DNA of 64,000 nucleotides from Armigeres subalbatus (Eukaryota > Arthropoda > Insecta > Diptera > Culicidae): assembly GCF_024139115.2 (NCBI RefSeq), contig NW_026942506.1, positions 186,001 through 250,000 on the forward strand. Direction: 5' to 3'. Position 1 is the stretch's first letter, and each line of letters opens with the position of its first letter. Below, one piece after another: positions 1-64,000 of this stretch. A model generated the notes under the pieces. The model made no database searches. It was not told the origin of the DNA and was given only the letters and a program-made list of their open reading frames with translations. A program made the position numbers and the translations under genes.

Positions 1-1720
1 TGATCTTATTTGAACCGCATTTCAATTTTTGCCATTCCTTTTGCCACTATTCCTAATTGGGAAAGTTTTTGATCACCACATGACTCAATCATTATTGATT
101 GGCATTTATCGGTGAGTAAACATCTAAAGCTCAAAGAAGAGGGAGCGCAAAAATGAAGAACAGTATGGATAGGTGTCAGGAGCGACGAGTATGAAGCGAA
201 CAGAAATTGAAATTTTAGTAGAGGGCCAGGAGAAAGATTGATGAAATTGCTGTTATTCTGCCTAACGTCCACCCAGGAACGGCTTGGGTAGTAGATGGTG
301 ACTACTCTACAAGACAGGCAAAATAACAGCGATTTCAACCTACTATTATGCTATTCGGCGCATGAGAACAGTTCTAGCGATCGGTTTGTTCGGAGATTCA
401 TACGAAAGTCGCGCTACTTTGCTTCACGCCTCATCCGCAGCTCTTACTTTGCCCAAGATGATCTTATTTGAAACGCATTTCAATTTTTCATTCCTTTTGC
501 CAATTGATTCTAATTGGGAAAGTTTTTTGATCACCGTACATGACTCAATCATTATTGATTTAGGCATTTATCGGTGAGTACAACATCTAAAGCTCAAAGA
601 AGAGGACGCAAAAATGAAGAACAGTATGGATAGGTGTCACAAGCGAGCGACGAGTATGAAGCGAACAGAAATTGAAATTTAGTAGAGGGCCAGTTGTGAG
701 AAAGATTGATGAAATCGCTGTTATTCTGCCTAACGTCCACCCAGGAACGGCTTGGGTAGTAGCATGGTGACTACTCTTACCAAGACAGGCAAATAATAAA
801 GCGATTTCAACTCTACTATTATGCTATTCGGCGCATGAGAACAGTTCTAACGATCGGTGGCTTGTTCGGAGATTCATACGAAAGTCGCGCTACTTTGCTT
901 CACGTCTATCCGCAGCTCTTAATTTGCCCAAGATGATCTAATTTGAACCGCATTTCAATTTTGCCATTCCTTTGCCAATTCGTATTCTAATTGGAAAGTT
1001 TTTGATCTACCGACATGACTCAATCATTATTGATTTATTGGCATTTATCGGTGAGTACAACATCTAAAGCTCAAAGTAAGAGGGAGCGCAACAATGAAGA
1101 ACAGTATGGATAGGTGTCACAAGCGAGCGACGAGTATGAAGCGAACAGAAATTGAAATTTTAGTAGAGGGCCAGTTGTGAGAAAAGCATTGATGAAATTG
1201 CTGTTATTCTGCCTAACGTCCACCCAGGAACGGCTTGGGTAGTAGCATGGTGACTACTCTTACCAAGACAGGCAAAATAACAGCGATTTCAACCTACTAT
1301 TATGCTATTCGGCGCATGAGAACAGTTCTAGCGATCGGTGGCTTGTTGAGATCTATACGAAAGTCACGCTACTTTGCTTCACGCCTCATCCCAGCCTTAC
1401 TTTGCCCAAGATGATCTTATTTGAACGCATTTCAATTTTTGCCATTCTTTTGCCAATTGTTCACAGCTTAGACATTATGATCTGGCATTGAGAGTCGAGT
1501 TGTCTGAAAGTCGCGCTACTTTGTTCTTCACGCCCCATCCCGCAGCTCTTACTTGCCCAAGATGATCTCATTTGGAACCGCATTTCAATTTTGCCATTCC
1601 TTTTGCCAATTCGTATTCTAATTGGAAAGTTTTGATCACCGCATGACTCAATCATTATTGATTTATTGGCAGTATCGGTGAGTACAACATCTAAAGCTCA
1701 AAGTAAGAGGGAGCGCAACG
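1..1720. repeat. ~475-bp tandem repeat, at least three full units plus two partial ones
   Basis: A block beginning GATGATCTTATTTGAA recurs at about 1, 459, 932, 1409 and 1560. The first three spacings are 458-477 bp; the last two units are shortened by an internal deletion. Units differ mostly by one- and two-base indels. No long reading frame survives. The array is cut by the window edge, so its true length is unknown. Family not recognised. Confidence 0.85.
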
Positions 1721-2100
1721 GATGAGGCGGATGAGGCGAAGCAAAGTAGCGCGACTTTCGTATGAATTCCGGAACAAGCCACCGATCGCCAGAACTGTTC
1801 TCATGCGCCGAATAGCATATAGAGCTGAAATCGCTGTTATTTTCCTGTCTTAAGAGAGTCACCATGCTACTACCTGCCGTTCCTGGTGACGTTAGGCAGA
1901 ATCAGATTTCATCAATGCTTTTCTCACAACTGGCCCCCTACTGAAATTTCAATTTCTGTTTCATACTCGTCGCTCGCTTGTTACACCTATCCATACTGTT
2001 CTTCATTGTTGCGCCTCTTACTTTGAGCTTTAGATGTTGTACTCACGATAAATGCCAATAAATCAATAATGATTGAGCTGTACTGATCAAAATTTCCCAA
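1721..2100. repeat. Inverted copy of the ~475-bp repeat
   Basis: From about 1721 the sequence is the reverse complement of the upstream unit. Shared landmarks include the TAGCGCGACTTTCGTATGAA segment, the CATGCTACTACC segment and the block before GATGTTGTACTCAC. The array therefore ends head-to-head. The inverted copy carries more indels than the direct ones. Confidence 0.8.
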
Positions 2101-4212
2101 TATTTACCTTTACAAAGCTAATGAAGAACAATGACATCCTTCTCATGCAAGAGCTGTGTCGATCCTGCCTACATCTAACGTGAGCATAAAACAAAACAAA
2201 ACGCTAAACCAGTCCGGGAATCGTCATAAACCAGCTAATTTAATATCCATCCTTCCGTGTTTTTCTTCTCCTCGGTGAGCTGTCATGACACGATGCGTGT
2301 GCTCGGGTTGATTCTGGTCTGCATTCATTATTTTTCAATTCTGTCACAATAGGTTAGACTATGGAAAATGCTCTAACCATCGAGATCCAGTCGTAGATTT
2401 GAGTTTGGTAACAAATAGCGCTTAATTTAATGACGAATTTGATTCTAAGAAAATCATCAAACGTCATTAGCAATTCGTTAAATTGGGAAAATTAGGATAT
2501 GCACTGCACAGACATGCCTTATTTTTTTACATTTTGAAATAATGATTTTCAATTCGGCCTCCTCTCTCATGTTAAACTAAATGATATTATACGTAGCCCT
2601 TGGAAATCTGTATTGCATCATCAACACAACTTTGAACTTTAAGAATGGAGCTCTGAGATTCTTTACAGGATCGATACATAAATTTTACGAAATAATAAAT
2701 AATTTCAAAATTGAGTATACTAAACTGTATCACCAGCCCACTTGTGAGTCCAGTCGTCGACAAGCTGCATCCTTTGTAGCTCCCGTCAAACGCCCAAGGA
2801 CACACAAGCTCAAACCTCGATGCCGCCGCAAAAGGGTGCTGTATGAACAATAAAAACGGACTTTACCTTGTTTGTTCCATTATATGAATTGTCTGATGTT
2901 TGCACGTGAAGAATCCTGCGTTGCGACCTTTTCTCCATACCGAACGTAGAACAAAACCACCCCGGACTGGACATCACTTGATTTCTGGGACTTCTGGCAA
3001 GGAAAACCGGTTTCTATGAAGAATAATGGACACGAGCCAGCCTTCGTCCTGGGGACGCAGATGGTCCTAATAGGAGGCAATTATCGTGCTTGTTTTGATG
3101 TCAGGGTCATGAGAGCCAAACTGGCTTACTAACTTAACGCACACGGCGACGCGACAAGGTGAACTGACCAATTGATCTGACCACACGAGAATGGATTTGA
3201 GCTGCACGAGGAAGACTTCCGGTGGGTTTGGGATCAGGAAAATCGAAACCGGTTCCGTCTTGGGTTAGTCCGAGGTGTCAAAATGTTTGTTTGGTTTTGA
3301 TTGTTCAAGGCTTTTATTGACGGCATGTCCTTTGTTTGCTCATTTGTAAGCATACTCATGTGCGTGAGAACGCTATTGGACACCGCGGTGCCGCGGCGAG
3401 GGGTCACTTTACGAAGGGACGACCTAATGTCATATTTATGGTGCAATTAGCTTTATTTGATCTTTTATTACTGTTTATCACACTTTCCTACTTGGTTCGG
3501 TTGGTTTTGTCCGTGATTGCAGGTAAGTCTTGGACAGGGGCAGCACGTCAAATGTTTGATGTCCGGTGCGCGTCGATATCGAAAGGTTGCACTCTGTGTC
3601 ATGCTATTGTGCGGTGGACGATGGTCAATCATACGATAATGATGGGCAATTTGTTAAGAAGTTCTTTTCCCTTTTGGTATGGGTCACGCTTGTCAAGTGG
3701 GTATCGTACAAATTAGACATTTGTCATGGCGAGAATGAGTGATTATGAATAGTCGGCGAAGTAATTTTTCCTGATGTACCTGACTGGAAAAATGCAATTA
3801 GACAGAATGTAGTATATGACGAGATAGAATTGCGTGTTCATTGAAAATGTTTACAAATGAAGGAAAAGCAAGTGTATAAATATGTTTTATGATGGAAATT
3901 ATAATATGTTCCATATTATTTAGCAATTTGTTCTTGATTAAATTTCTCTTTACTAGATGAACGTTACGAAAATCTTTAACAAACATCGTAACAAATCGGC
4001 CTAACTTCTTCCTTCTTGCGTTTTTGTGTCGCATCACTGATAATTTAATTTCGTTTTGATAACACTGAACACATTCTCTCCATCTTTAGTTGCGCCCACA
4101 CTGCCAGTTTGAGCAAAACAGCATGTATTGTTTTCTTCTGCCAGGTTTCATAACAAAACATGAAGAACGTTATGCTATGTCTTAGGAACAGCAAACACCG
4201 CTTGAAAAAAAA
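2101..4212. other. No recognisable gene
   Basis: AT-rich sequence with short open frames only. One of 90 codons (2581-2853, plus) ends in a basic tail and overlaps an AATAAA at about 2850. It lacks a recognisable domain and I do not call it a gene. The 3220-3720 stretch is less AT-rich and may be decayed transposon sequence, but I could not assign it. Confidence 0.5.
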
Positions 4213-4370
4213 TCAGCCGTCGGGAGAACCATCCATCATCTTACACCGCAAAAATCCGATGACCATGGTGGGCTGGGCACGTAGCCAGAATGTCAGTGAA
4301 AATGATTCTCGGTAACGATCCGACGGATACAAGAAGGTGAGGTGTGCAGCGAGCTAGGTGTATGGATACT
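4213..4370 (+). pseudogene. RTE-clade retrotransposon 3' fragment
   Basis: The plus strand matches, with many substitutions, the C-terminal RTE region seen better preserved at 44120-44280 (the stretch containing WAGHVARMSDS). Here the frame is broken. The fragment is a short decayed piece with neither reverse transcriptase nor endonuclease motifs. The assignment rests on similarity to the other copies in this window. Confidence 0.75.
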
Positions 4371-4635
4371 AGACTGGCCCAGATTAGTATGGGGTGAAAA
4401 AAATGTTGTCGAATTCCACGGGGCACCACCCAGGATTGTGTCTTTGGGTGAGAAAATCAATCTCTGAAAATTTCAACTCAATCGCTTGTTGCATAAGCTG
4501 ACGCATTTGATTTGAAGTTTGTATGGGGTTTTCAGCCAAAACGTATAGGAAAATACACTTACGGGCATATGGAGACGCTTGGTGTATTGTTTTATAAACT
4601 CCTTGTGACTTAACTTTTTGTGCAAAAATTAATAG

Positions 4636-4834
4636 TAGGGTTACGGCAGGTATTTCCGTCCATCGTCGTAGGGGCTAAAACCAACGAAAGCAACGTACAT
4701 TTGTTTGAACTCCACTATGGCAGAACGTTTCTCCGAAACTTACGATTTGGTACGTATGAGTTTTACAAAAAAGCGTCTCTTTTATTGGTTTTCGAGACTA
4801 TGACGAACCGACGAAAATACCTGCCGTGTCCCTA
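4636..4834. mobile_element. ~199-bp inverted-repeat element (MITE-like)
   Basis: The ends are imperfect inverted repeats of about 25 bp: the left begins TAGGGTTACGGCAGG and the right, read on the other strand, begins TAGGGACACGGCAGG. A 14-bp direct repeat, AATTAATAGTAGGG, lies at 4627-4640 (overlapping the left end by five bases) and 4839-4852 (four bases beyond the right end). The TAGGG ends and 8-9 bp flanking repeat suggest a hAT-type non-autonomous element, but the extra bases at the right edge leave the exact target duplication unclear. No coding capacity. Confidence 0.6.
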
Positions 4835-5141
4835 GTTAAATTAATAGTAGGGGGCTGAGGAAATATGAACACCCTAAAGAATCGTGTCATGTAAGATGGG
4901 AAACGTTGTAATATTGGGGACCTAAACCACTTAAGTGAATCCTAAATCTAAGCACTACGATGGCTTGAAGTCAATTTAGTGGAAAACAATCAGATTTTGT
5001 GATTTTCATGACAATGAAAATCAGGATGAAAAAAATCTCGGTTTAAAAGTATGCGGGTGAAATGGACATGGTGTGTGGGTAAAACGGACTTGCTAATATA
5101 TTATGCTTAACACAATGTATTTAGTTGATGAATTGTATGCA

Positions 5142-5402
5142 TAGGCTAAGCATTTATAAATTGTGCCTCTTGAAATAAAAATGTTGGATGATGATTGAAA
5201 ACTTACAAGGAATTTACTAATAAAGCATGTCATCAATAAAAATCATTTAAAAATGCCATTGGTCCGAACAAAACCCGGAAATTCAAATTTCCTAATGAAT
5301 GCTCGACGTTTCAGGAGGTGAAAAATACAAATTTTTCAAAATAAAATTCCGTTGAAAAAAAATGTATGTACTTCATATGGTTCATATTACCCACACCAGA
5401 TT
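5142..5402. repeat. Dispersed ~260-bp repeat, copy 1
   Basis: This stretch, from the GGCTAAGCAT motif to CCCACACCAGA, matches 13243-13505 over its whole length with scattered substitutions. Both copies share the GTGCCTCTTGAAATAAAAAT motif. No terminal repeats, target duplication or coding sequence are evident, and the family is not recognised. It abuts an RTE 3' tail on its right. Confidence 0.75.
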
Positions 5403-5507
5403 TCATTTCATTTATTCAGACTAAGGCCGAAGTGGCTTGTGCGGTATACAAGAGTTTTCTCCATTCGGCTCGGTTCATGGCTACACGTCGCCAGCCACGC
5501 AGTCTAT
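5402..5507 (-). pseudogene. RTE-clade 3' end fragment
   Basis: The minus strand reads the last ~100 bp of the RTE coding region and its 3' tail. It matches 44308-44405, including the GGCGACGTGTAGCCA block and the CTTCGGCCTTAGTCTGAATAAAT terminus in diverged form. It is only the terminal piece and directly abuts the A/T tail of the LINE at 5508. Confidence 0.8.
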
Positions 5508-6567
5508 TTATTTATTTATTTATTTCGCCAACCGTCGTAGACAAGTACATATAAATATACATAATTTTTCATTTCTTAATGCTAATATACATAAATTGTG
5601 AAATATTTAAAATATATTTATAATAAAAATTAACTAGAGATTAAATAGTACAGATAAAAATTGTTATATCTTTTGTCTTATGTGTTGCGATTTCGAATTC
5701 TATTAAAATATGTTTTAAGATTCTGCCGAGACATTGTAAAGTCGATAGCTTCGCAGTGTTGATTGTAAATGTCCATTATTCGATTCAAAGGTCCAAATTT
5801 GGCATAATTTGTTCGATGATAGTTTGTTATAAATAAAGTACGATTACGAAGTTGCCTTGAAGGAATATAAAAGTTTAATTTTGATAAGATTTCAGGTGAA
5901 TCAACACGTTGCGAAACGATATCATTTACGAAGGAAACCATTGCTATTTCACGCCGCTCTTTCAAAGTCTGTATGTCAATAAGCATGCAGCGTGCTTTGT
6001 ATTATGGGAGTGGAAATGATGTCCAGTCTAATTTACGAAGAGCAAATAGTAAAAATAGCTTTTGTACAGATTCTAATCTCTCTTCGTGCGTGATTGAGAA
6101 AGGAGACCATACAATACTGCAATATTCCATTATTGATCTAACATAAGCTACATAAAGTGTTTTAATTGTATATGGGTCATGAAAGTTATAGCAGAAACGC
6201 TTTATGAACCGTAGCATATTATTAGCCCTGTGAATGATTGTGTTGTAGTGGTCTACGAAAGAAAGTTTAGAGTCTAAGATTAATCCTAAGTCTCTTACTC
6301 TTTCACATTTTTCCACATTCTGATTCCCTAATGCGATTGAAATGTTTGGTATTGTTCTTTTCTGCTAAATGATATTAAGTTGCATTTCTTTACATTCAGT
6401 TCTAATAGGCTTTTCTTGCACCATATGTAGAATTTGTCTATTTCATTGCGGAATACATTGATGTCGACTTTATTTCTTATTTCCATAAAGAGCTTCATAT
6501 CATCGGCATAAATTAACACTTTAATGTTTTTCAGAATGAAGGAAATGTGTGAAATAATTTCAATCAA
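5508..6567 (-). pseudogene. Jockey/CR1-group LINE, 3' half of reverse transcriptase ORF
   Basis: Three minus-strand frames (6567-6328, 6316-6002, 5986-5678) read consecutively as the palm, thumb and C-terminal region of a non-LTR reverse transcriptase. The catalytic box YADD is near 6495. It is followed by an LNVKKCNLISFSRK segment, then LGLILDSKLSF, then a SIMEYCSIVWSP segment typical of this LINE group. Two frame changes break the ORF. The 3' end carries an AAAT-type tail at about 5510-5526. The 5' half of the same ORF lies at 7655-8491; the sequence coding for the fingers and first palm motif is missing between them. Exact clade (CR1, jockey or Kiri-like) is uncertain. Confidence 0.8.
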
Positions 6568-6574
6568 ATTATTT

Positions 6575-7170
6575 TATCAAAAGTCAATTATTCCATATTA
6601 AATCCAATTAATTCGAGTTTCTTTAAGTACATTGCACAAATAGACCACAAATGTCCTTCTGATCCTTCAAGGACACTCTCAGGTATCTCAAGTTTGTTGC
6701 TATTGTATAGCATGCCAACGTACCTCGATAAAAATAATTTCAATCATTTTATTTAATAAAAAGTCAATTATTCCATATTAAATCCAATTAATTCGAATTT
6801 CTTTAAGTACATTGCACAAATCGACCCAAAATGTCCTTCTGATCCTTCAAGGACGTTCTCGGGTACCCCAAGTTTGTCGCAATTGTATAGCATGCCAACG
6901 TACCTCGATAAAAATAATTTGACTGATACCTGAGAATGTCCTCGAAGGATCAGAAGGACATTTGGGGTCGATTTCTGCAATGTACTTAAAGAAATTCGAA
7001 TTAATTGGATTTAATATGGAATAATTGACTTTTTATTAAATAATTTGATTAAAAATATTTTTATCGAGGTACGTTGGCATGCTATGCAATTGCGACAAAC
7101 TTGGGATACCTGAGAATGTCTTCGAAGGATCAGAAGGACATTTGGGGTCGATTTGTGCAATGTACCTAAT
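6575..7170. repeat. ~180-bp repeat: two direct copies, then an inverted copy and a partial
   Basis: Two direct copies begin at about 6575 and 6755; the AAGTCAATTATTCC landmark is at 6581 and 6761. They are followed by an inverted copy from about 6922 to 7107 and a partial copy to 7170. The units share CTTCTGATCCTTC and CATGCCAACGTACCTCG. The cluster lies exactly where the LINE lost its RT core. No ORF is supported; the short minus frame at 6768-6980 is just this repeat. Confidence 0.8.
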
Positions 7171-7654
7171 TGATATGCATTTTTGAATTATGTATGTATA
7201 TCTTATCGGTTTTTAATTTCGTTTTGAATTAAAATTGTTGGAAATGCATTTTATACTGTATATTCCTTACTTTCAGGCGTAAGCCCTTGTTAATGTTTTG
7301 GTGTGTATTTAGGAGTTTTCTAATGTATTTATATGATTTTTAGCCCGAAATCACGCTTTTAGTATAAAACTGCCAATATTCAACTTAAGTATAAGGTTTT
7401 ATATATGTTTTCGGCCTAGAATTTTTCAAGGAATCCGATTCCGTAGAGTTATCTAACATATAAAGCGTTTTGAAAAGTTTAGTATAAGAAAGTATGGGAA
7501 ATTTTGAGGTACGTTGAAAAACAAATATAGTTCCGGAAGGTACGTACTTGGTACATTACAGTAGCGATAAAATTGGGAAGTTTTACGAAGATTTTCGAAA
7601 AATCGACCGTCTATTCAGCAGGCCACCGATTTTCTAGGAAATATTGAGGTACGT
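7171..7654. other. AT-rich non-coding sequence between LINE halves
   Basis: No gene seen. The motif GAGGTACGTT recurs (about 7065, 7507, 7645), echoing the ACGTACCTC found in the neighbouring 180-bp repeat. The stretch may therefore belong to the same inserted, unidentified element. Confidence 0.45.
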
Positions 7655-8491
7655 TCAAAATCCCCGGAGGTACGCATAGGTACGCATTTGGTACATCAAC
7701 TTAGAGGTATTTATTTTCAATTTTATGATAAGTGGCCTGTCAGCTAGACGGACAGTTTTTTTTTTCGAGCTATCGCCAACATTTTCGTCGAGGTGCATTA
7801 CAGATGGAAAATTGTCTGATTTTAATTTTGTTTTTACGTAATTGAAAAATTTCTTTGGACAGGACTTTATTTCAAGCTCAGTTTTTGAATTATATTTTTC
7901 AAGTGCATTACTGATGGCAAGATTCAGTTGGTCGCAGATTTCCAAATATTTTGATCACTCTCTTCTTTCTTGTAGATTTTATGTGATTTTTGCACGCGAT
8001 TTTTCAAATTTTTTATTTGACTGTTGTACCAGATTGGACTTTTTGTATTTCTTTGTCGTCGTTTTTTCTTAAGTGGAATTTCTTGTTTAATTATTTGCTG
8101 TAAAGTTTCGTTAAAAGTGTATGCAGCAGTATCGATGTTTCCTTCATTCCTTAGAATTGATTGCCAATTAATACTATTTAATCTTAGTTTAATTCTTTCA
8201 TAGTCCGCTGAATGGTATTCGAAGACTTCCTCGTACTCATAGTCGTTGGGTCTTTGGTGGGCGTGAATGATTAAAGAATATTCGATTGCTGTGTGAAACG
8301 CTTCATTTTTCCACAATGGATTTAATGATTCAGTCACACAGAAATCTTCATATACGTTAGTTTATAAAAAGTAAAAATAGCATTGCTGTCTGTTTTTTGT
8401 ATGGTTTATTTGATTAAGCCCAAATTTAGAGGTTGAATCGAAAATAAATTGCAATGTTTCACTGTCCCCAACGACTGGGGGTAGAAATCTG
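7655..8491 (-). pseudogene. Jockey/CR1-group LINE, endonuclease C-terminus and linker
   Basis: Minus-strand frames at 8337-7924 and 7945-7655 read as the region between the endonuclease and reverse transcriptase of a non-LTR element. They contain ESLNPLWKNEAFHTAIEYSL and a KKRRQRNTKSPIWYNSQIK segment followed by a lysine-rich helix. Similarity continues to about 8491 as a damaged endonuclease end (FGLNQINHTKNR), where it fuses directly to the RTE element. It is the upstream part of the LINE whose RT lies at 5508-6567. Frameshifts and the lost middle make it dead. Confidence 0.75.
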
Positions 8492-9810
8492 CGGAGGGTC
8501 CGTAAGTCATCTTCCACCTGATCGATCCACCTTGCCCGCTGCGCACCTCGCCTTCTTGTGCCCGTCGGATCGTTGTCAAGAACCATTTTCACCGGGTTAC
8601 TGTCCGACATTCTGGCTACGTGCCCGGCCCACCGCAGTCGTCCGATTTTTGCGGTGTGAACGGTGGATGGTTCTCCCAGCAGCTCATGCAACTCGTGGTT
8701 CATTCGCCTCCTCCACGTACCGTCCGCCATCTGCACCCCACCATAGATGGTACGCAGCACTTTCCTTTCGAAAACTCCCAGTGCGCGTTGGTCCTCCACG
8801 AGCATCGTCCAGGTCTCGTGTCCGTATAGGACTACCGGTCTAATGAGCGTTTTGTAGATTGTCAGTTTGGTACGGCGGCGAACTCTATTCGATCGGAGCG
8901 TCTTGCGGAGTCCAAAGTATGTACGATTTCCAGCCACTATGCGTCTCCGAATTTCTCTGCTGGTGTCATTTTCGGCAGTCACCAGTGAGCCCAAGTACAC
9001 AAATTCTTCTACCACCTCGATTTCGTCACCACCGATGCAAACTCGCGGTGGGTGGCTCACATTGTCTTCTCTTGAACCTCTTCCTATCATGTACTTTGTT
9101 ATCGACGTGTTGATGACTAGTCCGATCCGCTTGGCTTCCCTCTTAAGTCTGATGTAGGCTTCCCCCATCTTCTCAAAGTTTCGTGCCATAATATTTATGT
9201 CGTCGGTGAAGCCAAATAGCTGGACGGACTTATTGAAAATTGTACCACTCGTGTTAATCCCTGCTCTTCGTATTACCCCTTCAAAGCAATGTTGAATAGC
9301 AGACACGAAAGACCATCACCTTGCCGTAACCCTCTGCGGGTTTCGAATGGACTCGAGAATGCCCCTGAAACTCGAACTACGCACATCACCCGATCCATCG
9401 TCGCTTTGATCAACCGTGTCAGTTTATCCGGAAAACCGTGTTCGTGCATTAGCTGCCATAGCTGGTCCCGATCGATTGTATCATATGCGGCTTAGAAGTC
9501 GATGAATAGATGATGTGTGGGCACGTTGTATTCGCGGCATTTCTCCAGTACTTGGCGAATGGCGAACACCTGGACCGTGGTGGAGCGTTCACCCATAAAA
9601 CCCACCTGGCACTGCCCCACGAATTCCCTGGCAATTGGTGCTAGTCGACGGCATAAAATTTAAGAGAGTACCTTGTAGGCGGCGTTCAGCAATGTGATTA
9701 CGCGGTAGTTGCTACAATCCAGCTTATCGCCCTTTTTGTAGATGGGACACATGACACCTTCCATCCACTCCTGAAGCAAAACTTCCTCCTCCCAAATCAT
9801 GGTAATGACC

Positions 9811-10229
9811 TGAGACGAGACCTGCAAAGACGGCTTCTTTTTCCTTGATTTGACACTTGTTCTTCTTTTCATCACAGTTGATCATCGATTCTCAACTGTT
9901 TCCTTGAGTGTTTCACCTAAATCCCGGATAGAATCTTCTGAGCACAATAAAAGTGTTTGTGATTTACGGATTTGTAAACTTATTTTTATAAAGATTTTCC
10001 TATCGGAAATAAAACACGTATTCATAACAGTTCAATATTAAGCTGTCCGGCTTTTCTAGAATACTTTTCAAAGTGAAAAAGTACTCGTAAAACAAAATCA
10101 TTCGGAATACTTTTTGAGGGATACCAATACTTTTACACAAAAAGGTGCTGGTTGCATCTGACAATTCGTGACAGCGCTTGCTGGTTGCAGATGAAGTTAC
10201 ATTTTTTCCTCTTTGCAAGTCCCGTCCCA
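9811..10229. mobile_element. 419-bp terminal-inverted-repeat element inserted in the RTE reverse transcriptase
   Basis: The ends are inverted repeats of about 22 bp with few mismatches: left TGAGACGAGACCTGCAAAG, right on the other strand TGGGACGGGACTTGCAAAG. The bases GGTAATGACC occur on both sides (9801-9810 and 10230-10239). Removing the insert and one copy restores the RTE frame through the HWVIT/IWEEE junction. Because the terminal bases are ambiguous, the duplication could be 8 to 10 bp, compatible with hAT or Mutator-type elements. No transposase inside. Confidence 0.85.
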
Positions 10230-10448
10230 GGTAATGACCCAGTGCAGCGCTCTAGCCAGTGCCTCACCACCGTGTTTAAACAGCTCTCCCGGTAGTTTGT
10301 CAACTCCAGGGGCTTTGTTGTTCTTCAGCCAGCGGATCTCCTCCTGGATTTCCTGGAGATCCGGAGCCGATAAAATTATGTCCTGCGCGCGTTCTCCCAG
10401 GTCCATCACCATACCGCCATCTTCGTCTGCCACATCGCCATTCAGGTG

Positions 10449-10555
10449 CCCTAGCAGCACAATGCAGACCAATTTGGTTGCAACTACTCAAATGTGACTG
10501 AATTCGGTTGTATAGGGGTTACAGTAACTATTGTGTAACATGTGTGCTACTTGGG
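10449..10555. mobile_element. 107-bp MITE, copy 1 (in RTE)
   Basis: Ends are CCCTAGCAGCACA and, inverted, CCCAAGTAGCACACATG. The dinucleotide TG flanks both sides (10447-10448, 10556-10557). Removal rejoins RTE sequence (…HLNGDV). Copies of the same length lie at 16061-16167 and 42508-42614, and a diverged one at 38483-38594. The interior holds GGTTGCAAC and GTTACAGTAAC-type segments. Confidence 0.85.
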
Positions 10556-11892
10556 TGTTCTTCGTAGTGCTGCCTCCACCTTTGGATCACCTCACGCTCT
10601 TTCGTAAGAGGGTTCCCGTTTATGTCATTACACATATCAGGCTGTGGAACGTGGCCCTTACGTGAACGGTTTAACTTCTCATAGAACTTTCGTGTGTTAT
10701 TAGCGCGGTACAGTTACTCCGTCTCTTCGGGGTCTCGATCTTCCTGCTGGCGCTTTTCCCTCTTGAAAATCGAGTTTTGTCTGTTCGAGTTTTGTCTGTT
10801 GTACACCGTCGAGAGTTTTAAGCGCAGGCATACTGCAACGAGGTAGTGGTCGGATTCAATATTCGCACTGCGGTAAGTGCGGACGTTCGTGATGTCGGAG
10901 AAGAATTTACCGTTGATTAGAACGTGGTCGATTCGGTTTTCCGTTTCTTGGTTAGGTGATCTCCATGTAGCCTTGTGGATATTTTTGCGGGGAAAGAAGG
11001 TGCTTCGGACTACCATTCCGCGGAAGGCTGCAAAGTTTATGAATCGTTGGCCGTTGTGATTCGATACGGTGCACACTATCCGGCCCGATGACCGGTCTAT
11101 ACATTTCCTTCCTTCCTACCTGAGCGTTCATGTCACCGATGACGATTTTGACGTCCCGCAGTGGGCCAGCTGTACGTAGAACGCCTCTTTCTCGTCGTCG
11201 GGTCTCCCTTCGTGTGGGCAGTGCACGTTGATGATGCTACCGTTGAAGAAACGGCCTTTTATCCTCAGCTTGCACATCCTTGCGTTGATTGGCTGCAACC
11301 CAATCACGCGTTGGCGCATCTTACCCAGCACTATGAAGCCGGTTCCCAGCTCGTTGGTGGTGCCACAGCTTTGGTAGAAGGTAGCCGCTCGATACCCGCT
11401 TTTCCACACTTTCTGTCCTGTCCAGCAAATCTCCTGCAGCGCCACGACGTCGAAGTTGCGGGGATGTAATTCATCGTAGATCATCCTGTCGCAACCTGCG
11501 AAGCCTAGCGACTTGCAGTTCCTTGTTCCAAGCTTCCAATCGTGATCCTTCATTCGTCGCCTAGGTCTTTGCCGATTATATCGAGTCGTATAATCTCTTA
11601 TATTGCTCATAATTATTGGTTTTTCAGGCGGCTTATTGGGCCTGCGCAAACCTCCTGTCTCGTCGGAGGGCCGTCGTGTCAGGTCTGTTTCGTGTCCCCC
11701 TGACACCAGGACTCAGGCTTATACGGCACACGGTCGCTTTGGTGGGGCCTACTTGCGGATGCATGCAGCTTTTTATAGGAATTTAACAGGGCCCACTGTC
11801 AAGCCCCCCACATCCTATGCAAGCCCCACAACTCGCAGATAGCCTGGGGAGGGATCGTCAACCCCTTAGACATAGTCCTTGCTGCCCGCAAC

Positions 11893-13240
11893 CTTGCTTA
11901 AGAAATTTTATTATTTATATTCGAAAGGAAATTACACTATTTTTACAAGATAAAGCAAAACCAATGCCCAAGCTGCATGATCCTGAATGGGTGAGTGGCT
12001 TGGCCTTTATAGTAGATGTCACCAAACATCTCAATGACTTGAACATAAAGCTGCAAATCAGGGATCAACACGTCGAACTTTTATTATCCAACATGCAAAC
12101 TATTGAAACAATTTGGCACAACTGATTGTCGAATCCATATAAATTTCTAAAAAATAAATTCTGTAGAAAACAGTCGAAGCCGTTCAACAGAAATGTTCAA
12201 GCCTATTCGCTAATTTTTGAGAACACAGTTCCTCAACCCCGTTTACTGATGTGAATGGTTCAAATGGAGATAATTGACTTAAAATGCAACAACGAGCTCA
12301 AATCTATAATTCAGAAAGGCACATCTTTCGTAAGATATTTTCTCTCTCCAGAAGTACACATCTGTGTGACCAACTCTTATCAAGAGGAAGGAAGCTATAT
12401 GGAATGCGGTGAACACAGCATCTCAACAGATTATGTCGAAACTGCAGCGGTGGTGGCGTCTTGAACAAAACCAACGTGTGCAGTAAGGGCACCTGTGATG
12501 CAGTGAACACTTTGCTCACCCCGACAACCAACATGTCGCGGGTGGGCTGCGGGGACCTCAGTATGTAGATATAGAGGTCATTGCGGTTCACGCGCGGTGG
12601 TTGTTGTCGGGTGCTCGTCTCAACGTGAGATTATGATACGGACCGTTAGGTTACTATCATAGCTTGCGATCGACGGGTGGTGAGGTAGCCACCCTTGAAG
12701 TCGATGTTGTGTGTATTGACGTCAAGTGCGTTAGCATAGGCGTGAGCGTTCTCAATAGTCCCCCCCTGATGTATTGCTTAATTGCGGGCCGGGGGTACGG
12801 ACTGGCGAAAGGGTTTTGGTTTTAGTGGGTCGGGTAAGAGTTACATGACATACCCATCCCCACACTACCTGAGTACCTCCTCAGGTGTCTGGTTGCAGAT
12901 TTCCGTTTACCCTTGCTAAAAAAAAAAACTCTTATCAAGAATAAAGACAGCAAAAAGCAATTGTTGATCTTCATTATCTGTTTGCAAAATTCGGTCGCCG
13001 ATGGTGAAATAAATATGCGTCGATTATTGGAAAGAAGCTAACAATTCCGTCTAAAAAGAAAAAGGAAATAGGCACAAAAAAGATTGTGCAAACGCATGTT
13101 TACTTGTTCTTCAAAACAATTTTGGCCATTTTGTAAAACTAAATGTATAAAAAATATGTACCGAATTTTTTCTGGCCCGCTAGCAAGTGGTTATTCTGCA
13201 AACTGGTCCGTGGCTTGAAAACGGTTGGACAGACCTGGCA
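11893..13240 (+). pseudogene. hAT-superfamily transposase remnant (ZBED5/GTF2IRD2 type)
   Basis: The frame at 11893-12125 reads EITLFLQDKAKPMPKLHDPE and then a FIVDVTKHLNDLNIKLQ segment, the pattern seen in hAT-derived ZBED5/GTF2IRD2-like proteins. Further decayed pieces follow in order: MEIIDLKCNNELKS (about 12258-12300), then STHLCDQL (about 12355), corresponding to the C-terminal dimerisation region. Stops and frame changes separate them. The copy is split at 12385/12927 by a poly(A) retroposon and resumes at 12941. The N-terminal zinc finger and the catalytic DDE part are not visible, so this is the 3' portion only. Confidence 0.7.
12386..12926 (+). mobile_element. 5'-truncated poly(A) retroposon inside the hAT remnant
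   Basis: A ~540-bp G+C-richer insert ends in a run of ten A residues and is flanked by the 14-bp direct repeat AACTCTTATCAAGA (12372-12385 and 12927-12940). Removing the insert and one repeat rejoins the hAT C-terminal region. The poly(A) tail plus long target duplication is the signature of LINE-type target-primed insertion. No reverse transcriptase motif is present; it may be the 3' UTR of a LINE or a SINE. Family not recognised. Confidence 0.85.
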
Positions 13241-13242
13241 TT

Positions 13243-13505
13243 GGCTAAGCATCTATTAAATGTGCCTCTTGAAATAAAAATGTTGGTTAATTATTGATAT
13301 ATATTACAATGATTTTACCAAAAAAAAACCATTCTAAATCAATAAAAATCACTTAAAAATGCATTGGTCTGAACAAAGCTCGGAAATTCGAAATTCCCAA
13401 TGAATGCTTGACGCTTTCGGAGACAAACAATACAAAATTTTCAAAATAAAATCTCGTTTAAAAATACGTATGTACTTCATATGGTCCATATTACCCACAC
13501 CAGAA
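13243..13505. repeat. Dispersed ~260-bp repeat, copy 2
   Basis: Matches 5142-5402 in the same orientation (GGCTAAGCAT … CCCACACCAGA). It begins at the right edge of the hAT remnant. The short minus frame at 13349-13534 is not supported as a gene. Confidence 0.75.
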
Positions 13506-14349
13506 CGTGTACGTTTTACCCCACCATGATCCAATTTCTTGAAAAATTCTCAAAAAATCGAATTTGGTGATAAATTATCAATTCAACCCATTGTACTTTG
13601 ATTAGACTAAGTTTGCAGATTAGCTATGCCGCTTTCTGGTTTAAAAGCTTTAATAATGCGCATACAAAATTGGAACAAAAATGGAATTTCAGCGCTTCAG
13701 TATATGGAAAAGTCTCAAGAAAATACAAATCGAATATCGTAATCGAAATCGAGGCCACGTGATCATAAGGATTTCGAAGCACAGGATCGTAATCCTTACA
13801 GCTATTTTCTAACTAAGCAGTTAATTCAAGCAAACCGAATGACCAGACTATCACTGCAAATAGTTAAATACGCACCTTAAGAAACGATCTTCTAGATTTT
13901 TATTTTGCTGATCTTACATTATTAATTGAGATTTGCAAATCCACTGCCAGTCACTTTCAGTACAATTATGTCCACCCCGAAAACAAATACACTGGATTTT
14001 GTTTTTACACGATTTACACTTTCTTAATTTTTCACCCATCCTAAATGCTTGACGCATATTAATTACCATGTGATTTTTCTTTGAATTAATTAGGATTTTT
14101 TGAAACATGTTGCAAAGCTTTTAATAGCAAATTGAAGTCATACGAACAAAAATACGAGCGAAAAAAAATCGGGTAAAAACAAAATCCTGTGTAGCACCTG
14201 GAACTTCGCATTTGCTCCGGCTCCTGACCTGGGTTTTCTCATCTCTTGCTCATTAGCTCTGTACATCAAACAAACCTTCCCGTTGGTTTTATTGTGTGGT
14301 ACGAAGTACCTCTGTGGCTGTTGTACTGACAGCCTTTTGGGCTTGTTAC
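13506..14349. other. No recognisable feature
   Basis: AT-rich sequence. The 64-codon minus frame at 13914-14108 has no family signature. Confidence 0.5.
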
Positions 14350-14820
14350 CACAATGTGTTTAAATGCGTTCTTCAGTTGGGTGTCCTTCCATCGAGCTTA
14401 TAAGCGAATTTCTCAACGCCCTTGCCCGACAGGCGCTGTATGTCCATCCGCATGGTTCTTTCACGCATAGAACCGCTGATGCTGGACAGCCTTGCGCGAA
14501 TCTTACATACCGCCAGATAGTGGTGAGAGTCGATATTAGACCCTCGGACGGTCCACACATCTATGACATCTGAGAAATACCGACCGTTCACCAAAATATG
14601 GTGTGCTTTCGAAAATTCATGCGTGAAAAATAGGTGCCACAGATAGCTTTTCCTCTGGCTGTGACTCGTGTCAGGTCGTTGTCATTGGTAGTTGCGTGAA
14701 GACTCACCTTTCGCATGGCTGGGCGTAAGGACACTTTCCTACCAATTTGTTAGTTTGCGTCTCCGATGATGAATTTCACGTCGAGTTTTGGGCATTCTCC
14801 CTAGGTCTTGTCTAGACATT
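14350..14820 (-). pseudogene. RTE-clade endonuclease fragment
   Basis: The minus frame at 14594-14373 contains LVNGRYFSDVIDVWTVRGSN followed by IDSHHYLAVC, parallel to the INGKFFSDITNVRTYRSANI and ESDHYLVAVC stretch of the RTE at 10845-10950. The conserved SDH is SHH here, losing the aspartate. Flanking sequence to about 14820 is more decayed endonuclease. This is a different, more diverged subfamily from the 8.5-11.9 kb copy. No reverse transcriptase follows. Confidence 0.75.
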
Positions 14821-15215
14821 TAGTCGAATGGAAATTTAGTCCAATGTTGAAAGTAAATTTTATCATAATAGGTAATTTAGTAATATGGGAAATTAGTCAA
14901 TGGATTTTTGATTAAATTGGATTAACCCTTCCAGGACGGATGGGTCATATATTGTATACCCAGCATTTTAGATTTGCTGTGTAAAATCATAGAAGAAAGA
15001 TAGATCCCCACTTTCTTCAGCAAAACTATTCACCAGGATGTTGGCTTTGCAGGAAAAATATCGGGAGCCAAGTTTGACTATACCCCGAACACCCAAATAT
15101 CCGATACCTGTGGAAGATTTCGCTCCTGAGAGCATGCAAATGAATCACATTGCTGGATAGTTCTGAATACTCAGACAAGTTGAGCCAACCTGAACGTTAT
15201 GGCTGTGATTATTGT
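14821..15215. other. No recognisable feature
   Basis: Non-coding. A short TAGTC/TTTAGTC-like repetition around 14820-14900 is too loose to call. Confidence 0.4.
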
Positions 15216-15960
15216 CAGGAATACGAGATGCTCAAGGTACTCCAAAACGTTCTCGAGTTCAGCTCATGACACTTACCGGATCAATCAAGGTTTTGACAAT
15301 GTCCTCATCCTCTGTGTACCCATTCCGGTTTAATAGGCATGATGCAAACCCAATTTTCTTGAATACGAGATGCCTTAAGGTACTAGAAAACGTTCTAGAG
15401 TTCAGCCCACAGTATCTATCCGATCAATCAAAGCTTTTGCAATGTACTTATCGTCGGTATACACCCAGTCTGGTTCAATAGGCATCATCCAAAATCTTGT
15501 TTCTTAAATACAAGATGCTCATGGTACTTTGAAGGGTTCTGAAGTTCAGCCCACAATATCTACCAGATGAATAAAGGCTTTAGCATTGTCCCCATCGACA
15601 GTATAGGTTCTCCCCCAATCTAGTTCAATAAGCATGAACGCATCACGCAAATCTAATTTTGTTGAATACGAGATCTTCAAGGTAGTTACTTCAAAATGTT
15701 CTGGAGTTCAGCCCACGGTATCTTTCAGATCAATCAAGGCTTTTGCAATGTCCTGTTCAATAGATACATACGCATCATGCAAACTCAATTTTCGTGCATA
15801 CGGGATCTTCAAGGTACTCCAAAATATTCTTTAGTTTAGTTCATAGTATCTACCAGATCAAGGCTTTCGCAATATCTTCATTATCGGTATTTACCCAATC
15901 CGGTGTAATAAGCATATGATCCTAATTTCCATGAACATGAGATCCAATATCCAAGGTGTT
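15216..15960. repeat. Minisatellite, ~142-bp unit, about five copies
   Basis: The landmark ATACGAGATG recurs (diverged) at 15221, 15363, 15508, 15666, 15798 and 15935, giving spacings of 132-158 bp. Each unit also has a GTTCAGCCCA-like and a GATCAATCAAGG-like segment. Open frames at 15212-15481 and 15634-15834 follow the repeat and are not supported as genes. Confidence 0.8.
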
Positions 15961-16060
15961 CCAAAATGATCTTGATTCAAGATGCACAATGACAATAAGG
16001 TTAACCTACTATTTATTCTGCGGTCACGGATGATCAAGTAGTTCAATCGTTACGGTTCCA

Positions 16061-16167
16061 CCCAAGCAGTACAAGTCAGTCATAAATGGTTACAGCAACT
16101 TGATTGTGACTGAATCTGGTCACATATGAGTTGCAGTAACTTATCAGTAACATGTGTGCTGCTAGGG
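16061..16167. mobile_element. 107-bp MITE, copy 2
   Basis: Starts CCCAAGCAGTACA; the other end, inverted, is CCCTAGCAGCACACATG. CA flanks both sides (16059-16060, 16168-16169). Same length and interior as the copies at 10449 and 42508. Confidence 0.85.
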
Positions 16168-16479
16168 CAGGACGTTTTTGTAAACCTAAACTGGGATATC
16201 ATATATAAGGGTCTATAATACAGTCGATCCTCTATGAGTCGCTAAAGAAAGGACCATTGACTCAAGCATACCTCGAGATGTGGAATAGAAGTTCCTTGGA
16301 AAATTGATTGAAAGATCTATTAGAGTAGCCGAGAAAATATTTTTAGTATGGCATCATTTGCTTCCACGAGTCGATACCGAGTCGTAGAACATCGACTCAT
16401 GGAGGCCCTATTGTAGCTTGTGAAAATAATGAATAAAATCGTACCGGCTCAATGAACCTGCTGTGATGTTTGGCGTTTA

Positions 16480-16960
16480 GGACTTGGATGATCGGGTAGA
16501 TCGCATGACAGGCCGGTTTGAAGAACCATAAAGGCCTGTAGTGGCTTGTAAAAGCGTTGAGTGAAATCCTTTCGGGTTTTGGGACATGCTGGGGTGTTTT
16601 ACGATGCACATATACATCTTTCTGGGCTTGGTTGATCGAGTAGATTGCATCTTTTGAACTCCTGGGCGTTTTGGAGAACCTAAAAGGTCTATAGTACCTT
16701 AGCGTTGCACGTATACGTCATTAAGGACTTGGTTGATTGGGTAGATCGCATCTTATGAACTCTTGGGCGTTTTGGAAAACCAAAAAGGTCTGTAGTAGGT
16801 AGTAACCATAATGAGTGAAATTCTTTTGGCTCAATGAACCTGCTGGGATGTTTAGCGATGCACGAATACATCGTTCAGGGCTTGGTTGATCGTGTTGATT
16901 ATATGTTCTGAACTCCATGCCGTTTTGGAGACCCTGAAATAGGTTACGTTGACTCAATGG
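16480..16960. repeat. Imperfect minisatellite, units of about 100-155 bp
   Basis: A GGRCTTGGTTGATCG landmark recurs at about 16480, 16627, 16727 and 16878, each followed by a GAACTCnTGGGCGTTTTGGA-like segment and, in most units, AAAGGTCTRTAG. Short minus frames here simply read the repeat. A 17-bp direct duplication (ATGGGTTTTGCTTGG) follows at 16958-16990. Confidence 0.7.
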
Positions 16961-17002
16961 GTTTTGCTTGGATGGGTTTTGCTTGGATGGCTTGCAAGTC
17001 AG

Positions 17003-17809
17003 TTACGCGTCTGTACAGGAATGTCCTTTCTCTTTGGAGATCTTTGAAGATATCAGCCCCTTTGGATAAAGAGCACTCCTCCCAATATCTTCGGGTAGTA
17101 GAATCGAGGCAAAGGCGAAGCCAGCGAATGAGTAATACGTCCCAGAATTCCGTTCTCCTATCTGCTGCAGCATTTTGACATTGGCTTCAAACTTTTTAAC
17201 AAGACTTTGGAGATCCGATGGTGATTCTCGTTTCAGGGAAGAAGAATCAAACAGGGAGTCCACGTACGAATGGAAGTTATCCAGCAGCAATTTCCACGTA
17301 ATTGAATAATTATTGGAACAGATGGGGATCGTCTGTATAAGCTGCAGTACTCCACTCGACAGTGACGACCGGTAATAATGAAATTATTGGATGTTAGACA
17401 GACCAGTAGCAGAGTGAACGAGAGAGATGTACAAGTCATGGAAATTTAACTAATTTCACATTTTCCGACGAAAAACAGGGACAATCGCATCTGTGATACC
17501 GACAGAGGGACATGCGTCGAATTATTTGGGGAGTTACGATTCTGGATGACTGCCGGTTTATTGTGGGTCAGCAAAAAGCTCTTTATCCGGTAATATGCTG
17601 TCTCTTGCGCTAGTTCGCTCCTTCGGGTATAAGTCCAACGACGCTTCATCTAGCGTCTCAAGTTCACTTTGTATGTTTCTGTAGTCCAATAATAGCTTGG
17701 TCAGACTTTCTAGTCGTATTGGAACCTCGACCGATTGCCTATTTTCGTCGAAGTCGTCAACGAAAGCTTTGAGCTTTGAGACTTTGAGGATGTTAGAATC
17801 TGCGAACAA
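17003..17809 (-). pseudogene. BEL/Pao-type LTR retrotransposon gag remnant
   Basis: Minus frames 17809-17558, 17649-17446 and 17290-17003 read as successive parts of a BEL/Pao-like Gag. First comes a helical segment with VEVPIRLESLTKLLLDYRNI and QSELETLDEASLDL, then YYRIKSFLLTHN, then LLDNFHSYVDSLF and SPSDLQSLVKKFEANVK. These match the usual BEL order (charge-rich helix, FLL/H box, SPSDL repeat helix). Two frame changes break it and the C-terminal knuckles, protease and pol are absent. A candidate LTR and primer site lie upstream at 18021-18396, in the correct order for a minus-strand element. Assignment is by pattern, without a search. Confidence 0.65.
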
Positions 17810-18020
17810 CGAGCCACAGCACGCACAGATAGAAAATTAGAAGTAAAGGAAAGCTAATTACATACTTCTTCAGGCAATTTGATTGCCTTGAACTTAATAT
17901 ATAGCACAGCAGAAGACGATCTGATTTAAATAGCGGCAGATTGGTAAGGACATTTTTGGAATCGTTCAGCGTGGTGACTCAGGGATCGAAGAGGTGCTGG
18001 TTCCGCGGAGGTCAACACGA

Positions 18021-18038
18021 CTCGGTTCGAAGGACCAA
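18021..18038 (-). promoter_or_regulatory. Candidate primer-binding site of the BEL-like element
   Basis: Immediately downstream of the candidate LTR the minus strand reads TTGGTCCTTCGAACCGAG, a GGTCCTTCGA-type start familiar from BEL/Pao elements. No tRNA match could be checked. Confidence 0.45.
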
Positions 18039-18396
18039 TGGTTATAAAAGCGAACAGATGGGTTATCTGAGTTACAAGAGGGTTCCAGAGGTGGTCACTT
18101 TCTTTTTCAAGAGCTCTTCACTACAATTCCACTCTATGAAAATGAAGACAATTTTCACTCGTGACTTTCTTGCGATTAAATTCCAACTTTATACCAACTT
18201 CTACTGATTCTTAACTTCTCATACAACATTGATTTCACTCGTACTCGATACTTGAACTATTTAATTCGTTGATGTTGTTGGCGATGTAGTCCTTCGCAGC
18301 AAAATTGACCCGTACCTTTCACGACGTTCTTTTATAACCAGGGATAGCGGAGGAAGGTGTGACGCCATACTACTGTTCAATTCGTCTCGTGTAACA
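18039..18396 (-). repeat. Candidate 5' LTR of the BEL-like element
   Basis: On the minus strand a 358-bp block begins TGTTACACGAG and ends TATAACCA, so it has TG…CA ends. It holds a TATAAAAG box at about 18327-18340 and sits directly before the primer-binding-like sequence and ~230 bp before gag. No second LTR is in the window, so boundaries rest only on the TG/CA ends and position. Confidence 0.45.
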
Positions 18397-19505
18397 AGGC
18401 TTCACAATCGTATTGTTTAAGTCCACATTTAGAAGGCGAATAACAGTTAATTCGTGATAATGGCAAACGAACATAGGGTATGCCGCCTTAACTGGGCTGC
18501 GAAACCTAGCTGCCATATTAGAATGACGTGAAATATTATTTTAAATTTTCACTAAATTGTTTGCAGTAAGTATAGTGTTAAAGAACGGCACAAAGTATCA
18601 TTCAATATTTTGGAATAATTCATTTGGCTTTTCTACATAAGTTGAGCTTTGTCAGCTCAGATCAAAGTAAGTCGTGGTCGTGAGAAGTCACAAATTTGTC
18701 ATAACGTCAAAAAAAAATTTTCAACATTCAATCTCAAAGAGTTGCCGAATTTATTAAAATGGAAGCTATAGAACCCTCAAGACCGAAGCCTGCAAACGGA
18801 TCTCTACAGCTCGTTGAATCCAGAGTCACGCCAGCTGTACAGCCAAAGAAGTCCGGATCAATTAGGATTTTTTCCATGTCTCGTGGTTTTTGCTGCCTGT
18901 TGCCCTTGATAACGTTAAACGGAACAATAATCTGCCTCCTTTCGTCGCTGTTGTCAACTATGAAGTTCATGGGAGGTAAATTGATTCAATTCCATCGGTA
19001 GAGCAGGAAGAGAGTAAGTACTTCATGAGCAAAGTGAGTACCTTTTTACCATTATTATCTTACTAAATAATTTCTTTTAACTAGTATAACACATGTCTAC
19101 TAATGTGATGTTAAATAGCATCCTGGAGTTTTATAAAATAGCATCTTGATTTCGAATGTTTATTAAATAATATTGAATATTCAAAGTGAAATAAATGCAT
19201 TTACATCGCTCACTGGAGATGTGCATGAGCTTTATGACCGCACAATTTTTATCGCCTACTGGAGATAATAGAAAACAAAGTAATTTGTGAAACTAAAGTA
19301 ATTCATTCAAGTAAAAACAAATAATCATAAAAAATACCAATCCATTGTATCATCGAGATATGTATTTCAGATTTATTATTAATGTATTGTGCGGCACTAA
19401 TTATACTCTCCATGTCTCCGTGTCTGCTAACGAAACCGCAACCACCCTTCGACACTATATATATGCTGTCTACAATTTTTAAATTGTTTGGATTTTTCAA
19501 CATTA
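18397..19505. other. No recognised gene
   Basis: A 78-codon minus frame (18734-18970) with a DPFAGFGLEGSIASILI segment looks protein-like in composition, but I cannot assign it. The rest is AT-rich and non-coding. Confidence 0.4.
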
Positions 19506-20003
19506 ACCGTACCCTTAGTGGAGGTAGCACCAATAGTGGAGGTAGTGGGGTTTAAATGGGATTTATTATATTTATAGACTTTACGATGGTTTCAGTTAAT
19601 GCGTCGTGCTTTAAATATCCTTTTAAATGCAACTTACCTTAAGATTTCGCTTGAAAAACTATTGAAAACAATGATTTTCCTTAACAAAATTGACTCCCTT
19701 GCACCTATAGTGGTGCAACTGTACCAATAGTGGCGAGTCTGATAAGAAACCAATGGATAGCACCACTATAGGAACCAAAATTAATTTTTACCGCCACTAA
19801 AGGAACAGTGTACCCATAGTGGTGCAAGCAATATTTGGTAATTGTTGATGTTAAATGACATCTATCTCATTTTTGTTAGCAAATTTATTAGTTTATCTAT
19901 TGACTAAAATAATAAAGCAGTAAGTTTCCCATAATTATAATTTTTTAAAAAATATTTTCTTTTGTAGATCTACTAATACCTCCACTATTGGTACCGTTAC
20001 CCT
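19506..20003. repeat. Cluster of ACCAATAGTGG motifs with inverted flanks
   Basis: The left edge has GCACCAATAGTGGAGGTA (about 19527-19544) and the right edge its inverse, TACCTCCACTATTGGTAC (about 19975-19992). Between them lie ACCAATAGTGGCG, GCACCACTATAGG, CCCATAGTGGTGC and similar copies on both strands (19695-19830). This could be a decayed foldback element or a cluster of protein-binding sites. No coding sequence. Confidence 0.6.
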
Positions 20004-22100
20004 ATTGATGTGATTATTTATTTATGTAAGAAGTTCATCACTGCCGGCTTATTGAAGGCTAAATACAAATCGATCATACAGACGGGTGGATCAGCATGCA
20101 AGACAAAGGGCCAAGATGGTGGCTATCTACATAGGGTATCTGTTCCATTATTAATAACATGCTCCTATATCAATAACATTCGCAAAACAGGCAATTTAGA
20201 CTCAATTTGTGTCGTGTTTTGTTGTTATCCGGCGTGCTCACTGCTGAAAAAAATCACAAAAATGAGAAATAAAACAATTTGCGCATCAATTCTTTGTTTT
20301 CGAATGGTATTGATTTGGGTACATGGTATGAATTCAAGGAGCAGTTCCCCTACATACAAACATACATCATCAAATTAAAATTATTTCAAAATTATAATAA
20401 CAATATCGATTTTATTTTCAAAACTCATTTCCATTCCATGTATTATCATTATCATTATTATAAATTTAAACATTATTTTCATTTGATTGTTAGTTCAAAC
20501 CAAACTATTTTATTTTTAGGATATTATCATGACAACACACAATATGAGATGGTATACAAACGAAAATCAATATTCCAGCATTCATATGAATTTGGAATGA
20601 AAAAAAAACTTAACAAATAGCACTTGAGTTGAACCGACAAACGAAAAAAAAAATCAATTTGCATTAATTTTTGTTGAATGTATGGCAATATTTATTACAG
20701 TTATTACAAAAATTGTATCACTTTTAATTATGCTTACAATGTTCACAAAAATCACTACTATCTACGGTATATGTTTCTAAAAACTACCAACAATCAAAAA
20801 AGCAAAGCGAGAGATGAACCGGTCTTGGGCTGAAAATCTCTTCGTGCACGGGTTCTATGCTATTCTTCTTATTAAATCTCTACCATTTGTTTAATTTTAT
20901 TCATTTTTCAGAATATTTACAAATTTTATTATTTCCGTTCGTAATCCTAGGTAGTCAACCACATGGAAATTGGAGACAATATTTTATTATAATAACTGTA
21001 TACTTTGTAATAGTCACGCTTTGATCGCCCCGCAAAGCCATTGAATTATTTATTCTTATTATTTTATATTCATCACATTGCTTCTTATCATGAATATATT
21101 TCATATTATTTTTCATTTCATATGCTATATTATATATTGTATATATTTATAATCAGTTTTCCAGTGAATTAATGCCGCCAGGGATACATTTTCCGATACA
21201 GGCCCGGGGTTCAGTGATTCTTCGACCGAAACGCCACCGTATTAAGTTGTACTTACAGGAAGTAGTTACTTATAGCTTAAATTAACAATGAAATTGATGT
21301 TTCAGAGCAAGATATTGGAGCACCGTAGCTTTATAGGATTCTATACCTATTTCATATATTCTCTACACATGCCCAAATTTCTTTTACAATATAACTGATT
21401 TGAATATAAATATACAGGGGTTGGGAGGGTGCATCAGGGCATCAATGTAGTTACAATTGGACAATGAAGTGGTAGCCAATCGGAGTCAAGGAAGGAAAAT
21501 ATTAGTCGTACGCGTCTATTATTTTTATCTCCAACAGTTGTTAACCAGTTGACGCGCCCTTCTTCAAACAAACCATCCCGTGGAAAGCTTGATAAGTATT
21601 GCAAATTTCATTATTATATTTGTTGGATCATTCTGCTGGAAGGAGATTCTCATATTCCCGTGGGTTTCGTGTAAGTGTCTCTGCTTACAGGTCCACCACC
21701 CCCATTTTTGGCCTTTCATACAGCATTATGTTGAATTCAGAATCATATTGAAATTTGACCTTACTGCCAAGTGGAACCGCATGCAGAGCAAGACTCTATC
21801 CAGGATGGTGGCTTACTTCATACATACATACATACAAGTTGAGCTTTGTCAGCTATGACATTTGCTAATCCAACTTATTTTTCCGTGGGGTACGTTATGA
21901 ACATTCTAGAACCTAACGAGACTTTAACTGTAATTCACTCAGCATTTCATTTGTATAATTCACAATTGCATAGATAAGATGTCACATGCAGTTAATTCTT
22001 AGTGTCTCATGAGCTTGGTAGCACATTTTCTTTTATGTTTTTATCGCTTGCCACAATTCTTGTTCGAGCCTCAATAAAAACTAACCACTCGCTCGTAAAG
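20004..22100. other. Long AT-rich stretch without a recognised gene
   Basis: Short frames at 20010-20378 and 20279-20620 are rich in Tyr, Asn, Ile and Lys, as expected of AT-rich DNA. They show no domain. Sequence at 21050-21150 is nearly pure A/T. Confidence 0.5.
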
Positions 22101-22600
22101 TTCAGATAGAGCTCAACAAAGAACAAATCTTCCAATTCCGTTTCATCGCTTTTGCTTTAAACTGCGCTGCTGCCTTGGGCCTCCTGACCCTGCCTTTTAT
22201 GACCTCAAACAACAGTCGTGAAATACACTCGCACTGTACGTCTTTAATTACTATTGTAAACATGTGTCCTTTCCAAACATTGAACTCTTTCTGCATTCTA
22301 TCATCGTCAGCTGGGTGGATGCATGTTTGTCCGCTTATTGCCCCAGCAGATTTCCTTAAGGATATGGGGAAGGAGGGCGTGTTTGCGAACGAACCCATCT
22401 TTAGATGTAGAGAAAGTGACGTAGAAAACAATTGCCCGTCGCCGTTGTCGGTTTCGTCTGGCCCATTGTTCGGCATTATTGCCCTCGAGGGATCTATGGG
22501 TGGTAAACAGTCTACCCACGATACCCACGATGATGAACGTGAATGGGAGCGTGGTCTACGCGAGGTAGCATACAGGATCGGTTAATTGGTCATATATTGT
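22101..22600. other. Balanced-composition stretch with overlapping open frames, identity unknown
   Basis: Two antiparallel frames overlap: plus 22175-22585 (136 codons) and minus 22102-22476 (124 codons). Composition is less AT-rich than the surroundings, so a decayed exon or transposon is possible. The minus frame ends in a basic stretch (GRVRRPKAAAQFKAKAMKRN). Neither frame has a motif I recognise and I cannot choose a strand. Confidence 0.35.
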
Positions 22601-25269
22601 ATTTCAATAATATTTGATGGAGAATTTAGATTTATGGTCTTTATGCTGTTGAACCTTGGTGTAACTTTGCTAATCGATCCTCCGGTTTTATAGAACGTTC
22701 GCATACAACTACAAGGACTTCAAGAACTTTTCAGTATTTCTTTTGGAGCATACCAGAAATCACTTAGGATTTTTATTTAGAAATATTTGTAGAACTATTG
22801 GTTTTTCTTTTTCAGGCTAAATAAATATGAAGTGGTAGGGACACATGCTGATTATTACTTGGCCGCATCCCAAGGAAATTAATTGCATTCTAATACAAGT
22901 TTACTTTCCGTAAATTCCCGGTGTCAAACCATCAAACCATTTTGTTGTTTAGAAGAGGCTTTGCTGGCCTTTGTTTTATTTCCCAGCAAACCTTTGAGCT
23001 ACTGTTTCTATGTATGATGAGAAACTAAGCTCCCATCAGTACAGTGCAATATGGACTCGCAAGCGGAACCATTGTTCCAACATTTATGATTAGAAATTAT
23101 TTCCACGCAAAGCATAAACAATTTCCAAAACTTTGAAGTGCATACAAATAAGTGCCAATAAGGTGCAGGATTTTGTCACGTGCTGAACAACCAGCATAAA
23201 CAGAAGAATTAATGACTCCCCAAAGTGGATTTCGAACTTAACTGCGACGCCTGATGAGAGGATGATGATGATGGTTTGGCTGGCTTTTTCTTAATTATCC
23301 AAGTTTTTCAGCCAACCCAACACTGATCGTTGGAAACCCCTTCGCTGGCTGCCAAGGAAACGCATCACTCGGATAGAAGTAGGAAAAAAAAGGTCTGGCG
23401 ACTGATGCAGATGGAGACAGCAGCAAAAAAGTTGTGGTCTCGGCGTATAAATTGAACCACGTTTTGTAGGTAAGTGAAGTGCATGCGGTATCGCAAGGTA
23501 CAACTTTGGCAACTGATGTTGTCGACAAACCATCCGACAACGACGACGATGGCGGCGGCGGCGGCTTCGACGCTACAAAGTATATCGACGTCAACTTGAA
23601 CCGGTCACAGCTCTGGAAGTTCCCTTCTAACCCAACCCATAGAGCCCGGCCCAGCCGGCAAGATGAGATTGGCGCAAATTAGAATTAAATTTTTAACTCA
23701 TTAATTTGTTGGGACGACGCGGTGTTGACGGCAACCAAGCGACGCTGGCTGCTCGGAAGACAAGTAATTGGAAGAGGTGGATCCGGCAAGGCGCTAGTAA
23801 AAAGGAAAATCGAATACAAGTTGATGGGCTTTTCGCGGGACGATCCGGCAAAACAGGGCAAACGAGCGAATGAGTGAGTGCAATGTGGAGCTTCATTACT
23901 CTGGCTGGCGATTCATTACCGGAACGAAAGTGAGGGAGGATACCCTGAAGCGCTCGGGAAACTTAATCACTACTGGGCCGATGATGCTGTGCTACTTTTA
24001 TGCACAACAACGTTTCTGTCGAAAACATTGGGCATAGGTGGTCGCAGTGTTGACCTGCCATTGCAAAAGGGTTTACTTTAATTTGTTTATTTTCCATATG
24101 ATAGAATGTCGACTGACAGCAGAACTTTTTGAGCACTTCTACTTTTATAGTGGTGTTCCACACATTTTCAAAAAAAATTGCCATATTGGTGTTCGAGCAA
24201 TCAAAAAGCAAAAAGTAAAGTTTTCTGTATGTTTAAAAAATGTATGATGTTTCTATTCCAATTTGAATCGGTAAATATCCTCAATGATTTGTTTCATATA
24301 CCGATATAAAGCCTCTATATATAATATAAAAAGTCACATTGAGCCAGGGCTCATGCAAACCCTCACTTCCCCACTGATCTCGTATCTTACACTTTTGGTT
24401 GTTATTCCAAAGTTTGCCTTTGGCCTAATTGAGCTGGACAAAGTAGCGCCAAATCCACTATCATCATCGAAAACCCTATCAACTGCAAAGGTAGACCACT
24501 AAAGTCGATTAAATGCATAGGAAGGAGACAAGAATCCCGTCCTTCAATAATCGCCACAGAACCCACAGAAGCCGTCGCGGATGGTTCTCCACCAATAAGG
24601 AAGCAAATTTACTAAAATAATTAATCTTGCCTTAGTTTTAATACCGCCTTGTCGCACCCCTCCGTACATTGGAGCGCTGCGGCTTGCACTTCAGCAATGT
24701 TCTAATGTGCGCGCACGTGAACGCTCCTCGCCACATTCTGTAATTAAATTAAAACTCACTTAATCCACAGCACCATTAAAATTTATCTCGTTAGATAGAT
24801 TTCCCTCTCGGATTGGTAGCCCGAAGGAACAAAACCATCCCGACCTAGCCGCCTCACACGCACATACACACCAACACACACTCAAACACCTTCGAATGCA
24901 TTGATCGCTCGAGGAGCCCAAGGAGCGCCATAAATTATTACGCTTCGTTGCTCTTTTACTGCTCCACACCGTCCGCGTCCGACGACCGACGGGAGGAAGA
25001 AAAGAAAATTTTAGAAATTGAAAGTTTTCCTTTCGTGACATCACTTCTGGAAGTGTGGAGAACCGCAGAAGCGAAAAAATAGTCTGGGGCAGCAATGAAT
25101 GAACCAAAAAGCGAAATCTCGAAGAATATCGATCTGCTCCGGTCGGCCGCGCTGCTGGTGGTTGCTGAGAAGACAATCCTCCGCTGCCGGGCAGCCCACG
25201 GCCACTGCACCCACTCATTCCGGTTGCAGGGCTGGCACTCACGCTTTTTTCTTGCTGGCACAAACACAG
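22601..25269. other. Non-repetitive stretch, no gene recognised
   Basis: Contains a GGC/GAC-rich segment at 23540-23570 (in the plus frame 23479-23682, DDDGGGGG) and a 183-codon minus frame at 24760-25311 that runs into the minisatellite. Neither resembles a known family. This is the largest part of the window without obvious transposon sequence, so host regulatory or UTR sequence is conceivable but not shown. Confidence 0.4.
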
Positions 25270-27833
25270 GTAAACAATTTTCAAGAGGAACTTCATCCTA
25301 ATTTCCAGCAAAAGTTTATCTGGAATTCCAGAGGAAATTCATCCGAATTTCCAGAGGAAATTCATCCGAATTTCCAGAGGAAATTCATCCGAATTTCCAG
25401 AGGAAATTCATCCGAATTTCCAGAGGAAATTCATCCGAATTTCCAGAGGAAATTCATCCGAATTTCCAGAGGAAATTCATCCGAATTTCCAGGGGAAATT
25501 CATCCGAATTTCCAGGGGAAATTCATCCGAATTTCCAGGGGAAATTCATCCGAATTTCCAGGGGAAATTCATCCGAATTTCCAGAGGAAATTCATCCGAA
25601 TTTCCAGAGGAAATTCATCCGAATTTCCAGAGGAAATTCATCCGAATTTCCAGAGGAAATTCATCCGAATTTCCAGAGGAAATTCATCCGAATTTCCAGA
25701 GGAAATTCATCCGAATTTCAGAGGAAATTCATCCGAATTTCAGAGGAAATTCATCCGAATTCAGAGGAAATTCATCCAATTTCAGAGGAAATTCATCCGA
25801 ATTTCAGAGGAAATTCATCCGAATTTCCAGAGGAAATTCATCCAATTTCCAGAGGAAATTCATCCAAATTTCAGAGGAAATTCATCCAATTTCCAGAGGA
25901 AATTCATCCAATTTCCAGAGGAAATTCATCCGAATTTCCAGAGGAAATTCATCCGAATTTCCAGAGGAAATTCATCCGAATTCAGAGCAAATTCATCCGA
26001 ATTTCCAGAGCAAATTCATCCGAATTTCAGAGGAAATTCATCCGAATTTCCAGAGGAAATTCATCCGAATTCAGAGGAAATTCATCCAATTCAGAGGAAA
26101 TTCATCCAATTCCAGAGGAAATTCATCCGAATTTCCCGAGGAAACTCATCCTAATTCCCACAGCCAATTCATCCGAATTTCCAGAGCAAATTCATCCGAA
26201 TTTCCAGAGCAGATTCATCCGAATTTCCAGAGGAAATTCATCCGATTTCAGAGGAAATTCATCCGAATTCCAGAGGAAATTCATCCGATTTCAGAGGAAA
26301 TTCATCCGAATTTCCAGAGGAAATTCATCCGATTTCCAGAGGAAATTCATCCGAATTTCCAGAGGAAATTCATCCGAATTTCCAGAGGAAATTCATCCGA
26401 TTTCAGGAAATTCATCCGAATTCAGAGGAAATTCATCCGAATTTCAGAGGAAATTCATCCGATTTCAGAGGAAATTCATCCGATTTCAGAGGAAATTCAT
26501 CCGAATTTCCAGAGGAAATTCATCCGAATTTCCAGAGGAAATTCATCCGAATTTCAGAGGAAATTCATCCGATTTCCAGAGGAAATTCATCCGATTTCCA
26601 GAGGAAATTCATCCGATTTCCAGAGGAAATTCATCCGATTTCCAGAGGAAATTCATCCGAATTCCAGAGGAAATTCATCCGAATTTCCAGAGGAAATTCA
26701 TCCAATTTCCAGAGGAAATTCATCCGAATTTCAGAGGAAATTCATCCGATTTCCAGAGGAAATTCATCCGAATTTCAGAGGAAATTCATCCAATTTCCAG
26801 AGGAAATTCATCCGAATTTCAGAGGAAATTCATCCGATTTCCAGAGGAAATTCATCCGAATTCCAGAGGAAATTCATCCGATTTCCAGAGGAAATTCATC
26901 CGAATTTCCAGAGGAAATTCATCCGAATTTCCAGAGGAAATTCATCCGAATTTCAGAGGAAATTCATCCGAATTTCAGAGGAAATTCATCCGATTTCCAG
27001 AGGAAATTCATCCGAATTTCCAGAGGAAATTCATCCGATTTCAGAGGAAATTCATCCGAATTTCCAGAGGAAATTCATCCGAATTCAGAGGAAATTCATC
27101 CGATTTCCAGAGGAAATTCATCCGATTTCCAGAGGAAATTCATCCGATTTCCAGAGGAAATTCATCCGATTTCCAGAGGAAATTCATCCGAATTTCAGAG
27201 GAAATTCATCCGAATTTCCAGAGGAAATTCATCCGAATTTCCAGAGGAAATTCATCCGAATTTCCAGAGGAAATTCATCCGAATTTACAGAGGAAATTCA
27301 TCCGACTTACAGAGGAAATTCATCCGAATTTCCAGAGGAAATTCATCCGATTTCAGAGGAAATTCATCCGAATTTCCAGAGGAAATTCATCCGAATTTCA
27401 GAGGAAATTCATCCGAATTCAGAGGAAATTCATCCGATTTCCAGAGGAAATTCATCCGATTTCCAGAGGAAATTCATCCGAATTTCCAGAGGAAATTCAT
27501 CCGAATTTCCAGAGGAAATTCATCCGAATTTCCAGAGGAAATTCATCCGAATTTCCAGAGGAAATTCATCCGAATTTCCAGAGGAAATTCATCCGAATTT
27601 CCAGAGGAAATTCATCCGAATTTCCAGAGGAAATTCATCCGAATTTACAGAGGAAATTCATCCGAATTTCCAGAGGAAATTCATCCGAATTTCCAGAGGA
27701 AATTCATCCGAATTTACAGAGGAAATTCATCCGAATTTCCAGAGCAAATTCATCCGAATTTCCAGAGGAAACTCATCCGAATTTCCAGAGGAAATTCATC
27801 CGAATTTCCAGAGGAAATTCATCCGAATTTCCA
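25270..27833 (+). repeat. 23-bp minisatellite, array A1
   Basis: About 110 units of 23 bp, each with GGAAATTC, four bases (ATCC), GAATTTCC and AGA. Units near the left edge are nearly identical; a GGGG variant of the AGAGG segment forms a run at about 25490-25570. Inside the array many units lose single bases from A, T or C runs. Since 23 is not a multiple of three and the unit lacks stops on this strand, long frames such as 25099-26154 arise automatically. They are not genes. Confidence 0.95.
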
Positions 27834-28062
27834 GATTTTTTCAAAATTTTGATTTCCGGCGTGGGCGGTACGAAAGTTGCTCTCCTCCTTGAGTGGGACT
27901 GTGGCCCTCCGAAACGGCGGGCTTGGCCAGCTCGACACGCACGAAGATGTCGTTTACGAGGCTGTTTATAATACTCGACGCCTTCGATGAGACCCTGCCA
28001 CCGCCCGTAGCAACAAACATTGCTGTTGCCTTCTCCGCTGCCTTTCCACCGCCGGGAAATTT
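27834..28062 (-). pseudogene. Histone H2B-derived fragment, copy 1
   Basis: On the minus strand this unique spacer reads GGGKAAEKAT, then VSSKASSIINSLVNDIFVR, then ELAKPAVSEGHS. These resemble the H2B N-terminal tail, the histone-fold helix (SSKAMSIMNSFVNDIFER type) and the C-terminal ELAKHAVSEG. The roughly 30 residues that normally separate NDIFER from ELAKHA are absent, as is most of the tail, so it is not a working histone. It is fused in frame to the minisatellite on its N-terminal side. A near-identical inverted copy lies at 32553-32775. Confidence 0.75.
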
Positions 28063-30112
28063 GAATGAATTTCCCTTGGAAATTCGGATGAATTTCCCTT
28101 GGAAATTCGGATGAATTTCCCTTGGAAATTCGGATGAATTTCCCTTGGAAATTCGGATGAATTTCCCTTGGAAATTCGGATGAATTTCCCCTGGAAATTC
28201 GGATGAATTTCCCCTGGAAATTCGGATGAATTTCCCCTGGAAATTCGGATGAATTCCTGAATTCGGATGAATTTCCCTGAAATTCGGATGAATTTCCTGG
28301 AATTCGGATGAATTCCTGAAATTCGGATGAATTTCCCTGGAAATTCGGATGAATTTCCTGGAATTCGGATGAATTTCCTGAAATTCGGATGAACTTCCTG
28401 GAAATTGGATGAATTTCCTGAAATTCGGATGAATTTCCTGAAATTCGGATGAATTTCTGGAAATTGATGAATTTCCTGAAATTCGGATGAATTTCCTGAA
28501 ATTCGGATGAATTTCCTGAATTGGATGAATTTCCTGAATTCGGATGAATTTCGATGAATTCGAATTGGATGAATTTCTGAATTCGGATGAATTTCCTGGA
28601 AATTCGGATGAATTTCCTCCTGGAAATTCGGATGAATTTCTGAAATTGGATGAATTTCCTGGAAATTCGGATGAATTTCCTGGAAATTCGGATGAATTTC
28701 CTGGAAATTCGGATGAATTTCCTGAAATTGGATGAATTTCCTGAATGGATGAATTTCCTGAAATTCGGATGAATGGATGAATTCCTGAATTCGGATGAAT
28801 TTCCTGGAAATTCGGATGAATTTCCTGGAAATTCGGATGAATTTCCTGAAATTGGATGGAATTTCCTGAATTGATGAATTTCCTGGAGTGGGATGAATTC
28901 CTGGAAATTGAATTGGGATGAATTTCTCTGGAAATTCGGATGAATTTCCTGGAAATTGGATGAATTTCTGAAATTCGGATGAATTTCTGGAAATTCGGAT
29001 GAATTCTCCTTGAAAATGAATTCTGGAAATCCTGGATGAATTTCCTCTGGAGATGAATTTCTCTGGAGTTCAGAATTTCTCTGGAATTGGATGAATTCTC
29101 TGGAAATTCTCTGGAGTTCAGATAATTCTCTGGAAATTGAATGAATTCTCTGGAGTTCATGAATCCTCTGGAATTCAGATGAATTTCCTCTGGAATTCAG
29201 AATGGAATCTCTGGAGGTCAGATGAATTTCTCTGGAAATTCAGATGAATTCCTCTGGAAATTCAGATAATTTCCTCTGGAGATCTGGAAACTGAATGACT
29301 CTGGAGGTCAGTGAATTCCTCTGGAGTTCGAATTTCCTCTGGAAATTCGAATGAATTTCTCTGAAGTTCGGATTGAATGAATTTCCTCTGGAATCTGGAA
29401 TGAATTCTGAATGAATTTCCTCTGGAAGTGAATGAATTTCCTCTGGAACTGGAAATGAATTCCTCTGGAATTGAACAATTTCTCTGGAATTCAGAATTTC
29501 TCTGGAAATTGATGAATTTCCTCTGGAAATTCGATGAATTTCCTCTGGAAATTCAGATGAATTTCTCTGGAAATTGAATAATTACTCTGGAAATTCAGAT
29601 GAATTTTCTGGAAATTCGAATGAATTTCTGGAATTGATGAATTTCTCTGGAAATGAATGAATTTCCTCTGGAAATTCAGAATGAATTTCCTCTGGAATTC
29701 AATGAATTTCTCTGGAAATTGAATGAATTTCCTCTGAAATTCCAATGAATTTCCTCTGGAAATTCAGATGAATTTCCTCTGGAAATTCGGATGAATTTCC
29801 TCTGGAAATTCGGATGAATTTCCTCTGGAAATTCGGATGAGTTTCCTCTGGAAAGGCGGATGAATTTGCTCTGGAAATTGGGATGAATTTCCTCTGTAAA
29901 TTCGGATGAATTTCCTCTGAAATTCGGATGAATTTCTCTGGAAATTCGGACGAATTTCCTTTGGAAAATCGGATAAGTTTTCTCTGGACAATCGAATTAT
30001 TTGCTCTGGAAATTCGGATGAATTTCCTCTGGAAATTCGGATGAATTTCCTCTGGAAATTCGGATGAATTTCCTCTGTAAATTCGGATGAATTTCCTCTG
30101 GAAAGAGGAGGA
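28063..30112 (-). repeat. 23-bp minisatellite, array B (inverted orientation)
   Basis: The same unit as array A1 but reverse-complemented (CGGATGAATTTCC on the plus strand). Variants are ordered outward from the H2B spacer: CCCTTGG, then CCCCTGG, then CCTGG, then CCTCTGG. Between about 28240 and 29750 many units are shortened or run together. Minus-strand open frames here (27841-29160, 29491-29745, 29699-30136) are repeat-derived. Confidence 0.95.
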
Positions 30113-32552
30113 AATCCAGAGGAAATTCATTCGCATTTCCAGAGTAAATTCATTCGAATTTCCAGAGTAAATTCATTCGAATTTCCAGAGTAAATTCATT
30201 CGAATTTCCAGAGGAAATTCATTCGAATTTCCAGTGGAAACTCATTCGAATTTCCAGAGGAAATTCATTCGAATTTCCAGAGGAAATTCATTCGAATTTC
30301 CAGAGGAAATTTATTCGAATTTCCAGAGGACATTCATTCGAATTTCCAGAGGACATTCATTCGAATTTCCAGAGGAAATTCATTCGAATTTCCAGAGGAA
30401 ATTCATTCGAATTTCCAGAGGAAATTCATTCGAATTTCCAGAGGAAATTCATTCGAATTTCCAGAGGAAATTCATCCGAATTTCCAGAGGAAATTAATTC
30501 AATTTCAGAGGAAATTCATTCGATTTCCAGAGGAAATTCATTCGAATTTCCAGAGGAAATTCATTCGATTTCCAGAGGAAATTCATTCAATTTCCAGAGG
30601 AAATTCATTCAATTTCAGAGGAAATTCATTCGAATTTCCAGAGGAAATTCATTTCAATTTCCAGAGGAAATTCATTCGAATTTCCAGAGGAAATTCATTC
30701 AATTTCCAGAGGAAATTCATTCAATTTCCAGAGGAAATTCATTCGAATTTCAGAGGAAATTCATTCAATTTCCAGAGGAAATTCATTCGAATTTCAGAGG
30801 AAATTCATTCAATTTCCAGAGGAAATTCATTCAATTTCCAGAGGAAATTCATTCGATTTCCAGAGGAAATTCATTCAATTTCCAGAGGAAATTCATTCGA
30901 ATTCAGAGGAAATTCATTCGAATTTCAGAGGAAATTCATTCGAATTTCAGAGGAAATTCATTCGATTTCCAGAGGAAATTCATTCGAATTCCAGAGGAAA
31001 TTCATTCGAATTTCCAGAGGAAATTCATTCAATTTCAGAGGAAATTCATTCGAATTTCAGAGGAAATTCATTCAATTTCAGAGGAAATTCATTCGAATTT
31101 CAGAGGAAATTCATTCGATTTCCAGAGGAAATTCATTCAATTCCAGAGGAAATTCATTCAATTCAGAGGAAATTCATTCGAATTTCCAGAGGAAATTCAT
31201 TCGATTTCAGAGGAAATTCATTCAATTTCAGAGGAAATTCATTCAATTTCCAGAGGAAATTCATTCGAATTTCAGAGGAAATTCATTCGAATTTCAGAGG
31301 AAATTCATTCGAATTTCCAGAGGAAATTCATTCGAATTTCAGAGGAAATTCATTCGAATTTCCAGAGGAAATTCATTCGAATTTCCAGAGGAAATTCATT
31401 CGAATTTCCAGAGGAAATTCATTCGAATTTCCAGAGGAAATTCATTCGAATTTCCAGAGGAAATTCATCCGAATTTCCAGAGGAAATTCATTCGAATTTC
31501 CAGAGAAAATTCATTCGAATTACCAGAGGAAATTCATCCGAATTTCCAGAGAAAATTCATTCGAATTACCAGAGGAAATTCATCCGAATTTCCAGGGGAA
31601 ATTCATCCGAATTTCCAGGGGAAATTCATCCGAATTTTCAGGGGAAATTCATCCGAATTTCCAGGGGAAATTCATCCGAATTTCAGGAAATTCATCCGAA
31701 TTTCCAGGGAAATTCATCCGAATTTCAGGGAAATTCATCCGAATTTCCAGGAAAATTCATCCGAATTTCCAGGAAATTCATCCGAATTTCAGGGAAATTC
31801 ATCCGAATTTCCAGGAAATTCATCCGAATTTCCAGGAAATTCATCCGAATTTCCAGGGAAATTCATCCGAATTTCAGGAAATTCATCCGAATTCAGGGAA
31901 ATTCATCCGAATTTAAGAAATTCATCCGAATTTCCAGGAAATTCATCCGAATTTCAGGAAATTCATCCGATTTCCAGGAAATTCATCCGAATTTCAGGAA
32001 ATTCATCCGATTTCCAGGAAATTCATCCGAATTTCAGGGAAGTTCATCCGAATTTCCAGGAGAAATTCATCCGAATTTCCAGGGAAGTTCATCCGAATTT
32101 CCAGGGAAGTTCATCCGAATTTCAGGAAATTCATCCGAATTTCCAGGAAATTCATCCGATTTCCAGGAAATTCATCCGATTTCCAGGGAAATTCATCCGA
32201 ATTTCCAGGGAAATTCATCCGATTTCCAGGGAAATTCATCCGAATTTCAGGAAATTCATCCGATTTCCAGGAAATTCATCCGAATTCCAGGAAATTCATC
32301 CGAATTTCAGGGAAATTCATCCGAATTCAGGAAATTCATCCGAATTCCAGGGAAATTCATCCGAATTTCAGGAAATTCATCCGAATTTCCAAGGAAATTC
32401 ATCCGATTTCAAGGGAAATTCATCCGATTTCAAGGAAATTCATCCGAATTTCAAGGAAATTCATCCGATTTCAAGGAAATTCATCCGACTTCAAGGAAAT
32501 TCATCCGAATTCAAGGAAATTCATCCGAATTTCCAAGGGAAATTCATCCAAA
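30113..32552 (+). repeat. 23-bp minisatellite, array A2 (CATTCG then CATCCG variants)
   Basis: Orientation flips at about 30108 (GGAAAGAGGAGGAAAT). Up to about 31560 the unit carries CATTCG instead of CATCCG, a variant nearly absent elsewhere. From 31580 to 32552 it returns to CATCCG with CCAGGGG, CCAGG and finally CCAAGG linkers, mirroring array B in reverse. Confidence 0.95.
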
Positions 32553-32775
32553 TTTCCCGGCGGTGGAAAGGCAGCGGAGAAGGCAACAGTAATGTTTGTT
32601 GCTACGGGCGGTGGCAGGGTCTCATCGAAGGCGTCGAGCATTATAAACAGCATCGTAAACGACATCTTCGTGCGTGTCGAACTGGCCAAGCCCGCCGTTT
32701 CAGAGGGCCACAGTCCCACTAAAAGAGGAGAGGAATTTTCGTACCGCGCACGCCGGAAATCAAAATTTTGAAATG
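32553..32775 (+). pseudogene. Histone H2B-derived fragment, copy 2 (inverted)
   Basis: The plus strand repeats the H2B-like spacer of 27834-28062 in opposite orientation with a few substitutions: GGGKAAEKAT, VSSKASSIINSIVNDIFVR, ELAKPAVSEGHS. It has the same internal deletion, so the two copies descend from one already-deleted fragment. Beyond it the sequence leaves the repeat and enters ordinary DNA. Confidence 0.75.
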
Positions 32776-33256
32776 AATTTCCACTACTGATGCCACTGTC
32801 AGCCAATTTATGATTTGCCGCTGGAACACGATAGACGTCATCCATTCTAATACATTGTTTTGCAACGTCTCCCTGCAAGGAGCGCATGGGCTGCTACCGA
32901 CAAAGAATTTTGCCCGTTACCAAGTGATTATGATTTGCATTTTTGCAAATTTTTGTCTCAGTTCAACCTTCTCTCGTGTAAAAAGATGATTTTGTTTCCA
33001 ATGACGCGCCTTTCCAATAATAAACAGCAAGTATACCGAAATCAGAATCTTGGGAAAATCTCATTTGACTGCTAACGCAACTCAATGATGTGAGACGTCA
33101 TCATTGTTTACTTCCCGCACTTTTACTGCTATCTATTCCAACTTTCTACCGTCACCAAGCGGTTATGATGTGCAACTTAAAGGAAATATTTCGGCTCTAC
33201 CTTCTCTTGTGTACAATGGTAGATTTGACAAGAATCGATTTTGATCCACAATGCGC
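32776..33256. repeat. Two copies of a ~115-bp low-similarity repeat, otherwise nothing
   Basis: The segment from GTTACCAAGTGATTATGAT (about 32918) to GCGCCTTTCC (about 33015) resembles that from GTCACCAAGCGGTTATGAT (about 33152) to GCGCCTTTCT (about 33262). A weaker third copy ends near 33825. Not coding. Confidence 0.5.
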
Positions 33257-33264
33257 CTTTCTAA

Positions 33265-33462
33265 AAAAGATATTTTAGTTACTAGATAAAGATTGTCGCT
33301 TCGGTTCCCTTTGTTCTGCTGTCCGGAACATGTTGGGTACCAAGCTGTCAAATAGTATGGATTTTCCTTCTTTGACATTTAGCTCCCCTATCCTCGCCAG
33401 CAAAAGATGTTCCGGACAGCGACGACAGCGACAATCTTAATCTAGTAACTAAAATATCTTTT
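33265..33462. mobile_element. 198-bp MITE with 8-bp target duplication
   Basis: The ends are near-perfect inverted repeats of about 34 bp starting AAAAGATATTTTAGTTACTA, extended by CTGTCCGGAACAT further in. CTTTCTAA lies on both sides (33257-33264, 33463-33470). An 8-bp duplication fits the hAT group. No coding sequence. Confidence 0.85.
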
Positions 33463-33470
33463 CTTTCTAA

Positions 33471-34304
33471 TCATTCATAGACTAACGCAAAATGAACTCC
33501 CCCAAGAAATTATGACGTTTGAGCGGGTCGCATAATGAACGCAAAATGAACTTTTGTTCGAGTGGACGACTCGCTCAAATGTCAAAATCCATCGGGTGAG
33601 TGAATTTGATGAACTTCTGCATAGGTCTATAGCAAACAAACGATAGTCCGTACCTTGCGTAAAAATTTCACTTTTCTGCTAAATAGCCACTATTAAGAAA
33701 ACATTTTCAGTGGCACCACTGGTATCCGGGGACCGTAATCGATGCCATTTTTGCAATCAACTCTTTCTTCTCATAAAATTTTGGTCCTGAGAAGAACCGA
33801 TTTTCTTTCCAAAATGCGCCACTAACAGTAACTAAACGATAGTCCGAAAATTGTTGCTTTTGGCGATGGCCTCTCAATGTTCCGCTTTCTGCTGAGACTG
33901 CTGCTACGGGCGTCATCGTTGTGCCCGCTCTCCGAGAAAATTTAATTGAACTGAGGATTGAAGTCGAGCCCGTAAGTTGCACGATTTTGATGTCTGTGCT
34001 TGCGATGCACATACGCGATTGGTTGGTTTGCCGATTTTTCAGTGCCTAGTAAAATTCAATTTTTCAATAGTTTAGCACTTTGAATGCCTTTTTTCGATAG
34101 TTGAGCAAAATCTTAAAGAGTTCGTCGATCGATTAACACCAAAATTTTTAAAATCGGTTGAAAGACGGCTGAGTTATTAGCCCATACTTTCTTAACTTTT
34201 TTCGTGACGGTCTCAGATTTGAAACTGCAGAACGACCCCCCTATGTTCCGGAAAGACGTCATCCTACGTCAAAAAAAAACAATTATTGTATTGAAAAAAC
34301 AGAA
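33471..34304. other. No recognised gene
   Basis: Short frames only. A GCAAAATGAACT motif repeats at 33487 and 33542. Confidence 0.45.
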
Positions 34305-34309
34305 CAGTG

Positions 34310-36207
34310 CACTATGGTCCAGGATACAGATTTACGCGGAAAGATGAATTTTACGCCAAAACTATATTTTTTAGAAAAAACTGTTGTTCTACAAAATTGT
34401 TCGAAATAGTAAGGCCATCATTATGGTTCTACCAAAAAATAGGGTGGCCCATCATATAAAAAAAATTAGAAAATATTTTTTTTATTTCTCAGAATATTGA
34501 CATGTTATGTTCTACAAAGTTGTAGCGCAGCCTATTCCAATCAATTTTGCTAAAAAAAGTTTTTCTGTAGCTCTTAAGTTGGCTGATTTAGAGCAATTTT
34601 ACCTAATTAGATTAGGGTGTACCTCACAAAAACAGTATTTTTTATCTTCTTTTTTTGTTTTACATTTCTCGAAAAAGTCGTCTTCAGGTGACTTTTAGAG
34701 CTCAAAAAAATGCAACTTTTGATGGGTAAATACGCTCAATATCTTTTTCCGATCAAAAGTTATAATCGTTTTTCTGTCAAAATTACATTTTTTTCATGAG
34801 TTGATATCTCCAATTAGGGCAGACCAAAAAAATATATTCACACGGCATCCGAAAGAGAAATTAATATTCTTTATTATGTCAAAAAATTGGGGATATGTTA
34901 TTTTTTATCTAAAGTTTCATCAATTTTACTAAAACCATGTTTTTTGAAATAAATTGATATAACTCGACAACGGAAGAAGATACAGACGATATTCTTATAG
35001 CAAAACACGCGTTTCAAAAAGCCCTAAAAGTTTTCAGAAGATGACATCCGTGAAAAATAAAAAATGAAATGAGCAGATCATAAATATTCTTTTTTGAAGG
35101 ACACCCTAATTCTGGTAAGTAAAATTACACTAAACAAGTGAGCTTAAGAGCTACATAAAAAGTTTAGATAGCGAAGTTGATAGGGAAAAGCTGCGCTACA
35201 ATTTTGTGGAACATTTTATGTCAATTTTCCGCAAAATAAAAAAAAATAAAATTTCACATTTTTATAAAATGGCCCACCCTATTTTCAGTAACTCTATAAT
35301 AAGGGCCCAAGTATCCAAAACAACTTTGTAGAACAAATTTTGTTTCTTAAAAGTATGCTTCAGACCGAAAATGCATCTTTTCTCGTAAATCTTGCAATAC
35401 GATGATAATGATAAAATTTATAAAAAGTGTTTAAGCTGTAGATTTTTTATCTTTCATTTCTCACGAATGTCATCTTCTGAAGACTTTTGCGGCTTTTCAA
35501 AACGCGTGTTTTGCTATAAGAATATCGTCTGTTTCTTCTTCCGTTGTCGAATTATATTAATTTATTTGAAAAAACATGATTTTAGTAAAATTGATAAAAC
35601 TTGAGATAAAAAAATAACATATCCCCAATTTTTTGACATAATAAAGAATATTAGTTTCTCTTTCAAATGCCGCGTAAATATATTTTTTTTGGTTTGCCCT
35701 AACCGGAGATATCAACTTATGAAAAAAATGTAATTTTGACAGAAAAACGATTATAACTTTTGATCGGAAACAGATATTGAGCAAATTTACCCATCAAAAG
35801 TTGCATTTTTTTTAGCTCTAAAAGTCACCTGAAGACGACTTTTTCGAGAAATGTAAAACAAAAAAAGTAGATTAAAAATACTGTTTTTTTGAGGAACACC
35901 CTAATCTAATTAGGCAAAATTGCTCTAAATCAGCCAACTTAAGAGCTACATAAAAAGTTTTTTCATCAAAATTGATTGGAATAAGCTACGCTACAACTTT
36001 GTAGAACATAACATGTCAATATTCCGAGAATTAAAAAAAATATTTTCAATTTTTTTTTATATGATGGACCACCCTATTTTTTGGTAGAACCATAATGATG
36101 GCCTTACTATTTCGAACAATTTTGTAGAACAACAGTTTTTTCTAAAAAAATAAAGTTTTGGCGTAAAATGCATCTTTCCGCATAAATCTGTATCCTGGAC
36201 CATAGTG
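34310..36207. mobile_element. 1.9-kb foldback element with Transib-like ends
   Basis: The element is almost entirely palindromic: 34310 to about 35085 is the inverse of about 35400 to 36207, with ~10% differences. The ends are CACTATGGTCCAGGATACAG and its inverse, flanked by CAGTG on both sides (34305-34309, 36208-36212). CACWATGG-type ends with a 5-bp, G+C-leaning duplication are the hallmark of Transib, the superfamily related to RAG1. There is no transposase frame, so it would be non-autonomous. The loop (35090-35400) holds an extra diverged copy of the outer arm. Confidence 0.75.
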
Positions 36208-36212
36208 CAGTG

Positions 36213-37478
36213 CAATAAAAATCCTATTCGACTAAATGCTGATGTCATATTAGAAATTTGGAGCAGTACTCATCGATAGAGAATCCTTCCGCACGCGATG
36301 GCATATGAGCAAGTCAAACCACCTTCCTTTTGCCAGTGGAGATATATCAGCTTCCACACTGATATTCTTCCTTCCCCCTTCATACGGGAGCTTGGCAGAA
36401 GGAAGGTCGTGTGATATGTGCCATCACAAATATTGCCCTCCGCTCGCTTTCAAATCGACTTCTATAAAAACATTCTTCATGCCTGCCGTATCCTAACGGA
36501 ACTATCAATTCTATACTTTCGCCTCTAATTCTATCATGAACATGTACGTCTAAGTTTGGAAGATGATATTAGCATTTCCATATCATTGTAATTATTGTAT
36601 TGTTTTTGGATCTCAAACGAGCATTCGAAACAATTTCTCTTCTTGTAATGGTTAATACACTACAATGACAAACAGTCACACAACGAATTACATTTGATGT
36701 GCTTGTGCTAATATTTAAGCTAAAGAACAATCTCATGTCATAATATTTAACAAAAATTACTGTTAGAGGACGAAATTTACACCAGCATTAAACTAGGCAA
36801 ATTGACGATCTACGTGTTGTACCATTCACGACGACGACAAATCATAAGTCAATGTACTATAGAAGAATATGAATTTTCAATGAATTACCAGTAGATTTGA
36901 AAAGGCAAGAATTATTATTGAATTTAAAAGAAAGTGCAAATCGGATAAGGATAAGTGCTAAAAAAAAGAAATTTTTCCTGTACAGGACATGATCATAGCA
37001 TTTTGGCCATAAATGTCCAATTATCAATAGGGAACAATGGGATAGAATTTCGTGTCTAATAAAAATAAGTATGTGAAGAATTGGCGAGATTTATATTACG
37101 CGTAAAAAATGTATTTTGACCATAACTTGTATTTCAATAACTTGTTCAATTGAAAACAATGGAACAGGATTCCCCGTCGAATGAATTTCGTTGAGAGTAA
37201 ATCGGTTCAGGACGATTGTCTAAAAAATTGGCGAGACTTTTAGGGCACATACACACACATACACACAGACATCATCTCAATTTGTCGAACTTAGGCGATT
37301 GGTCCCCCCAATGTCACACTTTTTTAGTTAATCATTCAAAAATCCCTCCTCTAAGTGTTACGTAATTTATGGGTGCTCCCTAAGCATTTTATATTAATTT
37401 TGGTATTTTACCTCTTATGCAAAGCTAGTTCATAGGTACCAATTTCTGTTATGGAGGTCGTCGCTCCTGCTGGGGAAC
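36213..37478. other. No recognised gene
   Basis: AT-rich. Contains a short CA-rich run at 37243-37265 (ACACACACATACACACAGAC) and two similar segments around 37040-37090 and 37150-37240 (TTGGCGAGA motif) that suggest an old tandem duplication. Confidence 0.45.
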
Positions 37479-37486
37479 GGGTTAAC

Positions 37487-39005
37487 TAGGCTGACCAGAT
37501 CATTTCGGTGGAAAAAACGGGACAAACGTCGACTTGCAAAACGGGACATGTCAAAAAACATTTTGACGAAATTCAAGAGCTGTGAAAATTTCAAAATGTT
37601 TGAGCTGAATTTTCATTTCCCTTGTAATTTAAGAGAAAATTTTTAGAGTGAATCATTCACCACCATAACCTTCTATTGTATTAAGTTGTGGAAAAGTAAT
37701 AAATTACAAATATTGTGGAATTTTGAAATTTTATTTAATCTACTCTTAATTTTTATTACTGACCAATATCAAAACTTTTCCAATTCAACAATTCAACAAT
37801 TGAAAATAACAAAAATCTGGGCACTAGAGAGATAAGAAAAACATAATTTCGCGAAAAAAAAAGTCAAAAGACAAATGCGAAAAGCAGTAGGGTGGGATGA
37901 TTGATTTTCTCGTGCTAAAACCTTTTTTCATGAATATAAGAAAATGTACAAGTAAAGAAAATTAATAAAATGTAATTTAAATTATTTCCATGAATATGGT
38001 TGGTGCATGTGAATAAATGTCAAATCTTATCAATTCACAGTCCTTTTTAATCGAAATTGATTTAAATGATGCTAAAAGTAGTCTCACATCTCGGGAATCT
38101 TGTCCATTGATTTTGTTCCCAGGACTCATGAATTTATTGTCGCGAAAAGTAAAACAAATCCTGGCTAAACTATAGGCTGATTTACAGTTCTGACCCTCGG
38201 AGATTGCTGCCGGTTTGTAATCGGGCCGAAATATTAATTCTGCTCACACATATGAAAGCGAAATGTGCAGACAAGCTCCTGATCTGTAAACTAGTCTTAA
38301 AGTACGTGATTTCTCGGTTTGAAACTGCCTAAAACTCGATTTTGTTCAGCTGATTTATAAATATTTTTTAAGTCATCGTTTTTTTACAGTGGATGGTTTT
38401 GAAATATTCAGAATCATTCAGAAAAACTTCGAATGATTCTTAATGTTTCGAACAGAATCAATCGATTGAAAAATATTTGGTAAAGCAGATTTCAAAAAAT
38501 GGAACTACCTACTTCGCAAGAAAAAAAATGTGCGACCAAATCGAGTCACATAGAAGTTGCTGCAACCAAATCAGCCATAGGTGTGCTGCTAGGGTAAGGC
38601 GTGACCTGATTTACAGGATATACTTGCCTACCAAGTTACCAGTTCCATTCAATCCACAGATGAAATTGGTCAAATTGTAATGCCTTCGTTGTCGTTAAAT
38701 GTTAAAAACCTTAAGGAAAGTAGATCCATGCAAAATACATAATAGCATAAATAGCATTATTTTAAAAGCAACATTAATAATAAAACATCTCACACTTTTT
38801 TTATGGGTTTCGTCCACTTTCTTTGTATTTGGTTTTAAATTCCCTACTAAAACATTGAATTTATTTGAACAATATTTTGGAGCTCTTTGGGAGAATCAAT
38901 AAAAAAACGGGACAAATTGAGAATTTTTTAGATTACGACGGGACATCACAATAAGGTCTAAAAAACGGGACTGTCCCGTTAAATACGGTACGTATGGTCA
39001 GCCTA
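37487..39005. mobile_element. 1.5-kb non-autonomous hAT element
   Basis: The ends are TAGGCTGACCAGAT and, inverted, TAGGCTGACCATACG. GGGTTAAC flanks both sides (37479-37486, 39006-39013), an 8-bp duplication. Subterminal AACGGGAC and GGACTGTCCC motifs near both ends are typical of some hAT families. Frames inside (38477-38680, 38699-38902) show no transposase. A 107-bp-family MITE sits inside it (38483-38594). Confidence 0.9.
38483..38594. mobile_element. 107-bp MITE family, diverged copy 3 (in hAT)
   Basis: Ends with GTGTGCTGCTAGGG as in the other copies and contains GTTGCTGCAACC and GAGTCACAT segments in the family order. The left end (AAGCAGATT) is degraded, so the start is approximate. 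TA may flank both sides. Confidence 0.6.
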
Positions 39006-39013
39006 GGGTTAAC

Positions 39014-42000
39014 GAAAAACGATTTCGCAGTGTTCCCACCATAAACGAAAAAAATTAAGCCCCTCCATGATACGTCGTTTTTCCCTACTATCTTAATTTC
39101 ACATGAAAAAAAAAAATCGTTGTCCTTGACTTATTCCCGCATTTGGCTACCTTGCCAACTGATGTCTAAAGCAGACCCCAGACGACGGAAGAAATTTGAC
39201 AAACTCATCAATATTGAAGTCTTCTTGATGGTGTGAGTGCGAACCCAAAATATTAAAGTAAATATTGAGGGAAATCAGAAAAGTTTGAAATTCTTCTCAA
39301 TATTTCCCCTCGTTTCTCCCCGCAGTTTGCCCACAGGAGTCGATGACGGTTGAGTGTGTGCGTGTTTGTCGGGTTATTCCGCTATTTGATTCGTATTAGT
39401 TCAAGAAAAATTAGCATTTTTCTTCAGCTATGTCCATGCCGGCTATTCAGTGAAAATATTGAAGAAAAGTTTTATGAGAAAAGTATTGTCAATAAATCTC
39501 TCGTCTGGGGTCTGCTTAATGATGTGAATAGAAGATAGTAAGTAAGTTTGTTAGAGGGATAGAGTTACCGAAATTGTGACAAAATCATTTGATAGTAGCA
39601 AAGATTTCATAATAAAATTCCGGCTTAAATCTGGATTTTGTTTTGGCTTTTTCAGTCTTATGTATTCAAAACACACAGGAAGTTCCGATGTCTACTTGTA
39701 AAGATCATAATTTGCAAATGAAATGCATTGTATGCATCTTTTACAAATATTATAATCTCCGAGCAGAATGGGATTAGCGATTTTATTGAAATTATTTATT
39801 AAAATCAAAACATTAATGATAAAATGGCAAAAGAAAATCAAATTTCGACTTGTCAACAATGTGTTATTTGATTTACGGGATAAAAATAATATCACTACCA
39901 GACCAGCCCTGCGACTGCAATCTGCGGTAGCCGTAAAAACTGAAAACTTGGTGTGAAACTGACCATCTTCTTGACGAAGCGCGAGACGAAGGCGACTAAA
40001 GTTCGAGTAGAAAAAAGTTGCTGGAAAATCCCCCGCAAGTCCTTCTATTGTTAAGGTTTTATTTTTCTTCTTCGATGTCGACCTTGACGGGGGGCTGTTT
40101 TTTCTTCTTTCTGATATATTTTTTTTTTTTTCATTATTATCAGTAGACACAGCCGTCGTCGACTGACTGACCGAAACCCTCCAGCCAAAATGTTGAAAAT
40201 TGGCAGCGTTGCTAAAGGTGATTTGGAAACTCTTCGGTGCGATTCGGCTTTCAAATTTCGCATCGAAGTTGTTTGGTGCCGGTTATGGTACACTTATGTA
40301 ACATATTTAGGTATATACCGTACTGAGTCGAATTGTGAGAAATTGTTTCATCTTTAGGGATGATTCAAGTATGACGTCCACTACTCCTCTGTCACGCTTT
40401 TTGGTATACCTAGTTTATGCGCTGTCACAAAATCTTAGACCCCCTCTCCCCCTAAAACCTGTGACATCATTGTTGAACGACCCCTTATGAGCGTTTGATT
40501 TTTTTTTTAATTTCTGGAATAAGTAGAAGGTAGACATCACCATCGTCGCACTGATTTAAAAATCGTGGATTCTACAGAACGACACTTGTTGAATTTACAT
40601 CAACGTCTAATTCCGTAGAAGGGGATAGGTTATACGATTAGACCTTCAAAAAAATGTCGAAACATGCATCCCTGCAGATGGCATCCAGTCAGTGAAACAT
40701 GCATTCATCTACTTGCAACGGCTCCTTTCGTTCCATCTGAGTGCCGGGAAACAACGAAATAATTAGCTCCATCGGTTTGGCAATCCCGTTCATCGTACTT
40801 TTTTTTGGCAAAATTGTTCCGTTGTTGTAGCTTTGCTTATTTTTCACCCCATTCAACCCTTCTCGGGAAGATCCAGTTACAGCTCAATGGACCATTCGTG
40901 CATGCATAGCTTGTCGTCGTTGTCGTAGTCGTCGCATTGCCATAGACGTTTCAGTCCACCTGCCTTCCACACGGTTGTCCCATAAACCCGCCAATGTCCC
41001 ATCAACAGGCTTTGTGTCACATGGTCCCGGCCGAAAGTAGCAATCGTGAAGGACTCTTGGCTGCCTCGACTGAAGAGACTCCGCCGCGCCGTACCGACTA
41101 CGTACTGTCACGATGCCATTCAAGAACCTATCGCATGCCTGGCAAGGACACCCAAGTCACCGAATCCGGCCATGCAGAAGAACTGGAGAGATTTGCACAG
41201 ACATTCGGAACGGGATGGAAATTGCCGTAAGAATGTTTGGAAAAAGAACGAGATTTGCAGCTGCTTTTCCGCATTATGTCCTTAATACAACAAGAGTTTT
41301 TTTTTTGCATCTCGATCTTACTGTTGTTGGTTAGTTGAATGTGGTTCGGTTGGTTTGGTCGGTTGGTCGATGTTCGCTTCACTGTTTTCTCAAGTGCAGC
41401 AGTGCGATGATGGGAAATGCATCCCGGCGACCCCTTTCGGCCACCACCCATCCATGTCATGCCCATTCTTAGGAGTCGTGACGGTGGTGCCCCGTTAGAA
41501 CAACTGGTCGGAAAAAAAATGGAAGAATGCTCATTAGCGAATTAGCTCAGCTGTCGAGTGTATGAGGTGAATATTCGGTTTGACAGTGAAAAGATTTTTG
41601 TCGTCGTAGTTATGCTGATTTGAGTGGCAATGGATGAAAAATGTCGCTATCATGGTCTAATTGACATCGCTGCCACGATTTAAAACAGAGAGGTAATTTA
41701 TTTGCTCGTTCTGTTTTTCGGAAGTGGATTCTCAATTGAGATTCGAAAGGCATAATTAACACTTCTTTACCTGGTGAACTTTCAGAAAAAAGTATTCAGG
41801 GTCTACGCCTTTTTTCATTTTCGGAATTGAGCACAAATGACAAAAGCTTTCATTTCTTAGTAAAAAAAAAGAACTTTAAAAAAAGAAGAGAAAACAAACT
41901 ATGACAAAACAAACAAAAACAGCAAACAAGACAAAAAACAAAAAGAAGAAAACATAATAGACAAAAATAGTTAAATGCAAAGTCAAAACCGCAACAACAA

Positions 42001-42385
42001 ATATTTTGAAAAAAATCCAATGATCTCTTAAAAACTCCAGTACGCAATGGCTGATCGGGTCAGCTTTTAGCATCAAAAAGTTAGACCGCATTCCGTGTCG
42101 AATGCGATTTTCGTGCAATTCGAATAATGCAAAATATCAAAAAGTGTGTTTTACATTTTTGTACACATATCGTATGTTTGATGATGTTTGCGCCATCTTA
42201 TAAACAACGTACCCGTTACATTTGTATGCAGCGTTGTAATTTGTTGTTCTATTGGACTTTTGGATTATTGGATTATTGGACTTTTTGATATTTAGAAATC
42301 AAGTTCAACACAAGAGGGGAGCTAGTGTAGTTTCATTTGCGGTGGAATGGTCCTAAATATCTGGGAGAGTGACAGACAAAACGCC
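39014..42385. other. Long stretch without a recognised gene
   Basis: Frames of 60-150 codons occur on both strands (for example minus 39692-40150 and 40884-41123, plus 40994-41230) but show no domain. 40700-41460 is the most balanced in composition. 41860-41990 is a purine-rich A/K-type low-complexity run. Confidence 0.45.
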
Positions 42386-42389
42386 TTTC

Positions 42390-43450
42390 ACAGCTCAACA
42401 CTATTCTCTAATCCACAAAGATCGCAGTAGGATCGGAAAAGGCTTCGCCGAGGTTGTGAGAGTCCCTTGTGTGACCAGTCCGAAGCCGGGCAATAGAATC
42501 GCTCCAACCCGAGCAGCACATGTCCAGCAAATCTGGTTGCAACAACTTGATTGCGACTAAATCTGGTCACATATTAGTTGCAGTAACCTATATGGAATAT
42601 GTGTGCTGCTAAGGAAGGAGTCCAAGGACTGGTGAAGCCCTTGAAGTTCAAATTCTGTTGTTCCAAGCCGAATCCAGTCTTGGTCAGCCAGCGGGTCGGA
42701 ACGAGAATAGCGTTCACTCTCGTGCCCAACATTGGCGAAGGCGTCGGCAAGAGATTTCAGCCTAATGCCACAATGACCGGGGATCCAGGTGAAACAGGGG
42801 TTCGGTGCCGGCGGACCCGCAGCTTCATCGAGGAGAGGGATCTTGTGTTATCCTGATGTACCAGCTGCAAATGAAGCAGCTTTGCAGTACGCAGCCGTGA
42901 GGACCCTGTGCCGGAAGGGAGTGATCCCGGCGTCTACGCAGGCTGCTTCTGCAGGGATGGATGGAAGAAGGCCAGAAGCTAAACGGATATAAGTATGCTG
43001 TGCAGGTTAGCTCAAGGCCGTAGAGTAGACCACTGTCTATCGTCATTTGGTCTTCCTTTAACCGGGTGTGTCTGCTGTTGATGCGGTATTTTTTCGCCAG
43101 GGTTTTTTACCTGGTTGATCCGAAATTTGCCAGCAACCTTCACCGCCCGGATATGCGATATGAAGGAGAGCCGCCGAACAATCTCTAAACCGAGAACTCG
43201 AATAATTGTCCGGTTTGGGATGGGTTCAAGACCGAGTTTAATGGGCGGCGCTGCAAGTTGGTGCCGACCACGACAGATGTGCCTGCGGACGGATGAATCC
43301 CAACGGTTTGTCCGGGAGTCCTTCTGACGACGACGAGAAAATATCTTCGGCGTAGACGAACAAGTAAAAACGTTTACGAGTAAAAGGTCCAAGACCCCGT
43401 TTATAGCAATTAGAACTGACAGAACCGATACTTGGGGAACGAACTAGCAT
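42390..43450 (-). pseudogene. I-clade-type LINE: reverse transcriptase to C-terminal remnant
   Basis: Minus strand from 43450 down: an RT catalytic box read as YAED instead of YADD (about 43375), then ICRGRHQLAAPPIKL and VLGLEIVRRLSFISHI (about 43290-43160), typical of I/R1-group LINEs. Near 42780 comes a WIPGH-CGI segment suggesting an RNase H domain, then RLRTGHTR (about 42480) and a cysteine pair CDLCGLENSVE (about 42410). Frames change several times. The MITE at 42508-42614 interrupts the 3' part. The endonuclease and most of the RT are missing. Confidence 0.7.
42508..42614. mobile_element. 107-bp MITE, copy 4 (in I-type LINE)
   Basis: Starts CCCGAGCAGCACATG; ends, inverted, CCTTAGCAGCACAC. 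AA flanks both sides (42506-42507, 42615-42616). Removing it restores LINE sequence in frame into RLRTGHTR. Confidence 0.85.
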
Positions 43451-43559
43451 TTTGTATCTTTGGAAAAATTCTAGGAACTTTTTTCAAATGGGCGTAATGG
43501 ATTCTGACCATGATTTTTGGAACGACGATTGTGCTTTTCATTCAAACTATTTTAGTAAG

Positions 43560-44420
43560 CTTATATGTAAGCATGTGCTCGCCGTACGTCAGGTATTGCA
43601 GAAATGCCGCGAATACAACGTGCCCACGCATCATCTATTCATCGACTTCAAGGCCGCATATGACTTTAAAGCCGCAATTGATCGGGACTAGCTATGGCAG
43701 CTAATGCACGAACACGGATTTCTGTATAAACTGACACGGTTGATCAAAGCGACAATGGATCGGGTGATGTGCGTAGTTCGAGTTTGAGATGCATTCTCGA
43801 GTCCCTTTGAAATGCGCAGAGGGTTACGGTAAGGTGATGGTCTTTTGTGTCTGCTACGAAGGCCAGGGATTAACACGAGTGGTAGAATTTTCAATAAGTC
43901 TGTCCAGCTTTTTGGCTTCGCTGATGACATAGATATCTGACGATCTACAAAACGCTCATTAGACCGATAGTCCTCTACGGACACGAGACCCGGACGAAGG
44001 CTCGTGGAGGACTAACGCGCACTTGGAGCTTTCGAAAGGAAAGTGCTGCGTTCCATCTATGGTGGGGTGCAGATATCGGACGGTACGTGGAGGAGGCGAA
44101 TGAACCACGAGTTGCATGAGCTGTTGGAAGAACCATCCATCGTTCACACTGCGAAAATCGAAGGACTGCGGTGGGCCGGGCACGTAGCCAGAATGTCGGA
44201 CAGTAATACGGTGAAAATGGTTCTCGACAACGATCCGACGGACACAAGAAGGCGGGGTGCGCAGCGGGCAAGGTGGATCGATCAGGTGGAAGATGACTTG
44301 CGGACCCTCCGTAGACTGCGTGGTTGGCGACGTGTAGCCATGGACCGATCCGAATGGAGAAGACTCTTATATACCGCACAGGCCACTTCGGCCTTAGTCT
44401 GAATAAATAAAATAATAATA
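43560..44420 (+). pseudogene. 5'-truncated, internally deleted RTE element with intact 3' tail
   Basis: Plus strand: the RT segment YNVPTHHLFIDFKAAYD (about 43615-43665), LWQLMHEHGF, RRGLR-GDG, and FADDIDI (about 43915) are present. A deletion then jumps to LTIYKTLIRP, and the open frame 44043-44402 gives the RTE C-terminus (GGVQISDGTWRRRMNHELHE, WAGHVARMSDS) up to the stop and an AATAAATAAAATAATAATAA tail. It is closely related to the 8.5-11.9 kb copy. It abuts the truncated gypsy integrase at 44421. Confidence 0.9.
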
Positions 44421-44422
44421 AG

Positions 44423-45085
44423 TTATGCATATGTGCAATGCCGTGTTCCGACAATGTTTCTGAACAATTTATATTTCAGAGTTATTCCAAAAGTTTTACA
44501 GAAATTGGCGAAATCCTCAGATGCGAAAGGAGGCCCATTATCACACACTAGTTCATCAGGGATTGTTGCAAAGATTGTTCTTAGTTTGAAAATCGTTGTT
44601 TTAGCGGTTGTTGAAGTCAAAATTTCAATTTCAGGATATCTTGAAAAATAATCCACTACTACTAGCAGATGCACCCCGTTTGTTACTTCTGTGAAATCTA
44701 TTGCTAACTTTTTCCAAGGACTATCCGGTAAGGGTGATCTAACCATGGGTTCAGTAGTCGGTTCCGAAACCAAAAGACAACCTTGACATGAATTTACGTA
44801 TTCCTCTACCATAGTGTCAATCCTTACCCACCATACTTTTTCTCTTAATCGTTTCTTCATTGCTGAGCTTCCTAAATGAGGTTCATGTCCGAGATTCAAA
44901 ACCTTCATCTGCAGACTACGTGGAATAATTTTTTTCTTATTTTTAAGGATAATGTCTCCATCCGTTGACAGATCATTTGCGATTAATTTGTAACGTGCTA
45001 GAGTTTTCGGCCATCTGCGAGATGGGTATGGCATCCACTGCAGAAGCTCTGTTAGCTCTACGTCATGTTTAGTAGCTTTGATAAT
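44423..45085 (-). pseudogene. Gypsy integrase, truncated
   Basis: Frame 45034-44423 with sequence extending to about 45085 after a small indel. An N-terminal zinc-binding region (H-EPHLG … CQGC near 44790) is followed by the catalytic core with IDFTEV (first Asp, near 44690) and VCDNGPPFASEDF (second Asp, near 44545). The frame ends soon after GITLKYK, before the third catalytic residue (Glu). It is therefore inactive. Integrase would insert the cDNA copy into the genome. Confidence 0.9.
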
Positions 45086-46089
45086 TTCGTCAAGCAGAGA
45101 TAGCTATAGGGCAAATGTCTGTTGAAATTAAACGAACTACTCTTTCACATTCCTCATCATAGCTTTTGTCAGCGGTTCCGGTATCTTGGCACAATCGAGA
45201 AAGAGTGTCCGCAATGTTTGACTTCCCTGGTCGGTACAGAACTTTGTAGTTGTACGACATCAGCCGAAGCTTCCAGCGCTCAATTCTTGCGGATGGCTTA
45301 ACTCTATCACCAAAAATTGAAACCAGGGGTTTATGATCAGTTATTATCCAGAATGGCATCCCATAAAGATAATGATGAAATTTCTCCGGAGCCCAAACCA
45401 GCGCTAGTGCTTCTTTCTCCGTCTGTGCATAACGTCTCTCTACTTCAGAAAGTGTCTTCGAGGCATAGCAGATTATTTTAAACAAACCATTTGCAGTTTT
45501 CTGATAGAGAACCGCACCTAATCCTACGGGACTTGCGTCGGTTTCAACAAATGTCTCTAATGTAGGATCAAAAAATGCTAGTGTATCAGACCGGCTCAGC
45601 AAATTCTTCAGCTGGTTGAATGCATTCTCGTGTTCCTTTGTCCATATAAAAGGAACTCCTTTTCGAGTCAATGCGTTAAGCGGACTCGATAGAGAAGAAA
45701 AATGTGGTATGTGTCGATTTACAAATGTTGCAAGTCCCAAGAAGCTTCGAACTTCCTCGGTGGATCTTGGTTGACGAAACTTTTTGATTGCCTCCAATTT
45801 TTCTGACGATATCTTAACTCCCTCTGGAGACAGATGGAATCCAAGAAACTCTAATTCGTTCGCACATTCTATCGTTTTTTCATGGTTCAAAATCACGTTA
45901 TGCTCTTTTAATCGGGTTTTAACCAAAGCTTCCCTGACTGATAATGTCTCAGCGTCTGGAGCATGGATCAATACATCGTCGATGAAAATTATGAGCCATG
46001 GAAAATCTCCTAAAATGGTTTCCATGCACTTTTGAAACAACTCCGGGGCTGCCGATAGACCAAAACTAACCGTTTATATCGCATTAGAC

Positions 46090-46148
46090 CTATTAAAATG
46101 TTGTGCTTTAAATTTGTTCGGATTATTCCGTTATAATTCAAATCTTAC
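46090..46148 (-). other. Candidate 59-bp GT-AG intron in reverse transcriptase
   Basis: Minus strand: donor G|GTAAGA at 46148 and acceptor TTTTAATAG|G at 46090. Unspliced reading meets TGA after three codons. Removing the interval joins ISPLG to LMRYKR in frame, the normal RT order. Confidence 0.7.
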
Positions 46149-46538
46149 CTAATGGCGAAATAAATGTAGTTATATAGCGGCAATCTTCCCGCAACATAAG
46201 TTGATAGAATGCGTGCTTAATGTCGAATTTCGAAAACACCTTACTGCCTCGTAATCTGGCAGTCATCTGTTCCATAGTAGGTAACGGATGTACTTCCCGA
46301 ACTATGGCCTTATTAGCTTCACGCAGATCAATAATGATCCTTACCTCGTTTGAACTTTTGCGTTTAACGATCATGGGGGAAACCCATTCGCACGCCTCAT
46401 TCACCCGCTCGATTACATCTTGGCTCATTAACTCTTTAAGTTTTAGTATGGTGATCTCTTCCAATGGAATTGGAATACGACGATAGCCTTGTCTTACAGG
46501 GGGTATGGATTTATCAATCTTTATAGAGGCACACATGC

Positions 46539-46606
46539 CTAAATATTCAATTTGTGGAACAGTGGTTAACAAGATCTTTTAGTAAACTTTGATTATGTTG
46601 CCTTAC
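46539..46606 (-). other. Candidate 68-bp GT-AG intron between protease and reverse transcriptase
   Basis: Minus strand: donor AAAG|GTAAGG at 46606 and acceptor ATATTTAG|G at 46539. Unspliced reading meets TAA within five codons. Removal joins FPSIKG to MCASIKIDKS, the usual spacing before the RT YRR motif. Confidence 0.7.
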
Positions 46607-47319
46607 CTTTGATAGATGGAAACGTTTCATTTCCTAGCGATCTCAGAAATTTCACCACTCCCAAACGTTCCGCCGTTTGTCCAGAGAGGAGTGAATGTTT
46701 CCCATCTTGAATAACAAAGAAGGTTGTCCGGCAGGATTGCTCTCCCACTGCGATCATTGCGTCTACCTCTCCTAAGACTATCAACGGTTTATTTGATCCG
46801 TAGGCTTGAAATATTTTATCGCTTCCCTTTCTGATATCGTAAGCTTCAAATCCAACTCGTTTCAAGGTGGTCCAATCGTCTATGCCGAGCACGTCCTCAT
46901 CGGCTCCTGTATCGATGATAAGTCGAAGATCGACCCCACCTACTGCGGCGATTGTTGTACGCTTTCCGTTCAGGTGAAAAAGTTCTCGAATTTCCACACT
47001 TTTCAACTTCCCGCACGAACTTCGGTTTTGGATTTGCATAGCTTCCATGATTTTGTTGATCTGACCTTTGCTTCCGTCCTTCAATCGACTTGGGCTGTCT
47101 TTGAAATGGTTTCTTTGCCCCTCTACAACAGCGTGCATAATGGCCTAATTTGTTGCATCTGTTGCATCGTGATCCTCGAGCTGGGCATAAAGGATCTACT
47201 GACGTATGATTTCTCGAACATCTGACGCAAGACAATTTCTTCGTTCTGTGTACATTGTCGGCGTTCAGGATAGCATTGACTTCAATGTTATCAGGCGATT
47301 TGAATCGAATTTCGTGGAC

Positions 47320-47378
47320 CTGTTTTGAAATATTTCTAAGAAGGTTGTAAAATAAACATAGATTTTTTTTTAATTTAC
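47320..47378 (-). other. Candidate 59-bp GT-AG intron in gag
   Basis: Minus strand: donor CAG|GTAAAT at 47378 and acceptor AAAACAG|G at 47320. Unspliced reading reaches TAA at the third codon. Removal joins ETVNQQ to VHEIRFKSPDN and the frame then continues uninterrupted into the zinc knuckle. Sharing of ETVNQQ with the upstream capsid supports the join. Confidence 0.75.
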
Positions 47379-47892
47379 CTGTTGGTTAACAGTTTCATAC
47401 GTGCGCCCAATTTTCAACATTTCGTCCAGTGTTGTGTCACATTCCAAATATTTAGCTCTCAGCTTGTCGTCATTTTGAGTAGCATAAACAATTTGGTCCA
47501 TAACCATGCTATCTACTTCATCACCAAAGCTACACATTGCTGCTTGAGTTTTCAAGCGTACTACAAACTGATCCAGTCTCTCGTTTGGACTGAAAGTCAT
47601 TTGTCGGAACTTCAACCTTTCGTAGCGTAGAGACATACGTGGGGAGTAGTAGTTGTCCAGTGCCTCCATCGTTGCACGATATTGGTTGTCCATCAAATTA
47701 TCACTAACGACAACATCCTTAGCGATTTTCCTGATGTCAGGTCCACCAAATTATAATAATGCCTTATGTTTTTCATCACAGTCATGTACTTTCTTTTTCC
47801 AAATAAGCCACAAATTGATCTCTCCATTCCTCCCAACGGGAATTGGTAGATCCGGGTCCGTGTTCGCAGAATGGCGCAATATTATACGTTAA

Positions 47893-48399
47893 CTGCAATA
47901 TACGAAGGTCTATCACATGTGTAACAAACCATGCAGGTTTTGCTGTTTCCATGGTTTCTTATCAAGTGTTATGCAAAAACAAATCTCGAGCAGCTTGTGA
48001 CCGACTTCGAGATTGTTTTACTTTTGCTATGGTAACCTTTTTCTGTTTGTAATTTTTCTCTCTGTATCTCCAAATAGACTAGGATAACGTATATCCCCTT
48101 TATTTGGTATCAGAAACGGACTAGAATTTTTTTTATAATTCCCTTCGTTTCTTGCTAGGATTAGACTGAAGCTCTTAGCACTTCCTATAACCCGTACAGC
48201 GATTTGGAATACGTAGTTCGTTTCGCTTAAACTTCCATAGCAGTAGACTAGAACTCGTAGTTCTCTATACTGAATGATTTTTTTTTCTATTATGAGCTGG
48301 CTTTTCGCATTAGGAAACCATTCTGAAGCTGAATCACAATTGCTCAATTTGGATTTGCTAATACACTAACACTGAACCTGTTCTGTTTTTTTTTCTTAC
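47893..48399 (-). other. Candidate 507-bp GT-AG intron after the gag start
   Basis: Minus strand: ATGTCTTCG followed by donor GTAAGA at 48399; acceptor ATATTGCAG at 47893. The join keeps frame into the capsid. This is the least certain of the four, since an in-frame match by chance is one in three and an alternative ATG exists at 47952. Confidence 0.5.
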
Positions 48400-48485
48400 C
48401 GAAGACATCTTGAAAGGATATATAGGTGAAATTTATTTCCTCTTGATGTTTCTCGGGGTTCGTCCAACAAAGCAAAGTCGTTCCT

Positions 48486-48504
48486 TGAAGTCCTCGTCGC
48501 CAAA
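48486..48504 (-). promoter_or_regulatory. Gypsy primer-binding site
   Basis: Directly after the LTR-like block the minus strand reads TTTGGCGACGAGGACTTCA. TGGCGACGAGG is a frequent start just inside the 5' LTR of insect Ty3/gypsy and related elements, and it marks where minus-strand cDNA begins. Confidence 0.65.
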
Positions 48505-48613
48505 TGTAAGAACTCAATAAAACACAACTTGATTGCTTGGCGTTCAGAACAAAAGTGCTTTATTCATAGCATTGGGTTTCTATGATCATTCTCATAATTC
48601 ATAGCTTACTACA
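48505..48613 (-). repeat. 5' LTR or LTR remnant of the gypsy element
   Basis: A 109-bp block with TGTAGTAAGC at one end and TCTTACA at the other (TG…CA), containing AATAAA twice. This is short for a gypsy LTR, so it may be a 5'-trimmed LTR whose left edge happens to begin TG. No second LTR is available to compare. Confidence 0.5.
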
Positions 48614-48728
48614 GGCACAAGAAGGCGAGGTGCGCAGCGGAAAAGGTGGATCGTGGAAGATGATTTGCGGACCCTCCGTAGACTGCGTGGTTGGCGACGT
48701 GTAGCCACGGGCCGAGCCGAATGGAGAT
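48614..48728 (+). pseudogene. RTE 3' fragment (plus)
   Basis: Reads CACAAGAAGG through RRLRGWRRVAT, matching 44242-44360. It is a decayed C-terminal piece directly joined to an opposite-strand RTE 5' piece. Confidence 0.8.
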
Positions 48729-48934
48729 TTTCTGCAGCGCGAAACCTAGAGACTTGCATTTTCATGTTCCAAGCTGTTCCAATCGTGTTCCTTCATTCGT
48801 CGCATAGGTCGTTGCCGATTGTATCGCGTCGTATTATCCCTTGAGTCGTTCGTAATTATTGGTTTTACAGGCGGCTTATTGGACCTGCCCAAACTTTCTG
48901 TCTCGTCGGAGGGGGAAGGGTTATAACCCTTCAC
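48729..48934 (-). pseudogene. RTE 5' fragment (minus)
   Basis: The minus frame reads SDETESLGRSNKPPVKPIIT and TRYNRQRPMRRMKEHDW, matching the N-terminus of the RTE at 11570-11690. It is joined tail-to-tail to the plus-strand RTE 3' fragment at 48728, indicating an inversion or a compound rearrangement. Confidence 0.8.
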
Positions 48935-49700
48935 GTTTACCGAGTTTAATTAATCGGCGGCTTTAGCGCCACTCTCAACGAGAGACCACCGGTCACGTTT
49001 CAATTGCCCGACTTTTTGAGACTGTTTGGCTCAGGGAAAACTCTAGAACGGTTATTAAATTGGCAAAATCTCTCAAGCGCAAGCTAAATCTCCTCCCATT
49101 CATTCACCGCAAGACCTTAGGGACCGCAAAAAATTTCCATACAACCAAGAAATAACGTGTTTTTGGCTCCCGAAATTAGTGAGTCGTTTATTTAAGAAAC
49201 TGACGTTAAACGTAATTAAGCTAAATCTCCATCACTTTACTTCTAGAATATTTTATTCATGCTGGACGTTTTTCAACGGAAATGGAAACATAAGAGCAAA
49301 CATGGCTATGTAACTAAGCTCTAACACGTACCTGCGCAGGTTTTTGATGATCGATGGGGCCCGACGAACTTCGACGAATCTGGCAGCTTCTGGCTCGAGA
49401 AAACCTCGACGATGGCGGTGATGCGATGGCTGCCACCGGGATGTCCACGCTTCGATTTGGCGCGCAACGTACAGATGACCCGCGTGTGTGTTATGGCCGA
49501 ACTAGAGATGCGGAGGTAGTGGCGGCTGGAACGGAAGCTTCCGTTTTGTTCCGCGAGAGCAATGGCGGCGTAAAAATGCCGATAATGTCCCCGGGGCGAT
49601 CCTCACTTACGGATAGAGGCACACGTACCCAAAGCGACCCGGCTTCGCGTACCTTTCCGTTCCACCGAGCGGGGATCGGCGAAACCTCTATCTTTCGGTT
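48935..49700. other. No recognised gene; flank of LINE insertion
   Basis: G+C-richer at 49340-49690, with a 145-codon plus frame (49354-49791) that runs into the LINE poly(A) tract and has no known domain. It may be unique host sequence targeted by the LINE. Confidence 0.4.
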
Positions 49701-49761
49701 TTTTTTTTATATGAAACATTTATTGGTCGTGCAGATTAAAAGAATTATGACGATGAATTAT

Positions 49762-50155
49762 TCAAACTTCACATGTCAGGTAGAAATCTAATTCATGGAC
49801 ATCTACTCTTCCATTGACGTTGATAATGTAGGTGACGTATGCGACGAACAGTTTGAGAATTTTTGTCTTCAGAGTTGGTGGTATACCGTCTAACGTTGGC
49901 CTCAGTAGGTCGGAGAGAGTGAGTAGACGCCTTCCGGGAATAATTGTGTTCACCTTGTGTTGAATATGTAACCAAGCCTGGGTGACTTGTGGACATTCAT
50001 TGAATTTGTGTCGGATTGTCTCTACTGTCCCATTGCAATGCAAGCATGTATCGTTATCGGCGCGTCCAATAGTATGGTATAGCTTCCTGTGTGCGACCTT
50101 CTCATTTATTATCATGTACAGGCTGCTTTTTTGTGACGGAGATAATTGTGGTGCG
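49762..50155 (-). pseudogene. LINE ORF2, C-terminal part (separated)
   Basis: Continuation of ORF2 beyond the inserted element. The residues right after the TTAA site are APQLSPSQKSS, then a C-terminal zinc-finger-like segment (CLHCNGTVETIRHKFNECP, near 50010) and a hydrophobic tail to the stop at 49762. This cysteine/histidine segment is normal at the end of many L1-like ORF2 proteins. Only the insertion separates it from the rest of ORF2. Confidence 0.85.
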
Positions 50156-50484
50156 TTAACCCTTATGTGAGTGACGGGGTACCCGGGTACCCATTCTGAT
50201 ATTGAAAGTTAAATAACTTGTTGTAGATAAGTTCAAATACTATGAAACTTTCTGACATCTCGTAGAATGTTGAGACGAAGCGATGGGCAAAGTTTGAGGT
50301 CCAGGTTGCGATTACAGCGCTTATTAGGGGTCGAAAACTATTTATACCCCTTAAACGGGTGACGGGGTACCCGGGTACCCAATCATATAACAGAGTGCCT
50401 GTATATTTATATGAGTGTTTGATTATATGAATCTTTACGTATGTCACTGGGACAAAGGCTGCTCAAGTGCATGTACATATTTTT

Positions 50485-53400
50485 GGAGGTGTGTGGGTTT
50501 TAGAGGCCACCGGGTGGCCACCTGGAATATCCGGAACATCCGTAAAAATGGTCAATTCGTAAATTCCATCGTACAGCGACGAGATTTTTTTAGAACCATT
50601 TTCTGCCGAACCCTGAGTAGGGAATTGATGCTTTGACCCACCTCCGGCCTTTGTATCCACTGGGTGGTCCCCTGGAAGATCCGGAACATCCGTAAAAATG
50701 GTCAATTCGTAAATTCCATCGTACTGCGACGGGATTTTTTTAGAATTATTTTTTGCCCAACCATGAGTATGGAATTGATGCTTCGACCTACATACGGACC
50801 ATTGTGTCCACTGAGTGGTCCCCTGGAAAATCCGGAAAATCCGTAAAAATGGTCAATTCGTAAATTCCATCGTACAGCGACAGGACTTTTTTAGAATTTG
50901 TTTTTCTGCTGAACCCTGAGCATGGAATTGATGCTTCGACCTACATACGAACCATTGTGTCCACTGAGTGGTCCCCTGGAAGATCCGGAACATCCGTAAA
51001 AATGGTCAATCCTGAAATTCCATCGTACAGCGACAGGACTTTTTTAGAATTTTTTTTTGCTGAACACTGAGCATAGAATTGATGCTTCGACCTACATACG
51101 GACCATTGTGTCCACTGAGTGGTCCCCTGGAAAATCCGGAACATCCGTAAAAATGGTCAATCCGTAAATTCCATCGTACAGCGACGGGATTTTTTAAGAA
51201 TTATTGTTTGCCCAACCCTGAGTATGTAATTGATGCTTCGACCTACATATGGACCATTGTGTCCACTGAGTGGTCCCCTGGAAGATCCGGAACATCCGTA
51301 AAAATGGTCAATCCGTAAATTCCATCGTAGAGCGACGGGACTTTTTTGGAATAATTTTTTTGCCCAACCCTGAGTATGGAATTGATGCTTAGACCTACAA
51401 ACGGACCATTGTGTCCACTGGGTGGTCCTCTGGAAGATCCGGGACATCCGTAAAAATGGTCAATTCGTAAATTCCATCGTACAGCGACGGGATTTTTTTA
51501 GAACCATTTTTTGCTGAACCCTGAGTAAGGAATTGATGCTTTGACCCACTTCCGGCCTTTGTGTCCACTGGGTGGTCCCCTGGAAGATCCGGAACATCCG
51601 TAAAAATGGTCAATCCGTAAATTCCATCGTACAGCGACGGGATTTTTTTAGAATTATTTTTTGCCCAACCATGAGTATGGAATTGATGCTTCGACCTACA
51701 TACGGACCATTGTGTCCACTGAGTGGTCCCCTGGAAAATCCGGAAAATCCGTAAAAATGGTCAATTTGTAAATTCCATCGTACAGCGACAGGACTTTTTT
51801 AGAATTTGTTTTTCTGCTGAACCCTGAGCATGGAATTGATGCTTCCACCTACATACGGACCATTGTGTCCACTGGGTGGTCCCCTGGAAGATCCGGAACA
51901 TCCGTAAAAATGGTCAATCCTGAAATTCCATCGTACAGCGACAGGACTTTTTTAGATTTTTTTTTTGCTGAACACTGAGCATAGAATTGATGCTTCGACC
52001 TACATACGGACCATTGTGTCCACTGAGTGGTCCCCTGGAAAATCCGGAAAATCCGTAAAAATGGTCAATCCGTAAATTCCATCGTACAGCGACGGGATTT
52101 TTTAAGAATTATTGTTTGCCCAACCCTGAGTATGTAATTGATGCTTCGACCTACATATGGACCATTGTGTCCACTGAGTGGTCCCCTGGAAGATCCGGAA
52201 CATCCGTAAAAATGGTCAATCCGTAAATTCCATCGTAGAGCGACGGGACTTTTTGGAATAATTTTTTTGCCCAACCCTGAGTATGGAATTGATGCTTAGA
52301 CCTACAAACGGACCATTGTGTCCACTAGGTGGTCCGCTGGAAGATCAGGGACATCCGTAAAAATGGTCAATCCGTAAATTCCATCGTACAGCGACGGGAT
52401 TTTTTAGAATTATTTTTTGAACCCTGAGTAAGGAATTGATGCTTTGACCCACTTCCGGCCTTTGTGTCCACTGGGTGGTCCCCTGGAAGATCCGGAACAT
52501 CCGTAAAAATGGTCAATCCGTAAATTCCATCGTACAGCGACGGGACTTTTTTAAGAATTATTTTTTTGCTGAACCCTGAGTATGGACCATTGTGTCCACT
52601 GGGTGGTCCTCTGGAAGATCCGGAATATTCGTAAATTCCGTCGTACAGCGACGGGATTTTGTTTAGAATTATTTTTTGCTGAACCGTGAGTATGGAATTG
52701 ATGCTTCGACCTACATACGGACCATTGTGTCCGCTGGGTGGTCCCCTGGAAGATCCGGAACATCCGTAAAAATGGTCAATCCGTAATTTCCATCGTACAG
52801 CGACGGGACTTTTTTAGAATTATTTTTTTGCAGAACCCTGAGTATGGACCATTGTGTCCGCTGGGTGGTCCCCTGGAAGATCCGGAACATCCGTAAAAAT
52901 GCTCAATTCGTAAATTCCATCGTACAGCGACGGGATTTTTTTAAAATTATTTTTTCTCCAACCCTGAGTATGGAATTGCTGCTTAGACCTGCATACGGAC
53001 CATTGTGTCTACTGAGTGGTCCCGTGGAAGATCCGGAACATCCGTAAAAATGGTCAATTCGTAAATTCCATCGTACAGCGAAGGGATTTTTTTAGAATTA
53101 TTTTTTGCTAAACTATGAGCATGGAATTGATGCTTCGACCTACATACGGACCATTGTGTCCACTGGGTGGTCCCCTGGAAGATCCGGAACATCCGTAAAA
53201 ATGGTCAATTCGTAAATTCCATCGTACAGCGACGGGATTTTTTTAGAACCATTTTTTGCTGAACCCTGAGTAAGGAATTGATGCTTTGACCCACTTCCGG
53301 CCTTTGTGTCCACTGGGTGGTCCCCTGGAAGATCCGGAACATCCGTAAAAATGGTCAATCCGTAAATTCCATCGTACAGCGACGGGACTTTTTTAAGAAT

Positions 53401-54380
53401 TATTTTTTTTGCTGAACTCTGAGTATGGACCATTGTGTCCACTGGGTGGTCCTCTGGAAGATCCGGAATATTCGTAAATTCCGTCGTACAGCGACGGGAT
53501 TTTGTTTAGAATTATTTTTTGCTGAACCGTGAGTATGGAATTGATGCTTCGACCTACATACGGACCATTGTGTCCGCTGGGTGGTCCCCTGGAAGATCCG
53601 GAACATCCGTAAAAATGGTCAATCCGTAATTTCCAACGTACAGCGACGGGACTTTTTTAGAATTATTTTTTTGCAGAACCCTGAGTATGGACCATTGTGT
53701 CCACTGGGTGGTCCCCTGGAAGATCCGGAACATCCGTAAAAATGCTCAATTCGTAAATTCCATCTTACAGCGACGGGATTTTTTTAAAATTATTTTTTCC
53801 CCAACCCTGAGTATGGAATTGCTGCTTAGACCTGCATACGGACCATTGTGTCTACTGAGTGGTCCCGTGGAAGATCCGGAACATCCGTAAAAATGGTCAA
53901 TTCGTAAATTCCATCGTACAGCGAAGGGATTTTTTTAGAATTATTTTTTGCTAAACTATGAGCATGGAATTGATGCTTCGACCGGTCCTCTGGAATATCC
54001 GGAACATTCGTAAAAATGGTCAATTCGTAAATTCCATCGTAGAGCGACGGGATTTTTTCAGAATTATTTTTTTTACAACCCTGAGTATGGAATTGATGCT
54101 TCGACCTGCTTACGGACCATTGTGTCCACTGGGCGGTCCCCTGGAAGATCCGGAACATCCGTAAAAATGGTCAATCAGAAAATTTCATCGTGATGCGTCA
54201 GGTTTTTATTTTAAACTATTTGTTGCCAAACCCTGAGCATGAAATTTATTCTTTGACCCAAAAACGGACCGTTGTGCCCTTTGGGAGGTCCCCTCAATAA
54301 TCCGGAATTCCCGTAAAAATGGTCAATTCGCAAACTGAAGCGACGTCTTTTTAATCAAACAATTTTTTGCAAAACCATGT
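50485..54380 (+). repeat. ~150-bp tandem repeat, left arm of the TTAA element
   Basis: Each unit contains CCACTGGGTGGTCCCCTGG, GATCCGGAACATCCGTAAAA, a CCATCGTACAGCGACGGGA segment, a T run and GGAATTGATGCTTCGACC. Successive units start at about 50661, 50812 and 50965. A variant with TTTGACCC and TCCGGCCTTTGTGTCC recurs at about 50643, 51551, 52456 and 53298, giving a higher-order period near 0.85-0.9 kb. Confidence 0.95.
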
Positions 54381-54439
54381 GGGTCAAAGCATCAATTGCA
54401 TCAATTGCATACTTCGGGTTCTTCAGAAATGGAATATTA

Positions 54440-56560
54440 GAAATGATCATTTTTACGAATGTTCCAGATCATCCAATGGACCACCCAGTGGACACAATGG
54501 TCCGTATGTAGGTCATAGCATCGTTTCCATGCTCAGGGTTCGGTAGAAAATGGTTCTTAAAAAATCCCGTCGATTACGATTACGGAAAATTCGAATTGAC
54601 CATTTTAACGGATGTTCCGGGTCTCCCAGGGGACCACCCAGTGGACACAGTGGTCCGTATGTGGGTCATAGCATCGTTTCCATGCTCAGGGCTCGGCAGA
54701 AAATGGTTTTAAAAAAATCCCGTCACCTAACGCTGGAATATTCGAATTGACCATTTTTACGGATCTTCCAGAAGACCATCCAGTGGACAGAATGGTCCGT
54801 ATGTGGGTCAAAGCATCGATTCCATGCTCAGGGTTCGGCAGAAAATGGTTCTAAAAAATCTCGTCGCTTCACGATGTATTTTAAGAATTGATCATTTTTA
54901 CGGGTGCTTCGGGTCTTCCAGTGGACCACCCAGTAGACACAATGGTCCGTATGTAGGTCGAAGCATCAATTCCATACTCAGGGTTGGGCAAAAAATAATT
55001 CTAAAAAAATCCCGTCGCTGTACGATGGAATTAACGAATTGACCATTTTTACGGATGTTCCGGATCTTCCAGGGGACCACCCAGTGGACACAATGGTCCG
55101 TATGAAGGTCGAAGCATCAATTCCATACTCAGGGTTGGGCAAAAAATTATTCTAAAAAATCCCGTCGCTGTACGATGGAATTAACGAATTGACCATTCTT
55201 ACGGATGTTCCGGATCTTCCAGGGACCCCTTCCAGGTCCGTATGCAGGTCGAAGCATCAATTCCATACTCAGGGTTGGGCAAAAAATAATTTAAAAAAAT
55301 CCCGTCGCTCTACGATGGAATTTACGAATTGACCATTTTTACGGATGTTCCGGATCTCCAGGGGACCACCCAGTGGACACAATGGTCCGTATGCAGGTCG
55401 AATCATCAATCCCATACTCAGGGTTCTGCAAAAAAAAATTATTCCAAAAAAATCCCCTCGCTCTACGATGGAATTTACGGATTGACCATTTTTACAGATG
55501 TTCCGGATCTTCCAAGGGACCACTCAGTGGACACAATGGTCCATATGTAGGTCGAAGCATCGATTCCGTACTCAGGGTTGGGCAAAATATAATTCTAAAA
55601 AATCCCGTCGCTCTACGATGGAGTTTACGAATAGACCATTTTTACGGATGTTCCGGATCTTCCTGGGGACCACCCAGTGGACACAATGGTTCGTATGTGG
55701 GTCAAAGCATCAATTCCATGCTCAGGGTTCGTCAGAAAATCCCGTCGCTTGACGATGGAATTTACGAATTGACCATTTTTACGGATGTTCCGGATCTTCT
55801 AGGGGACCACCCAGTGGACACAATGGTCCGTATGCAGGTCAAAGCATCAATTCCATACTCAGGGTTGGGCAAAAAATAATTCTAAAAAAATCCCTTCGCT
55901 GTAAGATGGATTTTACGTATTGACCATTTTTACGGATGTTCCGGATCTTCCAGTGGACACAATGGTCCGTATATAGAGCGAAGCATCAATTCCATACTCA
56001 GGGTTCAGCAAAAAAATTCTAAAAAAAATCCCGTCGCTGTACGATGGAATTTACGAATTGACCATTTTTACGGATGTTCCGGATTTTCCAGGGGACCACC
56101 CAGTGGACACAAAGGCCGGAAGTGGGTCAAAGCATCAATTCCCTACTCAGGGTTCAACAAAAAATGGTTCTAAAAAAATCTCGTCGCTGTACGATGGAAT
56201 TTACGAATTGACCATTTTTACGGATGTTCCGGATCTTCCAGGGGACCACCCAGTGGACACAATGGTCCGTATGCAGGTCGAAGCATCAATTCCATACTCA
56301 GGGTTGGGCAAAAAATAATTCTAAAAAAATCCCGTCGCTCTACGATGGAATTTACGAATTGACCATTTTTACGGATGTTCCGGATCTTCCTGGGGACCAC
56401 CCAGTGGACAAATGGTCCGTATGTGGGTCAAAGCATCAATTCCATGCTCAGGGTTCGTCAGAAAATGGTTCTAAAAAAATCCCGTCGCTGTACGATGGAA
56501 TTTACGAATTGACCATTTTTACGGATGTTCCGGATCTTCTAGGGGACCACCCGGTGGCCT
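54440..56560 (-). repeat. ~150-bp tandem repeat, right (inverted) arm
   Basis: Same units as the left arm on the opposite strand, beginning after a degraded turn at 54380-54440. The outermost unit carries GTGGCCTC like the first left unit (GAGGCCAC), so the arms are true inverted counterparts, although the right arm is shorter. A CA-rich tract follows at 56580-56660. Confidence 0.95.
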
Positions 56561-56747
56561 CTGAATTCACACAGTTCTCTGGAACCACACTTACACACAA
56601 GCGCATACATAGACACAGCGATACACACCAACATACTCACATACAAACACCCACAGACACATAAATGCTCATTGTAGGGCGGTTGGGTACCCGGGTACCC
56701 CGTCACCCGTTTACGGTGGGAAAAATCGTCACTCACATAAGGGTTAA

Positions 56748-59658
56748 TATTGCGCCAGACTTTGGTCCATCGTATGTTAGGGTGTGCCATATGGACTTTT
56801 GGTTCTTCCGTCTGCTCTATGAGATGTCGATGTATAGCTTCGGCCGACGGGTTAATCATTATCTGTGCGGGGATTTGATTATGAAGCTGTCTTATTGTCT
56901 TCACATCGGGTAGGTCCGCAGGGCAGCGGGCGAGGATACCGTTGGTTGGTACCATGAGGGTACTATAGTAAGGCATACAGTTTGCCTCCTGTATGTGACG
57001 GTTAAGCAGGAGGGATTTACATTTGAGTGTAAAGAGTTTTAAACCTAGGCCACCCTTGTTTTTTGGCCGTGCCAGTTGTAGCATTGGAATGCGTGCGGGA
57101 ATACCGCGCCAAAGGAAATTACCCATTGCTTTCGTTAGTTTGGCTGTGTGGATGGACGACGGTGGGAGAATTGACGATAGGTACCATACCTTTGAGCTGG
57201 CGAAAACGTTCAGGAGAGTGACTTTCTGGTGCAATGAGAGCGAGCGTCCGGCGTGTAGCCATGTGATGTGAAAGAAATTGTTGACCATTGCATTCCAATT
57301 GAGCCTTACCATCAGGCGGATGCTGTTTGCGAATACAACGCCCAAAATCTTCACTGTGCTCGTTGTTTGGAGCCACGGCACGATTAGTGTGTTGGGGCCG
57401 TTCGTGTCGCCGATATCTATTGAGAGGGTTTTTTGCAGGTTTAGTTTTGCCCCAGATGCGAATTCAAAACGAGAGAAAAAGGATTTCGATTCGATGATGG
57501 CCTGAACGGTGCTTGATATGATGGTGATGTCATCTGCATACGCGACGACCAGTTTGTTTCCTTGGATCTGTTCAAGTTTGCTGATGAGGGGGTGGAGGTA
57601 GAAAGCGAAGAGCAAACTGGACATCGGATCACCTTGTCGAACCGAACGTTCTATTCCGAAAGCAGCTGAGAGGTGGCCGTTGATTAGAAGACGTGATGAT
57701 GAGAGGCTGGCTATACGAGCGAGTAGGTTAACGAAGTCTCGATAGACGCCGAGTAAGGCCATGGTTCGGTGGAGGAAGGAGAGACGGACCCGATCGAACG
57801 CGTGATCGAAATCGAAGCTTATCAACTTCGCTCTCTGTTTTTGTTGGATTAAACACGCTAAGCGATCTTTGATTGATAATATGGCTTCAAAAATGCTGTG
57901 GGGTGGATTCGCACATTTTTGAGCGCTGCAAATGATGCTGTGCGTTTTGTTTACCTTTTCGAGGCGGGTTTTTAGGACGCGAGAGAAGATTTTATAGTCA
58001 CTGTTTAGCAGTGAGATCGGTCTGTAGGCACGAGCAGTATCGTTGCTATTCTTCTTCTTGACGAGGACAATTACGCCATCGACGAACTCTGTTGGAAAAT
58101 GTTGAGAAAGCGCTTCGTTGAGGATTAGGTTGAGCTCTCGGTGTATGATGTCAAACGTGCGGCTGTAGAACTCGTTGGGGATTCCGTCGTTTCCGGGAGA
58201 CTTTCGGCGGGCTGCATTCCGGATTGCTGAGAGAATTTCGGTTGTGGATATTTCTTCCGTACATAGAGCATTAGCTTCGTCGTTGTCTGGAATTACTCGA
58301 TCCATTCCGAATGTGTTGTCTTCTGGAGGCTGTTGTTCTTCTTCTGTATAGAGTTGTTTAAAGTATTCGTAGAGATGTTGTTCTATCGCTTCGGATGTGT
58401 CGTAGGTTTCATCACGCTCTCCTCGTATGAGTGCGATGGTAGTCTTCTGCTTCCTCCTTTCTCCGAGTTGAAATGACGAAAGTGCTTCGCCAGCGACGAA
58501 CGTTTCGTTAATTCGAAGGAAGGCGTTGGTGTGCTCTCGCTGCAGAGATAGCATTTTCCCCTTTATGCGGTTTATAGTTGAAAGTACAGTGTGATCGTTG
58601 TAGTAGTTGTCATACGCTTGTCTGAGCTCAGCGTACAGGCGCTGGTGTTCGCATTTGAAGCTGTTGTTTACTATTTTCGACTTCCATTGAAAAAAGGATT
58701 TTATTTCAAGCTTTGCGAAATGTATCCACCACGTCATCCACGATGGGTAGTTACGTCTCTGGCGTGTCCAAAATTGCCATCGAGCTTTGAATCCTTCCAC
58801 ATTGTCGTTTGTTAGAAAGTGCGGGCGGAGTGTCCAGAAGCCGCGACCGGGTTCTCTTCCTAGGCTTGGGAGGCATATACGAAGTGTCACGATTTTGTGG
58901 TCTGAAAAGCTACAAACGTGGATGTCTGTAGTTTGCAGTTCATTCCGTAGGCTATCGCTTGTGTATATGCGGTCGAGCCGAGTGGTTGAATTGTGTGTGA
59001 TGTACGTCGGGCCGGCGACGGTTCGTCGGAGTTTTTCCCATACACCTATTAGCCGTAGCTGTTGTACTAGTCGTTGAAGTGCTGGACTGTGGTTGTTGCC
59101 GGTTGCATCGCATTGACGTATTACGCAATTGAAGTCTCCGGCTAGTATTGTATTGGGTGTGTCGTGGCGGAGGTAGTATGCGATGGTTTGGTCGAAGAGA
59201 CGTTCTCTTTCGGCTCTGTTGTTTGATCCGCTGTGTGCGTAGCAACAACATAGAGTTGTGTTGTTGACTCTTATTGTTACTATGCGACCATCCAGGCTTT
59301 TTTCGACGTGCGAAAACTTGATGTGTTGTTTAACTGCGATCGCTGTCCCTCTCCTGGCATGATCTACATTGCACACTACGTTGAAGCCAGGGATAGACAA
59401 TTGTTCGTTTTCAATTTCTTGTAGAAAGACGATGTCAAGTTCGTGTGCACGTATGAACGTCCTAAGGGCGTTCAGTTTGGTCTCGCTTGTGATGTTGTTA
59501 ATATTAATGGTAGCGATGTTGTAACTAGACATATCTGTATTTCTAATTTTCGTCGTTGGAGTTGTGTTCGTCGTTGGGTCGCATCTTCTTGCCTGGATGT
59601 CGGCTGCGTAAACGTCTGTTGTTTGATGATGCTGTAGAGCTGTCTGTATCGTGTTCAT
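56748..59658 (-). pseudogene. LINE ORF2: endonuclease and reverse transcriptase
   Basis: A long uninterrupted frame from 59658. The APE endonuclease occupies roughly residues 45-260: ATININN, FLQEIENEQL (about 76), AGDFNCV (about 171), SFSDHK (about 251). Reverse transcriptase follows: YRPISLLNSDYKIFSRVL, ISFDFDHAFDRV (about 613), VRQGDPMSSLLFAFYLHPL (about 673) and the catalytic VAYADDITII (about 706). All catalytic motifs look intact. The frame is cut at TTAA (56744-56747); the last residues of the open frame after that belong to the insert. It makes cDNA at a nicked target site. Apart from the insertion this ORF looks recent. Confidence 0.92.
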
Positions 59659-60535
59659 CGGCGCGTCGTTGTATGTTGTCGTTGGATGACTGTAGTTGCT
59701 TGGGCCTTATTGGGGAAATCAGGTCGGTGTGTGTCGTCGGGACGGTCAGCGAGGAGGGTGCTGGTGGTGGCATCAGATCGTCGGATATTAATGGAGATGG
59801 AGCGGTAGTTGTTCTTTGTCGGTGGGACTGTTGATCGGCAGCGGGCTTCTACTGCGTAGCGCGTGGTTTATCATTTACTTTTTCCATCACCTCTTTTGAG
59901 GCAGTGGCTTGTTTCACTACATTGACATACGACCCCATGTCCGCTTGCATTTTTTGAAGTAACATTTTTTTGTTCTGGATGCACGTAATACCATTATGGA
60001 CTAGCTCATTACAGTGCCTACAGGTCTGTAACTGCCCATTATAAGAGATGTACGTGGTCTCTGAATCTATTGTGATTGTAGTGGGGATGTTTTTTTTGAC
60101 GACCATGCGAACCACGCGCACTCCGGTCGAAATGGTACCAAAGTGGTATTTGGAGTCCCAGAAAAGTTCTCGGATCGATATGATGTCTCCGTACTTCTTC
60201 ATGAAGTCGGTAATGGATTCGTCTTGGACATCTTCCGACAGGTCATGTATTTTCACGTCGGTGCCTCCGTCTTCCATCCATAGACGCAAGGGATACATTT
60301 TTTTGTCTACTTCCATCTCATGCTGACCATCGTGCTCGCGAACGATGCGTTCGGCCACTGCGAGGCTGCTTGCTTTCACGAATGCACAACTAAGGAATCT
60401 ACTGCATTGCAGACGTATCACTTCCTCGCGTTTCATACCGAGAACCTGACTGACGAAATAGTGTAGTTCCTCGTAGGACGGTTTTCTTGGTACTTTCGCA
60501 TAGTCTATGCGGAAAGTATTTTCGCGTCGTTGCAT
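59543..60535 (-). pseudogene. LINE ORF1 with an in-frame UAG
   Basis: The frame is open from 60733, but the likely start is ATG at 60535 (MQRRENTFRID); the upstream part looks like leader. The protein has an RNA-recognition-like region (SFV/AFVKASSLAVAE, then IHDLSEDVQDESITDFMKKY) and one CX2CX4HX4C knuckle (CRHCNELVHNGITC, about 59980-60020). A TAG at 59849-59851 interrupts it. The same frame then continues 101 codons (KPAADQQSHRQR … HNSNDEN) to a stop at 59543, overlapping the start of ORF2 by ~115 bp. ORF1 proteins bind the element RNA. Confidence 0.8.
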
Positions 60536-61012
60536 TGCGAACACGTAAGCGTCTCGCCGAGGAGACGTCCGCAAATATCGCGATGTATTCGTAAACTGAA
60601 CGACCGAAAAATGCAAAATGGAAAAGTGGACGACTCCCGTAGACGAGCGTAACGAAAAAAAAGAACGTGCGCTTGGCTCGGAAGCTCGGCGATAGCTATT
60701 CGGATCGGGTTCACTGCGTGCAATGGACGACACGCGCTCTCGGATGGCTCCGGTCCACAGAAATTGACGGAGAGGGACCTTACCTTCGGCAATGGACGAC
60801 CGATGGGAGATTCTTCGCTACGATGTTTTGAACGACTTCACACACTCCGTTTAACTACCTACTTGAGGCGGGCCTTCACGGTACACACGGGTCTCGAAGA
60901 TCTTGAACGGAATTCGCGGCTTGCACCACGACGGAACCTTGGACGGTCGCCACAAGACGACGGAAATTTCCAGCCGTACGAAAAAAGCGCAGCGCGCTGC
61001 GTCCAACACGAA

Positions 61013-61659
61013 TTTATTTTAGTATTAAGTTAAATCGCTCACATAATTGAGTATAATTACCTTTTTTCGTAGTAGTAGATTTAATAAAAAATTCAAGCAG
61101 AATTTGCGATACAACGGACCTCAGTCCACTAAACAAAGAAAGAAACACAAAACGTTTAACACCACTTATCATTTTTATAAACTCACTCACTAATGTTACC
61201 TTTAAATTGTACTTCAAATCACACAAGATATTCTCAAAACGTAAGTATCTCTAATCGCGTACTTCTGCTTTCCAGCCGATCTTCTAGCGAAATGATCGAG
61301 CGGATGAAATAGCTACGCCAAGAAACTGTGCTTCTTTTCAAATTTGAGCCCTATTCAAGTATCTTAAAAGACTACTCTGTAACTATTCTTCAGGAGAATG
61401 CATTATTTGAAAATCGCGCCAAATGATTTGCATGGCGCCGAGAAGCATTTAATTAACGGCGAATTTAAACCGCTTATTTTAAATTTAGCGCCATGCTATG
61501 AAAGCAGAGCTTTTATAACATGTTCCATGTACGCGTGTTGAGCACAGAGATAGCTCGATTTTATCAACACTAGCTTTTATTTAAAGTTATTATTTTGTTC
61601 TTATAATATTTTCAGTTTACGAATGATTAATTAACAACAACAAAAACGTAAAACGTTAC
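61013..61659. other. No recognised gene
   Basis: AT-rich with short frames. Noted TAAATTTAGCGCCATG and CATGGCGCC segments (61428-61500) that are partly inverted. Confidence 0.4.
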
Positions 61660-61840
61660 AGGGTTATTTGGCCGAAAGCCATTTGGCCGAAAGCCATTTG
61701 GCCGAATGCCACTAGGCAGAACAAACCATTAGGCCGTAACCCATCTTGCCGAAAGTCGTTTGGCCGAAAGGGTAATTTTCCCGAAAGGGTCATTTGGCCG
61801 AAAGGGTCGTAAGGCCGAAAGGGTCATTTGAGCATGAGCA
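61660..61840. repeat. Short tandem repeat of TTTGGCCGAAAGGGTCA type
   Basis: About ten imperfect 15-17 bp units based on CATTTGGCCGAAAGGG, ending in GAGCATGAGCATGAGCATGA. The inverted form occurs at 63180-63245, so the two blocks bracket 61840-63180. Confidence 0.85.
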
Positions 61841-62199
61841 TGAGCATGATGGCCGTGCATTTCGTAGTTGCTACTCCGTGATCGATCAGAACAATCGCAA
61901 TTGCACAGGGAACCAATGGATGGAAGCATGGGATTTTGCTCTCCAACCTCAATGTGCACAGTCCGAGAGCTCTAGTATTTTGAATGGTCGATAACGGCGC
62001 TGGCCACGTCCTCACGGTCATCGGGGATGGGAAGGAATTGATGATGCAATCACTCGCCCACTGCAAGCCGAGAACACCTCTGCACTCGCCACGAGTTCCT
62101 GCGGAATTTTATTGGAATCTGGGGTTAGGTTTTACGGCAGAGGTTCGTCTTGGTTAACGGGTTGCCAATGTGATAGTAATGAGAGGGTGGAGTATATTC

Positions 62200-62435
62200 T
62201 AATTGGATGCCGAAAACGAGTTCGAATTCTAACAGTTACCTGCTAGAGAACTAATCAAGTTGTAGGTATAGAAGATGGAAACGGTATGAAAGCCCATTTC
62301 CAGTTCTAGCGATTGCTAGAACATGAGAAATATATGAAAAGATACAAAGTAGGAGGAATGGAACGGGCCTGGGATTGAACCCACGACCTTCTGCGTATGA
62401 GGCAGAAGCGGTAGCCATATGACCACCAAGCCCGT
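62200..62435 (-). mobile_element. tRNA-related SINE-like element
   Basis: The minus strand from 62435 begins ACGGGCTTGGTGGTC with an A-box-like TGGTGGTCATATGG, a 7-bp hairpin closing CTCATAC (CAT in anticodon position) and a B-box-like GGTTCAATCC. The end, GGCCCGT at 62363, pairs with the start over 7 bp. The T-stem does not pair well, so it is not a working tRNA. The tail (about 62200-62360) includes GCAATCGCTAG. This layout fits a tRNA-derived mosquito SINE; its 3' end is uncertain. Confidence 0.6.
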
Positions 62436-62440
62436 TTAGC

Positions 62441-63178
62441 CGAATAGTTCATTTGAAAAGTGAGAAATTAGGAATGAGAAGAAAGACGTCACACTTCTCA
62501 CTCTTTAGTTTTCTCTTCTCACTGTAAAAAGTAAGAAGCCCGAAAGGAGTAGTGAGATGAAAGTAGTGGGACGTCTCACTACCCACTTCGCACTACTCAC
62601 GTTTCACAGTGAGAAGTGAGAAATGAGGAAAGAGACTCCTCACTCCGCACTCCTCATTTCTCACTTCTCGCTGTCAAAAACGAGGAGCGCGAAGTGAGTA
62701 GTGAGACGTCCCACTACTCACTTTGCGCTTCTCACTTTTTACAGTGAGAAGTGATAAATGAGGAGTGAGAAATGAGATGTCTTACTTCTCACTCTTAATT
62801 TTTCTCCTCTCACTTTTGACAGCGAGAAGTGAGAAATGAGGAGCGAGAAGTGAGACGTCTCACTCCTCTTTCCTCATTTCTCACTTCCCACTGTGAAAAG
62901 TGAGTAGTACGAAGTGGGTAGTGAGACGTCTCAATACTAATTTTTTGCAGCAAAAAGTGAGTAATGAGGGGTGAAAAGTAAGACGCCTCACTTCTCACTC
63001 CTCAGTTCTCACTTCCCACTGTGAAAAGTGAATAGTGCGAAGAGGGTAGCGAGACGTTCCACTACTCAATTCGCGCTTCTCACTTTTCACATTGAGAAGA
63101 GAAAAATTAATAGTAAAAAGTGAGACGTCTTTCTTCTCATTCCTAATTTCTCACTTTTCAAATGAACCATTCGGCTAA
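62441..63178. repeat. Foldback block of GTGAGAAG/CTTCTCAC repeats
   Basis: The outer ~55 bp are near-perfect inverted repeats starting at AGCCGAATnGTTCATTTGAA (62439 onward; inverse at 63125-63178). Inside, GTGAGAAGTGAG-type and CTCACTTCTCAC-type segments alternate every 30-60 bp with GACGTC between them, so the strand switches between purine-rich and pyrimidine-rich many times. No coding sequence. Confidence 0.85.
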
Positions 63179-63245
63179 ACTACCCTTTTGGCCAAATGAC
63201 TCTCTTTGCCAAACTACCCTTTTGGCCAAATGACCCTTTCGGCCG
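63179..63245. repeat. Inverted copy of the GGCCGAAAGGG repeat
   Basis: CTACCCTTTTGGCCAAATGA occurs twice, followed by CCCTTTCGGCC: the reverse complement of the 61660-61840 units. Confidence 0.8.
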
Positions 63246-63741
63246 TAAATTTTGGTTTTATAGGTGGCTTATCGGGCTTGCGCAAACTTTCTGTCTCGTC
63301 AGAGGTGGTGTGATGGCGAATCTTTTTTGACCGCAGCTTCTTCTGGAGCCCGTAGTAGGCCCGACTTCCAAAGATGATGCGCCTTCGAATTCCACGACTA
63401 ACGTTGTTATCAGCCGTTAGCAAGGATCCGAGGTAGACGAATTCCTCGACCACCTCGAAGGTATCCCCGTCTATCGTAACACTGCTTCCCAGGCGGGCCC
63501 TGTCGCGCTCGGTTCCGCCCACAAGCATGTACTTTGTCTTCAACGCATTCACCACCAGTCCAATTTTTGTTGCTTCACGTTTCAGGCGGGTGTACAGTTC
63601 TGCCACCTTTGCAAATGTTCGGCCGGATCTGTTGAAAATCGTACCCCGGCTGTTACACCCGGCTCTCCGAATGACACCTTCTAGCGCAATGTTGAACAAC
63701 AGGCACGAAAGTGCATCACCTTGTCTTAGTCCCCGGTGCAA
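63246..63741 (-). pseudogene. RTE reverse transcriptase lacking its catalytic box, fused to an RTE 5' piece
   Basis: The minus frame reads MHRGLRQGDALSCLLFNIAL, then GTIFNRSGRTFAKVAELYTR. The stretch that normally holds the FADD catalytic box between NRSG and RTFAK is deleted in frame. VVEEFVYLGSLLTADNN and RRRIIFGSRAYYGLQKKLR follow. At about 63312 it joins TSDETESLRKPDKPPIKP, which is RTE 5' leader/N-terminus. It is a different RTE subfamily from the 8.5-11.9 kb copy and is certainly inactive. Confidence 0.88.
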
Positions 63742-64000
63742 TTCGAACGAACTTGAGTGTTCGCCCGAAAAAAATTATATGCAAGGGAATGCAACAGTTT
63801 TTAAGCTTCTTTTGAATAATAGATTAACGAGTGCACATTCGATCGTTTCCTCTACCACGCGGAATGATTGCGCGATTATCTAAATATATCCAAATATCTT
63901 CTTTGCCATTACTCCCATGATAAATTGTTATCGATCACTAGGTTTCATCAACGCAAATTTAAATTATTTTCACTCAACCGGAACTACGGTTGAATAACCC
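63742..64000. other. No recognised gene
   Basis: RTE similarity ends near 63765 (TTCGCCCGAAAAAAA). The remainder is AT-rich to the window edge. Confidence 0.4.

What the first reader, a model, noticed from the sequence alone, without database searches (positions are those of the whole stretch)
44421..48613. Ty3/gypsy gag-pol interrupted by up to four in-frame GT-AG introns
Intervals of 507, 59, 68 and 59 bp each have a GTAAG/GTAAA donor and an AG acceptor. The three short ones bring immediate stops if retained, and removing each restores both frame and the expected order of protein motifs. A retrotransposon copied through RNA should lose such introns. The pattern suggests a host-retained (domesticated) gag-pol gene inherited as DNA, or a family that uses splicing and keeps unspliced genomic RNA.
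Basis: partly seen in the sequence, partly recalled or inferred. Interest (0 to 1): 0.87.

Follow-up and report, generated by a model that had tools for sequence, protein, structure and literature searches.

The report
Mosquito retrotransposon family carrying several introns
A group of mosquito "copy-and-paste" DNA elements has its own protein gene split by several introns and keeps them while copying itself through RNA, apparently by using unspliced RNA as the copy template and spliced RNA for protein, which makes it a natural test bed for how introns come and go.

Summary
The four GT-AG intervals are real and belong to an LTR-retrotransposon family. The window copy (44476-48613, minus strand) is a decayed, 3'-truncated Ty3/gypsy copy, not a domesticated gene. 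The same genome (1.34 Gb, inferred Armigeres subalbatus) holds sister copies, 96.6-98.9% identical, three with LTR pairs and target-site duplications, that keep the introns. So the introns pass through retrotransposition.

Relatives carry different intron sets at exact coding positions. In one subfamily two insertions, 97-99% identical to intron-bearing L027, show clean losses: L013 lacks introns 3 and 6 but keeps 1 and 2; a copy at C2:437.56M lacks intron 2 and keeps 1. Reverse transcription of partly spliced RNA predicts this.

Intron 1 lies between a short start exon (seen in 15 of 15 loci) and the gag body (preceded by AG in 14 of 14); 9 of those 14 have no other in-frame ATG, so Gag there appears to need splicing. 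In four subfamilies intron 1 holds hairpins with a conserved internal loop and covarying stems, not found in the rest of 22 sources.

Proposed: spliced RNA makes protein; unspliced RNA, marked by intron 1, is exported or packaged. No RNA was examined. Plant Ogre is the nearest known case.

The parts
44476..48613 (-). Ty3/gypsy LTR-retrotransposon copy, 5' end complete, 3' end (end of IN, polypurine tract, 3' LTR) missing, coding region decayed
   Evidence: 96.6-98.9% identity by piece to sister copies L009, L010, L015, L017 over element positions 1-4138; Pfam RVT_1, RT_RNaseH, Integrase_H2C2, rve on the pieces
48505..48613 (-). 5' LTR, 109 bp, TGTAGT...TTACA
   Evidence: same 109 bp (with at most one difference per copy) is the LTR of L009, L010 and L017, and of L015
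48492..48502 (-). primer-binding site TGGCGACGAGG
   Evidence: follows the 5' LTR here and in sister copies; tRNA partner not tested
48400..48408 (-). start exon: ATG TCT TCG
   Evidence: ATG plus two codons then GT in 13 of 15 loci read; a 5-codon MAWPM start in the other 2
47893..48399 (-). intron 1 (507 bp)
   Evidence: 385-799 bp between start exon and gag body in 12 loci; AG just before the gag body in 14 of 14 loci where it was recognised
48241..48272 (-). hairpin 1 of the intron-1 array (internal loop TAG/AGTC)
48158..48193 (-). hairpin 2 of the array (TAG/AGTC)
48112..48152 (-). hairpin 3 of the array (AAG/AGTC)
48070..48107 (-). hairpin 4 of the array (AAG/AGTC)
47379..47892 (-). gag exon (capsid region), frameshifted and with a stop in this copy
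   Evidence: weak Pfam PNMA match, below cut-off
47320..47378 (-). intron 2 (59 bp), between capsid and nucleocapsid
   Evidence: present in 9 and absent in 6 of 20 loci, 5 not covered; NCBI's protein for LOC134215840 matches copy L010 exactly in two runs that flank this intron
46607..47319 (-). nucleocapsid (CCHC knuckles) and protease exon
   Evidence: sequence; motif recognition recalled, no Pfam match
46539..46606 (-). intron 3 (68 bp), between protease and RT
   Evidence: present in 14, absent to the base in 1 of 20 loci, 5 not covered
46149..46538 (-). RT exon, N-terminal part
   Evidence: Pfam RVT_1 positions 2-97
46090..46148 (-). intron 4 (59 bp), inside RT
   Evidence: present in 9, absent to the base in 9 of 20 loci, 2 not covered
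44476..46089 (-). RT C-terminal part, RNase H, integrase exon, truncated and frameshifted
   Evidence: Pfam RVT_1, RT_RNaseH, Integrase_H2C2, rve
44238..44402 (+). LINE 3' end beside the truncated end (flank, not part of the element)
   Evidence: direct repeats D3, D5; naming as LINE recalled
48614..48727 (+). LINE fragment beside the 5' LTR; the element probably inserted into it
   Evidence: direct repeats D3, D5; naming as LINE recalled

Best explanation
This is a decayed member of a Ty3/gypsy LTR-retrotransposon lineage whose gag-pol is split by spliceosomal introns. Shown at DNA level: young insertions carry the introns, and exact intron losses occur in single insertions. Inferred: host splicing joins a short start exon (ATG plus 2-4 codons) to gag and removes the other introns, giving the gag-pol mRNA. 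RNA that escapes splicing is the template for reverse transcription, so new copies inherit the introns; in most subfamilies read it could not make Gag itself. Intron 1, just after the primer-binding site and present only in unspliced RNA, carries a structured RNA array in four subfamilies, which most likely marks that RNA for nuclear export and/or packaging. When a partly spliced RNA that keeps intron 1 is copied, the new insertion loses other introns exactly.
For: The introns are present in sister copies L009, L010, L015, L017 and, where covered, in the more distant L016, L018, L019. 11 of 11 matches at >=80% identity that span intron 3, and 10 of 10 that span intron 4, window copy included, run through without an intron-sized gap (40 of 45 candidates scored). 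L010, L015 and L017 have LTR pairs at 108/109, 109/110 and 109/109. Of 20 loci, 14 show an LTR pair in the stretch fetched, and 11 of these 14 have an exact 5-bp target-site duplication. L013 and L027 are 97.6-99.1% identical by piece, yet L013 lacks introns 3 (64 bp) and 6 (61 bp) to the base and keeps introns 1 and 2. Another copy (L029/L030) lacks intron 2 (70 bp in L027) to the base and keeps intron 1, and introns 3 and 6 by alignment span. Short start exon before GT in 15 of 15 loci; AG just before the gag body in 14 of 14 loci where it was recognised, 9 of them without an in-frame ATG since the last stop. Between subfamilies pS is 0.76-0.86 and pN 0.14-0.22 in the RT/RH exon (7 pairs), so the protein is constrained. 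Hairpins: 14 of 15 base pairs have changes on both sides; 94.3% of cells pair, against 72.3% in shuffles and 30-53% when slid. All 48 model hits (E <= 2) in 263 kb, both strands, lie in intron 1 on the sense strand (places checked), including 4 in L026, a subfamily not used to build the model.
Against: No RNA was examined, so splicing, its efficiency and the identity of the packaged RNA are inferred. In 5 of 14 loci (the four window-family copies L009, L010, L015, L017, and L014) an in-frame ATG lies inside intron 1 upstream of the gag body, so unspliced RNA of the window's own family could make a Gag with a different start. The hairpin descriptor was read off the same sequences that it then scored, and the model was trained on 10 of them; one of the five covariation measures (further pair types, 21 against 18.9, 110 of 500 shuffles as high) is not beyond shuffles. 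The array was not found in L014/L022, L021, L024 or L023, so it cannot be the only signal. The 3' end of intron 1 was not located in L026. L011 has no target-site duplication, L017 has 7 bp and L024 4 of 5. The fifth interval (RT of L014, L022) stays open in frame in L014 and may be a read-through insertion. Other copies of the L027 subfamily, apart from L013, L029/L030 and L031, were judged from alignment coordinates, not letters.
Confidence: 0.85

Rival explanations
1. A domesticated host gag-pol gene, inherited as DNA, that gained introns like any gene.
For: Introns of typical insect size (recalled); the RT exon is conserved between subfamilies; NCBI lists one copy as a gene.
Against: Window copy is broken in several places and truncated. 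Sister copies are dispersed LTR elements with near-identical LTR pairs and target-site duplications. The NCBI gene is itself such a copy, L010.
Confidence: 0.02
2. Non-autonomous, intron-bearing copies moved in trans by proteins of another, intron-less element.
For: Many copies are broken; if the template is unspliced, its proteins come from another RNA molecule in any case.
Against: The coding exons evolve under constraint between subfamilies, and several copies keep long open frames in the RT/RH/IN part. No intron-less copy of the window family was seen among 11 (intron 3) and 10 (intron 4) spanning matches.
Confidence: 0.1
3. Intron 3 is not an intron but the gap between a gag-protease frame and a pol frame that starts at its own ATG.
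For: An ATG follows the acceptor in the window family, in L011/L012/L028 and in L027. The protein search behind the shared frame ends favours frames of that length.
Against: L013 lacks the interval exactly while its sister L027 has GTAAAT...CCCAG there; L014/L022, L021, L023 and L025 have no ATG at that place; 9 of 12 homologous frames end 1-7 residues after IKG (IRG in one) with a residue that fits a GT[A/G]A donor, 2 do not fit and 1 is frameshifted earlier.
Confidence: 0.03
4. The intron-bearing copies spread by DNA-level duplication of one locus, not by retrotransposition.
For: Much of the window is tandem repeats.
Against: The pairs L013/L027, L014/L022 and L012/L028 align from LTR end to LTR end and not into the flanks, and 11 of 14 loci have their own exact 5-bp target-site duplication.
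Confidence: 0.02

Closest known systems
Ogre (plant Ty3/gypsy) with a spliced intron
   Same: An LTR element whose transcripts are spliced in or beside the coding region: 'Ogre splices between ORFs' (PMC3735527, passages), and a review names Ogre and EVADE as intron-bearing exceptions (PMC12786077, passages). That the Ogre intron lies between protease and RT, like intron 3, is recalled; the original paper is not held.
   Different: Ogre is a plant element with one intron (recalled); here six positions plus one uncertain, a split start codon, subfamily-specific sets, exact losses, and hairpins in intron 1.
BARE (barley Ty1/copia)
   Same: Separate RNA pools for translation and for packaging, with splicing (PMC3735527, abstract and passages).
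   Different: BARE splices one 104-nt intron to favour Gag; its unspliced capped RNA is translated too. Here, in most subfamilies read, Gag itself seems to need splicing.
copia of Drosophila; CRR; Cer1 of C. elegans
   Same: LTR elements with spliced transcripts (PMC3735527 and PMC12786077, passages).
   Different: Splicing removes pol or rt, or makes a nuclear protein needed for export of unspliced RNA; the passages do not describe gag-pol rebuilt from several exons.
Penelope-like elements
   Same: Retroelements known for introns kept through copying (PMC3846280, passages).
   Different: A different class of retroelement; that paper considers an antisense template. Here LTR, PBS, purine tract and integrase point to ordinary sense RNA.
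Retroviral packaging signals and the MPMV export element (recalled)
   Same: A structured cis-acting RNA, lost from spliced RNA in the case of packaging signals; tandem internal loops in the export element.
   Different: No Rfam match above gathering score for window 47800-48650; function here is inferred only.

Membership tests
Ty3/gypsy LTR retrotransposon | LTR pair beginning TG and ending CA | tested here: met
   5' LTR in the window; pairs in sister copies, e.g. L010, L017; the window's 3' LTR is lost
Ty3/gypsy LTR retrotransposon | PBS after the 5' LTR and purine-rich tract before the 3' LTR | tested here: met
   GGCGACGA after the 5' LTR and purine-rich tracts before the 3' LTR in the 14 loci printed; tRNA partner not tested
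Ty3/gypsy LTR retrotransposon | pol order PR-RT-RNase H-IN | tested here: met
   Pfam RVT_1, RT_RNaseH, Integrase_H2C2, rve in order on the minus strand; protease only by its DTGAD motif (recalled; no Pfam match)
Ty3/gypsy LTR retrotransposon | short target-site duplication | tested here: met
   exact 5 bp in 11 of 14 loci; not testable for the truncated window copy
Spliceosomal introns | GT-AG ends, exact coding position, exact presence or absence between relatives | tested here: met
Spliceosomal introns | splice-junction RNA | not testable with these tools
   no read data; only NCBI's protein for copy L010, which skips intron 2
Domesticated host gene | intact locus without LTRs or mobility | tested here: not met
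   broken copy of a multi-copy LTR family
Domesticated host gene | conserved synteny in related mosquitoes | not tested
   no other mosquito genome was at hand
Ogre-type intron element | intron between protease and RT | tested here: met
   intron 3 in 14 of 15 covered loci; likeness in position recalled, kinship not tested
Packaging or export element in intron 1 | conserved RNA structure confined to unspliced RNA | tested here: met
   in four subfamilies; not found in L014/L022, L021, L023, L024
Packaging or export element in intron 1 | binding to Gag or an export factor | not testable with these tools
   needs experiment

The most novel reading that the evidence does not exclude
A lineage of animal LTR retrotransposons has put its protein output behind splicing (in most subfamilies even the start codon is split from gag), copies mainly unspliced RNA, and tags that RNA with a repeated, covarying hairpin array inside intron 1. 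Because each round of copying samples a more or less spliced RNA, the lineage gains and loses spliceosomal introns visibly, so intron turnover can be read insertion by insertion in one genome.
Probability: 0.6. Interest if true: 0.92.

Novelty: new variant of a known kind. Interest (0 to 1): 0.86.

Why it matters
A retroelement copied through RNA should shed introns, and intron-loss reporters rely on that. Here young insertions keep several introns, and sister insertions have lost single ones exactly. That makes separation of mRNA and genomic RNA testable in an animal retrotransposon, offers a candidate RNA signal (intron-1 hairpins), and gives a series of insertions for studying intron gain and loss, a long-standing open question. 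It also warns that 'has introns' does not prove that a retroelement gene is domesticated, and that such copies enter gene sets as genes (LOC134215840).

Tried and rejected
Domesticated gene: rejected (see rivals). Random insertions in a dead copy: rejected, since positions recur in other insertions. Intron 3 as a frame gap: rejected by L013 against L027. A 92-bp difference at the end of intron 1 between L014 and L022 looked like an alternative splice, but its ends are not GT-AG. A gap over intron 2 in a copy at C2:57.81M is an ordinary deletion with a short shared sequence at its ends, and a copy at C3:258.13M is rearranged. A copy at C1:182.44M, shorter than its relatives, was read and keeps introns 2, 3 and 6, with changes at some splice sites (L031). 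Searches for DNA of relatives in viral and prokaryote contigs gave nothing. Rfam: two matches below gathering score, on the other strand. Papers: (open-licence papers only) showed no work on a multi-intron Ty3/gypsy element of mosquitoes in the listings; subscription papers are outside the library.
Full report
What is in the window. The element lies on the minus strand, from its 5' LTR at 48613 to 44476, where homology with sister copies stops. A 109-bp LTR is followed by a primer-binding site, a start exon ATG TCT TCG, a 507-bp intron, gag, a 59-bp intron, nucleocapsid and protease, a 68-bp intron, the first part of RT, a 59-bp intron, then the rest of RT, RNase H and integrase. The 3' end is missing; both flanks hold pieces of one repeat that I take for a LINE. 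The copy is broken in gag, at the NC/PR border, in RT and at RH/IN. It is a dead copy.

Protein searches. Three searches used exon pieces kept apart. Relatives read without a gap across the RT site, and one 92%-identical frame, P0121, ends just after the same site. Of 12 protease relatives, 9 end 1-7 residues after IKG (IRG in one), at the intron-3 site, with a residue that fits GT[A/G]A; 2 do not fit and 1 is frameshifted before it. The length filter of that search favours frames that end there, so this count is weaker than it looks. P0151 is NCBI's LOC134215840 of Armigeres subalbatus; it matches copy L010 exactly in two runs split by the 62-bp intron 2. The contig length given for P0151 equals that of C2 of the window's assembly, hence the host name, which is inferred.

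The family in its genome. The RT/RNase H piece matched 122 places (122 of 8050 candidates scored). I fetched 20 regions. L009, L010, L015 and L017 are 96.6-98.9% identical to the window copy, in one or two pieces, over its length. L010, L015 and L017 have LTR pairs at 108/109, 109/110 and 109/109; L009 shows only one LTR in the stretch fetched. Introns 2, 3 and 4 are present in each copy of the family where the site is covered, with small indels inside. A 701-bp probe over introns 3 and 4 found 11 of 11 spanning matches at >=80% identity that keep intron 3, and 10 of 10 that keep intron 4; these counts include the window copy and come from alignment spans (40 of 45 candidates scored).

Subfamilies. 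In the 20 loci, intron 2 is present in 9, absent in 6, not covered in 5; intron 3 present in 14, absent to the base in 1, not covered in 5; intron 4 present in 9, absent to the base in 9, not covered in 2. Further ones: a 60-bp interval in RT of L014 and L022, which stays open in frame in L014; a 61-bp intron (intron 6) after DILK in L027; and an intron in integrase after DYFSR in L024, 62 bp with a TACTAAC. Fourteen of the 20 loci show an LTR pair, at 96.7-100%; 11 of the 14 have an exact 5-bp target-site duplication, L017 has 7 bp, L024 4 of 5, L011 none. Between subfamilies synonymous sites are saturated (pS 0.76-0.86) while pN is 0.14-0.22 in 7 pairs; one pair inside the window family (L009, L010) gave 0.13 and 0.12, distorted by a frameshift in L010. 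The proteins are thus constrained over long divergence. Introns 1 and 3 occur in both main clades of the tree.

Exact losses. L013 and L027 align from LTR end to LTR end at 97.6-99.1% by piece. L027 has a 64-bp intron 3 and a 61-bp intron 6; L013 has neither, joined to the base, yet keeps intron 2 and intron 1. A third copy, at C2:437.56M (97-98% to L027), lacks the 70-bp intron 2 to the base (L029), keeps intron 1 (L030) and, by alignment span, introns 3 and 6. In that subfamily (matches of 87% identity or more) I count by alignment span: intron 2 kept in 10, lost in 1, one unclear because of an insertion there; intron 3 kept in 11, lost in 1; intron 6 kept in 10, lost in 1. 40 of 71 candidates were scored. 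One of the kept cases was read in letters (L031). Reverse transcription of partly spliced RNA explains the losses simply.

Intron 1. In 13 of 15 loci an ATG plus two codons is followed by GT; in L021 and L024 the start is MAWPM. In L023 and L024 it is not the first ATG of the leader, and in L023, L026 and L028 the 3' end of intron 1 was not located. The gag body starts right after an AG in 14 of 14 loci where it was recognised (16 looked at); 9 of the 14 have no in-frame ATG since the last stop, while 5 do: L009, L010, L015, L017 and L014. So for the window's own family the sequence does not by itself force splicing of intron 1; the shared start exon argues for it.

Hairpin array. Intron 1 holds hairpins whose two stems are separated by [U/A]AG on the 5' side and AG[U/G]C on the 3' side. 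The descriptor finds 9 in eight representatives (4 in the window, 3 in L012, 2 in L027, none in L014, L026, L021, L024, L023), against a mean of 0.01 in 200 shuffles, and none outside intron 1 in eight loci on either strand. The descriptor was read off these sequences. On ten hairpins, 14 of 15 pairs show changes on both sides, and 94.3% of cells pair, against 72.3% in shuffles and 30-53% when slid; one of five measures is not beyond shuffles. A model from those ten gave 48 hits at E <= 2 in 22 sources (263 kb, both strands), all in intron 1 on the sense strand; L026, not used for the model, has 4, at E 0.00035 to 0.26. No hits in L014, L022, L021, L023, L024. Rfam has no match above gathering score for window 47800-48650.

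How it most likely works. Spliced RNA makes Gag and Pol. Unspliced RNA is copied. Intron 1, present only in the copied RNA, is the natural place for an export or packaging signal, and the hairpin array is a candidate. Partial splicing before packaging explains single losses, and retention of intron 1 in L013 and L030 fits. Shown: anatomy, signs of mobility, inheritance of introns, exact losses, covariation. Inferred: splicing, RNA pools, function of the array.

Known relatives. Plant Ogre, BARE, copia and Cer1 use splicing, and Penelope elements keep introns (abstract or passages only). None of the passages I read describes several introns with a split start codon and exact losses. The ten paper searches listed no such animal LTR element, but the library is open-licence only.

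Noticed in passing
window 25279-32560 and 50507-56729: Large tandem-repeat arrays, some in inverted orientation to each other, fill much of the window.
   Followed up: no
window 62359-62435: tRNA-Met gene.
   Followed up: no
L021 oriented 6170-6260: The 85-bp interval at the integrase intron site begins with about 60 bp resembling the exon that follows: a candidate for intron gain by tandem duplication.
   Followed up: partly
L014 and L022, intron 1: Repeats of a different hairpin (ATCAGAACGATCCGTTCGTTTGATT type; three imperfect copies in L014) stand where other subfamilies have the [U/A]AG-AG[U/G]C array.
   Followed up: partly
L026, intron 1: Neighbouring hairpins can also pair in a swapped register (AGTC on the 5' side, TAG on the 3' side), as if the array could switch.
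   Followed up: no
L023, intron-1 region: A 27-bp hairpin with an AAG/CTGG internal loop.
   Followed up: no
window family at the fifth site in RT, e.g. L010: The exon reads AACGAG-GTAAGGATC there, which looks like a splice donor at the very site where L014 has a 60-bp interval.
   Followed up: no
L025: The gag region is present twice in tandem, about 1.3 kb apart.
   Followed up: no
P0007, P0010, P0026, P0035 (about 50% identical proteins from other sources): Frames begin with non-homologous residues just before the VEIS stretch of RT, after a Q, hinting at yet another intron site in more distant relatives.
   Followed up: no
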